From Mycolicibacterium tokaiense (GTDB lineage Bacteria > Actinomycetota > Actinomycetes > Mycobacteriales > Mycobacteriaceae): a stretch of DNA of 64,000 nt. Below the pieces are notes generated by a model. The model worked only from the letters and a program-made list of their open reading frames with translations. It searched no databases and had not been told where the DNA came from. The position numbers and the translations under genes are program-made. Within the stretch, counting starts at the first letter, position 1. Each line of letters opens with the position of its first letter. The stretch spans positions 5,518,001 through 5,582,000 of the forward strand of contig NZ_AP022600.1 in assembly GCF_010725885.1 (NCBI RefSeq), written 5' to 3'. Shown one piece after another: positions 1 through 64,000 of the stretch.

Positions 1-333
1 CGCCTCGGGATCCACCACGCCGGGCACGTCGGCCAGCGCCCGCAGTGCAACCAGCAGACCGGTGGCCTCCGGCGAGGTCAGGCGCAGCGGGTGGTCGATG
101 CCGGCGGTGAACGTCACCTCGATGGTGTCCTCACCGGCGAACTCGAAGTCGATCAGGTCCCCCGGGCCGTATCCGGGCAGCCCGCACATCCACAGCTGGT
201 TGATGTCGTCCTGCAGCTGTTTAGGGGTGACACCGAGGTCGCTGGCCGCCTCGGCGAAGGTGATCCGCGGGTTGGCCTGGAAGTACGGGACCATGTTGAG
301 CAACCGCACCAGCCGCGTCGACACGCCGCTCAC
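1..333 (-). CDS. pafC: PafC, WYL-domain transcriptional regulator (3' part outside window)
   Basis: This is the first 111 residues of PafC; the gene continues beyond the left edge. With PafB it forms the PafBC activator of the mycobacterial LexA-independent DNA-damage response (family knowledge). The visible part begins with a helix-turn-helix-like segment (start MSGVSTRLVRLLNMVPYFQ), followed by the DLGVTPKQLQDDINQLW helix and the beginning of the regulatory region. Translation starts at a GTG whose last bases overlap the TGA of pafB (GTGA, 4 bp), so the two are translationally coupled and probably made in equal amounts, as expected of a heterodimer. The C-terminal WYL part cannot be checked here. 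Confidence 0.93.
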   Translation of the reverse strand, partial: MSGVSTRLVRLLNMVPYFQANPRITFAEAASDLGVTPKQLQDDINQLWMCGLPGYGPGDLIDFEFAGEDTIEVTFTAGIDHPLRLTSPEATGLLVALRALADVPGVVDPEA

Positions 334-1310
334 GAAGCCTGGGCCTTCAGTCGGGCGATCACATCGTCGCGCAGCGTGTCGGGTTCCAGCACCAGCGCGT
401 CGGCGCCGTACCCGGCTATCGCGCGCGCCAACCGGTCCCGCCAGCCGATGTCGAGTTCGAGGACCTCCCCGGCCCGGCCACCAAGTTCGCGTGGGCCCAG
501 CGATGTTCCGGCCCGCCGCAGCGCGGTGGCCCGACCGTCGGCGACCCACACCCGGGCCAGCTGACCCGAGGGCGTCTCCCCCACCACCGCGGTCACGATG
601 GCCCGCAGATCCAGCCCGGCGGGCCGGGTGACGGCACCGTCGGGTCCGAGGGCCTGGATCCCGTCACCGATGCGGGAGAGCCGGAAGGTTCGGGTGGCGT
701 CGCGGTCGCGGTCGTGACCCACGAGATACCACCGCCGGTTCACCGTCACCACACCCCAGGGTTCGACGGTGCGGGTGGTGAACGGCTCGGTGGGCGACGC
801 GCGGTGCGGGAACCGCACCGCACGCCCGGCGTTGATCGCCGCCAGCAGCACTCCCAGCACCTCTTCGGAACCACGCAGGCCCGGCAGCCCGGCCGCCGAC
901 GAGATGGTGACCGTGTCGCCGGCGTCGACGTCCACCCCGGCCGCCCTCAGTTTGAGCAACGCGCTCTGGGTCGCCGTGACCAGTTCGGGTGACTCCCACA
1001 GCTGCGTTGCCACCGCCACCGCCGCGGCCTCGTCGGCGGTCAGCTCAATCTCGGGCAGCGCATAGGCCTCCCGGTTGATCCGATAGCCCTCACTGGGGTC
1101 GAAGGAGGACACCCGCCCCGTCTCCAGCGGGATCCCGAGGTCGCGCAACTCGTTCTTGTCGCGTTCGAACATCCGCGAGAAGGCCTCGTCGCTGGGACTG
1201 TCGGTGTATCCGGCGACACTGCGGCGGATCCGGTCGGCGGTGATGTACCCCTGCGTCGACAGCAACGCGATGACGAGATTCATCAACCGTTCGACTTTGG
1301 AGATCCCCAC
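330..1310 (-). CDS. pafB: PafB, WYL-domain transcriptional regulator
   Basis: A 326-residue protein with an N-terminal winged-helix region (about residues 5-70, including the SRMFERDKNELRDLGIPLET segment) and a C-terminal WYL sensor region (about 150-320; RRWYLVGHDRDRDATRTFRL). PafB pairs with PafC as a transcriptional activator of DNA repair genes after DNA damage; it is not a proteasome component despite the name. The start is a GTG; an in-frame TAG two codons upstream rules out a longer product. The gene lies 34 bp after pafA and overlaps pafC by 4 bp, giving an unbroken pafA-pafB-pafC operon. Length and sequence match mycobacterial PafB closely. Confidence 0.96.
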   Translation of the reverse strand: MGISKVERLMNLVIALLSTQGYITADRIRRSVAGYTDSPSDEAFSRMFERDKNELRDLGIPLETGRVSSFDPSEGYRINREAYALPEIELTADEAAAVAVATQLWESPELVTATQSALLKLRAAGVDVDAGDTVTISSAAGLPGLRGSEEVLGVLLAAINAGRAVRFPHRASPTEPFTTRTVEPWGVVTVNRRWYLVGHDRDRDATRTFRLSRIGDGIQALGPDGAVTRPAGLDLRAIVTAVVGETPSGQLARVWVADGRATALRRAGTSLGPRELGGRAGEVLELDIGWRDRLARAIAGYGADALVLEPDTLRDDVIARLKAQAS

Positions 1311-1344
1311 GGGCTAGACCTTAGAGGTCAACCCCGCGACAGGC

Positions 1345-2703
1345 TCACATCGACGCGATCAACCGCTTGACCCGCTCGTCGACCGCGCGGAACGGGTCCT
1401 TGCACAGCACGGTGCGCTGGGCCTGGTCGTTGAGCTTGAGGTGCACCCAGTCGACGGTGAAGTCACGACCGGCTTCCTGTGCAGCGCTGATGAACTCGCC
1501 GCGCAGCTTGGCCCGGGTGGTCTGCGGCGGGGTCTCGACGGCCTCGTCGATCTCCTCGTCGGTGGTGATGCGGGCGGCCAGACCCTTGCGCTGCAGCAGA
1601 TCGAACACCCCGCGGCCGCGCTTGATGTCGTGGTACGCCAGGTCGAGCTGGCTGATCTTCGGGTCGGAGAGGTCCATGTTGTAGCGGTCCTGATAGCGCT
1701 GGAACAACTTGCGCTTGATCACCCAGTCGATCTCGGTGTCCACCTTGGCGAAGTCCTGGCTCTCCACCGCGTCGAGCTGGCGGCCCCACAGATCCACCAC
1801 CTGCTCGATCTGGGGATTCGGCTCGCGGGTCTGCAGGTGCTCGACGGCCCGGGCGTAGTACTCACGCTGGATGTCCAGGGCACTGGCCTGGCGCCCGCCC
1901 GCCAACCGGACCGGGCGCCGGCCGGTGAGGTCGTGGCTGACCTCGCGGATGGCCCGGATGGGGTTGTCGAGTGAGAAGTCGCGGAACGGGACGCCGGCCT
2001 CGATCATCTCCAGCACCAGGGCGGCCGTGCCGACCTTGAGCATGGTGGTGGACTCGCTCATGTTGGAGTCGCCGACGATGACGTGCAGGCGGCGGTACTT
2101 CTCGGCGTCGGCGTGCGGCTCGTCGCGGGTGTTGATGATGGGCCTGCTGCGAGTGGTGGCGCTGGAAACGCCCTCCCAGATGTGTTCCGCGCGCTGACTG
2201 AGGCAGAAGGTGGCGGCCTTGGGGGTCTGCAGCACCTTGCCCGCGCCGCAGATCAACTGCCGGGTCACCAGGAACGGCAGCAACACATCGGAGATCCGGG
2301 AGAATTCGCCGGCGCGCACGATGAGGTAGTTCTCGTGGCAGCCGTAGGAGTTCCCCGCGGAGTCGGTGTTGTTCTTGAACAGGTAGATGTCCCCGCCGAT
2401 GCCCTCGTCCGCCAGCCGCTGCTCGGCGTCGATCAGCAGGTCTTCGAGAACCCGCTCACCTGCGCGGTCATGGGTGACGAGCTGGATGAGGCTGTCACAT
2501 TCGGCGGTGGCGTACTCGGGATGGCTGCCCACGTCGAGGTACAGGCGGGCGCCGTTGCGGAGGAAGACATTGCTGCTGCGGCCCCACGACACCACCCGGC
2601 GGAAGAGGTAGCGCGCCACTTCGTCCGGCGAGAGCCGCCGGTGGCCGTGGAAGGTGCAGGTGACACCGAATTCGGTCTCGATTCCCATGATTCGTCGCTG
2701 CAC
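1345..2703 (-). CDS. pafA: Pup-protein ligase PafA
   Basis: PafA attaches the C-terminal glutamate of Pup to lysines of target proteins, using ATP. The 452 residues match the length of M. tuberculosis PafA. The start is GTG (giving [13 protein letters not shown]); an open frame extends 26 codons further upstream, but that extension is low-complexity and absent from the family. Visible signatures are the N-terminal MGIETEFG strand with the metal/ATP-binding glutamate, the [11 protein letters not shown] segment, [17 protein letters not shown] and [18 protein letters not shown], all shared with Dop and the carboxylate-amine ligase fold. It heads the pafABC operon and is separated from a divergent hydrolase gene by only 83 bp, which must hold both promoters. 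No missing residue was noticed. Confidence 0.98.
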
Positions 2704-2786
2704 ACGATCGAGACTACTTGTTCTCCTGCGCAGCGGCCTGTGGATGGCGGTCGGCGCGTCTGCCGCCGCAGCTGCCAGCATGCGCC

Positions 2787-4478
2787 ATGGCGCCTCGACC
2801 CACCCTCAGCGAAGCCCGCGTCTGGGACCCGGATTCGCTCTCCGAGCTGGCTCAGGCATGGGATCGGGCGGCCGGCCAAGTGCAGATCCACCTGGAGCAG
2901 GTGGCCCGCACGACCGTCGGCACCGGCGAGTTCTGGGTGGGTTCGGCCGCCCAGAAAGCCCGCGCGCACGCCGAGGCGGTCACCGCCCCGGCCCGCCAGG
3001 CCGCGCGGGCCCTGATCGCGGCGGCGGCCGCCGCCCGCGACGGGGCCCGGCTGATCGCCGACGCCAGAGCGACGGTGCTGTCCCTGGCCGACGCCGCGGT
3101 CTCCGAGGGCTACGCGGTGGCCGACGACGGCACGGTGACCGCCCCGGCGGAGCTGCCCGAGCTGCTGCGACTGTTCGCCGGCGAGTCGGCCGGTGAGCTC
3201 ATGATGGCCAGGCGGGCAATCGAATCGACCGGCGAGCTGCACGACGCCCTGGATCGGCTCGGGGCCGCCGACCGCGACACCGCCGCCCGGATCGACCTGG
3301 TGTTCAGCGGTGGGCAACCGGAAGCCACCTTCCCGGCCGGGGCCACCGACCTCGCCCCGGCGGAGGTGGTGGGCGCCTGGACCGCGATGAGCCAGGACCG
3401 CATCGCCGAGCAGGTGGCCGCGATGTCACCGCAGCAGCGCCAAAGCTTGATCGACGCCGAACCGAGCCAGGTCGGCAACACCGATGGTGTGCCCTGGGAC
3501 CTGCGCATGCAGGCCAACCGGATCAACATTGCCGACGCCGTGCTGGCCCAGCGCCGGATCGTCGACCTCCCCGAGGAAGACAAGATCGCCCGCATGTTCG
3601 CCGCCGGCCTGGGCCTGGACACCGGCAGTGCCGAGCGGGTGTGGCTGGCCGCCCACAGCGACCCGGTGGTGCGTGCCTCCATCGTCGCCACCCACGACCG
3701 GGAAGCCAACGCGCGCATCAACTTCTACTCCAGCCTGCTGTCCGGTGACCGGCAGATCATCGGGTTCGACCCGCAGCGGTCGTCGTTCATCGAACTGCTC
3801 GGCGACCTGGATCAGGCCCGCGCGGTCGGCGTGCTCGTCCCCGGCCTGAACACCACGATCGAGACGTCGGCGGCCGACACCGAGACCGCCCGCCGCTTCG
3901 TCACCGCCAGGCACGGCGACGTGGCGATGGTGACCTATCTCGGCGGCCCGTTTCCCACCGGCGAGCTGGCCGCCGGCGTGCTCGACGCCGGCAAACCCAC
4001 CTACGCGCTGCAGATGGCGCCGCGACTGGCGGCCTTCAGCGAGGACGTCGCGCGGACGGTGGGCCCAGACGTCCCCGTGACCTACATCGGACACTCCTAT
4101 GGGGGCTCCATCCTCGGCACCGCCGAGCAGCTGGGCCTGACCGCGGATCGCACACTCTATGTTGCGGCCGCCGGAAGCGGTGTGGGCGTGGATGATCCGA
4201 GCGACTGGCACAACCGCAATCCGGACGTGCGACGGTTCTCGATGACCGCCCCCGGCGACTGGATCGAGCTGGTGCAAGGCATGGCGCTGAGCCCGCACGG
4301 CGCTGACCCGGATTCGATGCCCGGCGTGGTCCGCCTGCAGACCGGCCGGCGCCTGGACGGCAGCCTGATGGCCGGTCCGGACGCCCACAGTGCTGTGATC
4401 AACGAACCGTCGGACGCCTGGCACAACATCCTGACTGTCATCCCCGGCGAGTGGGAGCAGTTGAAGGTGGCGGGGTGA
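2787..4478 (+). CDS. DUF1023-type alpha/beta hydrolase with WXG100-like N-terminus
   Basis: A 563-residue protein of the mycobacterial DUF1023 alpha/beta-hydrolase type. The N-terminal 100 residues are alanine-rich and helical with an FWVGSAA motif resembling the W-x-G turn of ESX-associated WXG100 proteins. The C-terminal half (about 350-560) holds the hydrolase core with the nucleophile elbow GHSYGGS (Ser437) and a possible catalytic His in the GPDAHSAV segment near the end. The ATG at 2787 was chosen over an open frame reaching to 2718, because it starts at the conserved helix-rich domain. It is divergent from pafA and faces the proteasome operon. The substrate is unknown; an ester or lipid substrate at the cell surface is an inference. 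No classical signal peptide is visible, which would fit ESX-type export. Confidence 0.8.
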
Positions 4479-4497
4479 CGCCGCCACAACGGTAGAA

Positions 4498-5226
4498 CTA
4501 CGCGGGTGACTCGTCCTGAGGCGAGTCGTCCTGCGGCAGAAGCGCATCCAGTGCGGCCCCGGTGATGCGACGGAACGCACGCCGGGGCCGGTTGGCGTCC
4601 AGGATCGCCACCTCGAGCGTCGAGGCGCCGAGGGTGCGTTGTTCGCCGTTGGTGCCGGCCTGTAAGGCGCTGACCGCGATCTTCACGGCATCACCGAGAC
4701 TGGCGTTCTCCGCGTACGTGTCCTTCAGCGCGGTGGCGATGGGCTCGGTGGTGCCGCCCATCACGACAAAATGCGGCTCATCGGCGATGGATCCGTCGTA
4801 GGTGATGCGGTAGAGCTCGGGGGCCTTGGTCTCGCCGAAGTGGGCCACCTCGGCCACACACAGCTCCACCTCGTACGGCTTGGCCTGCTCGGTGAAGATG
4901 GTGCCCAGGGTCTGGGCGTACACGTTGGCCAGCTGCCTGCCGGTGACGTCACGCCGCGAGTAGGCGTAGCCCTGGGTGTCGGCGAACCGGATGCCCCCGC
5001 TGCGCAGGTTGTTGAACTCGTTGAATCGGCCCACGGCGGCGAAGCCCACTCGGTCATAGAGCTCGCTGACCTTCTGCAGGGACCGCGACGGGTTCTCCGC
5101 CACGAACAGCACACCGTCGGCATAGGCCAACACGACCACACTGCGGCCGCGCGAGATGCCCTTGCGGGCGAGCTCGCTGCGCTCGCGCATCGCCTGTTCG
5201 GGCGAGATGAAATACGGGAAACTCAT
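4498..5226 (-). CDS. prcA: 20S proteasome alpha subunit PrcA
   Basis: A 242-residue non-catalytic alpha-ring subunit that gates the 20S core and docks Mpa. The N-terminus [21 protein letters not shown] is the family's gating peptide plus helix H0, and the central Ntn-hydrolase sandwich (about 30-215) is intact. The C-terminus is acidic and low-complexity ([10 protein letters not shown]), as usual. The ATG overlaps the prcB stop (ATGA), coupling alpha and beta synthesis for the 7:7:7:7 barrel. It is the last gene of pup-prcB-prcA. The stop at 4498 lies 19 bp from the convergent hydrolase stop, leaving almost no room for a separate terminator. Confidence 0.98.
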
Positions 5227-6086
5227 GAAACTGGGGCCTCACCGGCGTCGGGTCCGAAAGTGTCTGTGCGCGAACGGTTTGCGATCACCTCGCGGGCCAG
5301 CTGGGCGATCCGCGCCTCGGGGATCTCCTCGGCGCCCTCGGCACCGATCGTGACCGCGGTGGGATAGATACCGCGCACCAGGTCCGGACCGCCGGTGGCC
5401 GAATCGTCGTCGGCGGCATCGTAGAGCGCCTCGACGGCCACCCGCAGCGCGGATTCGGCGTCGGTGACCCCCGAATAGAGCTTCTTCATCGACGATTTCG
5501 CAAACAGCGACCCTGAACCAACCGAGTGGAAGCCCTCTTCTTCGAGGTTGTGTCCGCCGGCGGCGTCGAAGGACACGATCCGTCCGGCGCCCACCGGATC
5601 GGGGGCGTCGAGGTCGTAACCGACCAGCAGCGGCAGCGCGACGAAACCCTGCAGGGCCGCACCGAGATTGCCGCGGACCATGGTGGCCAACCGGTTCACC
5701 TTGCCCGGGAACGTCAGCGCAACACCTTCGAGCTTCTCGTAGTGCTCGAGCTCGACAGCGTAGAGCCGGGCGAACTCCACGGCGATGGCGGCGGTACCCG
5801 CGATGCCGGTGGCCGTGTAGTCGTCGGTGATGTAGACCTTCTGCACGTCGCGGCTGGCGATCATGTGGCCCTGGGTGGCCCGGCGGTCGCCGGCGATCAG
5901 CACGCCGCCGGGATACTTGAGCGCCACGATGGTGGTGCCGTGCGGCAGGTCGGCACCGCTACCGGTCTGCTGCGCCCCCACAGTGGGCAGCAGGTGGGGC
6001 GCTTCGCGCTGCAGATGGTCGGTGAACGACGACAGGTTCGAGGTCAGGGAACTGGGGGTCAGGCGGTCGGGGAACTGCCAGGTCAC
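5223..6086 (-). CDS. prcB: 20S proteasome beta subunit PrcB
   Basis: The 287-residue catalytic beta subunit precursor. The propeptide ends at DLPHG and autocleavage before Thr51 ([11 protein letters not shown]) exposes the nucleophile threonine. The expected Asp and Lys partners lie in the GDRRAT segment and further downstream, and the [18 protein letters not shown] segment is the conserved substrate-loop region. The propeptide of 50 residues is slightly shorter than the 57 of M. tuberculosis. The start is GTG, overlapping the pup stop by 4 bp, and the stop overlaps prcA by 4 bp, so pup, prcB and prcA form one coupled cassette. Confidence 0.98.
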
Positions 6087-6277
6087 TGGCCACCCTTTTG
6101 GACGTATGCCCGCACAAAGTCCTCGGCATTCTCCTCCAGGACGTCGTCGATCTCGTCCAGCAGGTCGTCGGTTTCCTCGGTCAGCTTCTCGCGACGCTCC
6201 TGGCCCGCGGCCGTGCTGCCGGTGAGGTCGTCGTCATCGCCGCCGCCACCGCCACGCTTGGTCTGCTCCTGAGCCAT
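6083..6277 (-). CDS. pup: Prokaryotic ubiquitin-like protein Pup
   Basis: A 64-residue, largely disordered protein tag. The glycine/aspartate-rich N-terminus (GGGGGDDDD) is followed by the central helical Mpa-binding region (about 21-55) and the C-terminal GGQ. The terminal glutamine means Dop must deamidate it to glutamate before PafA can ligate it, as in other mycobacteria. A good ribosome binding site (GAGGAGG, 7 bp upstream) precedes the ATG. The dop stop is 76 bp upstream. A TAGTGT hexamer inside that gap resembles a -10 box and might give pup-prcBA its own promoter, but no matching -35 was seen. Confidence 0.99.
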
Positions 6278-6353
6278 CGCTGCCTCCTCTAACTAGGTGG
6301 TTCCACACTACCGGTTGACACCCGTCATGCCCGGAGCTAGGGCGCTTCCGACA

Positions 6354-7862
6354 CTAATTCGTGAGTTGTTCGACGAGTTCGGCGGCACTGTCCACAGAAT
6401 CCAGCAGGGCACCGACATGTGCCTTGCTCCCCCGCAGCGGCTCCAGGGTGGGAATGCGCACCAGCGAATCGCCCCCGAGGTCGAAGATCACCGAGTCCCA
6501 GCTGGCCGCGGCGATGTCCGCGCCGAACCGGCGCAGGCATTCCCCACGGAAGTAGGCCCGGGTGTCGGTCGGCGGGTTGTCCACGGCATCGAGCACCTGC
6601 TGTTCGGTGACCAGCCGCTGCATGGAACCGCGTGCCACCAGCCGGTTGTAGAGGCCCTTGTCCAGGCGCACATCGGAGTACTGCAGATCCACCAGGTGCA
6701 GCCGCGGCGCCGACCAGGCCAGGTTCTCCCGGTTGCGGAACCCTTCGAGCAGCCGCAGCTTGGCCGGCCAGTCCAGCAGGTCTGCGCACTCCATCGGGTC
6801 GCGCTCCAACAGGTCCAGGACATGCGCCCAGGTCTCCACCACGTGCGACGCGCGGGGATCGGGGTCGCGGCTGTCCACCAGCTTGGCCACCCGGTCCAGG
6901 TAGATGCGTTGCAGCGCAAGCGCAGTCAACTCGCGGCCGTCGGCCAGCGCCACCGTGGCCCGCAGCGACGGGTCACGGCTGACGACGTGCACGGCGTGCA
7001 CCGGCCGGGCCAGGGCCAGGTCGGAGAGGTCCAACCCGTGCTGGGGGCCTTCTTCGATCAGGTCCAGTACCAGGCTGGAGGCTCCGACCTTCAGATAGGT
7101 CGACGTCTCGGCCAGGTTGGCATCGCCGATGATGACGTGCAGGCGGCGGTACTTGTCGGCATCGGCGTGCGGCTCGTCGCGGGTGTTGATGATCCCCCGC
7201 TTGAGGGTGGTCTCCAGACCGACCTCGACCTCGATGTAGTCGGCCCGCTGGGACAGCTGGAAACCAGGCTCGTCGCCCGAGGGTCCGATGCCCACCCGCC
7301 CGGAACCGGTCATCACCTGCCGGGACACCAGGAAGGGCGTGAAGCCCGCGATCACCGCAGAGAACGGCGTCTGGCGGCTCATCAGGTAGTTCTCGTGCGT
7401 GCCGTACGAGGCGCCCTTGCCGTCGACGTTGTTCTTGTAGAGCTGCAGCCGAGCCGCACCGGGCACGCTGGCGACGTGGCGGGCCGCGGCCTCCATGACC
7501 CGTTCGCCGGCCTTGTCCCAGATGACGGCGTCCATCGGGTCGGTGACCTCGGGGGCCGAGTACTCCGGGTGCGCATGGTCGACGTAGAGCCGGGCACCGT
7601 TGGTGAGGATCATGTTGGCCGCGCCCACCTCGTCGGCGTCGACCACCGGCGGCGGACCCGAGGCCCGGCTCAGGTCGAAACCGCGGGCGTCGCGCAGCGG
7701 GGATTCGACCTCGTAGTCCCATCGCGTGCGCTTGGCCCGCTGGATTCCGGCGGCCGCGGCATAGGCCAGGACCGCCTGGGTGGAGGTGAGGATCGGATTG
7801 GCGGTCGGGTCGGACGGCGAGGAAATGCCGTACTCGACCTCGGTCCCGATGATCCTGTGCAT
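6354..7862 (-). CDS. dop: Deamidase/depupylase Dop
   Basis: The 502-residue enzyme that deamidates the C-terminal Gln of Pup and removes Pup from conjugates, using ATP/ADP-bound phosphate chemistry. It shares the PafA/glutamine-synthetase-like fold: [15 protein letters not shown] at the N-terminus, the [13 protein letters not shown] segment, [17 protein letters not shown], and [19 protein letters not shown]. It differs from PafA in the long insert at about residues 40-80 (the Dop loop: [12 protein letters not shown] to GFDLSRASG), which is present and complete. It is the first gene of dop-pup-prcB-prcA. Only 72 bp separate its ATG from the divergent amidohydrolase, so both promoters lie there. 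Confidence 0.98.
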
Positions 7863-7934
7863 GGGACCAGCCTAGAGAGGGCCGGGCCGGATCGGCTGGG
7901 TGGCCCACCTGACGGGCGGTTGTGTGGTGCAGTA

Positions 7935-9176
7935 ATGCCCGACATGGACGCTTACCTGCTGCACAACACGACACTGATCGACGGCACCGGCGCCGACCCC
8001 GTTCCGCAGGCGGCGGTGCTGGTGGAGAACGGCACCGTCAGCTGGGCCGGACCGGAGGCCGACTACACCGGGGCCGCCGTGACCCGGGTGGATCTGGGCG
8101 CCAACACGCTGTGCCCTGGGTTCTTCGACTGCCACGTGCACTTCGCGCTGCCGGGCGCCTCCGGTTCACCCCTGGAGCACGCCCTGAAGCCGCCCTCCTA
8201 CGAGATGTTCCGGCTGCTCGAGCGGCTGCGGGTGACCGTCAGCAACGGGGTGACCACCGCCAGGGACCTGATGGGCATCGACCCCGGGGTGCGCGACGCG
8301 GTGGCCGACGGACTGATCGTGGGCCCCCGATTGCTGGTCGCGGTCGAGATGTTGTCGCAGACGTCCGGGCATGCCGATTTCCACCTCCCGTCGGGCCTGA
8401 ACCTGGGGCCGCTGATCGGTGCATCGCTGGTGGACACCGTCGACGCCGCGCGGCTGCGCACCCGGGAGCTGATCCGCGCGGGCGCCGACGTCATCAAGGT
8501 CGCCTCCAGCGGCGGGGTGTCCTCCCCCAATGACGACCCGTCCTGGCTCGGCATGCGCCGGGAGATGATCGCCGCCATCGTCGAAGAGGGTCGCAACTAC
8601 GGCGGCCGGCCGGTGGCCGCCCATGCCATCGGCTACCCCGGTATCCGCGCCGCTGTCGAAGCCGGGGTGCACAGCATCGAACACGGCTACGAACTCGACG
8701 ACGAACTACGCGCTCAGATGGTGGACCAGGGAACGTTCCTGGTGCCGACGCTGCTGGAGACCATGACGCCGGTGACCGCATCACCGCAGGGCGCCGCCAA
8801 GAGCGCAAAATGGCATGCGATGGCCCACGATTCGATTGCGGCATCGGTGGCGGCCGGGGTCCGGGTGGCGGTGGGCACCGACGCCGGACTGTCCCCCGAC
8901 CACGGCACCAATCTCGCCGAGCTGGGTCTGCTGGTGCGCTTCGGCGGGCTGACCCCGCTGCAGGCCATCGTCGCAGGAACCAGCACGGCGGCCGAATTGT
9001 GTGGGGTGGCTGACAGATTGGGCTCGGTGGTGGCAGGCAAGCTGGCCGATCTGGTGGTGGTACGTGGCGACCCCCTGGCCGACATCGACGCCGTGGGCAA
9101 GCCGGAGAACATCCTGGCGGTGATCAAAGACGGCAAGCCGGTCAGCAATCGCGGCGGCTTCGGAGTTCCGGTATGA
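7935..9176 (+). CDS. Amidohydrolase family metal-dependent hydrolase (imidazolonepropionase/prolidase-like)
   Basis: A 413-residue member of the amidohydrolase superfamily. The beta-barrel metal motifs are visible: DCHVHF (first HxH), DVIKVASSGG (a lysine in the position usually carboxylated), AHAIG and SIEHG (metal histidines), and VGTDAG (catalytic aspartate). This combination resembles the Xaa-Pro dipeptidase/organophosphate-hydrolase-like branch, so an amide, peptide or lactone substrate is likely, but the actual substrate cannot be read. Two ATGs three codons apart (7935 and 7944) could serve as start. The stop overlaps the ATG of the next membrane-protein gene (ATGA), suggesting co-transcription. 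A much longer open frame upstream is antisense to dop and is not credible. Confidence 0.85.
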   Translation: MPDMDAYLLHNTTLIDGTGADPVPQAAVLVENGTVSWAGPEADYTGAAVTRVDLGANTLCPGFFDCHVHFALPGASGSPLEHALKPPSYEMFRLLERLRVTVSNGVTTARDLMGIDPGVRDAVADGLIVGPRLLVAVEMLSQTSGHADFHLPSGLNLGPLIGASLVDTVDAARLRTRELIRAGADVIKVASSGGVSSPNDDPSWLGMRREMIAAIVEEGRNYGGRPVAAHAIGYPGIRAAVEAGVHSIEHGYELDDELRAQMVDQGTFLVPTLLETMTPVTASPQGAAKSAKWHAMAHDSIAASVAAGVRVAVGTDAGLSPDHGTNLAELGLLVRFGGLTPLQAIVAGTSTAAELCGVADRLGSVVAGKLADLVVVRGDPLADIDAVGKPENILAVIKDGKPVSNRGGFGVPV

Positions 9177-10306
9177 GCGGCGAGCGCGACGCCGCCGAAC
9201 GCTGGTTCCTGGCTCACGGGTTGCCCGCGGTACTGCGCCCGGGCGCGCTCGCTCGGCGCGTCTGGCCCCGCTCCGCCCCCGCGCTGGCCGGTTTTGCGGT
9301 GCTGATGGCCAATTCGGTGCTGATCGTGATGGTCACCGGTCAGCACACCATCGACATCGACGGCGCGCCCACCCGCACCGAGTGGTTCGTGCTGGGCCTG
9401 CTGCTGGTGGTGTTGCCGGTGGCCGCGGTGGTGGGCTGGGCGGTCTCGCGACTGGGACAGCGGGGACGCACGGCGGCGTCCGCGGTGTCGGTGCTGATCA
9501 TCTACGCCGGCGCCATCCTGGGCGGCCTGAGCCCCCGCGACCCGGTCAACCTGGCGCTCGACACCGTGGTGCTGGCGCTGATATTCGGTTGTACTGCAAC
9601 AGGTCTGGGTTCCATCCTGGGGTGGGCTGCGCGCGTCACGGTGCAGAACCTGGCCGCGGTGGGCAACCTGTTCATCCGGGCACTGCCGGTGGTGCTGCTG
9701 ACCGTGCTGGTGTTCTTCAACACCTACGTCTGGCTGATGGCCGCACTGGTGAGCCGCGCGCGACTCTGGTTGGCCCTGGGGTTCCTGTTCGCGGTGGCCG
9801 CGGTGTTCCTGGTGTCAAGCACCCTGGACCGGGTGCGCCCCATTCTCGACCCCGACGCGAAAAAGGCCGAGGACGCCGCCACGCTGACCGGCACGCCGTT
9901 CGAGCACATGCCGGACCGCCCACGCCGGGTGCCGCTGTCTCGCGCCGAGCGGATGAACGTGGGTATCGTGCTGGCACTCTCGCAGATCGTGCAGGTCCTC
10001 ACCGTTGCCGTGGTGACCGCGATGATCTTCTTCGTGCTGGGGCTGATCCTGCTGAGCCCCGAACTGCTGGCGGCCTGGACCCGCGACGGCGCGTCGGACG
10101 GCACGTTCCTCGGGATGACGATCCCGGTGCCGCAGTCGCTGATCCAGATCACCATGTTCCTCGGAGCGCTGACATTCATGTACATCAGCGCCCGTGCGGT
10201 GGCCGATGCCGACCAGCGGTCCCGGTTCCTCGACCCGCTGGTGGAGGATCTGCGGCTGACGATGGTGGCCCGCGATCGATACCGCACCTTCACCGCGTCA
10301 CGCTGA
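9173..10306 (+). CDS. Multi-pass membrane protein, first of a tandem pair (Rv2113-like position)
   Basis: A 377-residue integral membrane protein with about eight hydrophobic segments: six before residue 215, a polar middle region (about 220-265), then two more. The polar region carries a motif shared with the next gene: GTPFEHMPDRP followed by PLSRAER. No transporter or enzyme signature was recognised. It occupies the position of Rv2113 next to dop in M. tuberculosis (recalled synteny). Translation is coupled to the amidohydrolase upstream by an ATGA overlap, and the paralogue follows after 6 bp. The shared motif and the topology of the pair suggest a tandem duplication. Confidence 0.85.
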   Translation: MSGERDAAERWFLAHGLPAVLRPGALARRVWPRSAPALAGFAVLMANSVLIVMVTGQHTIDIDGAPTRTEWFVLGLLLVVLPVAAVVGWAVSRLGQRGRTAASAVSVLIIYAGAILGGLSPRDPVNLALDTVVLALIFGCTATGLGSILGWAARVTVQNLAAVGNLFIRALPVVLLTVLVFFNTYVWLMAALVSRARLWLALGFLFAVAAVFLVSSTLDRVRPILDPDAKKAEDAATLTGTPFEHMPDRPRRVPLSRAERMNVGIVLALSQIVQVLTVAVVTAMIFFVLGLILLSPELLAAWTRDGASDGTFLGMTIPVPQSLIQITMFLGALTFMYISARAVADADQRSRFLDPLVEDLRLTMVARDRYRTFTASR

Positions 10307-10312
10307 GACACT

Positions 10313-11476
10313 GTGACCGTGCCTGACATGCAGCGCGTGCACGACTGGTTCCTGCAGCGTGGCCTTCCACTGGTGCTGACCCGGCGCGTGCGCTCCCACG
10401 CGCTCATCACCCGTTCAGCACCCGCGGTGGCCGGGGTGGGAGCGCTGACCGCGGTGATGATGCTGCTGGCCGATCTGACCGGCGACACCCATGACTACGC
10501 CTACGTCACCCGTCTCGCCGTCATCGCCGTCGTGCTCGTGGCGGCACCCTTCGTGCTGGACATCCTGCACCGGCGCGACACCGCCGCATCCGAACGGGGC
10601 CGCCGCACCGCAGCGCTGGCGGTGATGGCCATGTACGTCGTCGTGATGCCACTGGCCGTCGACGGGTGGTCGGCAGCGGCGCTGGCCGAGGTACCCGCTT
10701 TCCTGGTGGTGACGTTGCTGACCATCTGGCTGACCTACCTCGGTTTCGGGTCGATCGCGTTGTGGGCACTGCGGTTTGCCTCGGTGCAACTCGGCGCGCT
10801 GGGCAACCTGATGAGCCGGGCGCTACCGGTGCTGATGCTGGTGGTCGTGGTGTACTTCACCGGTGAGCTGTGGCAGCTCGCCGCCCGGATGAGCCGCGAA
10901 CGACTCTGGCAGACCATCGGATTCCTGTCGCTGGTGGCGTTGCTGTTCATGGTCACCACCATCCGGGACGAGGTGCGGGCGCTGCGCGAGGACCGGTCCG
11001 AACACAGCGATCCGTCGACGCTGCTGGTGGGCACGCCGTTCGCCGACGGCGTGGTCCGCCCGGTGCCGCCCGAGCGCACACCGCTCTCGCGTGCCGAGCA
11101 GTTCAACGTCGTCGCAGTGATGGTGGTGTCGCAGGCCATCCAGGTGGTCTTCTTCACCACCGGCATCTTCGTGTTCTTCCTGGCGCTGGGCATCATCGCC
11201 GTGCCCGACGACGTCACCGTGCTGTGGTCTTCGCAGCAGAGCTGCCCGGTGGGCGAACCACCCTGCGCCGGAACATGGTTCGGTATCCACGTCCCCGTCC
11301 CGCAGACCCTGGTGCACACCTCACTGTTCGTCGCCGTGCTGTCAGGGCTGTACTTCACCGTGAGCACATCGGTGGATCCGTTGTACCGGCAGCGTTTCTT
11401 CGACCCGCTGATCGCCGACGTGGCGGTCAGCCTGGCCGGCCGCGACGCCTATCTCGAGATGGAGGGCGAGCCCTAG
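10313..11476 (+). CDS. Multi-pass membrane protein, second of a tandem pair
   Basis: A 387-residue paralogue of the preceding gene with the same N-terminal pattern (WFLQRGLPLVL versus WFLAHGLPAVL), a similar set of hydrophobic segments and the same polar-loop motif (GTPFADGVVRP, then PLSRAEQFNV). It differs by a cysteine-containing extracellular-type loop (QQSCPVGEPPCAG) absent from the first copy; two cysteines seven residues apart could form a disulfide. The start could be GTG at 10313 or 10319 or ATG at 10328. Its TAG stop at 11474-11476 overlaps the stop of the convergent arr gene in a palindromic CTAG. Confidence 0.83.
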   Translation: MTVPDMQRVHDWFLQRGLPLVLTRRVRSHALITRSAPAVAGVGALTAVMMLLADLTGDTHDYAYVTRLAVIAVVLVAAPFVLDILHRRDTAASERGRRTAALAVMAMYVVVMPLAVDGWSAAALAEVPAFLVVTLLTIWLTYLGFGSIALWALRFASVQLGALGNLMSRALPVLMLVVVVYFTGELWQLAARMSRERLWQTIGFLSLVALLFMVTTIRDEVRALREDRSEHSDPSTLLVGTPFADGVVRPVPPERTPLSRAEQFNVVAVMVVSQAIQVVFFTTGIFVFFLALGIIAVPDDVTVLWSSQQSCPVGEPPCAGTWFGIHVPVPQTLVHTSLFVAVLSGLYFTVSTSVDPLYRQRFFDPLIADVAVSLAGRDAYLEMEGEP

Positions 11477-11892
11477 TCGTAGATCACGGCCTCGCCGCGG
11501 CGGCGCAGCTCCGCCAGTCCGTCACGCATGGCCTGCAGCTGCTGCGCGGAATGTCCCTCCCAGTCGGTGATCTCGCCGACGATGCGCACCGGCTGCCTGC
11601 TGCGGTAAGACCGGGTGGGATTGCCCGGGAGCTTCTTGTCGGTCACGTTGGGGTCGTCCTCGATGGGGCCCAGAGGCTCGACGAGGTAGATGTGGCCACG
11701 CCCGTCCCCCGGGGCCAGCTCCGCACCCCACACCGCGGCGTCGAGGGTCTGGGTCAGGTAGATGTGGTTCATGATGCGGCCGGGCTCGTAGTTCGACTCC
11801 CGGCCCGGAACCAGGAGATCGCCCACCGCCAGCTCGGCTTTGGTGCCGTGCAGGTACGCACCGGACTCGTGCACTTCGAAGGGTGTGGGCAC
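11473..11892 (-). CDS. arr: Rifamycin mono-ADP-ribosyltransferase Arr
   Basis: A 139-residue protein closely matching M. smegmatis Arr, which inactivates rifampicin by transferring ADP-ribose from NAD to the C23 hydroxyl. Recognisable stretches are PFEVHESGAYLHGTKAEL, RIMNHIYLTQTLDAAVWGAE and DPNVTDKKLPGNPTRSYR. His15, Tyr45 and Asp80 sit at the positions of His19, Tyr49 and Asp84 of the characterised enzyme with a constant offset of four, which supports the GTG start at 11892; an ATG at 11910 would overlap the upstream zinc-ribbon gene. It is the last gene on the strand of the carbohydrate operon, 4 bp after the zinc-ribbon gene, so it may be transcribed with it. Its stop overlaps that of the convergent membrane protein. 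Confidence 0.94.
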   Translation of the reverse strand: MPTPFEVHESGAYLHGTKAELAVGDLLVPGRESNYEPGRIMNHIYLTQTLDAAVWGAELAPGDGRGHIYLVEPLGPIEDDPNVTDKKLPGNPTRSYRSRQPVRIVGEITDWEGHSAQQLQAMRDGLAELRRRGEAVIYD

Positions 11893-11896
11893 GGCC

Positions 11897-12115
11897 TCAC
11901 ACCCCCGCATCCACAGCCACTGCCGCTCGGCAGATCCCACAGACCTCCAGCCGACGCCTCTTCCAGCGCGCCACCGGCACGAAGAACAACGTGAACTGTT
12001 TGAACTCCTCCATCCGCTGCCAGACCGTGGTGTTGTGGCAGCGCGGGCAGGTGCGCGTCTCGCCGGTCCCCAGGGACTTCTGCTTGACGCCATAACCGAA
12101 GAGGAAGAAGAACAC
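11897..12115 (-). CDS. Small zinc-ribbon protein
   Basis: A 72-residue protein with two CxxC pairs (Cys23/Cys26 and Cys59/Cys62) forming a zinc ribbon, separated by a conserved hydrophobic stretch (FKQFTLFFVPVARW). It begins with an aromatic segment, FFFLFGYGVKQKSLG, as in the actinobacterial zinc-ribbon family of unknown role. The GTG at 12115 is preceded by GAGGGG at very short spacing, so the exact start is uncertain. It lies between the ABC-transporter ATPase (22 bp away) and arr (4 bp away) on the same strand. No function can be assigned from the sequence. Confidence 0.75.
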   Translation of the reverse strand: MFFFLFGYGVKQKSLGTGETRTCPRCHNTTVWQRMEEFKQFTLFFVPVARWKRRRLEVCGICRAAVAVDAGV

Positions 12116-12137
12116 CCCCTCGAGGATAGTGAAGCCG

Positions 12138-13217
12138 CTACAGGCGCACGGGCTGGCGGCTGTGCCTGGACTCCCCCGTGCTCGCATCGAAGAAGTAGGT
12201 CCGCTCCGGCGGCAGCACCAGACCGATGGTGGCACCGGCCGGCAGATCGGTGCCCGCCGGGGCGTGCACCATCACCCGGGTCTCACCCACCAGCGCGGTC
12301 ACCAGGGCATGGCTACCCAGCGGCTCCACCACGTCCACCCGGGCCGTCACTGCCCCGTCGTCGAACGCACCGAACCGCGTCTCGAGGTGTTCGGGCCGGA
12401 CACCCACCGTCACCGGACCGTCCGGTTCAGCCACCGGCCCGACGGCCGCGCCGGCGATGTGCAGGATCCCGTCTGTGACCTCGGCGGGGATCAGGTTCAT
12501 CGGAGGGCTACCCATGAACGCCGCCACGAAGGTGTTGGCGGGGCGGTTGTAGATGTCGTCGGTGGTGCCGATCTGCTGCACCGTGCCTTTGGACATCACG
12601 CACAACCGGTCCCCCAGCGTCATCGCTTCCACCTGGTCATGCGTGACGTAGATGGAGGTGACGGGGAACTCCCGGTGCAGGCGCTTGAGGTCACCGCGAA
12701 CCTGGTTGCGCAGCTTGGCATCCAGGTTCGACAGCGGTTCGTCGAGCAGGAAGGCCTGCGGCCGGCGCACCAGCGCGCGGCCCATCGCCACCCGCTGCCG
12801 CTGTCCACCGGAGAGCTGGCCGGGCTTACGATCCAGCAGGTCGGTGATCTCGAGCAGTTCCGCGGTGTCGCGCACCCGCCGGTCCACCTCGGCCCGCGGC
12901 GTCTTGCGTTGGCGCAGGCCGTAAGCCAAATTCTTGTACACCGACATGTGCGGGTACAGCGCATAGTTCTGGAACACCATCGCGATGTCACGCTCCCCTG
13001 GCGAGAGGTGGTTCACCACGTCCCCGCCGATGCGGATCTCGCCCGACGTCGGGGTGTCCAGGCCGGCCAGCAGCCGCAGTGCGGTGCTCTTCCCGCACCC
13101 CGACGGACCGACCAGGACCAGGAACTCCCCGTCGGCCACTGTCAGGTTCAGCTTCTCCAGCGCTACCAGGTCACGGCCGAAACTGCGGGTGACATCACGG
13201 AACTCGACTGCTGCCAC
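12138..13217 (-). CDS. Carbohydrate ABC transporter ATP-binding protein (UgpC/MsmK type)
   Basis: The 359-residue ATPase of a carbohydrate importer. Walker A is GPSGCGKST (37-45), followed by the Q-loop MVFQNYALYPHMSV, signature LSGGQRQRV, Walker B FLLDEPLSNLD and the H-loop THDQVEA. The C-terminal 120 residues form the regulatory OB/MOBE domain typical of UgpC/MalK-type ATPases. The GTG at 13217 with GGGGAAAG upstream was chosen; the open frame running further upstream overlaps the permease gene. It follows the second permease by 10 bp and completes a dedicated four-component importer. ATPases of this type sometimes serve several sugar importers in one cell. Confidence 0.93.
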   Translation of the reverse strand: MAAVEFRDVTRSFGRDLVALEKLNLTVADGEFLVLVGPSGCGKSTALRLLAGLDTPTSGEIRIGGDVVNHLSPGERDIAMVFQNYALYPHMSVYKNLAYGLRQRKTPRAEVDRRVRDTAELLEITDLLDRKPGQLSGGQRQRVAMGRALVRRPQAFLLDEPLSNLDAKLRNQVRGDLKRLHREFPVTSIYVTHDQVEAMTLGDRLCVMSKGTVQQIGTTDDIYNRPANTFVAAFMGSPPMNLIPAEVTDGILHIAGAAVGPVAEPDGPVTVGVRPEHLETRFGAFDDGAVTARVDVVEPLGSHALVTALVGETRVMVHAPAGTDLPAGATIGLVLPPERTYFFDASTGESRHSRQPVRL

Positions 13218-13227
13218 GGCTTTCCCC

Positions 13228-14139
13228 TCAACCCTTGATGCCGGTGCTGGCCACCGACTGAACGAAGTATTTCTGCGCACCGATGAACACCAGCAGCATC
13301 GGCAGCAGGCTCATCACGTTGGCCGCCATCAACAGTGGCCACTTGACCCGGTGCGCTCCCTGGAAGTAGCTCAGTCCCAGCGGAACCGTCATCTGGTCCT
13401 GGGAGGTGATGACGATCAGCGGCCACAGGAAGTCGTTCCAGGACGTCAGCACCGTCAAGGCGGCCAGCGTGGACAGCGCCGGCAACGACAGCGGCAGCAC
13501 CATCTTGAACAGCACCCCCAGTCGGGACGTGCCGTCGACGCGGGCGGCTTCCTCGAGTTCCACCGGCACGGTCATGAAGAACTGGCGCAGGAAGAAGATC
13601 CCGAAGGCGGTGGCCAGATTGGGCAGCATCAGAGCGCCCAGGTGGTCGATGCCCAGGCCCTCCCACACGGTGTCACCGAACCACTTCACGATCAGGAACA
13701 CCGGGATCATGGTGACCTGGAACGGCACCATCAACGTGGCCATCAGGGTGACGAACAGCGCGCCGCGGCCCAGGAACCGGACCCGGGCGAAGGCGTAGCC
13801 GGCAAGACTGCACACCAGCAGGTTGCTCACCAGGACCACTGCTGTGACCGTGAGGCTGTTGAGGAAAAAGTGGCCGAAAGGCGCTGCGGCCCAGGCCTCG
13901 GAGTAGTTCTCGAACCGGGGACTCTCCGGGAACAACACCGGCGGGAAGCGGTTGGCCTCCCCCTCGGTCTCCAGTGACGTGACCAACATCCACAGCAGCG
14001 GCACCAGCAGGATGAAGGAGACCGGGATCAGCACCAGGTGCCAGGGACTGAAGGGCAGCTTCAGCCGCCGCCGGCGAGGGGCAGGTGCGGGCACCGGCTC
14101 GACGGCCGGTGTGGCGGGGGCGGTGAGTTGGTCGGTCAT
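13228..14139 (-). CDS. Carbohydrate ABC transporter permease (MalG-like)
   Basis: A 303-residue inner-membrane permease with six predicted membrane helices after a proline-rich cytoplasmic N-terminus. The EAA loop that contacts the ATPase is visible as EEAARVDGTSRLGVLFKMVLP. The C-terminus ends in the VQSVASTGIKG tail common to MalG-like partners. The ATG overlaps the stop of the MalF-like permease by 4 bp. Together they form the heterodimeric channel of a CUT1-type importer for oligosaccharides or glycosides. Confidence 0.93.
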   Translation of the reverse strand: MTDQLTAPATPAVEPVPAPAPRRRRLKLPFSPWHLVLIPVSFILLVPLLWMLVTSLETEGEANRFPPVLFPESPRFENYSEAWAAAPFGHFFLNSLTVTAVVLVSNLLVCSLAGYAFARVRFLGRGALFVTLMATLMVPFQVTMIPVFLIVKWFGDTVWEGLGIDHLGALMLPNLATAFGIFFLRQFFMTVPVELEEAARVDGTSRLGVLFKMVLPLSLPALSTLAALTVLTSWNDFLWPLIVITSQDQMTVPLGLSYFQGAHRVKWPLLMAANVMSLLPMLLVFIGAQKYFVQSVASTGIKG

Positions 14140-15029
14140 GAGTAGTGCACATGTCTGCGAGCGAGGCGGAACTGGATGCCGGTGATCACCAGGATCACCA
14201 CGAACAGCGCATAGGCCATGGCGGCGGCGTAGCCCGCATCGAACTGGACGAAGGCGCGGTCCCACAGGTAGTAGACGATCACGGTGGTGGCTCGCAGGGG
14301 ACCACCCCGGGTGGTGGCGTACACCTCGTCGAACAACTGCAGGGCATTGATGGTCAGCCACACCACCAGGAATAGGTTGGCCGGCCCCAGCAGCGGCACC
14401 GTGATGGTGCGGAACCGGGTGGCCGCCGAGGCGCCGTCGATGGCGGCTGCTTCGTGCAGCTCGGCCGGGACCCCCTGCAGGGCGGCCAGATACACGATGA
14501 CCGAGAACCCGGTCCACCCCCAGATCGTCATGGCCACGATCACGAACAGCGCCTGCGACGGGGAGGCCAGGAACGGCTGGGACGGCAGACCGACGGCGTT
14601 GAGCCCGGCGTTGACCAGTCCGTAGTCGCGGTCGGTCAGCCACAGGAAGATGATGCCCTGGGAGATCGTCGACACCGCCATGGTGACGTAGGCGGCGGTG
14701 CGGTACACCGAGATGAACCGCAGGGAGCGGTTCATCGCGGCGGCGATGAGCAGGCCCACCAGCATGGTGCCGGGCACGAACAACGCGGTGTAGACGATGG
14801 TGTGCTTGACCGATTCCAGGAACATCGGGTCTTCGGCGAGCTTGCGGTAGTTGTCGAAGCCCACCCAGGGTGTCCTGTCCGACAACAGGTCCGAATCCTG
14901 GAAGGACAGCTGCAGCGACATCAGCACCGGCAGCAGCCCGAAGACACCGATCAGCAGCGCCGCGGGGCTGACCAGCGCCCAGCCGCTCACGGTGTCCGAG
15001 CGGCCGAGCCTGCTCATCAAGGTCGTCAT
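14136..15029 (-). CDS. Carbohydrate ABC transporter permease (MalF-like)
   Basis: A 297-residue permease with six hydrophobic segments; the EAA loop reads HEAAAIDGASAATRFRTITVP. It begins MTTLMSRLGRSDTV and belongs to the CUT1 family. It starts 6 bp after the substrate-binding protein gene and overlaps the MalG-like gene by 4 bp, so subunits are made from one message. The substrate cannot be derived from the permease; context (GH4 glycosidase, AgaS, tagatose-bisphosphate aldolase) points to an alpha-galactoside or amino-galactose-containing sugar. Confidence 0.93.
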   Translation of the reverse strand: MTTLMSRLGRSDTVSGWALVSPAALLIGVFGLLPVLMSLQLSFQDSDLLSDRTPWVGFDNYRKLAEDPMFLESVKHTIVYTALFVPGTMLVGLLIAAAMNRSLRFISVYRTAAYVTMAVSTISQGIIFLWLTDRDYGLVNAGLNAVGLPSQPFLASPSQALFVIVAMTIWGWTGFSVIVYLAALQGVPAELHEAAAIDGASAATRFRTITVPLLGPANLFLVVWLTINALQLFDEVYATTRGGPLRATTVIVYYLWDRAFVQFDAGYAAAMAYALFVVILVITGIQFRLARRHVHYS

Positions 15030-15035
15030 CCGGCG

Positions 15036-16319
15036 CTACTTGCCTGCCAGTGCGTCGTCGGCGGTCTGCGCCGCGGCGTCCAGTGCCTCCTTGGGCTGCT
15101 GCTCACCGAGCAGCACCGACACGATGGCCTGGCCCAGGGCCTCGGAGATCGCCGGATACTGCTCGACCGTCGGCCGGGCTTTCTCGACATTGCCGAGATT
15201 CTCCACGAACACCCCGACACCGGGCAGGCCTTTGTCGAGTTCGGCCACGAACGCCTGGTCTTCACCCACGGATGCCCGGGTGGGCAGATCGCCGGTGCCC
15301 AGGGAGAATTCCCTGACCTGCTCCGGGGCGGTGAGCCACTGCACGAAGTCGACGGCCGCCTGCTTGCGCTCGTCGCCGTTGTCGAACACCACCCAGTTGT
15401 CCGGGCCCGAGATGGTCTGATGTCCCCCGGACGAGCCGGCGAAGGTGGGCATCACCTGCACCCCGTACTCGATGTCGGACAGCGAGCTCAGATCCCACGG
15501 ACCGGTGATCAACATCCCGACCTTGCCGCTGTTCATCAGCTTGGGCCCGGTCTCGTTGGTGGTGTCCAGGTACAGCGACTTGTCGGTCACGGCCATCTGC
15601 TGCAGCGTCGTCAGCGCCTCGACGCCGGCCTCGGAGTTGAACGCCGCCCGCTCGTTGTCGTCGGTCAGGATGTCGCCGCCGGCCTCCCAGAGCATGGGCA
15701 GGTAATGCCACACCGTGTCCTCGCTGCCGTCGGCGGGGATCAGCCAGCCGTACTGCCCCTTGGAAGGATCGGTCAGTTTGGCTGCGGCGGAGCGGAAGTC
15801 GTCCCACGTCCAGTCGGCGCTGGGCGGCTCGATACCGGCCTCGGCGAACAGCTGCTTGTTGTAGACGATCGCCAGGTTGTCCACCAGCGCGGGCACCCCG
15901 ACCACTTTGTCGCCGACGGTGGCCGCGGCGCGCTCTCCCGGGTAGAAGTCGTCCCACTGCCACGCCGGCTCGGAGACGTAGGAGGACATGTCCACCAGCT
16001 GCGGGATCGCCGCGATGTTGGGGGACCAGGAGCCGAACATGTACGCCACGTCGGGGGCGCTGTCGCCGCGGACCGCGGTGAGCACCTTCTGCAGCACCAG
16101 GTCGTTGCTGGAATAGAGCTCAGAGATTTCCACATCGGGATGCTCGGAGTTGTACTTGTCCACCAGGGACTTGAAGACGGTGCCCTCGGTGTCCTGGAAG
16201 CCGTGCCAGACGGCGATCTCGGTGGGACCCGATGACGAGGAGTCACCACCGCCGCCGCAGGCGGACGCGGCGAGGGCGACCACGGCCCCCAGGGTGGCGA
16301 GAAGGCGTGAGCGTTTCAC
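15036..16319 (-). CDS. Sugar-binding lipoprotein of the ABC importer
   Basis: A 427-residue extracellular solute-binding protein. The N-terminus MKRSRLLATLGAVVALAASAC is a lipoprotein signal peptide with the lipobox cysteine at residue 21, followed by a glycine/serine linker. The mature part starts with the EIAVWHGFQDTEGTVFKSLV motif typical of family 1 carbohydrate-binding proteins (UgpB/MalE type). It sits 2 bp after the GH4 gene and 6 bp before the permeases. It captures the sugar outside the membrane and delivers it to the permease pair. Confidence 0.93.
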   Translation of the reverse strand: MKRSRLLATLGAVVALAASACGGGGDSSSSGPTEIAVWHGFQDTEGTVFKSLVDKYNSEHPDVEISELYSSNDLVLQKVLTAVRGDSAPDVAYMFGSWSPNIAAIPQLVDMSSYVSEPAWQWDDFYPGERAAATVGDKVVGVPALVDNLAIVYNKQLFAEAGIEPPSADWTWDDFRSAAAKLTDPSKGQYGWLIPADGSEDTVWHYLPMLWEAGGDILTDDNERAAFNSEAGVEALTTLQQMAVTDKSLYLDTTNETGPKLMNSGKVGMLITGPWDLSSLSDIEYGVQVMPTFAGSSGGHQTISGPDNWVVFDNGDERKQAAVDFVQWLTAPEQVREFSLGTGDLPTRASVGEDQAFVAELDKGLPGVGVFVENLGNVEKARPTVEQYPAISEALGQAIVSVLLGEQQPKEALDAAAQTADDALAGK

Positions 16320-16321
16320 AG

Positions 16322-17638
16322 TCAGAACTCCTTCGTTGAGGGGACACGCAGGGCTTCGGGTAGCAGATCACCGTGGGCGGTGGTCAATTCGTCGCACAGC
16401 TGCCAGATCTGGTCGACGGTCAGGGTGGCCGCGGTGTTGGGATCCACCATGGCCGCCGCCCGGACCAGCCGCGGATCGCCGTCGAGTGCGGCCTGCACCG
16501 TCAGATCCACCGGACCCAGGAAGTTGCGGTTCAGCGCGGCGCACTGGGCCGGCAGGTCGCCCACCTTCATCGGGTGCGCGCCCAGGGCGTCGAGCACGGT
16601 CGGTACCTCGACGGCCAGCCCGCCCGGCAGATTGGTGATGAGGGCATCGTTGGCGACGTTGGCGGAGATCACCCGCACCGTCCCGGTCTCCAGGGAATGG
16701 ATGACCTGCGGGGCGTATTCGGTGGAACTGGTGTCGATCTCGAGGGTTCGCCCGTGTTCCAGCTCGGACCGCACGCGAGCGTACTCGGCGAGGTTGGCCG
16801 CGCTGATGTCGACGTACTCACCGACATTGAGCCGCAGCCGCTCGACTTCCTCGGGGTGCCGCAAGTACCACGGCACGTATTCACTGCTGTGCTCGCTGGT
16901 CTCGGTCGGGTAGTAACCGAGCCGGCGGTACATGTCCACCCGGACCCGTCGGCGCAGTTCGGGGTCGGCGGCGATGCGCTGATCCAGCAGCGGGTAGAGA
17001 TCCTGGCCGGCCCGCTCCCACTTCAGCACCCACGCTTGGTGATTGACCCCGGCCGACCAGTAACTCACCTCGTCGTAGGGCACGCCGACGATCTCGCAGA
17101 GGCCGACCATGGTCCAGTACACCGAGTGGCACAACCCGAGCACCTTCAGCTGCGGCGCCACCCGGTGCAGATAGGTCACGTTCATGGCCATCGGGTTGGT
17201 GTAGTTCAGCAGCCACGCGTCCGGGCAGACCTCCAGCATGTCGCGGGCGATGCCGTCCAGCACCGGAAATGTGCGCAGTCCGCGGAACACCCCGCCGATG
17301 CCGATGGTGTCGCCGATGGTCTGGTGCAGGCCGTACTTCTCGGGGATCTCGAAGTCGCGCACGGTCGCGTCGTGCATGCCGACCTGGATGACGTTGATGA
17401 CGTAGTTCGCGCCGTCGAGGGCCCGGCGGCGATCCAGGGAGGCGACCACCTCGGGGGTGGCCCCGGTCTGCGCGGCGGTGGCGCGGGTGATGGCTTCGGC
17501 GGTCTCCAGGCGCTCGGCGTCGATATCGTGCAGTACCACCCGTACCGAGCCCAGCTCGGGGAAAGAGAAGATGTCGCCGAGCAGTTCGCGGGTGAACTCC
17601 ACACTGCCCGCTCCGATGATGACGATGCTGGGTTTCAT
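16322..17638 (-). CDS. GH4 family glycosidase (alpha-galactosidase MelA-like)
   Basis: A 438-residue NAD- and Mn-dependent glycosidase. The Rossmann glycine motif is at the N-terminus (IVIIGAGSVEF), and the metal site includes Cys170 and His171 (GLCHSVYW) and His200 (GVNHQAW), matching E. coli MelA Cys/His positions within three residues. GH4 enzymes cleave through an oxidation-elimination route and act on alpha- or beta-glycosides; the CHSV form is usual in alpha-galactosidases and alpha-glucuronidases. It acts in the cytoplasm on a sugar imported by the adjacent ABC system. It overlaps the EamA gene by 4 bp. An alpha-galactosaminidase activity is possible but not shown by sequence. Confidence 0.88.
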   Translation of the reverse strand: MKPSIVIIGAGSVEFTRELLGDIFSFPELGSVRVVLHDIDAERLETAEAITRATAAQTGATPEVVASLDRRRALDGANYVINVIQVGMHDATVRDFEIPEKYGLHQTIGDTIGIGGVFRGLRTFPVLDGIARDMLEVCPDAWLLNYTNPMAMNVTYLHRVAPQLKVLGLCHSVYWTMVGLCEIVGVPYDEVSYWSAGVNHQAWVLKWERAGQDLYPLLDQRIAADPELRRRVRVDMYRRLGYYPTETSEHSSEYVPWYLRHPEEVERLRLNVGEYVDISAANLAEYARVRSELEHGRTLEIDTSSTEYAPQVIHSLETGTVRVISANVANDALITNLPGGLAVEVPTVLDALGAHPMKVGDLPAQCAALNRNFLGPVDLTVQAALDGDPRLVRAAAMVDPNTAATLTVDQIWQLCDELTTAHGDLLPEALRVPSTKEF

Positions 17639-18573
17639 CGGACGTGCTCCCTGGATGCGCCGACCGCGGGTGTGGGTGCCTCGCCACGCTTTTCGTCGCT
17701 GTACACCATGAGCGTCGACCCGACCAGCGCCAGCACGATGGCGATGGCGCCGTAGGGGCTCGGCAGAGTCTGGTAGGCGATCAACGAAATGATCACGGTG
17801 AGTGTGGGTGCCAGGGCATTGGTGGTGGGCGCGACGATGGCGGCCTTGCCTCTGGCCAGCGCCATCACCAAGAACAGGGCGCCGGCCGCGTTGAGCACCT
17901 GGGTGGCTGCCGTCAGTGCCGGTGCCTGCCACGGGAAGTCGGTCGGCAGGCCGCCGAGCGAAATGAGCGCGACGGGAATCAGGAGCAACCCGCTGATCGT
18001 CATCCAGCCGAAGGTGGTGGCTTCGTTGACCCCGATGGTCGCGGTCTTGCGCATGAAGTAGGCCTGCACCCCCCACGCCACGCAGATCAGGATCGCCAGC
18101 AGCAGCCACGGGCCGGAGGATTCGTCGGATTCACCACCGGTGATCGTGAAGAGCACGATGGCGGCGAGGGCCAGGACGAGGCCGACGACGGCCAGCGGTG
18201 AGATGCGTTCGCGCAGCAGCACCATCGCCATCACGACGGTGATCGCCGGCGAGATCGAGATGATCGGGAAGATCAGGTAGGCCGGCCCCATGGTCAGCGC
18301 CTGGAAGAGCACGAGTTGGCCGCCCGCTCCGGTGAGCCCGATCAGCAGGCCGTAGATGGTGGCGGCCGGGCGGCGGTCCCACTTCTGCCCGCGCAGGATG
18401 AACGCGGCGGGAATGATCATGGTCAACGCCCAGATGCTGTAGATCATCTCGTCGGGGTAGCCATACCAGGTGGCGGGCAGCGCGGAGAACGCTCCCCACA
18501 CGCCCCAGAACAGGATGAGCAGCGCCGCGTAGAAGATCCAGCTGCGCCTTCCGGTGGTCGATGCGGTGGTCAT
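17635..18573 (-). CDS. EamA/DMT-family membrane transporter
   Basis: A 312-residue protein with ten hydrophobic segments in two EamA halves, the GRT/drug-metabolite transporter pattern (for example WGVWGAFSALPATWYGYP in the first half and NALAPTLTVIISLI in the second). Such carriers usually move small metabolites, in either direction. Its position between the sugar kinase and the glycosidase, with 4-bp overlaps on both sides, makes a role with a pathway sugar or by-product likely. That gives the operon two different transporters, which is unusual for a single-substrate route. Confidence 0.85.
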   Translation of the reverse strand: MTTASTTGRRSWIFYAALLILFWGVWGAFSALPATWYGYPDEMIYSIWALTMIIPAAFILRGQKWDRRPAATIYGLLIGLTGAGGQLVLFQALTMGPAYLIFPIISISPAITVVMAMVLLRERISPLAVVGLVLALAAIVLFTITGGESDESSGPWLLLAILICVAWGVQAYFMRKTATIGVNEATTFGWMTISGLLLIPVALISLGGLPTDFPWQAPALTAATQVLNAAGALFLVMALARGKAAIVAPTTNALAPTLTVIISLIAYQTLPSPYGAIAIVLALVGSTLMVYSDEKRGEAPTPAVGASREHVR

Positions 18574-19541
18574 GACGACCTCTTCTGTAGTTGGTGGACG
18601 GCTGCGGAGGTCAGCGGATGACCCGCCCGCTTGGCCGCGTAGAGGGCAGCCCCGGCGGCCGGATCGAGAATGGGAGGCTGCAGGTCGTACTTGGCGGGCA
18701 GCAGCTCCAGGGCCTGCCGGAAAGCGTGGAGAAAGCCGGTGTCGGTGAACATCCCGCCGGAGTACGACACCGGGATCCGGTCGAATTCGGTGAATCCGAC
18801 GACAGTGCGGGTGGTCTCGACCAGCTGGACCAATTCGGCTGCCGCCGTGGTGATGATCTTGGCGGCCGCCTGGTCGCCGTGGCGCACCGCCTCGCACACC
18901 GTGGTGGCCAGCGCGGCGATGGAGCCCCGGTTGCCCTCCCACTGTTCGATCACCAGGCCCACCACGTCCAGGTCGCCGGCCAATTCCAGCCGCTCGCGCA
19001 GCAGGCCGTAGAGCGGACCCTTGACCAGCCGGCCGTCGCTCATCCGGCTGAATGTGTTGAGACCCTGGGTGGCAACCCAGTAGGCCGAGCCCTCGTCACC
19101 GAACAGCTCGCCCCAGCCGCCGACCCGGCGCCCGACTCCGAGCCGTTCGCCGTAGGTCATGGACCCGGTGCCACAGATGACGTTGATGCCGTCTTCGCCG
19201 GCCAGTGACCCTGCCCAGCCGCACACCATGTCGTTGTCACAGTGGTAGCGGTGGTGTCCGAGCACCTGTGCGGGCACTGCGTCGAGCTGTGCCAGATCAG
19301 CACTGGCCTCGCCGTAACCGGGCAGCCCGAAGAAGGCGAAGTCGATGTCGGCGGCCGAGATCGCCGCCGCCGCGCACACGTCGGAGACCCCTTGGCGCAG
19401 AACCTGTTCCACGACCTCGAAACCCTTGGCGAAGTAGTACGAGCTGGCCGCGGTTGCGCGGGCCAGGGTCCGGCCGTCGTCATCGACGAGCGCGAAGGCG
19501 GTCTTGGAACCTCCGCCGTCGACTCCCAGGTAGCGGGCCAT
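18570..19541 (-). CDS. BadF/BcrA-family sugar kinase (N-acetylglucosamine kinase-like)
   Basis: A 323-residue member of the ASKHA ATPases in the BadF/BadG/NAGK branch. It has the phosphate-1 loop YLGVDGGGSKTAFALVDDDG, the adenosine-side GTGSMTYG motif, and GGWGELFGDEGSAYWV near the middle, the signature of GlcNAc- and glucosamine-kinase-like proteins. It would phosphorylate an amino sugar at C6 in the cytoplasm. Between the SIS isomerase and the EamA gene, it is the best candidate to make the isomerase's substrate, for example galactosamine-6-phosphate. The exact sugar is inferred from context. Confidence 0.85.
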   Translation of the reverse strand: MARYLGVDGGGSKTAFALVDDDGRTLARATAASSYYFAKGFEVVEQVLRQGVSDVCAAAAISAADIDFAFFGLPGYGEASADLAQLDAVPAQVLGHHRYHCDNDMVCGWAGSLAGEDGINVICGTGSMTYGERLGVGRRVGGWGELFGDEGSAYWVATQGLNTFSRMSDGRLVKGPLYGLLRERLELAGDLDVVGLVIEQWEGNRGSIAALATTVCEAVRHGDQAAAKIITTAAAELVQLVETTRTVVGFTEFDRIPVSYSGGMFTDTGFLHAFRQALELLPAKYDLQPPILDPAAGAALYAAKRAGHPLTSAAVHQLQKRSS

Positions 19542-19547
19542 GGCTGC

Positions 19548-20675
19548 TCACCGCTCCATCGGGTAGATGGTGACACCCTTGACGACGCGGCTCACTTCGC
19601 CGGAAGGGAAGGGATTGTCCGGCGTCTTGTGGTATTCGAGCGAGGTGAAGAGGGCCAGGTATTGGGCGAACACCAGATAGGCCACCGCAACGGTGGAGTC
19701 GTCGAGGCCCTCGAGTCCGGGCAGCACCACGACATCTCCGGCTGCCGCCGGCACCGGCTCAGTGCTGAGTACCACCACACTCTCGCTGCCCAGCTGGCCG
19801 CGGATCTCGGCCACCATGTCCAGGTCGTAACGCCGGGTGTGCGGATCAGTGGACAGGTAGACCACCGCCAGGGTGTCACTGTCGAGCACCGATTTGGGGC
19901 CGTGGCGGAAACCCAGCGGAGAGTCGAAATACGTGACCACCTCCCCCGCAGTCAGTTCCAGGAGTTTGAGGGCGGATTCGCGGGCCAGCCCCACCAGGGG
20001 TCCGCTGCCGAGATAGACGAACCGCTGTTTCTTCGCCTGCGCCAGGGCGCGGATGTCGGCTCTGCGGTCGATCACGGACTGGGCCGCCCGGGCCAGCGCG
20101 TCGACCGCTGCGGGGGCGGTGCCCGCCAGCGTCAGCAGGCACGCGAGCATCATCGACGTCAGGCTCGAGGTCATCGCGAATCCGGCATCGTTGGTGCGCT
20201 CGGGCATGTACAGCACCAGCGAATCGGCGCGCCCGGCGTGGGCGCGGCCGAGCTGACCGTCCCGGTCACAGGTCAGGACCAGATGCCACACCCGGTCCAC
20301 GATCTCGTCGGCGAGCGCGGTGGTGGCCAGGCTCTCGGGGCTGTTACCCGAGCGGGCGAACGAGACCAGCAGGGTCGGGGTGTGAGGTTCGAGGTGGTCG
20401 AGCGGGCCGGCGACGATGCTGGTGGTCGCGATCGCTTCGACGCGGCAGTTCAGGTGGCGGCGCAGTGCCGGAGCGACGATGGTGCCTGCGAAGGCGGAAC
20501 TGCCCGCACCGGTGAGGATGACCCGCAGCCCGGGCGCGGCGGTGACCTCGCGCAGGAACCTGTGCGCCGTGTCGTCGATCCCCGCGGCGAGCTCCCGCCA
20601 GGCCTCGGGTTGCTGCCCGATTTCCAGAATGGTTGCGCCGCCGTCTACTTGGGCGGGTACGACAGAGTGGTTCAT
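19548..20675 (-). CDS. agaS: AgaS-like SIS-domain sugar-phosphate isomerase/deaminase
   Basis: A 375-residue protein with two SIS domains. The first has TGAGSSAFAG and SFARSGNSPES, the second YLGSGPLVGLARESALKLLELT followed by GFRHGPKSV. This arrangement matches AgaS, the galactosamine-6-phosphate deaminase/isomerase that yields tagatose-6-phosphate and ammonia. GlmS-like and AgaS-like SIS proteins are hard to tell apart by motif alone, but here it is coupled by a 4-bp overlap to a tagatose-bisphosphate aldolase subunit, which favours AgaS. Confidence 0.85.
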   Translation of the reverse strand: MNHSVVPAQVDGGATILEIGQQPEAWRELAAGIDDTAHRFLREVTAAPGLRVILTGAGSSAFAGTIVAPALRRHLNCRVEAIATTSIVAGPLDHLEPHTPTLLVSFARSGNSPESLATTALADEIVDRVWHLVLTCDRDGQLGRAHAGRADSLVLYMPERTNDAGFAMTSSLTSMMLACLLTLAGTAPAAVDALARAAQSVIDRRADIRALAQAKKQRFVYLGSGPLVGLARESALKLLELTAGEVVTYFDSPLGFRHGPKSVLDSDTLAVVYLSTDPHTRRYDLDMVAEIRGQLGSESVVVLSTEPVPAAAGDVVVLPGLEGLDDSTVAVAYLVFAQYLALFTSLEYHKTPDNPFPSGEVSRVVKGVTIYPMER

Positions 20676-21979
20676 CGGGCGACTCCAGTGTTCAGGCAGG
20701 CCAGGGCGTAGGGACGGAGGGCGTCACGGACCCGGTCGATCACCAGGTCCTGCGGATCGGGTCGAAGGTCGCCGGCCCGTATTCGGTCGTATTGGCTGGG
20801 GAGATACTGGCTGATCAGCGGCATCGGTATCCCGGTGCCACGCAGATTGGCCAGCAGGGTCTCCCGAGCCGCCTCGATCTCGGCGTCCGGCCAGTAGTAG
20901 CGGAGCCGGTCGCTGTAGCTGTACCGGCGCGCGGTGCGCTGCGTCAGCGGGTCGCCGTGGTAGTAGCCCCGCCAATAGGTGGGGTCGGCCAGCATCTGGC
21001 GCTCCACCACCTCGACGAGGTTGGACCGCCGGGTCGCGGGGACGAGTTCTGACTCGATGTCGGCGAGCGCGAACAGCGCCTCTCGCATCGCGAAGGTCAG
21101 GCCGGGCCCCACTTTCAGGATGGCCCAGTGGTCTTCGACCAGTTCGCGCAGTTGGGCCGGGCGCTGATAGTCCGTGGAGTGGGCTTCGAACACCAGGTTG
21201 TCCTGATCATCGAGGACGTGGCGCAGCTCGGCGGTGGCGCTGTGCTGATAGTCCACCACGGCCAGATGGTCGAACTCGACCCCGGGCTGCACCACCAGCG
21301 CGATCACCCGCGGCCAGACGTCATCGTGCCCCACCTCCGCGAATGCCGACCGGTGGGCCGCCAGGGTGCGGCGGGCGTGCGCGGCCGGTGTGGGGGTCAG
21401 TCCGTGCAATGTCTCGTGCGCTCCCCCGGGCACGGGCACCTCGGTGCCGATGACGTAGACCGGCCCGGGCAATCCGGCGCGGTGCGCCGTGCTTTCGGCC
21501 ACCCGCAGCAGCCGGGCCGACCGCTGCGCCACCGTCTCGTCGGTCAGGGTGTCGGGGTCGTCCGCGCAGGACATGCTGCAGTCCAGGTGGATCTTGGTGT
21601 AGCCGGCTTCGACGTAGGCGGCGATGAGGTCCTCGGCCTTGGCCATGGCGTCCTCCGCAGGCTCGCCCTGCCATCGGTTGGGGCCCAGGTGGTCACCGCC
21701 GAACACCACCTGTCCCCGGGCGAAACCGCGGCGGTCGGCGATGTCGAGAACCCGGTCGCGAAAGTCCGCCGGACGCAGGCCGGTGTAGCCGCCGAACTGG
21801 TCGACCTGATTCGACGTCGCCTCGATCAGGAGGTAGGAGCCGTCGGCGGCCGCCTGATCGATCGCGGCCTCCACCACGGTGGGGTGCGCCGAGCACACCG
21901 AGTAGACCCCGACGGGCTCACCGGCCTTGTGCCGGTGGATGGTCTGCAGCAGGGGGTTCATCAGGGACGTCGGGCTCAT
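20672..21979 (-). CDS. Tagatose-1,6-bisphosphate aldolase non-catalytic subunit (GatZ/KbaZ-like)
   Basis: A 435-residue GatZ/KbaZ/AgaZ-family protein. This family stabilises and activates the class II tagatose-bisphosphate aldolase and is found almost only with that enzyme. Family stretches include GVYSVCSAHPTVVEAAI, EATSNQVDQFGGYTG, FGGDHLGPNRWQ and KIHLDCSMSCADD. Overlaps of 4 bp at both ends couple it to the catalytic aldolase and to the AgaS-like gene. Its presence is the strongest evidence that the pathway runs through tagatose-1,6-bisphosphate. Confidence 0.9.
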   Translation of the reverse strand: MSPTSLMNPLLQTIHRHKAGEPVGVYSVCSAHPTVVEAAIDQAAADGSYLLIEATSNQVDQFGGYTGLRPADFRDRVLDIADRRGFARGQVVFGGDHLGPNRWQGEPAEDAMAKAEDLIAAYVEAGYTKIHLDCSMSCADDPDTLTDETVAQRSARLLRVAESTAHRAGLPGPVYVIGTEVPVPGGAHETLHGLTPTPAAHARRTLAAHRSAFAEVGHDDVWPRVIALVVQPGVEFDHLAVVDYQHSATAELRHVLDDQDNLVFEAHSTDYQRPAQLRELVEDHWAILKVGPGLTFAMREALFALADIESELVPATRRSNLVEVVERQMLADPTYWRGYYHGDPLTQRTARRYSYSDRLRYYWPDAEIEAARETLLANLRGTGIPMPLISQYLPSQYDRIRAGDLRPDPQDLVIDRVRDALRPYALACLNTGVAR

Positions 21980-22869
21980 CGCGCACCCACCTCACCGACC
22001 GCTGCGGCACCGACGGCCCGGCACAGCTGCGCCACGGTGGCCGTGATCGCGTCCCGGCCTGCCGCGAGATAGGGCCGTGGATCGGCGTTGTCGCCCAACG
22101 CCTCTCGCACACCGGCGGTGAACGCGACGTTGAGCGCGGTGCCGATGTTGATCTTGCGGACCCCCCGCTGCGCGGCACGCCGGAGTTGCTCATCGGACAC
22201 CCCGGAAGATCCGTGCAGCACCAGCGGGACGCTGACGGACCCGGCCAGCCGGCCGATCAGATCGTGGTCCAGTTGGGCTGCGCGCGTGGTCATCGCGTGG
22301 GTGCTGCCGACGGCCACGGCCAGGGCGTCGACCCCGGTCGCCGCGACGAAGGCGGCAGCCTCGTCGGGATCGGTGCGGGCACCGGAGGCGTGGGCGCCAC
22401 CTTTGCCGCCGATCTCACCCAACTCGGCCTCGACCCACAGTCCGGCGGCGTGCGCATCTCCGGCGACCGCGCGGGTGCGGTGCACGTTGTCCGCGTAGGG
22501 CAGGTGCGCGGCGTCGATCATCAACGACGAGGCACCGAGTGCGACGCCGGTGGTGATGACCTCGCGGACCAGGGCCATGTCCTGCAGGTGATCCAGGTGG
22601 ATGGCCAGGGGCGCCGAAGACTGTGCCGCGATCTGGGCGCACGCCGCCAACAGCGGGGCGACGCGTCCGCCGTGGAAGGCGACGGTGTTCTCACTGATCT
22701 GCAGAATGGCTGCGGCGCAGGCCTGTTCGACACCGGCGGCGATGCCCTCGATGTGTTCGAGGGTGATCACGTTGAAGGCCGGGACGGCAGTTGCGGCGGC
22801 GGCGGCCGCGGTCACCAGTTCGGCGGTGGCGGTGATGGTCACGGCTGCGACAACCAACCGGTGTGACAT
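21976..22869 (-). CDS. Class II tagatose/fructose-bisphosphate aldolase (GatY/KbaY-like)
   Basis: A 297-residue zinc-dependent aldolase that would split tagatose-1,6-bisphosphate into dihydroxyacetone phosphate and glyceraldehyde-3-phosphate. Zinc- and substrate-binding motifs are visible: AIHLDHLQD, the EAELGEIGGKGGAH loop, LHGSSG and KINIGT. It is the first gene of the minus-strand operon, whose promoter lies in the 113-bp gap to the divergent DeoR-type regulator. The N-terminal region is unusually alanine-rich (TAAAAAATAVPAFNV). Paired with the GatZ-like subunit, it is more likely a tagatose- than a fructose-bisphosphate aldolase. Confidence 0.9.
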   Translation of the reverse strand: MSHRLVVAAVTITATAELVTAAAAAATAVPAFNVITLEHIEGIAAGVEQACAAAILQISENTVAFHGGRVAPLLAACAQIAAQSSAPLAIHLDHLQDMALVREVITTGVALGASSLMIDAAHLPYADNVHRTRAVAGDAHAAGLWVEAELGEIGGKGGAHASGARTDPDEAAAFVAATGVDALAVAVGSTHAMTTRAAQLDHDLIGRLAGSVSVPLVLHGSSGVSDEQLRRAAQRGVRKINIGTALNVAFTAGVREALGDNADPRPYLAAGRDAITATVAQLCRAVGAAAVGEVGAR

Positions 22870-22982
22870 GGATAACGCATGCCTCGATCATGAGAAGATC
22901 GCTCACAACGCGCAACAGAACGCGCAGAAGCGATCAGTAAAACTGAGCGTTTGGTGTGTGCGGACGAAGGGAGCAGGCGGCG
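22870..22982. promoter_or_regulatory. Divergent promoter/operator region of the sugar operon
   Basis: This 113-bp gap must hold promoters for the aldolase-headed operon (minus) and the DeoR-family regulator (plus). It contains a direct repeat AACGCGCA at 22907-22914 and 22919-22926, 12 bp apart, and an imperfect inverted repeat AAAC/GTTT around 22940-22952. Direct repeats of this spacing are a plausible DeoR/AgaR-type operator; this is inference. A ribosome binding site AAGGGAG precedes the regulator's ATG. Confidence 0.5.
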
Positions 22983-23768
22983 ATGTCGATCAGGCGGACT
23001 GACCGCATGCGAGAAGTGTTGGCGCTCTTGCGCGGCCGCGGTGACGTCGGATCCCGCGAACTGTGCCTCGAGCTCAACATCTCCCCCGCCACCCTGCGCC
23101 GGGATCTGAGCGAACTGGAGGAGCAGGGGCTGCTGGTCCGCACCCACGGCGGCGCCCGGGCGCTGGACCCCAGCGGCAGCGAGATCCCGGTGCGACTGCG
23201 CGATCACCGCACGGTGGCGATCAAACGGCGGATCGCCCAGCACGCGGCCGCGCTGGTGCCCGCCGGTCCGCAATCGGTGGCGCTGACCGGCGGCGTCACC
23301 ACCGGCGAGGCCGCCCGGGCGTTGAAGGGCAGGCCGAACATGACCATCGTGACCAACTCCCTGACCATCGCCGCGGATTGCGCCGTGGACGCCCACATGA
23401 AGGTGATCATGACCGGAGGCCTGGTGCGGGCGAACTCCCTGGAGGCCGTCGGCCCGATGTCCGAACACGCCTTCCAGGTGATCACGGTGGGCACAGCAAT
23501 CCTGGGCGCGGACGGGATGTCCGCCGAAGTGGGCGCCACCACCTTCGACGAAGCCGAAGCCAGGACCGCAATCGCCATGGCCGCCAACGCACAACGCGTT
23601 GTGGTGGCCGTCGACGGCTCCAAGATCGGCGTGGTGACACTCGCCAAGATGGCCACCTTGGACCGTCTCGATCACCTGGTGACGGACTCCACCGCCGACC
23701 CCGGACAACTGGAGCGGATCGAAGCGGCCGGGGTGCGGGTGCACGTTGTCGATGTGGTGGACGTCTGA
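22983..23768 (+). CDS. DeoR/GlpR-family transcriptional regulator (AgaR-like)
   Basis: A 261-residue DeoR-family repressor. The N-terminal winged helix (about 5-60) includes VGSRELCLELNISPATLRRDLSELEEQGLLVRTHGGA, and the C-terminal DeoRC sensor (about 80-250) has LTGGVTTGEAARAL and the DGMSAEVGATTFDEAEA segment. This family usually senses a phosphorylated sugar intermediate. It is divergent from the aldolase-headed operon and most likely represses it until tagatose- or galactosamine-phosphate accumulates. The ATG at 22983 was chosen for its AAGGGAG site; the open frame begins earlier but lacks one. Confidence 0.92.
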   Translation: MSIRRTDRMREVLALLRGRGDVGSRELCLELNISPATLRRDLSELEEQGLLVRTHGGARALDPSGSEIPVRLRDHRTVAIKRRIAQHAAALVPAGPQSVALTGGVTTGEAARALKGRPNMTIVTNSLTIAADCAVDAHMKVIMTGGLVRANSLEAVGPMSEHAFQVITVGTAILGADGMSAEVGATTFDEAEARTAIAMAANAQRVVVAVDGSKIGVVTLAKMATLDRLDHLVTDSTADPGQLERIEAAGVRVHVVDVVDV

Positions 23769-23769
23769 C

Positions 23770-24657
23770 TCAGCCGCGGGCCTCGCGCTGCAGCATCGCG
23801 GCCAGCTCCGCGGTGGCCGGGCTCACCCGCTCGGCCTGGGGCGCAGCGAGATACACCTGCCAGAGCACAGGGCGGGTCAGAGGCACGGCGACGAGATCCG
23901 GGAACCGCGCCGCCTCGCAGGCCGGCATGAACGCGGTGCCCAGCCCGTGGGCCACCAGATCGGCCAGTGCCGCGAACCCGGCCGGCACCTCGTAGCGGGT
24001 GCGCGGCTGCACGCCGGCTGCGTGGAACGCGCCGTCCATCAACCGACGCAACCCGAACTGCGGCGGGAAGCCAACCAGGTCCTCGTCGGCGAGTTCGCCG
24101 ACGCCGACATCGGCGCGCGGGGCCGCGGGGTGATCGGTGCGGCAGACGAACGTCATCGGTTCCTCGAACATCAGGCGCAGGTCCAGCTGAGCCGGCCGAC
24201 GGTCGGGCACCGACACCAGCGCCAGGTCCAGCGCCCCCTCCAGCAGGGCCCCGAGGTAGGCCGAGGCGCCGGACTGGTCGAGCCGCAGACGCAACGCGAC
24301 GAAGGGATGCGCGCGGTGGAAGTCGCCGAGTACACGCGCGACGTCCATCGGACCAAAAGAGATCAGTGATCCGAATTCGACTGTTCCGGAGAGACTTCCG
24401 CGAAATTCGGCGACGGAATCTGCTGCGCTGCGGGCCGAGCGCAGCACGCCCTGGGCATGACCACGGAAGCGCTCCCCCGCCGGGGTCAGCGTGATCTGCT
24501 GTCGGCTGCGGTCGAACAGGCGGACCCCGAGTTCACGCTCGAGTTTGGCCACCGACGTCGACAGCGCCGACTGCACCACGTGAATGCGGTGTGCGGCCCG
24601 GGTGAAGCTGAGCTCACCGGCGACGGCGACGAAGTGTTCGAGCTGGCGCAGTTCCAC
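23770..24657 (-). CDS. LysR-family transcriptional regulator
   Basis: A 295-residue LysR-type regulator. The winged HTH is at the N-terminus (MELRQLEHFVAVAGELSFTR, then AAHRIHVVQSALSTSVAKLE), and the periplasmic-binding-protein-like effector domain spans about 90-290. The GTG at 24657 was chosen because it gives the family's usual MELRQL start; a GTG three codons upstream is possible. It is divergent from a hydrolase-SDR pair, which it probably controls. Its stop is 1 bp from the convergent stop of the DeoR-type regulator. Confidence 0.9.
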   Translation of the reverse strand: MELRQLEHFVAVAGELSFTRAAHRIHVVQSALSTSVAKLERELGVRLFDRSRQQITLTPAGERFRGHAQGVLRSARSAADSVAEFRGSLSGTVEFGSLISFGPMDVARVLGDFHRAHPFVALRLRLDQSGASAYLGALLEGALDLALVSVPDRRPAQLDLRLMFEEPMTFVCRTDHPAAPRADVGVGELADEDLVGFPPQFGLRRLMDGAFHAAGVQPRTRYEVPAGFAALADLVAHGLGTAFMPACEAARFPDLVAVPLTRPVLWQVYLAAPQAERVSPATAELAAMLQREARG

Positions 24658-24659
24658 GG

Positions 24660-24680
24660 CGATCACATTATCTCTGATCG
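24660..24680. promoter_or_regulatory. Inverted repeat, possible LysR operator
   Basis: CGATCA and TGATCG form a perfect 6-bp inverted repeat separated by 9 bp, immediately upstream of the LysR start and within the 84-bp divergent gap to the hydrolase gene. Position and dyad symmetry fit an autoregulatory LysR site, although the spacing is not the classical T-N11-A. Confidence 0.45.
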
Positions 24681-24741
24681 CGATGACTCGTATTGATGAT
24701 GATCGTTGGACTTGATGGTTGCGACGCGGTGAACTGATCGC

Positions 24742-25770
24742 ATGGATGTCAGCAGGCGCAGAGTGATCCAACTCGGCGCGGCGACGGCCGCAGGCGTCGC
24801 CGCCGTTGCCACCGCCGTAGCCCCCTCCCCGGCCCTCGCCGGGCCGCCGCCCGCGCCCGGCCACCTGCTCGGGCCCGTACGCCAGATCGACGCCGGGGAC
24901 CTCACCGTCGGCTACACCGACGCCGGCCCCGCCGACGGCACCCCGGTGCTGCTGCTGCACGGCTGGCCCTACGACATCCACAGCTACGCCGACGTCTCGG
25001 CCGACCTGGCCCGCCGCGGATTCCGGGTGATCGTGCCGTACCTGCGCGGTTTCGGCTCCACCCGCTTCCGATCGGCGTCCACCGTCCGCAACGGCCAACA
25101 AGCCGCACTGGCCCACGACGTCATCGCCTTGATGGACGCCTTGCAGATACCGGCGGCGATCCTGGGTGGTTACGACTGGGGTGCGCGGACAGCCAATATC
25201 GTTGCGGCACTGTGGCCGCAGCGCTGCGCCGCACTGGTGGCCGTGAGCGGCTACCTGATCGTCGACCTCGAGGCCAACCGAGAGCCGCTACCGCCGGCGG
25301 CCGAACACGAATGGTGGTATCAGTACTACTTCAGCACCGACCGCGGAGAGTCCGGATACCGGCGTTACACAGACGATTTCAACAAACTCATCTGGCAACT
25401 CGCCTCACCGTCGTGGCAATTCACCGACGCCACCTATCAGCTCAGTGCGACGGCGTTCGACAATCCCGACCACGCCGACATCGTGCTGCACAACTATCGA
25501 TGGCGGCTGGGTCTGGCCGCCGGGGAGGCGCGCTTCGACGCCGACGAACGCCGCCTGGCGGACGCCCCGCCGATCACCGTTCCGACGATCACCATCGGCA
25601 GCGACTTCGACGGCGCCGCGCGCACCGGCGACTCCTACAGGTCCCACTACACGGGCTGGTACCAACACCGCGTTCTCGACGGAATCGGCCACAACGTTCC
25701 CCAGGAGGCGCCCGACGCATTCGCCGCCGCCGTGATCGACGTCAACAACGAGAAAGGTTCACCCCGATGA
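24742..25770 (+). CDS. Tat-exported alpha/beta hydrolase (epoxide hydrolase/haloalkane dehalogenase-like)
   Basis: A 342-residue alpha/beta hydrolase with a twin-arginine-type signal (SRRRVIQLG at 4-12, then a hydrophobic stretch and ALAG near 33). The core has the oxyanion motif LLHGWP, an aspartate nucleophile in GGYDWGAR (Asp145) rather than serine, and a catalytic His in GIGHNVPQEAP near the C-terminus. An Asp nucleophile is typical of epoxide hydrolases and haloalkane dehalogenases. Export of such an enzyme suggests detoxification or breakdown of an environmental compound outside the membrane. It overlaps the SDR gene by 4 bp and is divergent from the LysR gene. Confidence 0.88.
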   Translation: MDVSRRRVIQLGAATAAGVAAVATAVAPSPALAGPPPAPGHLLGPVRQIDAGDLTVGYTDAGPADGTPVLLLHGWPYDIHSYADVSADLARRGFRVIVPYLRGFGSTRFRSASTVRNGQQAALAHDVIALMDALQIPAAILGGYDWGARTANIVAALWPQRCAALVAVSGYLIVDLEANREPLPPAAEHEWWYQYYFSTDRGESGYRRYTDDFNKLIWQLASPSWQFTDATYQLSATAFDNPDHADIVLHNYRWRLGLAAGEARFDADERRLADAPPITVPTITIGSDFDGAARTGDSYRSHYTGWYQHRVLDGIGHNVPQEAPDAFAAAVIDVNNEKGSPR

Positions 25771-26525
25771 CACCGACCCCACTCGCTGGCCGTACCGCAC
25801 TGGTCACCGGCTCCACCTCCGGCCTCGGCGCCGGGATCGTCGCCGAATTGGCCGCTGCCGGAGCGCACGTCGTGGTCACCGGGCGCAACCGCACCCGCGG
25901 CGCGGAACTCACCGGCCGAATAGAATCCGCCGGCGGCCTGGCTACCTTCGTTCCCGTCGACTTCACCGCCGGGGCCTCCGCCGTGCGAGAGCTGGCCGCG
26001 GTGGCCACCGAGGCCGTCGGGGGCCGCCTCGACATCTTGGTCAACAACGTCGCGACCCTCGTGCAGCCGGCACCCACCGCAGAGGTCACCGAGGACGAGA
26101 TCATGTCCACCTTCGGTGTCAGCGTCGTCGCGCCGTTCCTGCTGACCGGTCTGCTGGCCCCGCCGATGGCTCAACGCGGCGACGGCGCCGTGGTCAACAT
26201 CGGGTCCATCAGCGGCATCCTGGGATCGCCCGGTTCAGCGCTCTACGGCGCCACCAAGGCGGCGGTGCACTCACTGACCAAATCCTGGGCCGCTGAATAC
26301 GGACCGCGGGGTGTGCGGGTCAACGCGGTCGCGCCCGGCCCCATCGCCACCGAACGCAGTGCCGACTTCGCCGACGCCATCGCACCGGTCCTGCAGAGGC
26401 TGCCCTCTCGGCGGATGAGCACTGTTGCCGAGATCGCCGCCGCCGTGGTGTTCCTGGCCGGGCCCCAGGCCGGCAACATCCACGGCGCCGTCCTGTCGGC
26501 TGACGGCGGATGGTCGGCGGTCTGA
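25767..26525 (+). CDS. SDR-family oxidoreductase
   Basis: A 252-residue classical short-chain dehydrogenase/reductase. The cofactor motif is TGSTSGLGAGI, the catalytic region has Ser in NIGSISG and the YGATK tyrosine-lysine pair, and PGPIATERS follows. The NNAG motif is changed to NNVA, a minor deviation. The arginine-containing VVTGRNR segment suggests NADPH preference. It is translationally coupled to the exported hydrolase. An alcohol or diol product of that hydrolase is a possible substrate, but this is inference. Confidence 0.88.
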   Translation: MTPTPLAGRTALVTGSTSGLGAGIVAELAAAGAHVVVTGRNRTRGAELTGRIESAGGLATFVPVDFTAGASAVRELAAVATEAVGGRLDILVNNVATLVQPAPTAEVTEDEIMSTFGVSVVAPFLLTGLLAPPMAQRGDGAVVNIGSISGILGSPGSALYGATKAAVHSLTKSWAAEYGPRGVRVNAVAPGPIATERSADFADAIAPVLQRLPSRRMSTVAEIAAAVVFLAGPQAGNIHGAVLSADGGWSAV

Positions 26526-26570
26526 TCAGAATCCCCGACAACGACGCGTCCGGCGCCTAGATTTGGCGCC

Positions 26571-27137
26571 ATGAGCGACTCCATCTACGGCAAACGCTAC
26601 GGCGAGGTCCTTCTGGTGCGAATGACCGAGCAAGGCCCGGAAGCCACGGTGTACAACACCTTTCCGCTCAACGACTGTCCCGAGGAGCTGTGGTCGAAAC
26701 TCGACGCCACGGCCATCGCCGCGGAGAACCAGGCGGTGGCGGCGCTGCTGAACGGCCCGCGCCATTGGCTGATGAGCCACATCGAGAAGGACGGCGGAAC
26801 CGAACAGGAGCGCAGGACCTTCGGCGGCCTCGAGATGCTCAGGCAGGCCACTGTGCTGCTGTCGTCGATGAACCCGGCGCCGTACACCGTCAACGAGGTG
26901 GACCGCAAAGCGGTGTTCGTCTACGACGCCGGCCAACCGGTGTACGAACTCCACGACCCCGAGGGCCGCACCTGGGTGATGCAGACCTACCGCACCACCG
27001 TCGAGCCGGGAGAACTGCCGCAAGGTTGGACTTATCACACCCGCACACTCGAGCACGAGCTGCGGATCGACACCTCGACGGTGAAAGCACAGGTGCTACA
27101 AGACGATCAGGCCAACAGCTACTCGCTGCTGGCCTGA
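26571..27137 (+). CDS. Conserved hypothetical protein (position of Rv2114)
   Basis: A 188-residue protein of unknown function. It lacks a signal peptide, membrane segments or recognisable catalytic motifs. It begins MSDSIYGKRYGEVLLVRM and is rich in acidic and aromatic residues, with short sequence blocks such as TYRTTVEPGELPQGWTYHTRTLEHELRIDT that suggest a compact beta-rich or cupin-like fold; this is an impression only. It converges on mpa with 13 bp between the stops, the same arrangement as the Rv2114-mpa pair recalled from M. tuberculosis. The conserved proximity to mpa is the only hint to its role. Confidence 0.75.
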   Translation: MSDSIYGKRYGEVLLVRMTEQGPEATVYNTFPLNDCPEELWSKLDATAIAAENQAVAALLNGPRHWLMSHIEKDGGTEQERRTFGGLEMLRQATVLLSSMNPAPYTVNEVDRKAVFVYDAGQPVYELHDPEGRTWVMQTYRTTVEPGELPQGWTYHTRTLEHELRIDTSTVKAQVLQDDQANSYSLLA

Positions 27138-27150
27138 TCGACGTGCGTGC

Positions 27151-28980
27151 CTACAGGTACTGACCCAGATTCGACTCGGTGTCGATGGCCCGGCTCGCCG
27201 ACGAGCTCTTGCCGGTGACCAGCGTGCGGATGTAGACGATCCGCTCGCCCTTCTTGCCCGAGATCCGCGCCCAGTCGTCGGGGTTGGTGGTGTTGGGCAG
27301 GTCCTCGTTCTCGGCGAACTCATCGATGATCGAGTCGAGCAGGTGCTGGATCCGCAGACCGCGCTGCCCGGTCTCCAACACCGACTTGATGGCGTTCTTC
27401 TTGGCCCGGTCGACGACGTTCTGGATCATGGCGCCGGAGTTGAAGTCCTTGAAGTACATGACTTCCTTGTCACCGTTGGCGTAGGTGACCTCCAGGAACC
27501 GGTTGTCGTCGATCTCGGCGTACATCCGGTCGACGACCTTCTCGATCATCGCCTTGATGGTCAGGGCCGGGTCGCCGGAGAACTCCGAGAGGTCGTCGCT
27601 GTGGATCGGCAGGTCCTCGGTGAGGTACTTGCTGAAGATATCCTGCGCCGACTCCGCGTCGGGGCGCTCGATCTTGATCTTGACGTCCAGGCGGCCGGGC
27701 CGCAGGATCGCCGGATCGATCATGTCCTCGCGGTTGGAGGCGCCGATCACGATGACGTTCTCCAGGCCTTCCACACCGTCGATCTCCGACAGCAACTGCG
27801 GAACCACCGTGGTCTCCACATCCGAGCTGACGCCGGTACCGCGGGTGCGGAAGATCGAGTCCATCTCGTCGAAGAACACGATCACCGGTGTGCCCTCGGA
27901 GGCCTTCTCCCGAGCCCGCTGGAAGATCAGGCGGATGTGTCGCTCGGTCTCACCGACGAACTTGTTGAGCAGCTCGGGACCCTTGATGTTGAGGAAGTAG
28001 GACTTCGCCTCGCGCGAATCCTCACCCCGCAACTCGGCCATCTTCTTGGCCAGCGAATTGGCCACCGCCTTGGCGATCAGCGTCTTGCCGCACCCCGGGG
28101 GGCCGTAGAGCAGCACACCCTTGGGCGGGCGCAGCGCGTACTCGCGGTAGAGGTCCTTGTGCAGGAACGGCAGCTCCACCGCGTCGCGGATCTGCTCGAT
28201 CTGCCGGGTCAGACCACCGATGTCGTGGTAGCTGACGTCGGGCACCTCCTCGAGCACCAGGTCTTCGACCTCGGCCTTGGGGACGCGCTCGAACGCGTAC
28301 CCGGCCTTGGTGTCCACCAGCAGCGAGTCACCCGGGCGCAGTTTGCGCGGACGCAGGTCCAGCTCGGCCTCCGACAGGGTGGCCGCCACCTCTTCAGGCA
28401 GGTCATCGGGGGCGATCAGCGGCTCGGCCAGCCACACGATGCGCTCCTCGTCGGCGTGCCCGACCACCAGGGCGCGGGCGCCGTCGGCGAGGATCTCGCG
28501 CAGGGTGCTGATCTCACCGACCGCCTCGAAGTTGCCTGCCTCAACGACCGTGAGCGCCTCGTTGAGCCGGACGGTCTGCCCCTGCTTGAGGGCCGAGACC
28601 TCGATGTTGGGCGAGCACGTCAGCCGCATCTTGCGCCCGGAGGTGAACACATCGACGGTGTCGTCCTCATGGGTGCTCAGCAGCACGCCGTATCCACTCG
28701 GGGGCTGCCCCAGGCGGTCGACCTCCTCGCGGAGAGCCAGGAGTTGCTGACGGGCCTCTTTGAGGGTCTCCATCAGCTTGGCGTTCCGCGCCGCCAGCGA
28801 GTCGATGCGGGCTTCGAGTTGATGGACGTCGCGGGCAGCGCGGGCGCCGCCGGTGTTCCCTGCCGCGGTGTCGAGCTGGTCACGCAGGATCGCCGCCTCG
28901 CGACGCAGGGATTCCAGCTCGGCAGCATCTTCGGCGGAAAAGCCCTGCGGGTTCTCGCCCGAACGCTCTGATGGACTCAT
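27151..28980 (-). CDS. mpa: Proteasome-associated AAA+ ATPase Mpa (ARC)
   Basis: The 609-residue hexameric ATPase that binds Pup and threads pupylated proteins into the 20S core. In order: an N-terminal coiled coil (about 15-95) that binds Pup, OB domains (about 95-235), and an AAA+ module with Walker A GPPGCGKT, Walker [10 protein letters not shown] and arginine-finger region [20 protein letters not shown]. The C-terminus ends GQYL, whose penultimate Tyr docks into PrcA pockets. A strong GGGGGAGGAG site precedes the ATG, and a hairpin lies just upstream of it. It is separated from the other proteasome genes by about 19 kb, in contrast to the few genes between dop and mpa in M. tuberculosis. 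Confidence 0.98.
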
Positions 28981-28994
28981 GCTGCGCTCCTCCC

Positions 28995-29015
28995 CCGCAC
29001 CGAAAGTTGGTGCGG
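28995..29015 (-). promoter_or_regulatory. Hairpin in the mpa leader next to the ribosome binding site
   Basis: A perfect 7-bp stem (CCGCACC at 28995-29001 with GGTGCGG at 29009-29015) and a 7-base loop lie directly upstream of the GGGAGGAG site of mpa on the transcribed strand. The stem leaves the ribosome binding site free, so it might stabilise the message or bind a regulator rather than block translation. No terminator-type U run follows it. Confidence 0.5.
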
Positions 29016-29127
29016 TAACAACTTCAAAGCTACCGGCGATTCAGACTTTGTGTGCGGTGTAGGAATTCGACACACCAGAGACACTGTTAGCCTCTCAACC
29101 AGAGGCCGGCCGATCGAAAGGACAGCC

Positions 29128-29622
29128 GTGAACCTGAAATCCCTCGCCACCGGTGTGGCAACCGCCGCCGGTGCGGTAGCCATCGTCGGCGTTGCGGCGG
29201 CAGGTGTGACATCCATTGCCACTGTGACGACCGCCACAGGAGCGCCGGCAGTTCAGCTGGCCACCTGGGACGTCCCTGCGCCTGCCGCGCCGGCCCCCCA
29301 GTTGCAGGGTGCGCTGACCCAGACCCTGAACGCACTCACCAGTGGCACGTTCAGCCCGTATGTCGAAGGCGGCCTCGGACGCGGCGAGCAGATCCTGGCG
29401 GATCGCGCCTACCGCAACGCCCGCGCGCAGGGGTACTTCCCGGTGACGTTCAACGTCGTCGACATCGACCAGAACGGCCCCGTCGCCACGGCCAACGTCA
29501 CCGCCACGGCGGCCAACGGTGCGGTCACCTCCCGTCCGCTGACCTTCATCGCGGCGCCGAGCCCCACCGGCTGGGTGATCCAGAAGGGCACCGCGATCGC
29601 GTTCCTGGGTTCGCTGGGCTGA
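29128..29622 (+). CDS. Secreted MTB12/LppK-like protein
   Basis: A 164-residue exported protein. A signal peptide (NLKSLATGVATAAGAVAIVG then an alanine-rich region) precedes a low-complexity VPAPAAPAPQ linker and a compact domain of about 110 residues resembling the low-molecular-weight antigen MTB12 family. There is no lipobox cysteine, so it is probably released or wall-associated. The GTG at 29128 was chosen for its GAAAGGA site; an open frame reaching to 29050 has none. It is followed immediately by an overlapping lipoprotein with the same type of domain, so this looks like a tandem pair of envelope proteins. Confidence 0.85.
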   Translation: MNLKSLATGVATAAGAVAIVGVAAAGVTSIATVTTATGAPAVQLATWDVPAPAAPAPQLQGALTQTLNALTSGTFSPYVEGGLGRGEQILADRAYRNARAQGYFPVTFNVVDIDQNGPVATANVTATAANGAVTSRPLTFIAAPSPTGWVIQKGTAIAFLGSLG

Positions 29623-30110
29623 CCCTGATCCGACTCGCTGTACCGGGCGCCGCCACGATCCTCGTGGCGGCGTTCGGGCTGTCGGGGTGTTCTGCGCAGC
29701 CGGCGCCGCCCCCTGCAGCTCCACCGCCGCCGATGACCTCCACCCAGGCCGCCGCGGCGCCGGTGCCCCAGCCCTCGGTGCTGATCGAGGTGCTCACCCG
29801 TGTCACCGACCCTGCGGTGCCCGGGACCGACAAACTCCCGCTGATCGAAACCTCCACCGATGCCGATGCGGCCGCCCTGGACCGGTTCACCCGGGCGCTG
29901 GTCGACAATCAATTGACACCGCTGGAGATCTCGGCCCGCGATGTGGCCGCCGTCGACGACCGTCCCGGGCTGGTGGTGGCCGACGTGACGATCACCCCGG
30001 CGACCCCTGATGCCGCGCCCTTCAGCTTCCCCATGGAGTTCCGCTTTTCCGACGACCACTGGCAACTTGCCCGGCAGACCGCCGACATGCTGCTGGCTTA
30101 CCAGGGCTGA
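29619..30110 (+). CDS. lppK: LppK-like lipoprotein, probable CTG start
   Basis: A lipoprotein with the lipobox GLSGC and a proline/alanine-rich linker before an MTB12-like domain (VLIEVLTRVTDPAVPGTDKLPLIE onward). The first ATG/GTG-type start in frame is a GTG at 29664, which would leave only eight residues before the cysteine, too short for a signal peptide. Reading upstream gives a complete signal (T-L-I-R-L-A-V-P-G-A-A-T-I-L-V-A-A-F-G), starting at a CTG at 29619 that overlaps the stop of the preceding gene as CTGA. With this start the protein has 163 residues and the cysteine is residue 24. It holds the Rv2116 (lppK) position next to mpa. Confidence 0.75.
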   Translation: MTLIRLAVPGAATILVAAFGLSGCSAQPAPPPAAPPPPMTSTQAAAAPVPQPSVLIEVLTRVTDPAVPGTDKLPLIETSTDADAAALDRFTRALVDNQLTPLEISARDVAAVDDRPGLVVADVTITPATPDAAPFSFPMEFRFSDDHWQLARQTADMLLAYQG

Positions 30111-30117
30111 CCCGCAC

Positions 30118-30407
30118 GTGTGGATCGGGTGGCTGGAGTTCGACATCCTGCTCGGGGATGTGCACTCACTGAAGGAGAAGCGCTCGCTGGTGCGCCCCAT
30201 CGTGGCAGAGCTGCGCCGCAAGTTCAGCGTGTCCGCGGCTGAGACGAATGCCACAGATCTACACCGGCGCACCGGAATCGGGGTGGCGACCGTCTCCGGT
30301 GACCGCGCGCACGTCGTCGAGGTGCTCGACGCCGCCGAACGCCTGGTGGCCGCGCGCCCGGAGATCGAATTGCTCGCAGTGCGCCGGGGGTTGTCCCGCA
30401 GCGACGA

Positions 30408-30411
<4 letters not shown>
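30118..30411 (+). CDS. DUF503 family protein (Rv2117-like)
   Basis: A 97-residue DUF503 protein, nearly the same length and sequence as Rv2117 (start MWIGWLEFDILLGDVHSLKEK, end RRGLSRSDD). The family is small, ferredoxin-like and often near ribosome-biogenesis genes such as rbfA in other bacteria, but no reaction is known. The GTG at 30118 gives the conserved N-terminus. It lies 7 bp after the lipoprotein gene, and its stop overlaps that of the convergent carboxylesterase by 4 bp. Confidence 0.9.
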
Positions 30412-33508
<3,097 letters not shown>

Positions 33509-33512
<4 letters not shown>

Positions 33513-34282
33513 GTTCCTCGTATTACCGGCGCCGGCCCGACGGTGTGTTCGACTCGACCGACCTGACCCGCAGCAACTGGACCCCCGAGATCCAGCACGG
33601 CTCACCGCCGCTGGCCCTGCTGACCAAGGCGATCGAAGAGCACCTCGCGGACTCCCCGCTGCGCATCGGCAGGCTGACCCTCGACATCCTGGGCGCCATA
33701 CCCGTCGAACCTGTCCTGGTGCGGGTCTGGGTGGAGCGGCCCGGTCGCCGCATCTCGCTGCTGGCGGCGGAGATGACCCCGCAGGGCCAGCAACGACCGG
33801 TGGCCCGGGTGACGGCGTGGGCATTGGCCGTCAGCGACACCTCGGCGGCGGTCACCGACCGTCATCCCCCGCTGACCGAGGGCTCGACGGTCGAGCTGCC
33901 CGACGGCTGGTGGAATGCCGACGGTTACCTCGACTCGGTGGATTTCCGCCGTCAGCAGGATGATTCGGGCTCGCGGGTGTTCTGGATGACACCGAAGGTG
34001 GCGCTGGTCGATGACGAACCCAGCACTGCGCTGCAGCGGCTGACCATGGTGGTGGACTCGGCCAACGGGGTGGGTTCGGTGCTGGATCCGCAGCGGTATG
34101 TATTCATGAACACCGATACGGTGCTGCACCTGCACCGCCTGCCCACCGGAGCGGACTTCGCCGTCCGGGCGCGCGCGTCCATCGGGGCCGACGGCATCGG
34201 TGTCACCACCGCCGAGGTGTTCGACCGCGACGGCTTCGTCGGCACCTCCGCGCAGACCCTGCTGGTGCAACAGCGGTCATGA
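33509..34282 (+). CDS. Acyl-CoA thioesterase-like double-hotdog protein
   Basis: A 257-residue protein resembling the TesB-like/thioesterase-family proteins common in mycobacteria. The pattern NWTPEIQHGSPPLALLTKAIEEH near the N-terminus and FMNTDTVLHLHRLPTGADF near the C-terminus fit two hotdog repeats (about 20-125 and 145-255). A CoA-thioester substrate is likely, its acyl group unknown. GTG start with GTGA overlap to the nuclease. The 3' end overlaps the convergent AraC-family gene by 6 bp. Confidence 0.8.
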
Positions 34283-35296
34283 CGTGAGCCGGTGCGAAGC
34301 CTTGCCCATCTGAGCCCTGCGGCGAACGACGCTGGGAGCCACGCCATATCGCTCGCGAAAGCTCCGGGAGAAGTGTGCCGTGGTGCGATACCCCCACCGC
34401 GCCGCGATGTCGGAGACCGCCAAGTCGTGTAGGACGGGATCGGCCAGATCACGACGACTTCCGTTCAGCCGCTGATCACGCACCCACGCACCGAAAGTGG
34501 TCCCCTCGGTGGCGAACAATCTGTGCAGCTGACGAGTCGACACCGCGCACGCCGCTGCCACGTCCGCGGGTGCGAGGTCGCAGTCGCGCAGGCGCAGTCG
34601 GGCCTCCCGCCGGATCCGATCCAACATCGTGGCCCTGGGCGTGGAGTGCGCTGCGCTCAGGTGATGCTCAAGGGCACAGGCGAGCAGCTCGAGTCCCGCG
34701 TCGAAGAACCGGCGGGTCAGAGCAGACCTCCAGTCCGGGGCGACGATCGCCTGGAAGTAGGGGCCCAGCACCCGTCCTGGTCCTGACGCCGCCGCGAAGG
34801 TGACGGGAAGGCCGCCTGGGCGATCCCGCCGCCCGCCGTCGAGGCGCGCGCGGGGGACCCCGATGACGACAGCCTCGACCGGATCGTTGTCACCCAGCGC
34901 CACACCGAAAGGCTGTGCGGCGTCGAGCACCAACAGGTCGCCGGCGTGCACGATCCGACGGCTTTCCCCGGTGGCCGCCACCACCACCCCATCTCGCGCG
35001 ATCAGCACCACATAGTCATCACGGTGGTCGTGTGTGATGTCCGCCGGGGTGCGGTAAGCGTGCACGGGGCCGCCCGAAAAGTGGACGACCCGCACGCCGT
35101 CCGGTTCCCAGGTGCGTAGCCAGGTCGCCCGATCATCGGACCTGCCCGCAACCGGAGCCAACGCCCGCAGACCCAGCAGGTCGCGCATCGCCCAGATCAG
35201 ATCGGGTGGATGGGCACCGGCCACCGCCTCGTGCCGCGGGTACCGAATCGGCTGCTCAGCACACACCCCGTCCACGCCACAAAGCCGACCCACCAC
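34277..35296 (-). CDS. AraC-family transcriptional regulator
   Basis: A 339-residue regulator with an N-terminal AraC-binding-like cupin domain (about 60-200) and a C-terminal double HTH (about 235-335; CAVSTRQLHRLFATEGTTFGAW and IAARWGYRTTAHFSRSFRERYG). The N-terminus is uncertain: the first 36 residues are cysteine- and proline-containing and not obviously conserved, and an ATG at 35188 (MRDLLGLRAL) is an alternative start. It lies 82 bp after a cupin gene on the same strand. The pair may form a sensor-effector unit, or the regulator may control the cupin. Confidence 0.85.
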   Translation of the reverse strand: MVGRLCGVDGVCAEQPIRYPRHEAVAGAHPPDLIWAMRDLLGLRALAPVAGRSDDRATWLRTWEPDGVRVVHFSGGPVHAYRTPADITHDHRDDYVVLIARDGVVVAATGESRRIVHAGDLLVLDAAQPFGVALGDNDPVEAVVIGVPRARLDGGRRDRPGGLPVTFAAASGPGRVLGPYFQAIVAPDWRSALTRRFFDAGLELLACALEHHLSAAHSTPRATMLDRIRREARLRLRDCDLAPADVAAACAVSTRQLHRLFATEGTTFGAWVRDQRLNGSRRDLADPVLHDLAVSDIAARWGYRTTAHFSRSFRERYGVAPSVVRRRAQMGKASHRLTS

Positions 35297-35378
35297 ACTC
35301 CCCTTGTTCGCTCATCGTTTCCGACCCGCCGACAGGAGTGCGGACAGACCACGCAACCGTTACGCGCCCTGGCAGACC

Positions 35379-35900
35379 TCACATCGAGAATGGCGGCACG
35401 TTTATCCCGTAAGCCGCGTTCTCCTCCGCCGAGCACAAGGTGTGGCCGTACTCGGCGCTCTTGCGCATGAACATAGCCAGCTGTTCCGGGGTCGGCGGAG
35501 TGGGCGGATCCGTCAGGGGCCGGCCCACCTCGGTGAAGAACCGGCCCATCCGCGCAGTCGTGATGATGAGGTCTATCACCGGCTCGTGCGAGACGTTGCG
35601 ATGGGCGTGCACCGCATTGCCCGGCACCTTGATGTAGTCACCGGGATGGACCGAAACCCACGCCAGTCCGCCCCCCTGCGGAATCAGCACCTCTTTGGAG
35701 CCCGCCAGGACGTAGAAGTCCTCGGGATCCTCGTGGCGGTGCATCGGCACCACCACCCCCGGCTGCACGACACCCCGGATCACACATGTCTCACCACAGG
35801 TGCTGAGTATTTCCACGGTGGCACCGAGTACATCAAGCGTCGGTCCGGCTGCGACGGCGGGCAGGTTGCGAAACAGTGCGCTTGAACACGCAGAAGTCAC
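35379..35900 (-). CDS. Cupin-domain protein
   Basis: A 173-residue single-domain cupin. The metal-binding motifs are PMHRHEDPEDFYVL (first cupin motif, two His and one Glu) and PGNAVHAHRN (second motif). The domain lies at about 25-125, with a helical C-terminal tail. The GTG at 35900 was preferred because AAAGGA lies 8 bp upstream; a longer frame to 36035 lacks support. Such proteins may be dioxygenases, isomerases or storage proteins; none can be chosen here. Confidence 0.82.
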   Translation of the reverse strand: MTSACSSALFRNLPAVAAGPTLDVLGATVEILSTCGETCVIRGVVQPGVVVPMHRHEDPEDFYVLAGSKEVLIPQGGGLAWVSVHPGDYIKVPGNAVHAHRNVSHEPVIDLIITTARMGRFFTEVGRPLTDPPTPPTPEQLAMFMRKSAEYGHTLCSAEENAAYGINVPPFSM

Positions 35901-36058
35901 GTCGGTGATCCTTTGATGAAAGACGGGCGCGCGTGAACGGCGACGCGGCGCTTGGGCTCCTGGCCCGAGTCCGACGGTAACCGCGCAGGCGCCACCGAAC
36001 GTGATGCTGGCACTGCGGGACAACAACTCTGGCACGCCGACGCAGCGCCACCGCTACG

Positions 36059-37423
36059 TCACGTCAGCGGGGTGAGGTCCTCGAGCATGGTGGGCACCAG
36101 TTCACTGACGGTGGGGTGGATGTGCACGGTGTGCGTCAGCGTCGTGTAGGGCGCCTTGGCCGCCATGGTGTCCAGGATGCAGTGGATCACCTCGTCGCCG
36201 CCGACGCCCAGGATCGCCGCGCCCAGAATCTCCCCGGAATCGGCGTCCACGAACACCTTCATGAAGCCCTGCGTCTCACCCTTTTCCACCGCCCGGCCCA
36301 CGCGCGTCATCGGGCGCTTGCCCACCAACGCTTTTCGACCCGACTGGCGGACCTGGGCCTCCGACATCCCGGCCCGGCCCAGCGGCGGGTCGATGTAGAG
36401 GGCATAGGTGGGGATGCGGTCGCTGACCCTGCGTGGCTCGTTGTCGAGCAGGTTGGCGGCGACGATCTCGAAGTCGTTGTACGAGGTGTGGGTGAAGGCG
36501 CCCTTGCCGTTGGAGTCTCCCATCGCCCAGATGTGCTCGGCGGTGGTGCGCAACTGGTCGTCGGTCACGATGTAGCCGTGCTGATCGAGCTCCACGCCCG
36601 CGAGGTCGAGGCCGAGGTCGTCGGTGTTGGGTCGACGGCCCACGGCCACCAGCAGATGCGAGCCGGTGACGGTGGGTCCGGACGCCGAGGTGTGCACTGC
36701 AACACCCGCGCCGTCCTTGGCCACCCGGATGTCATCGGCGCCGAGATGGATGGTGATGCCGTCCTTTTCGAGGATGTCCTTGATGGCGGCACACACGTCG
36801 TCATCTTCGCGGGAAGCCAGTCGCTGTCCGCGTTCCACCACGGTGACCTGCGCGCCGAAGCGGCGGTACATCTGCGCGAACTCCAGGCCGATGTAGCTAC
36901 CGCCGATGATGACCAGATGCTCGGGCACGGTGTCGAGATCCAGCACGCCGACGTTGGTGAGGTAGTCGACCTCGTCGAGGCCGGGGATGGCGGGTGCCAC
37001 GGCACGACCGCCGGTGTTGAGGAAAAAGCGGTCAGCGGTGAGGGTCTGGCCGTCCACGTCGAGGGTGTGGGGGTCGGTGAAGCGGGCGTGACCACGGATC
37101 AGGGTGCAGTTGTCCATGCCCTCGAGCCAGCTCTCGACGCCGGTCCGGTCGCCGGTGACGATGCCGTCCTTGCGGGCCTTGACCTTGCCCATGTCGACGG
37201 TGACCTCACCGGTGCCGATCCCGAAGTCGGCACCGCGGCGGGCGATGTGCGCCGCGTGGGCGCTGGCCACCAGGGTCTTGGTGGGAATGCAGCCGTAGTT
37301 GACGCAGGTGCCGCCGACCAGTTTGCGTTCGATGACGGCCACGGACTGCCCCGCGGCGCTGAGCCTGCCGGCCAGCGGCGGCCCGGCCTGGCCCGCACCG
37401 ATCACGATTGCGTCGTAATGCAC
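36059..37423 (-). CDS. FAD-dependent pyridine nucleotide-disulfide oxidoreductase (mercuric-reductase-like)
   Basis: A 454-residue flavoprotein disulfide reductase. It has the FAD motif IGAGQAG, the redox cysteines Cys40 and Cys45 (GGTCVNYGCIPTK), an NAD(P) motif IGGSYIGLE, GRRPNTDDLGL, and the C-terminal HIHPTVSE with the catalytic His-Glu pair. Lack of the N-terminal HMA domain and of the C-terminal cysteine pair (it ends EDLTPLT) makes mercury reduction unlikely, although annotation tools often call this family mercuric reductase. Start: GTG at 37423 has GGAAAGG at good spacing; a GTG at 37447 overlapping the DUF4126 stop is the alternative. The substrate is unknown. Confidence 0.88.
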   Translation of the reverse strand: MHYDAIVIGAGQAGPPLAGRLSAAGQSVAVIERKLVGGTCVNYGCIPTKTLVASAHAAHIARRGADFGIGTGEVTVDMGKVKARKDGIVTGDRTGVESWLEGMDNCTLIRGHARFTDPHTLDVDGQTLTADRFFLNTGGRAVAPAIPGLDEVDYLTNVGVLDLDTVPEHLVIIGGSYIGLEFAQMYRRFGAQVTVVERGQRLASREDDDVCAAIKDILEKDGITIHLGADDIRVAKDGAGVAVHTSASGPTVTGSHLLVAVGRRPNTDDLGLDLAGVELDQHGYIVTDDQLRTTAEHIWAMGDSNGKGAFTHTSYNDFEIVAANLLDNEPRRVSDRIPTYALYIDPPLGRAGMSEAQVRQSGRKALVGKRPMTRVGRAVEKGETQGFMKVFVDADSGEILGAAILGVGGDEVIHCILDTMAAKAPYTTLTHTVHIHPTVSELVPTMLEDLTPLT

Positions 37424-37443
37424 TGTTGCCTTTCCGTTTTCTG

Positions 37444-37923
37444 TCACAGCGCGGACGCCAGAGCGACGACCACGAAGCCGCCGACGACGGCCACCACATC
37501 CTCGGACAGCGCGGCGGGCAGGTCTTTACCCGCTTTGGCGGCCACCGCGCCGCGGGCCCAGGCACCACCGAGAGTACCGAGCACCGCGCCGATGACACCG
37601 GCCCCCAGGCACGCCCACGGGTGACCCCAGGCCGTGCCGATCACGGCTCCGGCGAAGCCACCGCTGATCAGCCTCGCCGCGAACTGCGGGGGCACCTTGC
37701 GGCTCGGCGTCTTCGGCAGCTGATCGGTGATGAGCTCACCGAGCAGCAGCACGGTGAACACCGCGAGGGTGATCGGGTGGGCCACCCACTGGGCCCAGGT
37801 GCCGTCCAGGTTGATCCAACCGAGGAATCCGCCCCACGCCACCGCGGCCGGCGGGGTCAGCGCCCGCAGTCCGGCGACCACGCCGATCAACAACGCAAGC
37901 ACGATCACCAGCACCTGTGTCAT
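37444..37923 (-). CDS. DUF4126-type integral membrane protein (Rv2120c-like)
   Basis: A 159-residue membrane protein with about five hydrophobic segments and glycine-rich helices (for example WGGFLGWINL and GGFAGAVIGTAWGHPW). It corresponds in size and position to Rv2120c, upstream of hisG. No transport signature is known. The ATG at 37923 is clear. Its stop overlaps the upstream alternative GTG of the flavoprotein gene, so the two are probably co-transcribed. Confidence 0.85.
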   Translation of the reverse strand: MTQVLVIVLALLIGVVAGLRALTPPAAVAWGGFLGWINLDGTWAQWVAHPITLAVFTVLLLGELITDQLPKTPSRKVPPQFAARLISGGFAGAVIGTAWGHPWACLGAGVIGAVLGTLGGAWARGAVAAKAGKDLPAALSEDVVAVVGGFVVVALASAL

Positions 37924-37984
37924 GAGACCCCCTGTCGAAGCGTCAGGGGGAAACTAACACGTCAGCGGGATTCCAGCCCGGGTA

Positions 37985-38830
37985 TCAGAACCGGCAGAAC
38001 CTGATGTCGGAGGCCAGAATTGCCTTGGCGCCGATTCCGGCGAGCTCGTCCATGATCGCGTTGACAGCCCGGCGCGGCACCAGCGCCCGCACCGCCACCC
38101 AATCGGGATCGGCCAGCGGAGCGATGGTGGGCGACTCCAGCCCCGGCGTCACCGCGGTGGCCTTGTCCAGCACCGTGCGCGGGCAGTCGTAGTCCAGCAT
38201 CAGATACTGCTGGCCGAACACCACACCCTGGACGCGGGCGGCCAACTGATCGCGCGCGCGGTCCGAATCCGGCCCGACACGTTCGATCAGCACCGCCTCG
38301 GAATCGCACAGCGGTTCGCCGAACGCCACCAGGCCGTGCTGGCGCAGGGTACGACCCGACCCCACCACGTCGGCGATGGCGTCGGCCACCCCCAGTTGGA
38401 TGGAGATCTCCACGGCTCCGTCCAGCCGGATCACCGTGGCGTCGATTCCCTTGTCCGCCAGGTCTTTCCGCACGAGGTTGGGATAGGCGGTGGCGATCCG
38501 CTTGCCGGCCAGCTCGGCCGGCGTCCACGGGGTGCCCGCCGGTGCGGCGTAGCGGAACGTCGATGACCCGAACCCGAGGGCGAGCCGTTCTTGGACCGGC
38601 GCATCGGACTCCAACGCCAGATCGCGGCCGGTGATGCCGAAGTCCAGCTGCCCGGAGCCCACGTAGATGGCGATGTCCTTGGGGCGCAGGAAGAAGAATT
38701 CGACGTTATTCACCGGATCGATGACGGTGAGATCCTTGGGATCGGTGCGGCGTCGGTAGCCGGCTTCGGAGAGAATCTCGGCAGCCGATTCGCTGAGCGC
38801 ACCCTTGTTGGGCACCGCCACCCGCAGCAT
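37985..38830 (-). CDS. hisG: ATP phosphoribosyltransferase HisG (long form)
   Basis: The first enzyme of histidine biosynthesis, joining ATP and PRPP to phosphoribosyl-ATP. At 281 residues it is the long hexameric form with a C-terminal ACT-like domain for histidine feedback (about 215-281). The catalytic part has the N-terminal [11 protein letters not shown] and the PRPP region [23 protein letters not shown]. It starts with ATG 5 bp after hisE. hisG and hisE are together but away from the rest of the histidine genes, as in M. tuberculosis. Confidence 0.97.
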
Positions 38831-38835
38831 GGCGC

Positions 38836-39117
38836 TCACAGCTTTCCGTACACGTCGTCGAGGCTCAGCCCGCGCTTGACCATCAGCACCTGGGCCCAGT
38901 AGAGCAGCTGGCTGAGTTCCTCGGCCAGCGCATCGTCGGACTCGTGTTCGGCGGCCAGCCACACCTCACCGGCCTCTTCGAGGATCTTCTTGCCGATGGT
39001 GTGTACGCCGGCGTCCAGGGCTGCGACGGTGCCACTGCCTGCGGGCCTGGTGCGCGCGCGTTCACCGAGTTCGGCGAACAGTTCCTCGAAGGTCTTCACG
39101 GCCTGCGATTCTTTCAC
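38836..39117 (-). CDS. hisE: Phosphoribosyl-ATP pyrophosphatase HisE
   Basis: A 93-residue enzyme, the second step of histidine biosynthesis, hydrolysing phosphoribosyl-ATP to phosphoribosyl-AMP. The all-alpha MazG-like fold is shown by [16 protein letters not shown] with the metal-binding Glu cluster, followed by ELSQLLYW. The GTG at 39117 gives 93 residues, equal to the M. tuberculosis protein. It stands alone rather than fused to HisI. It is translated just ahead of hisG. Confidence 0.96.
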
Positions 39118-39142
39118 GCGGCCGTGGCCCAGCGGAAACCAG

Positions 39143-40615
39143 TTACCGGTCGGCGCCGGTCTTGTCGCCTCCCAGGATCTCGCCGTGCATGTCCTCCAGG
39201 GACACTCCCTTGGTCTCCATCACCCATCTCCAGACGAACAGGCCGGAGAGCACCGCGCACAGACCGTAGAAGCCGTAGGCCAGGCCGAGGTGGTCCCGCA
39301 GGCCCGGGAAGGTGACTGTGATCAGCCAGTTCGCGGCCCACTGACCGGCAGCGGCCAGCCCCAGTGCGGCGGCGCGGATGCGGTTGGGGAACATCTCGCC
39401 CAGCAGCACCCAGACCACCGGGCCCCAGGACATGCCGAACGCCACCACGAAGAGGTTGGCCGCGATCAGCGCGATGACGCCGGAGGCGCCGGGCAGGCTG
39501 GGATTGCCGTCGGGGCCCACGGTGGCGTTGGCGAAGATGACCGCCATGGTGATGAGGGTGACCGCCATGCCCGAGGAACCGATCAGCAGCAGCGGCTTGC
39601 GGCCGATCTTGTCGATCAGGGCAATGGCGATCAGGGTGGTCAACACGTTGATCACCGAGGTGATGACCGTGTAGATCGCGGACTCGTCGGCGCTGAAACC
39701 CACCGCCTGCCAGAGCACATTCGAGTAGTAGAAGATGACGTTGATGCCGACGAACTGCTGGAAGATCGACAGCCCCAGACCCACCCAGACGATCCCGTAG
39801 ATACCGCCGGTGGGTTTGCGCAAGTCCTTCCAGGACGGCTTGTCCTCGCGCTCCAGCGTCTCCTTGATGCGAGTGATGGTGATCTCGAGGTTCTTCTGAC
39901 CCAGCAGGCTGCTCAACACCCGGCGCGCTTCCGGGATCTTGTGGCTGGCCACCAGATAGCGCGGTGATTCGGGGATGGTGAACGCCAGTGCGCCGTAGAC
40001 GACTGCGGGGACGGCCATCACCAGGAACATCCACCGCCAGGCGTCCATCCCCAGCCACAGCGGTTCGTTGGGGCCCCCTGCCAGCCATTGCAACAGGTAG
40101 TTGACCGCGAAGGACAAGAAGATGCCCGACACGATGGCCAGCTGCTGCAGGGAGCCCAGCCGTCCCCGGATGGAGGGCGGTGAGGTCTCGGCGATGTAGG
40201 CGGGTGCGATCACCGAAGCGACGCCGACGCCGATGCCGCCGACAACCCGGAACACCACGATCGCCCACACCTCGTGGCCGAAGCCGGTGCCGAACGCGCT
40301 GATCAGGAAGAGCACCGCGGCGATCTTCATGACGGCGATGCGGCCGATCTTGTCAGCCAGCCGGCCGGCGGTCATCGCGCCGAGAGCGGCACCGAGCAGC
40401 GCGGACGCGACGGCGAAACCCAGTTCGGCGTTGCCGATGCCGAAGTCTTCCTGGATGGAATCCACCGCGCCGTTGATCACGGCGCTGTCGTAGCCGAAGA
40501 GCAGGCCACCCAGGGCAGCCACCGATGCTATTCGGATGGCGGTTTTCCCGGAGGAGAAGTCGGCGTCGGTTATGGCCGACGGAGTGTTGTCGACGGGACC
40601 ACCCTGACCAGCCAT
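39143..40615 (-). CDS. Sugar porter family MFS transporter
   Basis: A 490-residue, twelve-helix major facilitator of the sugar porter family. Family motifs are present: [12 protein letters not shown] between helices 2 and 3, PESPRYLV after helix 6, [12 protein letters not shown] between helices 8 and 9, and the [13 protein letters not shown] helix 7 motif found in D-xylose/glucose/galactose proton symporters. The ATG at 40615 with AAGAAGG upstream was preferred to an open frame reaching further back. It is next to a HAD phosphatase gene on the same strand, 90 bp away. Confidence 0.92.
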
Positions 40616-40705
40616 GACCAACCTTCTTTCCGCAGCGTTGCGCAAAAGTGTTACCCACACGATTGCACAGTCACACCGTGAAATTGGCTGTATCGGGGCC
40701 CGGTT

Positions 40706-41374
40706 TCAGCCCAGCTTCGCGTGCACCGCCCGCAGCGCATCGACGTCCAACGACGTCAAGGACGTCGCGTGGTGGCGCCGCGGACTCACCGGTACCTCCA
40801 CGTCGTTGGGAATCACCAGGACCGGGCAGCCGGCGGTCTCCGCGGACAGCGTGCCGGTCACCGAATCCTCGACGGCCAGGCACTCGTTCGGGGTGAACCC
40901 CAGCAGTTGCGCGGCCCGCTGGTAGATGTCCGGCGCGGGTTTGCCGCGGGGCACCTCGTCACCGCACACGGTGACCGTAAAGTACTGGCGGCCAATGCTG
41001 TTGAGGGCCTTCTCGGCGAGATCGCGATAGGTGTTGGTCACCAGCGCCATCGGGACCTCCGCGGCCAGCAGCTCGTCGAGCAGCTCCCGGGCGCCGTCGC
41101 GCCACGGCAGACCCGAGGAGAACAGCTCGCCGGTGTAGGTGAACAGCCAGTCCATGGACTCGGCCATGGCCACGGGATCCGGCTCCAGGCCCAGATCGTC
41201 GTAGACGATGCGCATGACGCTGTGGCCGGACCCGCCGATGGTGGAGTCCCGCACCGCGGGGGTGAGCACCCCACCCATCCGTTCGTAGAGGGCGTGCATC
41301 GAGACATCCCACAGCTTTTCGGAGTCGACCAGTGTGCCATCCATGTCCCACAGCACTGCACGCATGGGCGTCAT
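40706..41374 (-). CDS. HAD-family hydrolase (beta-phosphoglucomutase-like)
   Basis: A 222-residue HAD-superfamily phosphatase. Motif I is WDMDGTLVDSE (the nucleophile and acid-base aspartates), motif II is LVTNT, and motifs III/IV are PRGKPAPDIY and AVEDSVTG. The four-helix cap between residues 15 and 80 fits subfamily IA (sugar-phosphate or beta-phosphoglucomutase-like). Starts at 41374 and 41365 are both possible. The beginning lies near a strong 14-bp inverted repeat. The substrate is probably a sugar phosphate, perhaps linked to the sugar porter downstream. Confidence 0.85.
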   Translation of the reverse strand: MTPMRAVLWDMDGTLVDSEKLWDVSMHALYERMGGVLTPAVRDSTIGGSGHSVMRIVYDDLGLEPDPVAMAESMDWLFTYTGELFSSGLPWRDGARELLDELLAAEVPMALVTNTYRDLAEKALNSIGRQYFTVTVCGDEVPRGKPAPDIYQRAAQLLGFTPNECLAVEDSVTGTLSAETAGCPVLVIPNDVEVPVSPRRHHATSLTSLDVDALRAVHAKLG

Positions 41375-41450
41375 TCTCTCATGCCGTTGCGCATCAACCA
41401 CATTCGACAGTCGCGCGATGATCCCGGTCACCCTCGCCGCCCCGGGGCGA

Positions 41451-41506
41451 CGAGATTCACACCACGGCGGCGCCGGGGCTAATTTTGCGCCCTGGTGTGA
41501 ATCTCG
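41451..41506. repeat. 14-bp perfect inverted repeat downstream of metH
   Basis: CGAGATTCACACCA at 41451-41464 is exactly complementary to TGGTGTGAATCTCG at 41493-41506, leaving a 28-base loop that contains a further short GGCGC/GCGCC pairing. It starts 15 bp past the metH stop codon on the transcript strand, so it may be the metH terminator or a mRNA 3'-end stabiliser. No U run follows. A dispersed palindromic element is the alternative. Confidence 0.7.
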
Positions 41507-41521
41507 ACCCGCGAAGGAAGT

Positions 41522-45253
<3,732 letters not shown>

Positions 45254-45257
45254 ATGC

Positions 45258-45360
45258 ACTCCTTCCTCAACGGAAGGCGTCCTTGACTCTGCCGAGCGTG
45301 GCGGACACCAGGGGCTGGTCGACCCCCCGACAACCGTTGCAACGCCTCTCGACCTCGACG
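45258..45360 (-). promoter_or_regulatory. Probable S-adenosylhomocysteine (SAH) riboswitch of metH
   Basis: On the metH transcript, GGUCGA (45354-45349) pairs with UCGACC (45322-45317) as helix P1, and AGGCGU (45347-45342) pairs with ACGCCU (45280-45275). Between and around these lie GCGUUGCAAC and GUCAAGGACGCCU, matching the conserved parts of the SAH riboswitch (GAGCGCUGC and CAAACGGCGCUC in the published aptamer). ACGCCU overlaps CCUUCC (45277-45272), which can alternatively pair with GGAAGG (45266-45261) containing the ribosome binding site. SAH binding would therefore free the site, consistent with an ON switch. Confidence 0.75.
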
Positions 45361-45450
45361 AGTCTAACCGGATTCCGCCGGTCGGTATTTCATTGCCGGG
45401 TCGCCGTGCCGAGTGGCGCCGCCACCTGACGCAGGCCTTACGCTGGACAG

Positions 45451-46332
45451 GTGGCACCCCGGGATCCGCGCAGCACCGATCTGCCGACGCTGCACAACAC
45501 CATCGTTGTGGCGGCGTTCGAGGGCTGGAACGACGCCGGCGACGCCGCCAGCGATGCGCTGGAGCACCTGGATGCCATCTGGGAGGCCGAGACCATCGTC
45601 GAGATCGACGACGAGTCGTACTACGACTACCAGGTGAACCGGCCGGTGATCCGCCAGATCGACGGCGTCACCCGTGAACTGGTCTGGCCGTCCATGCGCA
45701 TCTCACACTGCCGCCCGCCGGGCAGCGACCGCGACATCGTGTTGATGCACGGGGTCGAGCCCAACATGCGGTGGCGGACCTTCTGCGCCGAGCTGCTGGC
45801 GATCGCCGACAAGCTGAACGTCGACACCGTGGTGATCCTGGGCGCGCTGCTGGCCGACACGCCGCATACCCGGCCGGTCCCGGTGTCCGGGGCGGCCTAC
45901 TCCCCCGAGTCGGCGAAGTTCTTCGGACTCGAGGAAACCCGCTACGAAGGCCCCACCGGTATCGCCGGGGTGTTCCAGGACGCCTGCGTGACGGCCGGCA
46001 TCCCGGCCGTCACATTCTGGGCCGCAGTGCCGCACTACGTGTCGCAGCCGCCGAACCCCAAGGCCACGGTGGCGCTGCTGCGTCGGGTCGAGGACGTGCT
46101 CGACATCGAGGTGCCGCTGGCCGATCTGCCGGCCCAGGCCGAGGAGTGGGAGGAGGCGGTCACCGAGATGACCGCCGAAGACGAGGAGATCGCCGAGTAC
46201 GTCGCCTCACTGGAGCAGCGCGGCGACGCCGAGGTCGACATGAACGAGGTGATCGGCAAGATCGACGGCGACGCCCTGGCCGCCGAGTTCGAGCGCTACC
46301 TGCGCCGCCGCGGCCCGGGCTTTCGGGGCTGA
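45451..46332 (+). CDS. PAC2-family protein (Rv2125-like)
   Basis: A 293-residue PAC2 family member, the fold related to archaeal/eukaryotic proteasome-assembly chaperone 2. Stretches [33 protein letters not shown] [11 protein letters not shown] and [12 protein letters not shown] are family landmarks. The GTG at 45451 starts the conserved region. In actinobacteria that carry a proteasome this protein is conserved next to metH, yet a link to the 20S proteasome has not been established; it is inference only. It is divergent from metH and shares its 197-bp upstream region. Confidence 0.88.
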
Positions 46333-46361
46333 CTCACGGCTCGGGGGGGTACGCGGTGCCG

Positions 46362-47681
46362 CTACTCGACTTTCTCCGGTTCGGGTGCCTGCCACGTGCC
46401 GTCGAGCGCATCCGGCTGGGGCCAGTACAGCCGTAGGACCAGGCGGAAGGGGCCTGCCGGGGCCGGCAACCAGTTGGCCTCCCGCGCAGCACCCGGTGAG
46501 TCATGTTGCACCGCAAGGGTGTAAGCACCGTCAGGATCGGCGACCAGGCCGGGCAGCATCGACGAGTTGATCAAGTAGCGCCCGATGGGGTTGTCCACCA
46601 GCAGACTCTGCGGCATCTGGTACATCGTCAGCGACCAGAAGGCATTGACCGGCGGCAGCTGGTGGGGCGCAAAACGGTAGGTATAGCGGTTGGCGCCGGT
46701 GAGCGGGGCGCCGGCGGCGTCGACGTCGGTGGCGGGATAGACGGCCTCCTGCGCGGTGTTGCCGTAGATGCCGAGGACTGCGCCGGCCATCCGGTACAGG
46801 TACTTGTCGCCCATCTGCTCCGGGGATCCGAAGAGGTCGGCTGAGCTCACCTTTCCGGTCTGCAGTTGTTCTTTCTGGAACGCCTGCAGCTCGGTCCAGG
46901 CGTCGGCCATGCCATCTTCGACCTCGGCACGCAACTCGGGGGTGAGCGCGTCGGCCTGGAAGTCCCCGCCGGGTCGGATGCCGAGGGGAGCGAAGCGGGC
47001 CAGCAGATCCTGTTCGCCCCGGCGCCCGGGTGCGAATTGCATGGCGAAGTCCAGGATCTCGAAGAATTGTGGTGAGGTCTTCTGCTGCTCCGGACTCAAC
47101 GGCGGCACGAAGTCGATGGGCGGCGCCGGGGCGGGCGGCGGCTGGACCAGGTACGCGGACAACGGTTCGACGAGGTATCCGGCCTGGATCTTCTGCACCT
47201 CGGTGAGGTCCGACGGCCCGAACAGCTGGGTGCGGTAGATGACCAAGGCCAGCTCGGTGTCGGAGCGGATCACCTCGTTGATGCCCTCGGGGGTGTCACC
47301 CTGCCAATTCGGGCCCGCAAGAAGGTATCTGCCGCCGCTGTTGCCGGTGGTGCGGCTGCCCACGTAGGCGATGTTGGCGGTGTAGCCGTCGACGAACTGC
47401 AGTGAGTAGTAGCGATCCCGGGCGATCGGCGGCACGGTCAGCACCAGCGGTTCGGCCCGCAGGTCTGCGCCGAGCATCGAATACGGGGTGTCGGAGTTGG
47501 GTGTCTGAATCGCTGTGTCCTGCGGGGTGAACAGCCTGGCTGTACTGTGCACCCGGTTCCATGGGCCTTTGTACTCGGGCCCCTCCCCGTCGGCGAAATA
47601 GGAGTACATGATGCGGTAGTTGTCGACGATCGGAAACCCGTAGATATAGGCCTCGGCGGCGGTGGCGCGGGCGTGTTCCAT
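46362..47681 (-). CDS. DUF1254/DUF1214 domain protein
   Basis: A 439-residue protein with the DUF1254 domain (about 10-140; AYIYGFPIVDNYRIMYSYF, TPNSDTPYS) and DUF1214 domain (about 290-430; FWSLTMYQMPQSLLVDNPIGRY). Proteins of this family are often exported and have no established reaction; no signal peptide is seen here. The ATG at 47681 was chosen for homology; the upstream frame overlaps the hairpin element. It is 85 bp after mshC on the same strand. It occupies the place where M. tuberculosis carries a PE_PGRS gene next to the PAC2 gene (recalled). Confidence 0.88.
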   Translation of the reverse strand: MEHARATAAEAYIYGFPIVDNYRIMYSYFADGEGPEYKGPWNRVHSTARLFTPQDTAIQTPNSDTPYSMLGADLRAEPLVLTVPPIARDRYYSLQFVDGYTANIAYVGSRTTGNSGGRYLLAGPNWQGDTPEGINEVIRSDTELALVIYRTQLFGPSDLTEVQKIQAGYLVEPLSAYLVQPPPAPAPPIDFVPPLSPEQQKTSPQFFEILDFAMQFAPGRRGEQDLLARFAPLGIRPGGDFQADALTPELRAEVEDGMADAWTELQAFQKEQLQTGKVSSADLFGSPEQMGDKYLYRMAGAVLGIYGNTAQEAVYPATDVDAAGAPLTGANRYTYRFAPHQLPPVNAFWSLTMYQMPQSLLVDNPIGRYLINSSMLPGLVADPDGAYTLAVQHDSPGAAREANWLPAPAGPFRLVLRLYWPQPDALDGTWQAPEPEKVE

Positions 47682-47700
47682 ACCAGAAAGCGTGGCACGC

Positions 47701-47758
47701 CGAGCGTGCGTTTCTGTACGCCGAGATCGGCGTGTTGCCGTACAGACGCGCACGCTCG
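47701..47758. repeat. Long hairpin element between mshC and the DUF1254 gene
   Basis: CGAGCGTGCGTTTCTGTACG (47701-47720) pairs with 47739-47758; the arms match at 18 of 20 positions, with an 18-base loop that includes a CCGA/TCGG dyad. It lies 8 bp after the mshC stop on the transcript strand, so it may terminate mshC transcription. Its length and the two compensated mismatches recall dispersed palindromic elements in mycobacterial genomes. Confidence 0.75.
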
Positions 47759-47766
47759 CCGGGAGG

Positions 47767-49005
47767 TCAGAGTTTGATGCCCAGCAGAGCGTCGACGGCG
47801 GTCGCCACCAGCTGCGGCGCCCGGCCGTCGTGGCCCCCGAATTCGAGCGCGTCGGCGACCCAGCCGTCAAGGGCAGCAAGCGCTTTCGGGGTGTCCAGAT
47901 CGTCGGCCAGATAGCGGCGCACGCGGGCCACCACGTCCGCGGCGTCCGGGCCGGCCGGCAGCGCCGTGGCCGCCCGCCAGCGGGAGAGCCGATCCACAGC
48001 CGTGGCGAGCACCTCCGGACTCCAGAACCGGTCGTCGCGGTAGTGACCGGCGAACAGCCCCAACCGGATCGCGCCGGGGTCGACTCCCTCGGCGCGCAGC
48101 CGCGACACCAGGACCAGATTGCCGCGGCTCTTGGACATCTTGTGGCCGTCCCAGCCGATCATCCCGGCGTGCACGTAGTGCCGGGCGAAGCGACGCTCAC
48201 CGGTCACCGATTCGGCGTGTGCGGCGGAGAACTCGTGGTGCGGGAACACCAGGTCGCTGCCGCCGCCCTGGACGTCGAGTCCGGTTCCGATGCGGCTCAA
48301 CGCAATTGCGGCGCACTCGATGTGCCATCCGGGACGGCCGGGACCGAAGGGCGACGGCCAGGCCGGCTCACCGGCGCGCTCGGCCCGCCACATCAGCGCA
48401 TCCAACGGGTCCGCCTTACCCGGGCGGTCGGGGTCACCGCCGCGTTCGGCGAACAGCGTCAGCATCGTCTCGCGATCGAACCCGGACTCGTAGCCGAACT
48501 GCGCGGTGGCGTCGGCGCGGAAGTACACATCCGGGTAGCGGGGGTCGTCCACCACGTAGGCCGCGCCGGAGGCCAACATCTTCTCCACCAGCTCCACCAC
48601 CTCGCCGATGGCCTCGGTGGCGCCGATGTAATCACGGGGCGGCAGCACCCGCAGCGCGGCCATGTCGTCGCGGAACAACTGGGTCTCGCGGTCCCCCAGC
48701 TCACGCCAGCCGATGCCGTCGCGGTCGGCGCGCTCGAACAGCGGGTCGTCGATGTCGGTGATGTTCTGCACGTAGTGCACCCGGTGGCCGGCATCCAGCC
48801 ACAGCCGGTACACCAGATCGAAGGTCAGATAGGTGGCGGCGTGACCCAGATGGGTGGCGTCGTACGGCGTGATGCCGCACACGTACATGGTGGCGGTGTC
48901 CCCCACCGCAACCGGACGCACCTGCTGGTCGGCGGTGTCGAACAGACGCAGTGCGGGCCCCTGCCCGGGTAGTTGGGGAACCTCGTCGGCCGACCACGAT
49001 CGCAT
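47767..49005 (-). CDS. mshC: Cysteine:GlcN-Ins ligase MshC (mycothiol biosynthesis)
   Basis: A 412-residue enzyme that joins L-cysteine to 1-D-myo-inosityl-2-amino-2-deoxy-alpha-D-glucopyranoside using ATP, making the penultimate intermediate of mycothiol. It derives from cysteinyl-tRNA synthetase: Cys43 starts the zinc site ([17 protein letters not shown], with the HIGH-like HLGH), and KMSKSRGN is the second ATP loop. The tRNA anticodon-binding part of a true synthetase is absent, as the C-terminal domain is short (about 100 residues). The next gene upstream on the same strand is cysQ (38 bp), giving a sulfur-metabolism cluster. Confidence 0.97.
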
Positions 49006-49042
49006 GGATCGACTCTATCGGTGACCGGCGTTGCGCCCGGTT

Positions 49043-49810
49043 TCAGCCCGCCAACCGCATGGCACCGAGCAGCACGTCAGCCAGTTCGGGCCGGCAGAAC
49101 AACAAGTCGGGCAGGTAGGGATCCTCGCGGTTGTAGAGCATCGGCGAGCCGTCGATGCGGGAGGCGTGCAGGCCCGCGGCGAGCACCACCCCCGCGGGGG
49201 CGGCGGAATCCCACTCCCACTGACCACCGGCGTGGATGTAGGCGTCGACGTCGCCGCGCACCACCGCCATCGCCTTGGCGCCGGCCGAGCCGATGGGCAC
49301 CATCTCGAAGTCCACCTGCTCGGCGATCCGGTACAACACCCGCGGCGGGCGATGGGTGCTCGCCGTGATGCGGATGGGCCCGGCCTTCGTGCGGGGACCG
49401 GCGGTCACGGTGTCAGTGCGGTAGACCTCGCCGCGGGCGGGCAGCGCCACGGCCGCGTCGGTGATCCGGCCGTCCCGGCCGCCGGTGCGTTGCCACAGGG
49501 CCACGTGCACAGCCCAGTCGGCGCGGCCGGGCAACGAGTACTCGCGCGTGCCGTCCACGGGGTCGATGATCCACACCCGGTCTGCCGCCATGCGGCGCGA
49601 GATGTTGTCGTGAGCTTCCTCACTGAGCACCGCGTCATCGGGGCGTTCGTCACGCAACCGGCGCAGCAGCAGCGTGTTGGCGCGGCTGTCGCCTTCGTCG
49701 CCCAGTGACCACGGGTAGTCGAATCCCACCTCGTCGCGCAGCGCGAGCAGCAGTTTTCCCGCGTCCTGCGCCAGGTCGGCTGCCAGCGCCGCGTCGGTCT
49801 GAGGGGTCAC
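49043..49810 (-). CDS. cysQ: 3'-phosphoadenosine 5'-phosphate/PAPS phosphatase CysQ
   Basis: A 255-residue member of the inositol-monophosphatase superfamily matching mycobacterial CysQ (Rv2131c), which dephosphorylates PAP(S) and fructose-1,6-bisphosphate or inositol-1-phosphate in vitro. The Mg/Li-binding motifs are [18 protein letters not shown] and WEWDSAAP. The GTG at 49810 begins the conserved N-terminus. It lies 38 bp before mshC and links sulfate assimilation with mycothiol cysteine supply. A lipoprotein gene diverges 39 bp upstream. Confidence 0.94.
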
Positions 49811-49849
49811 CTGCCCAGTATCCCCGGTGCAGCTGCCACGATTGACACC

Positions 49850-50320
49850 GTGGCAACGCTGGGGCGGGTCGGCTGGGCGGAAGTGGGCGTGTGCGCCCTG
49901 ATGGTGGCGGGGTGCGCCGGGGAACCGGAACCGCGGTCGCTGGAGGGCACCAGCTGGCGCCTGGTCCAGGTCGAATCGAACAACGACGCCGACGGCGTGA
50001 CGCCGGTGCCGGAGCCAGCGGCGTACACGGTCTCCTTCGGCGAGGGCGGGCAGGCCACCTTCGAGCTGGACTGCAACACGGGAACGGGTATCTACGACGC
50101 GACGCCCACCGGCGACGGCGAGACCGGCACGCTGACGTTCGGCACCATCGCCGTCACCGAGATGGGCTGCCCGCCGTTGTCACCGGATCAGCCGTCACTC
50201 GACCAGGAGGTGGGCGCGGCGCTGCCGAGTGTGCGGGGCTACCGCTTCATCGACGACCGACTGCACATGTCGCTGATGTTCGACGGGGGCATCCTGAGCT
50301 GGGAACCGCTGCAGTCCTAG
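49850..50320 (+). CDS. META-domain lipoprotein (HslJ-like)
   Basis: A 156-residue lipoprotein: the signal peptide ends at the lipobox LMVAGC with Cys22, and the mature part holds a META/DUF306-like domain ([14 protein letters not shown] at the start, CNTGTGIY, and [10 protein letters not shown]). This is the pattern of HslJ-type proteins, whose bacterial role is unclear. The GTG at 49850 is divergent from cysQ. The final codons overlap the convergent SCO1664-type gene by 4 bp. Confidence 0.85.
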
Positions 50321-51120
50321 AAGGCCGGCCAGGGAATCGGGCGTCTGCGGTCCGGGGTGGGCATCACCGGGTTCTCCAGCATCTCGGTGGCCCGCACGCC
50401 CAGTGCCACCACCTCGGTCTCGGTGATGTGCTGGGCCAGTTGGTTTCCGAAGTCACCGTCGACGGCATCGACGAGGCGGGCCACGGCCTCGAGTGCGTCG
50501 TCGTCGACGGGTTTACCCGCCCAGCCCCAGAGCACGGTGCGCAGCTTGTCCTCGGTGTGCAGGCACAGCCCGTGGTCCACCCCGTAGACGCGGCCGTCGA
50601 CGCCATCCAGGATGTGCCCGCCTTTGCGGTCGGCGTTGTTGACCAGCACGTCGAACACCGCGACCAGCTGCAGGCGGGCGTCGTCGGCGTGGATCAGCAG
50701 CACGTCGTCGCCGGCGTAGTCCTGCGCCCGCAGCACCGGCAGGTATCCGGCGGGCAGGTGCTCGACCGGGCACAGATCCACCAGGTCCGGAACCCGGGGC
50801 TGCTCGTCCTCGGGTTCCTCGGGTTGGTCCACCCACAGCTGACACATCCCCGGGCCCGCGGGTCCGTCGCGAATGATGGTGTGCGGCACGATGTTCCAGC
50901 CCAGCTGAGCCGAGACCAGGTAGGTGGCCAGCTCCCGGCCGGCCAGGGTGCCGTCGGGGAAGTCCCACAGCGGCTGCTCCCCCGCCACGGGCTTGTAGAC
51001 GCAGTGCGCGGTGTCGCCGTCGAAGGCGGCTTCACACAGAAAGGTCGCATTGCTGGCCGAGCGGATGCGCCCGAGAACCGTCAGCTCCCCGTGTACCAGG
51101 ACGTCAGGGGGTGGGGTCAT
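50317..51120 (-). CDS. SCO1664-family protein (Rv2133c-like, PI3/PI4-kinase-like fold)
   Basis: A 267-residue actinobacterial protein of the SCO1664 family. The CVYKPVAGEQPLWDFPDGTLAGRE stretch resembles the lysine-containing nucleotide-binding strand of PI3/4-kinase-like enzymes; DVLVNNADRKGGHIL has the catalytic-loop DxxxxN pattern; and VDHGLCLH is a possible metal-binding DHG motif. A phosphotransferase or AMPylation-type activity would be consistent. It overlaps the DUF3090 gene by 17 bp, a fixed pair in actinobacteria that also sits near mshC. No experimental function is known to me. Confidence 0.85.
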   Translation of the reverse strand: MTPPPDVLVHGELTVLGRIRSASNATFLCEAAFDGDTAHCVYKPVAGEQPLWDFPDGTLAGRELATYLVSAQLGWNIVPHTIIRDGPAGPGMCQLWVDQPEEPEDEQPRVPDLVDLCPVEHLPAGYLPVLRAQDYAGDDVLLIHADDARLQLVAVFDVLVNNADRKGGHILDGVDGRVYGVDHGLCLHTEDKLRTVLWGWAGKPVDDDALEAVARLVDAVDGDFGNQLAQHITETEVVALGVRATEMLENPVMPTPDRRRPIPWPAF

Positions 51121-51691
51121 CGTCTGACCCGAACAGTTCGGCGCGCTTGTATCCGTTGGTGCGCACGCAGATGTGGCCTTCGGGATCCAGCGGTTCCTCG
51201 CACAGCGGGCACGGCGGGCGGCCGGCCGAGATCACCCGGTTGGACCGGGTGGCGAACTGCCGGGCCGACTCCGGGGTGAGGAACACCCGTACCGCGTCCG
51301 GCCCGTCCTCGGCGTCGTCGAGCACCACGGAGGCGTCGAATTCGGTGTCGGTGACGGCCAACAGCTCCACCACAACGGTCTGCGCGTCGGAATCCCAGCC
51401 CAGACCCATGGTGCCCACCCGGAACTCGGCGTCGACGGGGGTGATCAGCGGGTTCAGATCCTCCACGGCGACGGTTTCCGGCGGCAGCGGCGTACCGAAG
51501 CGCCGGTTCACCTCCAGCAGCAGCGCATCGATCCGCTCGGCCAGGACGGCCACCTGCTGCTTCTCCAGGATCACCGACACCACCCGCGCGTCGTGCACCG
51601 CCTGCAGATAGAACGTGCGGTTTCCGGGCTGCCCAACGGTCCCGGCGACAAAGCGGTCGGGAGTTCGGAAGACGTGAATTGCGCGCGCCAT
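51104..51691 (-). CDS. DUF3090 family protein (Rv2134c-like)
   Basis: A 195-residue actinobacterial protein. It starts MARAIHVFRTPDRFVAGTVG and ends with a CPLCEEPLDPEGHICVRTNGY zinc-ribbon-like motif (CxxC and a His/Cys pair) near residues 165-180. Function unknown. It overlaps the SCO1664-type gene by 17 bp, which couples the two. The histidine phosphatase ends 18 bp before it on the other side, in the same orientation. The conserved trio suggests a single pathway. Confidence 0.88.
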   Translation of the reverse strand: MARAIHVFRTPDRFVAGTVGQPGNRTFYLQAVHDARVVSVILEKQQVAVLAERIDALLLEVNRRFGTPLPPETVAVEDLNPLITPVDAEFRVGTMGLGWDSDAQTVVVELLAVTDTEFDASVVLDDAEDGPDAVRVFLTPESARQFATRSNRVISAGRPPCPLCEEPLDPEGHICVRTNGYKRAELFGSDDDPTP

Positions 51692-51709
51692 GACTACTCC
51701 AAAATACCG

Positions 51710-52399
51710 TTAGTCGGTGGATCCGCCGACCACGGCGTCGGACTCCGGGGTGGATTCCTTGGCAGGTGGTGCGTTCAGCGCCGAGGCCAGCGCGCCGCCG
51801 GTGTGGTTGACGTGGACGACGAACGGCCGCAGCGTGGTGTAGCGGATCACGCTCATCGACGCGGGATCGGCGGTGATTCGCTGGAAGCTGTCCAGATGGG
51901 TGCCCAGGGCATCGGCAAGCACACTCTTGATGACGTCGCCGTGGGTGCAGGCCACCCACAGCGCGTCGCCGCCGTGCTCGTCGGCCAGCCGTTTGTCGTG
52001 TTCGCGTACGGCGGCCACCGCCCGGGCCTGCACCTGCGCCAGCCCTTCCCCGTCCGGGAACACCGCGGCGCTGGGCTGTTGCTGAACCACCGCCCAGAGC
52101 GGCTCTGTGACCAGATCGCCGATCTTGCGTCCGGTCCAGGCGCCGTAGTCCACCTCGGCGAGGCGGTCGTCGACCACAGGCTCGAGCCCCAGGGCCGCCG
52201 CCAGCGGCTCCAGTGTTCGCCCACAGCGCAGCAGCGGCGAGCGGATGAGCGCCTTGATGGGCAGCCCGGCCACCCGGGCCACCACACCGTCGGCCTGCTC
52301 GCGGCCCTTGTCGTCGAGGTCGACGCCCTCGGCTCGGCCGGCCAGCGTATGCGCGGTGTTGGACGTCGAGCGCCCGTGCCGCAACAGGATCACTGTCAT
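51710..52399 (-). CDS. Histidine phosphatase family protein (phosphoglycerate mutase-like)
   Basis: A 229-residue histidine phosphatase. The catalytic RHG motif is [10 protein letters not shown] at the N-terminus, a second His is in ACTHGDVIK, and the acid is in the [11 protein letters not shown] segment. The first 200 residues hold the fold; the tail is low complexity ([20 protein letters not shown]). The natural substrate is unknown; members of this family in this genomic place are variously named mutase or phosphatase. The start codon overlaps the uppP stop by 4 bp. Confidence 0.88.
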
Positions 52400-53247
52400 G
52401 TGGCGGCCACCACCCCGGTGCCCAGCAGGATCAGCACCACGGTGCCGAGGATCACGCGGTAGCCGACGAACCAGTACATCCCGTGGTTGACCAGGAATTT
52501 CAGGAACCAGGCGATGGCGGCGTAGCCCACCACGAAGGCGATCAGGATGGACACCAGCAGCTGCGCTCCGGTGGCGCTCATCCCGTCGGTCACCGGCGCG
52601 AAGGCATCGGGCAGGGAGAACAGCCCGGAGGCGAACACCGCCGGGATGGCCAGCAGGAAGCCGAACCGGGCCGCGAGTTCGCGCTCCATCCCGAGGAACA
52701 GGCCCGCGCTGATGGTGGCGCCAGAGCGCGACACCCCCGGGATCAGCGCCAGACACTGGGAGAAGCCCACGATCACGGCGTCGCGCCAGGTGAGCTGTTC
52801 CACCTTGCGGGTCTGCCTGCCGACGTATTCGGCGGCGGCGATGACGAACGCGAACACGATCAACGCTCCTGCCACCAGCCAGAGATTGCGTGCGCCGCTG
52901 CGGATCTGGTCTTTGAAGAGCAGGCCGAGGATGCAGATCGGGATGGTGCCGATGATGACCCACCAGCCCAGCCAGTAGTCGGCGTTGCGCCGAGCGGCGT
53001 CACGCAGACCCGCGAACCAGGCGACCAGGATGCGGCCGATGTCCTTGGCGAAGTACACCAGCACAGCGACCTCGGTGCCCAACTGGGTCACCGCGGTGAA
53101 GGACGCGCCCGCATCGTCGTCGAAGAACACCCGGGAGACGATCGCGAGATGGCCCGATGAGGAAACCGGCAGGAACTCGGTGAGCCCCTGAACGATCGCC
53201 AGCACCACCACCTGCAGCCACGACATTGCCGCCACTGCACTGTCCAA
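52396..53247 (-). CDS. uppP: Undecaprenyl-diphosphatase UppP (BacA)
   Basis: A 283-residue integral membrane enzyme that recycles undecaprenyl diphosphate for peptidoglycan and arabinogalactan synthesis and confers bacitracin tolerance. Family motifs are [14 protein letters not shown] near the N-terminus and [13 protein letters not shown] in the middle, with eight hydrophobic segments. Start choice: TTG at 53247 has a strong GGAGGAG site seven bases upstream, whereas the ATG at 53226, which would give the 276 residues of the M. tuberculosis protein, has only a weak site. The gene overlaps the histidine phosphatase by 4 bp. Confidence 0.94.
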
Positions 53248-53307
53248 TGCTGAGCTCCTCCCCGGTTGCGGCCCCGGGGAAGACCGTACCGTGGGCGGCG
53301 GGTCGGC

Positions 53308-53619
53308 TCAGCGGGAGATCGGCTGGGCGGCGAACACCGCGTCCCGCACGGCGGCGGCGATGCTGCGTTCATCGGTGACGTCGATGTCGACCAGCCCCCG
53401 ACTGGCGGTGGCCACCACGTCCTCTGCATGCGGGACGGGTCCGGACAACCGAGGCCGGTACACCTCGACCACCAGCAGCTGCCGCTCGATGTGAAAGGAG
53501 AAGGTGCGCCCGTCGCCGACCTCACCAAAGCCGCTGGCGTGGATTCCCGCGGTGATGTCCTCGAAGAAGAAACCGTCGCCCCGGACATCCAGGGGGTGGC
53601 GCTCAGGGGCCAGCGTCAT
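53308..53619 (-). CDS. Small conserved hypothetical protein (Rv2137c-like)
   Basis: A 103-residue protein of unknown function, without signal peptide or membrane segments. It begins MTLAPERHPLDVRGDGFFFEDI and contains an acidic central part. It is about 35 residues shorter than the recalled Rv2137c. It lies 60 bp upstream of uppP on the same strand and head-to-head with lppL. No domain was recognised. Confidence 0.7.
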   Translation of the reverse strand: MTLAPERHPLDVRGDGFFFEDITAGIHASGFGEVGDGRTFSFHIERQLLVVEVYRPRLSGPVPHAEDVVATASRGLVDIDVTDERSIAAAVRDAVFAAQPISR

Positions 53620-53712
53620 GAATTCACCATACCGTCAATACGCAACGCGCAGTAGCGTTTCTTATCATTGGCCGGCCAGGAAGAAATCGTCCGCACGCGC
53701 GAGAGTTACCCG

Positions 53713-54741
53713 TTGCCTTTTGCATTGAAACGTACAAGTGTCAGTTCCGCCAGGGTGCGGGCTGCCGCGCTGGTCGCGTTCGCGCTGGTGGGCGCCGGAT
53801 GTTCGTCCGACGCCGCGGATGACGCCCCGCCCACCATCGAACCGGCCCGCCCCGCCGCGTCCCCCCCGGCGGCGGCCACCCCGGCCGGCGCGGTGCAGCC
53901 GCTGCCAGGCCGTCCAGCCGCCGCGGTGTTCGACGCCGGCGCAGGCGCACTGGTGGTGCTGACCCCCGGCGAGCCGAGCGCGCTGCGCGTGCTGGGCCCC
54001 ACGCCTGCCACCATCGACATCCCTGGCGAGTCCACCGCCCTGACCAGCGACAACCGCGGTACTGCCTACGTCGCCGGGCGCGGCGGCTACAGCCGGGTGG
54101 ACCTGGCCTCCGGCGCGGTGGTCCGGGTGGACCTGCCCGGCGCCGCGGACACCGAGTTCACCGCCGTCACCCTCCGGGCCGACGACGGCCCCGTGCTGGG
54201 CAGCGCCACCGGTGCGGTCTACCTGCTCAACCCGGACGGCTCCGACGTCGAGCACCGCGAGGAGATCTTTGCCCGCGTCGACGCGCTGGCCGCTGTGGGC
54301 AACACCACCGTGGTGCTCGATCGCGGGCAGACCTCGGTGACCAGCGTGAACTCCGACGGAGACCGGCAGCAGGCGCTGCGGGCCGGCGACGGCGCCACGT
54401 CCATCGCCACCGACCCCGAGGGGCGTGTGCTGGTCACCGACACCCGCGGGGGCGAGCTGCTGGTGTTCGGGGTGGACCCGCTGATCATGCGCCAGCGTTA
54501 CCCGGTGCCGGCCGCGCCGTACGGCATCGCCGGGTCAACCGACCTGACCTGGGTGTCACAGACCGCGACGAACACTGTCATTGGATACGATCTGGCGACC
54601 GGAATACCTGTCGAAAAGGTGCGTTACCCCACTGTGCAGCAACCCGACTTCGTGGCGTTCGACGATGCCGCCGACACCCTCTACGTGGTGAGCGGCTCGG
54701 GCGCCGGCGTCCAGGTGATCGAATCCGCGAGCCGGCCGTGA
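53713..54741 (+). CDS. lppL: LppL-like lipoprotein with beta-propeller fold
   Basis: A 342-residue lipoprotein matching M. tuberculosis LppL. The signal peptide ends at the lipobox LVGAGC (Cys30) and the mature protein is a series of YncE/SMP-30-like strands, for example ARVDALAAVGNTTVVLDRGQ, and DTRGGELLVFGVDP, consistent with a beta-propeller. The start is uncertain among TTG codons at 53668, 53713 and 53725; 53713 was chosen because a GAGAG site lies ahead and the signal peptide is complete. It overlaps the DUF5703 gene by GTGA and leads into pyrD. Confidence 0.85.
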   Translation: MPFALKRTSVSSARVRAAALVAFALVGAGCSSDAADDAPPTIEPARPAASPPAAATPAGAVQPLPGRPAAAVFDAGAGALVVLTPGEPSALRVLGPTPATIDIPGESTALTSDNRGTAYVAGRGGYSRVDLASGAVVRVDLPGAADTEFTAVTLRADDGPVLGSATGAVYLLNPDGSDVEHREEIFARVDALAAVGNTTVVLDRGQTSVTSVNSDGDRQQALRAGDGATSIATDPEGRVLVTDTRGGELLVFGVDPLIMRQRYPVPAAPYGIAGSTDLTWVSQTATNTVIGYDLATGIPVEKVRYPTVQQPDFVAFDDAADTLYVVSGSGAGVQVIESASRP

Positions 54742-55007
54742 CCGCCGCACGGCGCGGCCGGATGCCGGTGGGCTGGGACACCGATCTCTCCGACGACTAC
54801 GAGTGGGTGCCGTTGCGGCTGCCCCCGGACGTCACCAGGCTGACGGCCTCCACCCGGCTGTCCATCGAAGCCGAGTACCGCGGCTGGGAGCTGACCAAGG
54901 TGCGGTTGTACACCGACGGAACGCGTCGGGTGTTGTTGCGGCGCAAGAAATCTCAGAGTCAGAATCCCCGCTTCAATTCTGAAGCTGGCGAACTGCCGGA
55001 GCTGTAG
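54738..55007 (+). CDS. DUF5703 family protein
   Basis: An 89-residue actinobacterial protein with the DUF5703 block [21 protein letters not shown] and [22 protein letters not shown]. It is small, soluble and of unknown function; the block suggests one mixed alpha/beta unit. GTG at 54738 overlaps lppL; an ATG at 54762 would shorten it by eight residues. Its TAG stop shares a G with the GTG of pyrD, so lppL, this gene and pyrD form one message. Confidence 0.85.
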
Positions 55008-56074
55008 TGCTCTACGGCGCGCTACGCCGGGCGATGTTCACACTGCCGCCTGAGCGCATCCACACCATCGCCTTCGCCGCCCTGCGTGGCGCCACCGCAC
55101 CCACCCCGGTGCGGCGCCGCCTGCACCGCGCCCTGGCCCCGTCGGACCCGGTGCTGGCCAGCACCGTCTTCGGGGTGCACTTCCCGGGCCCCCTGGGACT
55201 GGCCGCCGGTTTCGACAAGGACGGCCACGGCCTGACCACCTGGGGTGCGCTGGGCTTCGGGTACGCCGAGATCGGCACCGTCACCGCAGCCGCGCAGCCG
55301 GGCAACCCGAAACCGCGCCTGTTCCGGCTCCCCGCCGACCGGGCCCTGCTCAACCGGATGGGCTTCAACAACCACGGTGCCGCGGCGCTGGCCGGTCAGC
55401 TGGTCCGCCACCCCGCCGACGTGCCCATCGGGGTCAACATCGGCAAGACCAAGGCGACCCCGGCCGAGCACGCCGCGCAGGACTACCGCACCAGCGCCCG
55501 GCTGCTCTCGCCGCTGGCCGACTACCTGGTGGTCAATGTCAGCTCGCCCAACACGCCCGGGTTGCGCGACCTGCAGGCCGTCTCGGCGTTGCGTCCGATC
55601 CTGGCCGGGGTGCTCCAGGAAGCGGGCGTCACGCCGGTTCTGGTCAAGATCGCGCCGGATCTCGCCGACACCGACGTCGACGAGGTGGCCGATCTGGCCG
55701 TCGAGCTGGGCCTGGCGGGCATCGTGGCCACCAACACCACCATCTCGCGAGCTGGTCTCATCACCCCGGGAGTCGCGGATCTGGGGCCCGGTGGCATCTC
55801 CGGAGCCCCGGTGGCCAGCCGCGCACTGGAGGTGCTGCGGCACCTGCATGCCCGGGTGGGCGAGGAGCTGGTGCTGATCAGCGTCGGGGGCATCGAGACC
55901 GCCGACGACGCCTGGGAACGCATCACCGCCGGGGCATCGCTGCTGCAGGGCTACACCGGGTTCATCTACGGCGGCGGCTTGTGGGCCAAGCACATTCACG
56001 ACGGGCTGGCCCGCCGGCTGCATGCCGGGGGCTTTGCCACCCTCTCGGAGGCCGTGGGGTCCGCCGCCCGGTAG
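55007..56074 (+). CDS. pyrD: Dihydroorotate dehydrogenase (quinone) PyrD, class 2
   Basis: A 355-residue FMN enzyme of pyrimidine synthesis, oxidising dihydroorotate to orotate and feeding electrons to quinones. The N-terminal amphipathic helices (about 1-40, [20 protein letters not shown]) bind the membrane; the barrel has [21 protein letters not shown], and the class 2 catalytic serine region [15 protein letters not shown]. The start GTG shares a base with the stop of the DUF5703 gene. Length and motifs are complete. Confidence 0.97.
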
Positions 56075-56097
56075 CCACCGTCGTAGGGTGGAGACCC

Positions 56098-57036
56098 ATG
56101 GATGTTTCGTTTCTCGCCTTCGAATGGACGGACACCAGTCGGCACTGGCTGATCGAAGTCCCCATCCGCGTCACGGCCTACCTGGTGGTGGTCCTGATTC
56201 TGCGGTTGATCTTCCACCGGATGATCGACCGCGCCACGGCCGTCCGCAGCGGCAAAGACCCCGACCGTGAGCGCGGGGCGCGCACACCCCCGCTGGTGCG
56301 GTACCTGCGCGACCGCGTGCCCTCGACGGCCACCAGCGAACAGGTGCTGCTGCGTCGCCAGCAGCGGGCGCAGACCATCGGCTCGGTGCTGAAGTCGACG
56401 GTGTCGATCGTGCTGCTGGTCTGGGTGGTGCTGGCGCTGCTGAACGTGTTCGGGGTCAACATCGCGCCGTTCATCGCGTCCGCCGGCGTGGTCGGGTTGG
56501 CCATCGGCTTCGGCGCGCAGAACCTGGTCCGCGATTTCGTCACCGGTGTCTTCATGCTGCTGGAGGACCAGTACGGCGTCGGTGACACCGTCGATCTGGG
56601 CGAGGCCGTCGGCGAGGTGGAAAGCGTCGGATTGCGGGTCACCACCGTCCGCGACATCGACGGCACGCTCTGGTACGTGCGCAACGGGGAGATCGCCCGG
56701 GTGGGCAACATGAGCCAGGAGTACGCCGTGGCCCGCATCGAGGTGCCGGTGGCACTGACCGCCGACGTGGAGCGCGCCGAGCAGGTGGCCGTGGACGCCG
56801 CCCGGGACGCCGTGGCCGACGGGCCCATGGCCGGCAAGGTGATCGGCGAGCCGCAGATGCTGGGCGTCCAGGAGCTCTCCCCGGATCTGATCAAGTTGCG
56901 GATGACGGTCAAGGTGCGCCCGAATGCGCAGTGGTCGGTGCAGCGCGGGCTACGCCGGGCCATCCTGCGGGCTTACGACGAACACGGCATCGACCTGCCG
57001 TACCCGAACGGGCGGGCGGCCGCCGTCGGCGAGTAG
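56098..57036 (+). CDS. Small-conductance mechanosensitive channel family protein (MscS)
   Basis: A 312-residue channel of the MscS family. Two N-terminal hydrophobic segments (about 25-45 and 100-120) precede the pore helix with the family's glycine/alanine pattern (VVGLAIGFGAQNLVRDFVTG) and the beta domain with LLEDQYGVGDTVDLGEAVGEVE. It relieves osmotic pressure. The ATG at 56098 has GGTGGAG in front. It follows pyrD by 23 bp and converges on the phosphotransferase operon with 2 bp between stops. Confidence 0.9.
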   Translation: MDVSFLAFEWTDTSRHWLIEVPIRVTAYLVVVLILRLIFHRMIDRATAVRSGKDPDRERGARTPPLVRYLRDRVPSTATSEQVLLRRQQRAQTIGSVLKSTVSIVLLVWVVLALLNVFGVNIAPFIASAGVVGLAIGFGAQNLVRDFVTGVFMLLEDQYGVGDTVDLGEAVGEVESVGLRVTTVRDIDGTLWYVRNGEIARVGNMSQEYAVARIEVPVALTADVERAEQVAVDAARDAVADGPMAGKVIGEPQMLGVQELSPDLIKLRMTVKVRPNAQWSVQRGLRRAILRAYDEHGIDLPYPNGRAAAVGE

Positions 57037-57038
57037 GT

Positions 57039-58013
57039 TCACAACGCGGTCAGCCAATAGGCCCACCGCGGGTCGGACATCTTCAGCCGCGCCCGCATCA
57101 GCTTCCACAGCCCGTACTTGTGGTAGTCGAAATCCCAGGTGGTGTTGAGCTGTTGGTTGACCACCGCCCACAGGCCCCACTTGGTGTCGGCCAGGGCGCA
57201 GCACACCTGCACCCGGGCCACGGTGGCGAAGTCGGTGTTGCCGTAGAACTGCTCGATGAGTTCGAGCGCCTGCTCTTCGGTGTAGAACATCTCGACGATC
57301 AACAGCGCCAGCTCGTAGGCCCGTTCGTTGTTGGACGCGAACTCGTAGTCCACCATCCGCATCGGCAGGCCGTCGGCCACCAGGAAGTTGCCCGGCATCG
57401 GGTCGTTGTGGCAGGCAACGAGATCGAGGCCACCCGCCAGTAATGCCGACTTGGCCTGCTGGTACTCCCCCAGGATCAGGTCGGCGTCGACGGGCAGGCG
57501 CACGCCCATCTCCCGGGCCTGGCCCAGGTGTTCGTCGATCATGTCGAACATGGTCTTGGTGCCGCCGAGCAGACTGCCGTCGTGCAGCTTGCGGTAGATG
57601 CCGATGATCTCGCGCGGCACCTCCGGCCGTTTGAAGTCGCCGTTGGTGCAGGCCCGGTAGCCCTCCAGGAACTCGATGACCTCGACCCCGGTCGCGGCGT
57701 CGAAATGCACCACCTCGGCGCCGATCCCACGCTCACCGGCGCGGCGGGCGGCCTCATTGGCCAGGCTGCGATCGATGAAGGCGTCACTGCCATCGCCCGG
57801 GATCTTGAGGAAGTACCGGGTGTCGCAGCCTTCCACGGCGATGCGCCAGTTGCTGTTCATCAGACCACCCAGCACGGGAGCGTAGGTCAGGGTACGACCC
57901 TGCCAGCGCTCGATGCCGGTCAGCACGTCCTCGACGCGGCGTTCCACGGCGGTGCGGGCCGAACCCACCGTCCGCTCGCCCGCCCGGTCGGGGCGCTCGT
58001 CGGTCAGCGTCAC
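57039..58013 (-). CDS. APH/choline-kinase-like phosphotransferase
   Basis: A 324-residue protein kinase-like fold enzyme. The catalytic loop is HNDPMPGNFL (Brenner motif of aminoglycoside/choline kinases) and the metal-binding motif is MVDYEFASN, most like choline/ethanolamine kinases. The N-terminal ATP lobe includes GGLMNSNWRI and the lysine in YFLKIPG. It overlaps the second phosphotransferase by 4 bp and is the last gene of the minus-strand operon reaching past the right edge. The substrate is probably a small amino alcohol or a related compound released by the neighbouring hydrolases. Confidence 0.85.
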   Translation of the reverse strand: MTLTDERPDRAGERTVGSARTAVERRVEDVLTGIERWQGRTLTYAPVLGGLMNSNWRIAVEGCDTRYFLKIPGDGSDAFIDRSLANEAARRAGERGIGAEVVHFDAATGVEVIEFLEGYRACTNGDFKRPEVPREIIGIYRKLHDGSLLGGTKTMFDMIDEHLGQAREMGVRLPVDADLILGEYQQAKSALLAGGLDLVACHNDPMPGNFLVADGLPMRMVDYEFASNNERAYELALLIVEMFYTEEQALELIEQFYGNTDFATVARVQVCCALADTKWGLWAVVNQQLNTTWDFDYHKYGLWKLMRARLKMSDPRWAYWLTAL

Positions 58014-58927
58014 AGACTCTCCAATCGATCGTGGAAGTGCCCGTCGGCCAGGCCGGCCCGGGCCCGCAGGAACTGCCAGTCCGAGAGTTTGGAGTACTCC
58101 AGCGTGCCCGGGCGCGCGGCGTCGGCGTACGCGCCGATCAGGCCCCAGCGCACCAGGTCGACGATGCCGTACACCCGGGCGCGGTCGAACAGGCTCTGGT
58201 CATAGCTGCCCCAGGCCATTTCGAACGCCGCGCGGGCCTGGGAATCGAACGGGCGGACCTCGGCCAGCAGTACACCGATGTCCTGCAGCGGATCCATCAC
58301 CGCCGCGACGTCCCAGTCCACCAGGAGCATCCGGCCGTCGTCGGCCAGCAGCACGTTGGAGACGTTGCCGTCACCGTGGGCAGGCACGGAGTCGAAACCA
58401 GTTGCCAGGATCTTCTTCTCGGCCATGTCCACCATCCGCAGCATCCACCCGAAGTCCTGCGGCAATGCCACACCGGTGGCGTGCGCCAGAGCGGTCAGCG
58501 CTCGGATGTCGTCGAACACCGTCGCCGTTCTGGTGATGCCGGCACCGGTGTGCACCCGGGTCCGGAGCTCGATCAGCGCCGCCAAGGCGTCGGGATCGTC
58601 GAACCGGTCCACCGTGGCCGTCGACGCGGTGTCGCAGAGGTTCTCCAGGACCAGCACTCCGGCATCGGCGTCGGCGGCCAGCACCGTGGGCCCGATACCC
58701 GACTCCCCCGCCGCGACGGCGGCGCTGAACGCATGCGGGATGTCGACGTACGCCCCGGCGTGGCCGATCATGGTCTTGACGAACACCGCCTGAGACGCCG
58801 AACGCACGTCCAGGCATTCGGAATCCGCGCCCCACCAGCTGGGGCTGGCCATCGACGGGGTGGGGTCCGCGCTGACGGCGCCCTGGAGGGACACTCCCAG
58901 ACCGCCGAGCTGATCGGTGATGGTCAC
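58010..58927 (-). CDS. APH-family phosphotransferase
   Basis: A 305-residue kinase-like phosphotransferase of the same superfamily but of a different branch. Catalytic loop PAHGDGNVSNVL and metal motif LVDWDVAAVMDP are visible; the N-lobe lysine is in AVFVKTMIG. It begins with GTG overlapping the amidase stop by 4 bp; an upstream open frame overlaps the amidase and was rejected. Two consecutive phosphotransferases in one operon, each preserved with its catalytic residues, suggest two different substrates or a two-step phosphorylation. Confidence 0.85.
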   Translation of the reverse strand: MTITDQLGGLGVSLQGAVSADPTPSMASPSWWGADSECLDVRSASQAVFVKTMIGHAGAYVDIPHAFSAAVAAGESGIGPTVLAADADAGVLVLENLCDTASTATVDRFDDPDALAALIELRTRVHTGAGITRTATVFDDIRALTALAHATGVALPQDFGWMLRMVDMAEKKILATGFDSVPAHGDGNVSNVLLADDGRMLLVDWDVAAVMDPLQDIGVLLAEVRPFDSQARAAFEMAWGSYDQSLFDRARVYGIVDLVRWGLIGAYADAARPGTLEYSKLSDWQFLRARAGLADGHFHDRLESL

Positions 58928-60330
58928 CGCGTGCCTCCTACCCCGGCCGCCACAGGGTGCGGCCAGTCGATATCGAATCCGCGGGCCGTCTCCAGCCACT
59001 TGGTCAGCCGCAGGACGGCGCGGTCGGCCAGCCGGGGGCCGATCACCTGTACCCCCACCGGCATGCCGGCCGCAAAGCCGAAGCACACCGCCGACGCGGG
59101 CGCGGCGGTCTGATTGGCCCAGGCGGTGAACCCGCAGTGCGCCAACGGGTGTGACTCGTCACCGCCACACACCTCGGCGGCGAAGCCGACCATCGGCAGT
59201 ACGGGCGCGATGACGAAGTCGTACTCGGCACAGGCGGCGCGCATGGTCTCCGCGGAGCGGGCCACGGCTTCGCTGTCCCGGGTGAAGTCCGCAGCGGTGT
59301 GGTCGGCGGCCGAGGCGCACCAGTCGCGGATCACCGGGTGCACCAGGTGGCGGCGATCCTCGGGGATGGACTGCAGCTCGGTGACGGCCCGCACCGCGAA
59401 CACCCGGTCCAGCGCCGGGTAGGGGTCGCGGTCGAACACCGGCCCCATCGCCGCGATGGTGGCACCCCCCGCGGCCAGTGCCGCGGCGGCGGTGCCCACC
59501 ACCTCGGCAACGGCCGCTTCGGCAGCGAACCCGGGATTCAGCTCGGTCAGCACACCGATTCGAAGGCCGTTCGGCGACAACGGTTCCGGTGAAGTTGCTC
59601 CGGATTCGGCGGCGAGCGCCCAGAGGTCGCGGGCGTCGGGGCGGCTCAGCACGTCGTAGAGCAGCGTCGCGTCTCCGACGGTGCGGGCCATCGGGCCGGC
59701 CGAGCGCATGGTCGACGGCGCCAGGTGCGGGATCCGGCCCTGGGTGGGTTTGAGGGCCACCAGCCCGCAGTGCCCGGCGGGCAGCCGGACCGAGCCGGCG
59801 ATGTCGGTGCCCACCGAGGCGAATCCGATGCCGGCGGCCAGGGCGGCGCCCGCGCCGGAGCTGGAGCCACCGGTGCTGCGGGTCAGGTCCCAGGGGTTGC
59901 GGGTGATGCCGTAGAGGGAGCTGACGCCGGCGGCCATCATGCCGAAATCGGGCATGGTGGTCTTGCCGACGATGACGGCGCCGGCCTCTTTGAGCCGCGC
60001 GGCCGGCGGGGCGTCGACGCTGGCGTCGGGAACGTCGTCGAAGGCCAGGCAGCCGTGGCGCCAGGGCATTCCGGCGGCGTTCACACTGTCCTTGATGGTC
60101 ACCGGAACACCGTCCAGCGGTGAGCGCGCGGTGCCCGCGGCCCAGCGCCGTGCCGAGGCGTGCGCGGCCTCCGCGGCGCCGTCGGCGTCGAGGTGGGCCA
60201 GCGCGTTGATGGCCGGGTTGCGCTGCGCCACCCGCGCCAGCGTGGCCTCCAGGACCTCCACCGGGGAGGTCTGTCCGCTGCGGTAGGCGCCGGTGAGCGC
60301 GGCGATGTCGCCGTCGAGGACGTCGGTCAC
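58924..60330 (-). CDS. Amidase signature family hydrolase
   Basis: A 468-residue amidase signature enzyme. The Ser-cis-Ser-Lys triad is intact: Lys80 (GVPVTIKD), the serine-rich [10 protein letters not shown] (around Ser157) and Ser180 ([12 protein letters not shown]). Such enzymes hydrolyse amides, carbamates or ureas; this one resembles GatA/AtzF-like catabolic amidases rather than the glutamyl-tRNA amidotransferase, since it has no GatB/C partners. GTG start overlapping the M20 gene by 4 bp. It probably works in series with the M20 enzyme on the compound taken up by the symporter. Confidence 0.88.
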
Positions 60331-61568
60331 GTGCGGGCTCCTTCCAGGGCGCCGGTGACCAACCGTGCGGTGGTGGCGGTCAGCATGCCCACGCCGGCCA
60401 GCATCTGCGCGTCGGTGCTGAATTCCCGTTCGTTGTGCGAGATCCCGTCGACACTCGGCACGAACAACATCACGGTGGGCACCAGGTCGGTGAGGTTCAC
60501 CGAGTCATGACCCGCCATGGTGGGCAGCTCCCGGCAGCGCAGTCCCAGCTCTTCGGCCACCGCGCCGGCCAGCCGGACGCCGGCTTCCGGGTAGGCCTTG
60601 GAGTGCCGGAGGGTGGCCGACTCCACGGTCACCGTCACCTCCTCGATGGTGGCCAGCTTGGCGCTCAGGCTGGCATGGGCGGCGGCCAGCAGGTCGGCGT
60701 CCAGCGCGCGCAGATCGGCGGCCAGGCGGACCCGCGCGGGCACCACCACCGGCGAATTGGGCTCTACGGTGAACTGGCCCACCGAACTCAGCAGGGCGCC
60801 GTCGGGGAACTCGCGGGCCACCTCGCGTACCGCCAGCACCACCGAGCTGGCACCCACCAGGGCGTCGCGGCGGTAGCGCATGTGGGTGGCGCCGGTGTGC
60901 GACTGTTCGCCGGTGACGGTGATGACGTACTTGTAGGCAGCCCAGTTGCGGTTGACGACACCGATGTCGAAGCCCTCGTCGACCAGGGTGCGGCCCTGCT
61001 CGATGTGGATCTCGGCGAACGCCGCGGCCACCAGCGGGGTGTCTCGGCCGTGGAAACCGATGTCTTGCAGCGCCTGCCGCACGGTGGTGCCGTCGGGGGC
61101 GGCGGTGTCGAGCACGGATTCGGCATCGAACTTGCCGATGTACACCCCGCTGCCCATCAGGCTCGGCGAGAATCGCGAGCCCTCTTCGTTGAACCAGTTC
61201 ACCGCGGCCAGGTTCAGGTGCATGCCTGCGGGCGGGTCTGCCTGCAGTCGGGCGGCGGCGTACGCAGCTGCCAGCACCCCGTAGGCGCCGTCGAACCTGC
61301 CCGAGGTGGGTTGGCTGTCCAGGTGTGATCCCACCAGAACGTACGGTGCCTCCGGATCGTGCTGTGCGCAGCCGTACATGTTGCCCACCTGGTCCACCAG
61401 GGTCGTCAGCCCGTGTCGGGTGAACCAGTCCCGCAGCCACTGCCGGGCCCGGCCGTCGGCCGCGGTGGCCGCTTCACGGTGCACGCCGCCCGCGGCGGTG
61501 GCGCCGATGGCCGACAGTTCGGCGAAGTCCGCCAGGAACGTGTGGTCGCTGAGGTCAGCTGAACTCAC
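60327..61568 (-). CDS. M20 family amidohydrolase (N-carbamoyl-amino-acid hydrolase/allantoate amidohydrolase-like)
   Basis: A 413-residue di-zinc hydrolase of the M20 hydantoinase/carbamoylase subgroup. Metal-ligand blocks are [31 protein letters not shown] (Glu-Glu pair), [10 protein letters not shown] and MAGHDSVNL. The [16 protein letters not shown] and FNEEGSRF patterns are typical of N-carbamoyl-L-amino-acid hydrolases and allantoate amidohydrolases. It starts with GTG and overlaps the symporter and amidase genes by 4 bp. No allantoinase or hydantoinase is present in the window, so the true substrate remains open. Confidence 0.88.
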
Positions 61569-63097
61569 GGAGCTCCCTGGACCAGTGGTGCCTCAGCGGC
61601 GGGAGCACCCTTGACCGAGGTCCGTGCCACGTCGAACATGGCTGTCACCCTGGCCTTTTCGGTGTCATCGGTCTTGATCAACCACGCTGCGCCCAGGAAC
61701 ACCACCAGGTTCACCCCGATGCCGACGATGCCGCCGGTCAGGCTGCCCAGCGCCCGGATGTCGTCGGGGTAGATCCAGGTGAGCACCATGGCGACCAGGA
61801 AGCCGGAGACCATGCCCGCGATGGCGCCCTGCTTGTTGCCGCCCTTCCAGAAGATGCCCAGGAACAGCGGCACCGCCAGCTGCACGATGCCCTGGTAGGA
61901 GATCTGGGCCAGCAGCTGCAGGCGTTCCATGTTGAACGTCACGTACGCCACCACACCGGCGGCGGCCATGAAGCCCATCATCGACGTCTTCGCCACAAGG
62001 GTCAGCTGCTTGTCCGACAGCGGCCGCCGCTCGGTGTTGACCAGGTCGTTGGCGATCTGCAGACCGCACACCTGGACGCTGCCGTCGATGTGGCCCATCG
62101 AGGCGGCGAACACGATGGTGACACCCAGACCCAGCAGCCAGGTGCCGCCGTAGTCGCTCATGATGGTGAACCAGCCCATCTGCGGCGCGTCCAGCACGTC
62201 GGGCATGACGGTCGCGGCGATACCGACCAGCATCAGCAGCGTGTAGAACACGCCGGAGATCAAGACCGTGCACAACGTGCCGGACTTCACCGACCGGACG
62301 CTGGAGGCGGTGTAGATGCGCTGGAAACTGGTGGGCCAGCACAGCGATCCGATCACGCCGGTGAAAATCAGCGCGAAGATGTACAGCGGTCCGTAGGAGC
62401 CGCCGTCCCCGGGCAGGGTGAGGAACTCGTCGGCCACATCTCCCAGGACGGCGAAGCTGATGGGCCCGCCGGCCACCCCGGACAGCAGCACCAGACAGAC
62501 CACCGCGGCGAAGACGTAGGCGACGGTGCCCTGGAAGGCGTCGGTCATGATCAGACCGCGCATCCCCATCCGCACCGTCCAGTACTGCCGGATGATGATG
62601 ACGGCCAGGCCGACGATCAGGCAGGTGGTCACCGACCATGCGCCGTCGCTGGCCAACTCGAACACCGATCCCAGTGCCTGCATGCCGAGCACCACCCAGG
62701 GGAACAGGGACACGATGCCGATCAGGCTGGAGATCACCCGCACGGCAGGCGAATTGAAGCGCTTGCCCAGCAGGTCGGGCTGCGAACGCAGATCGTACTT
62801 CTTGCCCCAACGCCAGGCCCGGGTGGCCATGAAGTACATCATCGCCACGCCGAGCGAGGAGTACGCCAGGCCGTAGAGGCCGAACACCCCGGCGCCGGCG
62901 GCCAGACCGAAGAAGGCGATGAACGTCGACCCCGGCCACCACGAGTTGACGTAGCTCATGGCCACGTACCAGGGGCCGTAGGCACGGCCACCCACGGCGT
63001 ACTCATCGAAGCTGGGAGCGGTCTTCTGTTGGGTGACATAGAGAATGGCGACGACGATGGCGTAGAAGACCGCCAGCATGCTGAGCATGATCCACAT
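61565..63097 (-). CDS. Sodium:solute symporter family (SSS) transporter
   Basis: A 510-residue, thirteen-helix symporter of the SSS family. It starts [16 protein letters not shown] and shows the family pattern [19 protein letters not shown] early and [12 protein letters not shown] in the middle. It resembles pantothenate/proline-type symporters, but the substrate cannot be read from the sequence. It is 1 bp from a small two-helix gene, the arrangement seen for PanF with YhdT-type partners, and is coupled by 4 bp to the M20 gene. It most likely imports the compound handled by the operon's hydrolases. Confidence 0.9.
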
Positions 63098-63098
63098 A

Positions 63099-63392
63099 TC
63101 AGCCTCCGAGGCTTCCGGTAACTGGGGCGTTCGATTCGTGTTCGGTCGAGTCGTCGTCGAGCTCGCCGCGGATGTCCTCGACCACGTAGAAGGCCGTCAG
63201 CGTCAGCCCGAGGACCAGGGCGTTGACGATCCAGTACATGATGGCGAACGGGATGCCGAGGATCTCGAACCGAATTCCGCTGCCCCACAGATACAGTGGC
63301 GGAAAGAGTGCGAACAGCAGCGCCAGCGCATACAGCGTGCCGAAGAACCCGACGATGGTGCGTCGCGGCACGCCCCTGATGAACTCCTTCAT
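63099..63392 (-). CDS. Small membrane protein, YhdT/DUF997- or DUF3311-like symporter partner
   Basis: A 97-residue protein with two hydrophobic segments (about 14-35 and 45-65) and an acidic C-terminal tail (ELDDDSTEHESNAPV). Small proteins of this kind are usually encoded just before an SSS symporter and are thought to assist it. The ATG at 63392 overlaps the phosphatase stop (ATGA), and AAGGGA lies 8 bp upstream. Only 1 bp separates its stop from the symporter start. Confidence 0.82.
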   Translation of the reverse strand: MKEFIRGVPRRTIVGFFGTLYALALLFALFPPLYLWGSGIRFEILGIPFAIMYWIVNALVLGLTLTAFYVVEDIRGELDDDSTEHESNAPVTGSLGG

Positions 63393-64000
63393 GCATGAAT
63401 CCCTTCGTGGTCGAATGCCGATGACAGCCATGGCAGCAGCTGGTGGTGGATATGTCCGTTGGTGGCGATGCCGTTGCCGGCGTCGAAGACCTCACGCCCG
63501 TCCAGGCTGGTGAACCGGCCACCGGCCTCGGCCAGGATCACCGGCATGGGGGCCAGATCGAAGTCGCGCGCGGTGTAGTCGACCACCGCGTCGGCGTGGC
63601 CGCAGGCCACCATGGCGTAGCCGAAGGCGTCGCCCCACGTGCGCAGCACCACGTTCTGGCTGTGCAGGTCGGAGATGACCGACGGGTCCCAGTCCTCGAG
63701 CCAGGTGGCCATCACATAGGCCCCGTCCAGGCTTGGCCGGTCCGACACCGAGACCCGGGTGCCGTTGCGCCAGCAGCCCTTGCCTTTCTCGGCGTGCACC
63801 GCGATCCCTGCGCTGGGCAGGTTGATCATGCCGAAGACGATCTCGTCGCCCTCCTGCAGGGCGATCAGGTTGGCATACAACGGCACCCCGCGGACGAAGG
63901 ACTTGGTGCCGTCGATGGGATCGACGATCCAGCGGAATCCGCTGGAACCGTGGGTGTCCGGGAACTCCTCGCCGGTGAAGGAGTCCTCGGGGAAATCGGC
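63389..64000 (-). CDS. Inositol monophosphatase family protein (5' end outside window)
   Basis: At least 204 codons of an IMPase-superfamily phosphatase; the gene begins beyond the right edge. Visible are the metal-binding DPIDGTKSF motif near the edge, GYAMVACGHADAVVDY, and the final strands with DFDLAPMPVILAEAGG. Members act on inositol phosphate, histidinol phosphate or PAP; the similarity does not decide among these. It is the upstream-most visible gene of the minus-strand operon and overlaps the small membrane gene by 4 bp, which suggests a phosphatase role in that pathway. Confidence 0.88.
   Translation of the reverse strand, partial: ADFPEDSFTGEEFPDTHGSSGFRWIVDPIDGTKSFVRGVPLYANLIALQEGDEIVFGMINLPSAGIAVHAEKGKGCWRNGTRVSVSDRPSLDGAYVMATWLEDWDPSVISDLHSQNVVLRTWGDAFGYAMVACGHADAVVDYTARDFDLAPMPVILAEAGGRFTSLDGREVFDAGNGIATNGHIHHQLLPWLSSAFDHEGIHA

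Follow-up and report, generated by a model that had tools for sequence, protein, structure and literature searches.

The locus considered here raises the question of which sugar is used by an operon that resembles the Aga pathway of enteric bacteria but has no deacetylase gene, and whether that lack tells anything about the acetylation of the substrate. The window, i.e. the whole stretch of 64,000 nucleotides analysed, comes from Mycolicibacterium tokaiense. The reading favoured here, with a probability of roughly 0.6, is a PTS-free Aga/Gam pathway that would be fed with non-acetylated galactosamine, either free or as an alpha-glycoside. Most likely, it is a variant of the gut-bacterial pathway in which galactosamine is taken up and burned without prior removal of an acetyl group.

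Gene content, distribution and probable control of the operon

The operon consists of ten minus-strand genes, running from 22869 to 12138, with a DeoR-type regulator gene placed divergently at 22983-23768. The features, with the evidence for each, are the following:

21976..22869, minus: GatY-like class II (tagatose-1,6-bisphosphate) aldolase (PF01116, 262.7 bits)
20672..21979, minus: GatZ/KbaZ, aldolase partner and/or tagatose-6-P/fructose-6-P C4-epimerase (TIGR02810, 638 bits, over cut-off)
19548..20675, minus: AgaS family, proposed galactosamine-6-phosphate deaminase/isomerase (TIGR02815, 449.8 bits; PDB 3c3j, E 1.1e-88)
18570..19541, minus: BadF-type hexosamine kinase, proposed galactosamine 6-kinase (PF01869, 181 bits)
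17635..18573, minus: EamA-family carrier, proposed to take up free amino sugar (PF00892, 85 bits)
16322..17638, minus: GH4 NAD-dependent glycosidase, alpha-galactosidase (MelA) type (PRK15076, 566 bits, over cut-off)
15036..16319, minus: solute-binding lipoprotein of an ABC importer (PF01547, 145.7 bits; best PDB match 7bvt)
14136..15029, minus: permease 1 of the importer (UgpA-like, 142.7 bits, under cut-off)
13228..14139, minus: permease 2 of the importer (UgpE/MalG-like, PF00528)
12138..13217, minus: MalK-type ATPase of the importer (PF00005, TOBE_2 and OB_MalK)
22983..23768, plus: divergent DeoR-family regulator, AgaR/GlpR-like (PF00455 and PF08220; NCBIfam AgaR 155 bits, under the cut-off of 260)
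22931..22949, minus: palindromic operator-like site CGCTCAGTTTTACTGATCG between regulator and operon (conserved alignment block)

Family matches confirmed every gene named in the original prediction, and its description of the genes as mostly joined by 4-bp overlaps is fair, since five of the nine junctions overlap in this way and, once start codons were re-read, the other four are gaps of 6, 2, 6 and 10 bp. Its coordinates hold for the ten genes but omit the divergent regulator and its conserved operator. Relatives share this gene order, so the arrangement is not due to chance.

Of 396 genomes sampled from the genus, 61 encode AgaS. Loci of 60 relatives, up to 20 kb each, were fetched; they had been located using agaS, which is thus present in every locus by selection. 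gatZ, agaS and the BadF-type kinase gene occur together in all 61 loci (window plus 60 relatives). In comparisons with the window's genes, each of the 57 uncut loci showed at least one of EamA and the ABC importer: 42 have both, 8 the ABC importer only, and in 7 EamA is the sole transporter recognised. This retention is not significant, because chance alone would leave roughly one locus lacking both.

A gene for the DeoR-family regulator is found in 58 of the 60 fetched loci, and 53 of 59 regulatory regions carry a site within two mismatches of CGATCAGTTTTNCTGATCG, while none of 1180 mononucleotide shuffles came within three. In the window's genome the operator, at G000:C1:5540931-5540949, is the sole match within three mismatches. 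The conserved palindrome preceding the operon is probably the site from which the divergent DeoR-type protein acts as repressor.

Proposed route from galactosamine-6-phosphate to central metabolism

In the proposed pathway, free sugar would enter through the EamA carrier, and a small alpha-galactosaminide or a Gal-alpha-GalN-type oligosaccharide through the ABC importer; the glycoside would be cleaved within the cell by the GH4 enzyme, and the BadF-type kinase would produce galactosamine-6-phosphate. A mycobacterial precedent for binding free-amine sugars is UspC (PMC4929945). The next step would be that of AgaS, whose function in E. coli has genetic support. The window's protein aligns over its own length to E. 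coli AgaS, and its score with TIGR02815 (E 6.6e-135) lies below the cut-off of 529, a score not attained in any of 394 genomes from the class; by analogy it is inferred to convert galactosamine-6-phosphate to tagatose-6-phosphate and ammonia.

Tagatose-6-phosphate could then leave the pathway by one or both of two exits: phosphorylation by PfkA followed by the GatY(Z) aldolase, or conversion to fructose-6-phosphate by GatZ acting as a C4-epimerase. GatZ and KbaZ from E. coli have C4-epimerase activity, forming tagatose-6-phosphate from fructose-6-phosphate, and the active-site set given for E. coli GatZ is C20, E44, D87, H88, E171, H257 and K279; in the same source the mechanism is presented as a model and the listed residues do not account for the difference in activity (PMC11907403). 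The window's GatZ, which exceeds its cut-off of 568.8 bits, has C29, E53, D96, H97, E180, H267 and K289, and each of the seven residues is kept in 60-62 of the 62 GatZ sequences compared; where one is missing, the alignment has a gap. GatY matches the NCBIfam GatY/KbaY/TagBP-aldolase models, all below their cut-offs, and its motifs HLDH, EAELGE, STHAM and HGSSG align with E. coli KbaY. The operon offers an in vivo test of GatZ/KbaZ as a tagatose-6-phosphate epimerase versus an aldolase helper.

The operon gatY is absent beside gatZ in 8 of the 60 loci. The idea that GatZ makes GatY dispensable was rejected: all eight genomes have an unlinked gatY2, whose product belongs to the same class II aldolase family as the window's GatY and shares 51-58% identity with it, and in each of them a LacC-like match lies 17 bp to 2.2 kb from gatY2. 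Since all eight carry this gene, the aldolase is kept and a kinase-free route is unproven. The check for gatY2 covered 13 of the 61 carriers and also found it in two (G541 and G672) of five genomes with the operon gatY. Neighbourhoods were read in four of the eight genomes and in G541, which has both copies; this second mycobacterial locus comprises a PfkB-type hexose kinase, a DeoR-type gene, an FGGY kinase and gatY2, and it differs from the operon in being unlinked and having its own PfkB-type kinase; agaS and gatZ gave no match in the five neighbourhoods.

The original prediction regarded the missing tagatose-6-phosphate kinase as a step to be supplied by a phosphofructokinase. Its absence from the operon stands, but it is no anomaly in need of explanation, because the E. 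coli K-12 aga cluster also has no such gene, the formation of tagatose-1,6-bisphosphate is attributed to pfkA (PMC10101011) and GatZ/KbaZ of E. coli have epimerase activity. None of the 61 AgaS genomes has a LacC over the cut-off of 409.55; in the window's genome the best match is a FruK-type kinase whose gene lies next to a PTS fructose-type gene (the PTS label was read from the translation), and one PfkA is present.

Acetylated or non-acetylated substrate

The lack of a deacetylase gene, from which the use of non-acetylated galactosamine had been deduced, is true of the operon, but a nagB-nagA pair, unlinked to it, is present elsewhere in the genome. Since NagA, which here is over its cut-off, replaces AgaA in E. 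coli (PMC3668189), absence from the operon is not proof of a non-acetylated substrate. This is the ground for the main rival, a GalNAc pathway with the deacetylase in trans, where the kinase would phosphorylate GalNAc and the unlinked NagA would deacetylate the product before AgaS. NagA is present in 55 of the 61 AgaS genomes, the window's included, and most of the nearest kinases with known structures are N-acetyl-hexosamine kinases (the PDB relatives of the BadF-type kinase are MurNAc/GlcNAc kinase, a hexokinase and NAGK). Against it, NagA is missing in 6 of the 61 (G405, G443, G464, G552, G671 and G678), three without any match and three with partial matches only, at E 6.8e-5 or worse. The completeness listed for these six is 99-100%, so the operon can be kept in the absence of the known deacetylase. 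Moreover, tblastn with NagA and NagB of the window's genome (E<=1e-5) detected neither gene in any of the 60 loci fetched from relatives. NagA is missing no more often from AgaS genomes (6/61) than from the others (50/335), which shows independence only, and a deacetylase of a still unrecognised kind may exist. A further point against GalNAc is that the kinase has Tyr-Tyr in place of the Asn seen in four printed structural alignments, of which two are with NAGK chains, a change whose meaning for specificity is suggestive rather than decisive. On the whole the GalNAc pathway appears unlikely, if the least so of the rivals. What is supported of the original prediction is the galactosamine type of the pathway and its independence from a deacetylase; such an enzyme is needed for the GalNAc branch only, while the Gam branch requires neither AgaA nor NagA.

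The acetylation state is read from no sequence feature of the kinase, the binding protein or the GH4 enzyme. Kinase specificity had only the Asn-to-Tyr change to go on and was abandoned as an argument, and PADLOC returned nothing for the kinase and AgaS. ChbF is a GH4 enzyme. GH4 chemistry as an argument against an N-acetyl group was dropped, as the substrate of ChbF is monoacetylchitobiose-6-P, ChbG producing N-acetyl-glucosaminyl-glucosamine from diacetylchitobiose (PMC9402603). A nearby amidohydrolase (about 7932-9176, plus strand) was rejected as a hidden deacetylase, having only 28.5 bits to NagA; of 63 loci, one (L083) has a close copy next to the operon and another (L107) a weak partial match.

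Use of an alpha-galactoside, galactitol or tagatose, with the GH4 enzyme as an ordinary alpha-galactosidase and a sugar phosphate that is not an amino sugar, is improbable. The glycosidase, with both N and C domains (PF02056 and PF11975), does exceed the curated 'alpha-galactosidase' cut-off and shares the CHSV motif with E. coli MelA, and GatY of E. coli is part of galactitol (Gat) metabolism (PMC10101011); however, agaS mutants of E. coli can use neither Aga nor Gam (PMC3668189), and 7 of the 57 uncut loci lack both GH4 and ABC, by similarity thresholds, and keep agaS (by selection) and the kinase. No dehydrogenase is found among the ten genes, and the LacC result also argues against this reading. 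Recycling of the cell's own arabinan galactosamine, a sugar reportedly alpha-linked according to the title of a referenced paper, is highly improbable: the carriers identified by name, among them Mycolicibacterium chubuense DSM 44219 (L159) and M. hodleri DSM 44183 (L173), are environmental, rapidly growing species, whereas the title of the founding paper refers to slow growers, and AgaS is confined to 61 of the 396 sampled genomes, which leaves this part of the original prediction unsupported. Its basis is that mycobacterial arabinan can carry D-galactosamine (PMC7502851, PMC5964476). On the opposing side, GalN is reported in small amounts in Corynebacterium (PMC9671496).

Possible polymer degradation and related pathways

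The operon might also carry out the intracellular steps in the degradation of de-N-acetylated alpha-1,4-galactosamine biofilm polymers such as fungal galactosaminogalactan and bacterial Pel, although this is quite doubtful. A secreted GH114 enzyme would cut the polymer, the ABC importer would take up oligomers and the GH4 enzyme would act as exo-alpha-galactosaminidase, an activity that to our knowledge is known in no GH4 enzyme; GatZ would turn tagatose-6-phosphate into fructose-6-phosphate, so that a tagatose-6-phosphate kinase and the aldolase would not be strictly needed. AgaS and a GH114 (polygalactosaminidase family) gene with a secreted-looking product are found together in 21 genomes, above chance by a statistic that ignores phylogeny and with no linkage of GH114 to the operon. 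Membership in the same regulon was rejected, since in 15 of the 21 GH114 has no operator match within three mismatches in its vicinity, the closest one (in G702) lying 10 kb away. If true, this route would tie mycobacteria to the breakdown of fungal and bacterial biofilm matrices.

To return to galactosamine salvage, the E. coli aga/gam regulon (agaR, kbaZ, agaA, agaS, kbaY, agaI and PTS genes) shares with the window the predicted AgaS, KbaZ/GatZ and class II TagBP aldolase steps and a DeoR-family-like repressor. In E. coli phosphorylation takes place during PTS uptake and agaA is present (a pseudogene in K-12), whereas the operon in the window has an ABC importer, EamA, a cytoplasmic kinase and a GH4 glycosidase but no deacetylase gene, suggesting that the Aga logic works with importer and kinase in place of the phosphotransferase system. 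The GalNAc pathway of Shewanella, reportedly described by Leyn et al. in 2012, uses a dedicated deacetylase. It has in common with the window a non-PTS uptake, followed by a sugar kinase and then AgaS. Its permease and kinase are AgaP and AgaK and, unlike the window, it relies on an outer-membrane protein and a permease, with no ABC importer or GH4 named in the available part of the source (PMC12118421).

The pathway logic is ordinary and the gene combination new, the substrate assignment being predicted. No work on the operon or on a galactosamine pathway in soil mycobacteria was found in the open-licence literature searched, and the operon represents a concrete, testable candidate for such a pathway in a group of these bacteria. 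Outside the family, a cluster in a genome of the same class (L144, in G199) adjoins a GntR/UTRA regulator, and the 17 kb read there revealed no GH4/ABC set, while its gatZ-agaS-kinase-eamA-gatY core is as in the window, at 48-67% identity.

Organisation and conservation of the operon

The operon is best interpreted as a Gam-type branch, for galactosamine, of the Aga/Gam pathway already known; it differs in having an importer, a carrier and a kinase where the E. coli pathway has a PTS. Its parts are already known, while the mycobacterial combination is new as far as the open-licence literature shows; in the same literature no experiments on the operon were found, and D-galactosamine is among the nutrients tabulated for M. 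smegmatis and M. tuberculosis in PMC4248442, as an entry whose marks are illegible in the passage. The window corresponds to C1:5518001-5582000 of a genome consisting of a single contig of 6.33 Mb, and contains the following features:

22869 to 12138, minus strand: operon of ten genes, in the order gatY-like aldolase, gatZ, agaS, BadF-type kinase, EamA carrier, GH4, solute-binding protein, two permeases, ATPase
22983-23768, opposite direction to the operon: DeoR-family regulator

The gene set with mostly 4-bp overlaps described in the original prediction is borne out, since all ten genes are present and five of the nine junctions are 4-bp overlaps, the other four being gaps of 2-10 bp. Consensus scans revealed no promoter or terminator above shuffled sequence. 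Just beyond the operon end, an ORF on the minus strand (11473-12093) matches rifampin ADP-ribosyltransferase (Arr) at its end (residues 68-206; 257 bits, exceeding the cut-off of 250). The C-terminal part of 6297-9176 (plus strand) belongs to the amidohydrolase superfamily and is related to a Xaa-Pro dipeptidase model, under its cut-off; a close copy adjoins the operon in one of 63 loci.

In a class-wide sample of 394 genomes, AgaS-profile matches above 430 bits were found in seven, of which four belong to the genus and three to other taxa, and the curated cut-off was reached by none; matches at E<=0.001 occur in 187 genomes, the weaker ones being probably GlmS-like sugar isomerases. Within the genus, AgaS was detected at E<=1e-60 in 61 of 396 sampled genomes; carriers named from 23 loci include M. 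chubuense, M. chlorophenolicum, M. hodleri, M. sphagni, M. canariasense, M. yunnanensis, M. frederiksbergense and a M. vanbaalenii isolate.

Neighbourhoods of up to 20 kb around agaS, a few shorter at contig ends, were fetched from 60 other genomes of the genus and three outside it, and compared with the window's genes. The operon is real and conserved: gatZ, agaS and the kinase occur together in all 61 genus loci (window counted) and the regulator in 58/60, while gatY is found at the operon head in 42 of the 60, beyond the regulator in ten and nowhere nearby in eight. Among the 57 loci complete downstream, 42 contain EamA, GH4 and the ABC genes, eight GH4 and the ABC genes without EamA, and seven EamA alone; GH4 and the ABC genes co-occur, apart from one EamA-alone locus (L121) with a GH4 match under the 300-bit threshold. 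From this distribution, EamA and the ABC importer appear to supply a single pathway, in which GH4 would be required solely for the ABC cargo; none of the 57 loci lacks both transporters, which is statistically unremarkable. In two rearranged loci (L118 and L120) the GH4, solute-binding protein and permease genes lie beyond the regulator and EamA is absent. Outside the genus, L144 has the order gatZ-agaS-kinase-eamA-gatY; in L143 and L145, agaS and the kinase gene are accompanied by ABC importer genes, by GH4 and by a DeoR-type gene, gatZ being absent from the locus.

Deacetylation and kinase specificity

The original prediction linked the lack of a deacetylase in the operon to the possibility that none is needed. 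Its absence is confirmed, as tblastn at E<=1e-5 gave neither a NagA nor a NagB match in the 60 genus loci, and blastp at E<=1e-10 assigned no such label in the three outside-genus loci. However, a nagB-nagA pair is present far from the operon in the window's genome (nagA, C1:651538-652650, exceeding the NagA cut-off), and passages of PMC3668189 indicate that NagA can replace AgaA in E. coli; absence from the operon is thus, alone, an unsafe basis for the claim. NagA is carried by 55 of the 61 AgaS genomes (52 above the cut-off, three slightly below) and missing from six, three with zero matches and three with partial matches at E 6.8e-5 or worse. The enzyme is found in 340/396 genomes of the genus sample (E<=1e-30) and missing from 50 of 335 without AgaS, indicating no association between NagA absence and AgaS presence (6/61 vs 50/335). 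The operon is therefore kept irrespective of NagA, which favours a non-acetylated substrate; a deacetylase not yet recognised might still act.

Relatives of the BadF-type kinase carrying an organism name, among the matches listed, belong to Mycobacterium or Mycolicibacterium; among proteins of known structure, the kinase is related to a MurNAc/GlcNAc kinase, a hexokinase and NAG kinases. At one position the window's kinase has Tyr where all four printed alignments (of five structural matches) have Asn, a residue which we take to touch the sugar; of the 62 operon kinases compared, at least 61 retain YY. A change of specificity through this Asn to Tyr replacement is plausible.

Fate of tagatose-6-phosphate

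No tagatose-6-P kinase is encoded in the operon, as originally stated, and a LacC-type kinase over the cut-off was found in none of the 61 AgaS genomes; the best match in the window's genome is a FruK-type kinase, adjoining what we read as a fructose PTS gene. This gap is no anomaly, since the E. coli K-12 aga cluster likewise lacks such a gene, pfkA is stated to convert tagatose-6-P to tagatose-1,6-BP (in part of PMC10101011), and one PfkA is present in the window's genome. According to passages of a review, KbaZ/AgaZ itself has been proposed as the kinase (PMC12118421). The portion of PMC11907403 available reports that E. coli GatZ and KbaZ, for many years regarded as chaperones, turn fructose-6-P into tagatose-6-P, and cites earlier work for the reverse reaction by GatZ. 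The window's GatZ has all seven GatZ residues named there, and each is shared by 60-62 of 62 operon GatZ proteins, the remainder being gaps. Both exits, PfkA plus aldolase and the GatZ epimerase, remain candidates.

The eight gatY-less loci do not prove that the epimerase route suffices, because a second, unlinked class II aldolase gene (gatY2) is present elsewhere in all eight genomes, with a LacC-like match within 2.2 kb. Profiles run for L187 and L188 place the LacC-like gene among the PfkB-type hexose kinases. In five neighbourhoods that were read, those of G541 and of four of the eight genomes, gatY2 has a DeoR-type match next to it, and an FGGY kinase is profile-confirmed in L187 and similar-looking in the others. 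This second mycobacterial gatY locus, with PfkB-type hexose kinase, DeoR-type gene and FGGY kinase in L187, L188, L189, L190 and L193, is possibly a route for tagatose or a related ketose. Five gatY2 matches (G672, G541, G740, G422, G490) contain one in-frame TGA each within the matched stretch.

Regulation and possible sources of galactosamine

The intergenic region contains a palindrome, CGATCAGTTTTNCTGATCG, to which 53 of 59 regulatory regions match with at most two mismatches, and none of 1180 mononucleotide shuffles with at most three; it is absent from two outside-genus loci tested (7 and 8 mismatches). In the window's genome the operon copy is the sole match within three mismatches. In 15 genomes searched, the operon copy lies within two mismatches in 14 and at three in one, and all other matches but one are at three. 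The exception, a two-mismatch copy of the candidate operator away from the operon (G443:C1:4751635-4751653), may mark a second regulon member.

Recycling of arabinan galactosamine, a reading hinted at in the original prediction, is disfavoured on taxonomic grounds: the carriers identified are environmental species, generally rapid growers, whereas the founding paper on arabinan galactosamine names slow growers in its title. That mycobacterial arabinan can carry galactosamine is itself upheld by passages of PMC7502851, PMC5964476 and PMC9671496. Small amounts are also reported in Corynebacterium (same part of PMC9671496), so the taxonomic argument is not airtight.

A polymer connection is a lead only, and concerns a GH114 protein with a signal-peptide-like start encoded about 0.47 Mb from the operon in the window's genome:

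L040 8502-9470 (fetched locus, G000:C1:5058780 region), plus strand: GH114 gene, product secreted-looking

Its Asp and Glu align with Ega3 at VDPDNVDGY and NEQC, and are presumably catalytic residues. A passage of PMC12054363 presents GH114 as a family of endo-alpha-1,4-galactosaminidases with hardly characterised bacterial members, and Pel is described as mainly a GalN-GalNAc alpha-1,4 repeat (abstract of PMC9135694). GH114 is found in 38/396 genus genomes; 21 of the 61 AgaS genomes have it, where 5.9 would be expected (Fisher p 1.3e-9, kinship ignored). The association persists in a size-stratified test of 340 genomes (CMH z 5.0; both genes present in 20), although individual size bins do not all reach significance; this subset omits the 56 NagA-less genomes, of which four have GH114. 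Conversely, 40/61 AgaS carriers lack GH114 and 17 GH114 genomes lack AgaS, none of the 15 genomes searched has a palindromic operator close to GH114, and there is no physical linkage to the operon in the window's genome. The 38 matches comprise seven at 259-292 bits, thirty at 137-171 bits and a broken one at 70 bits.
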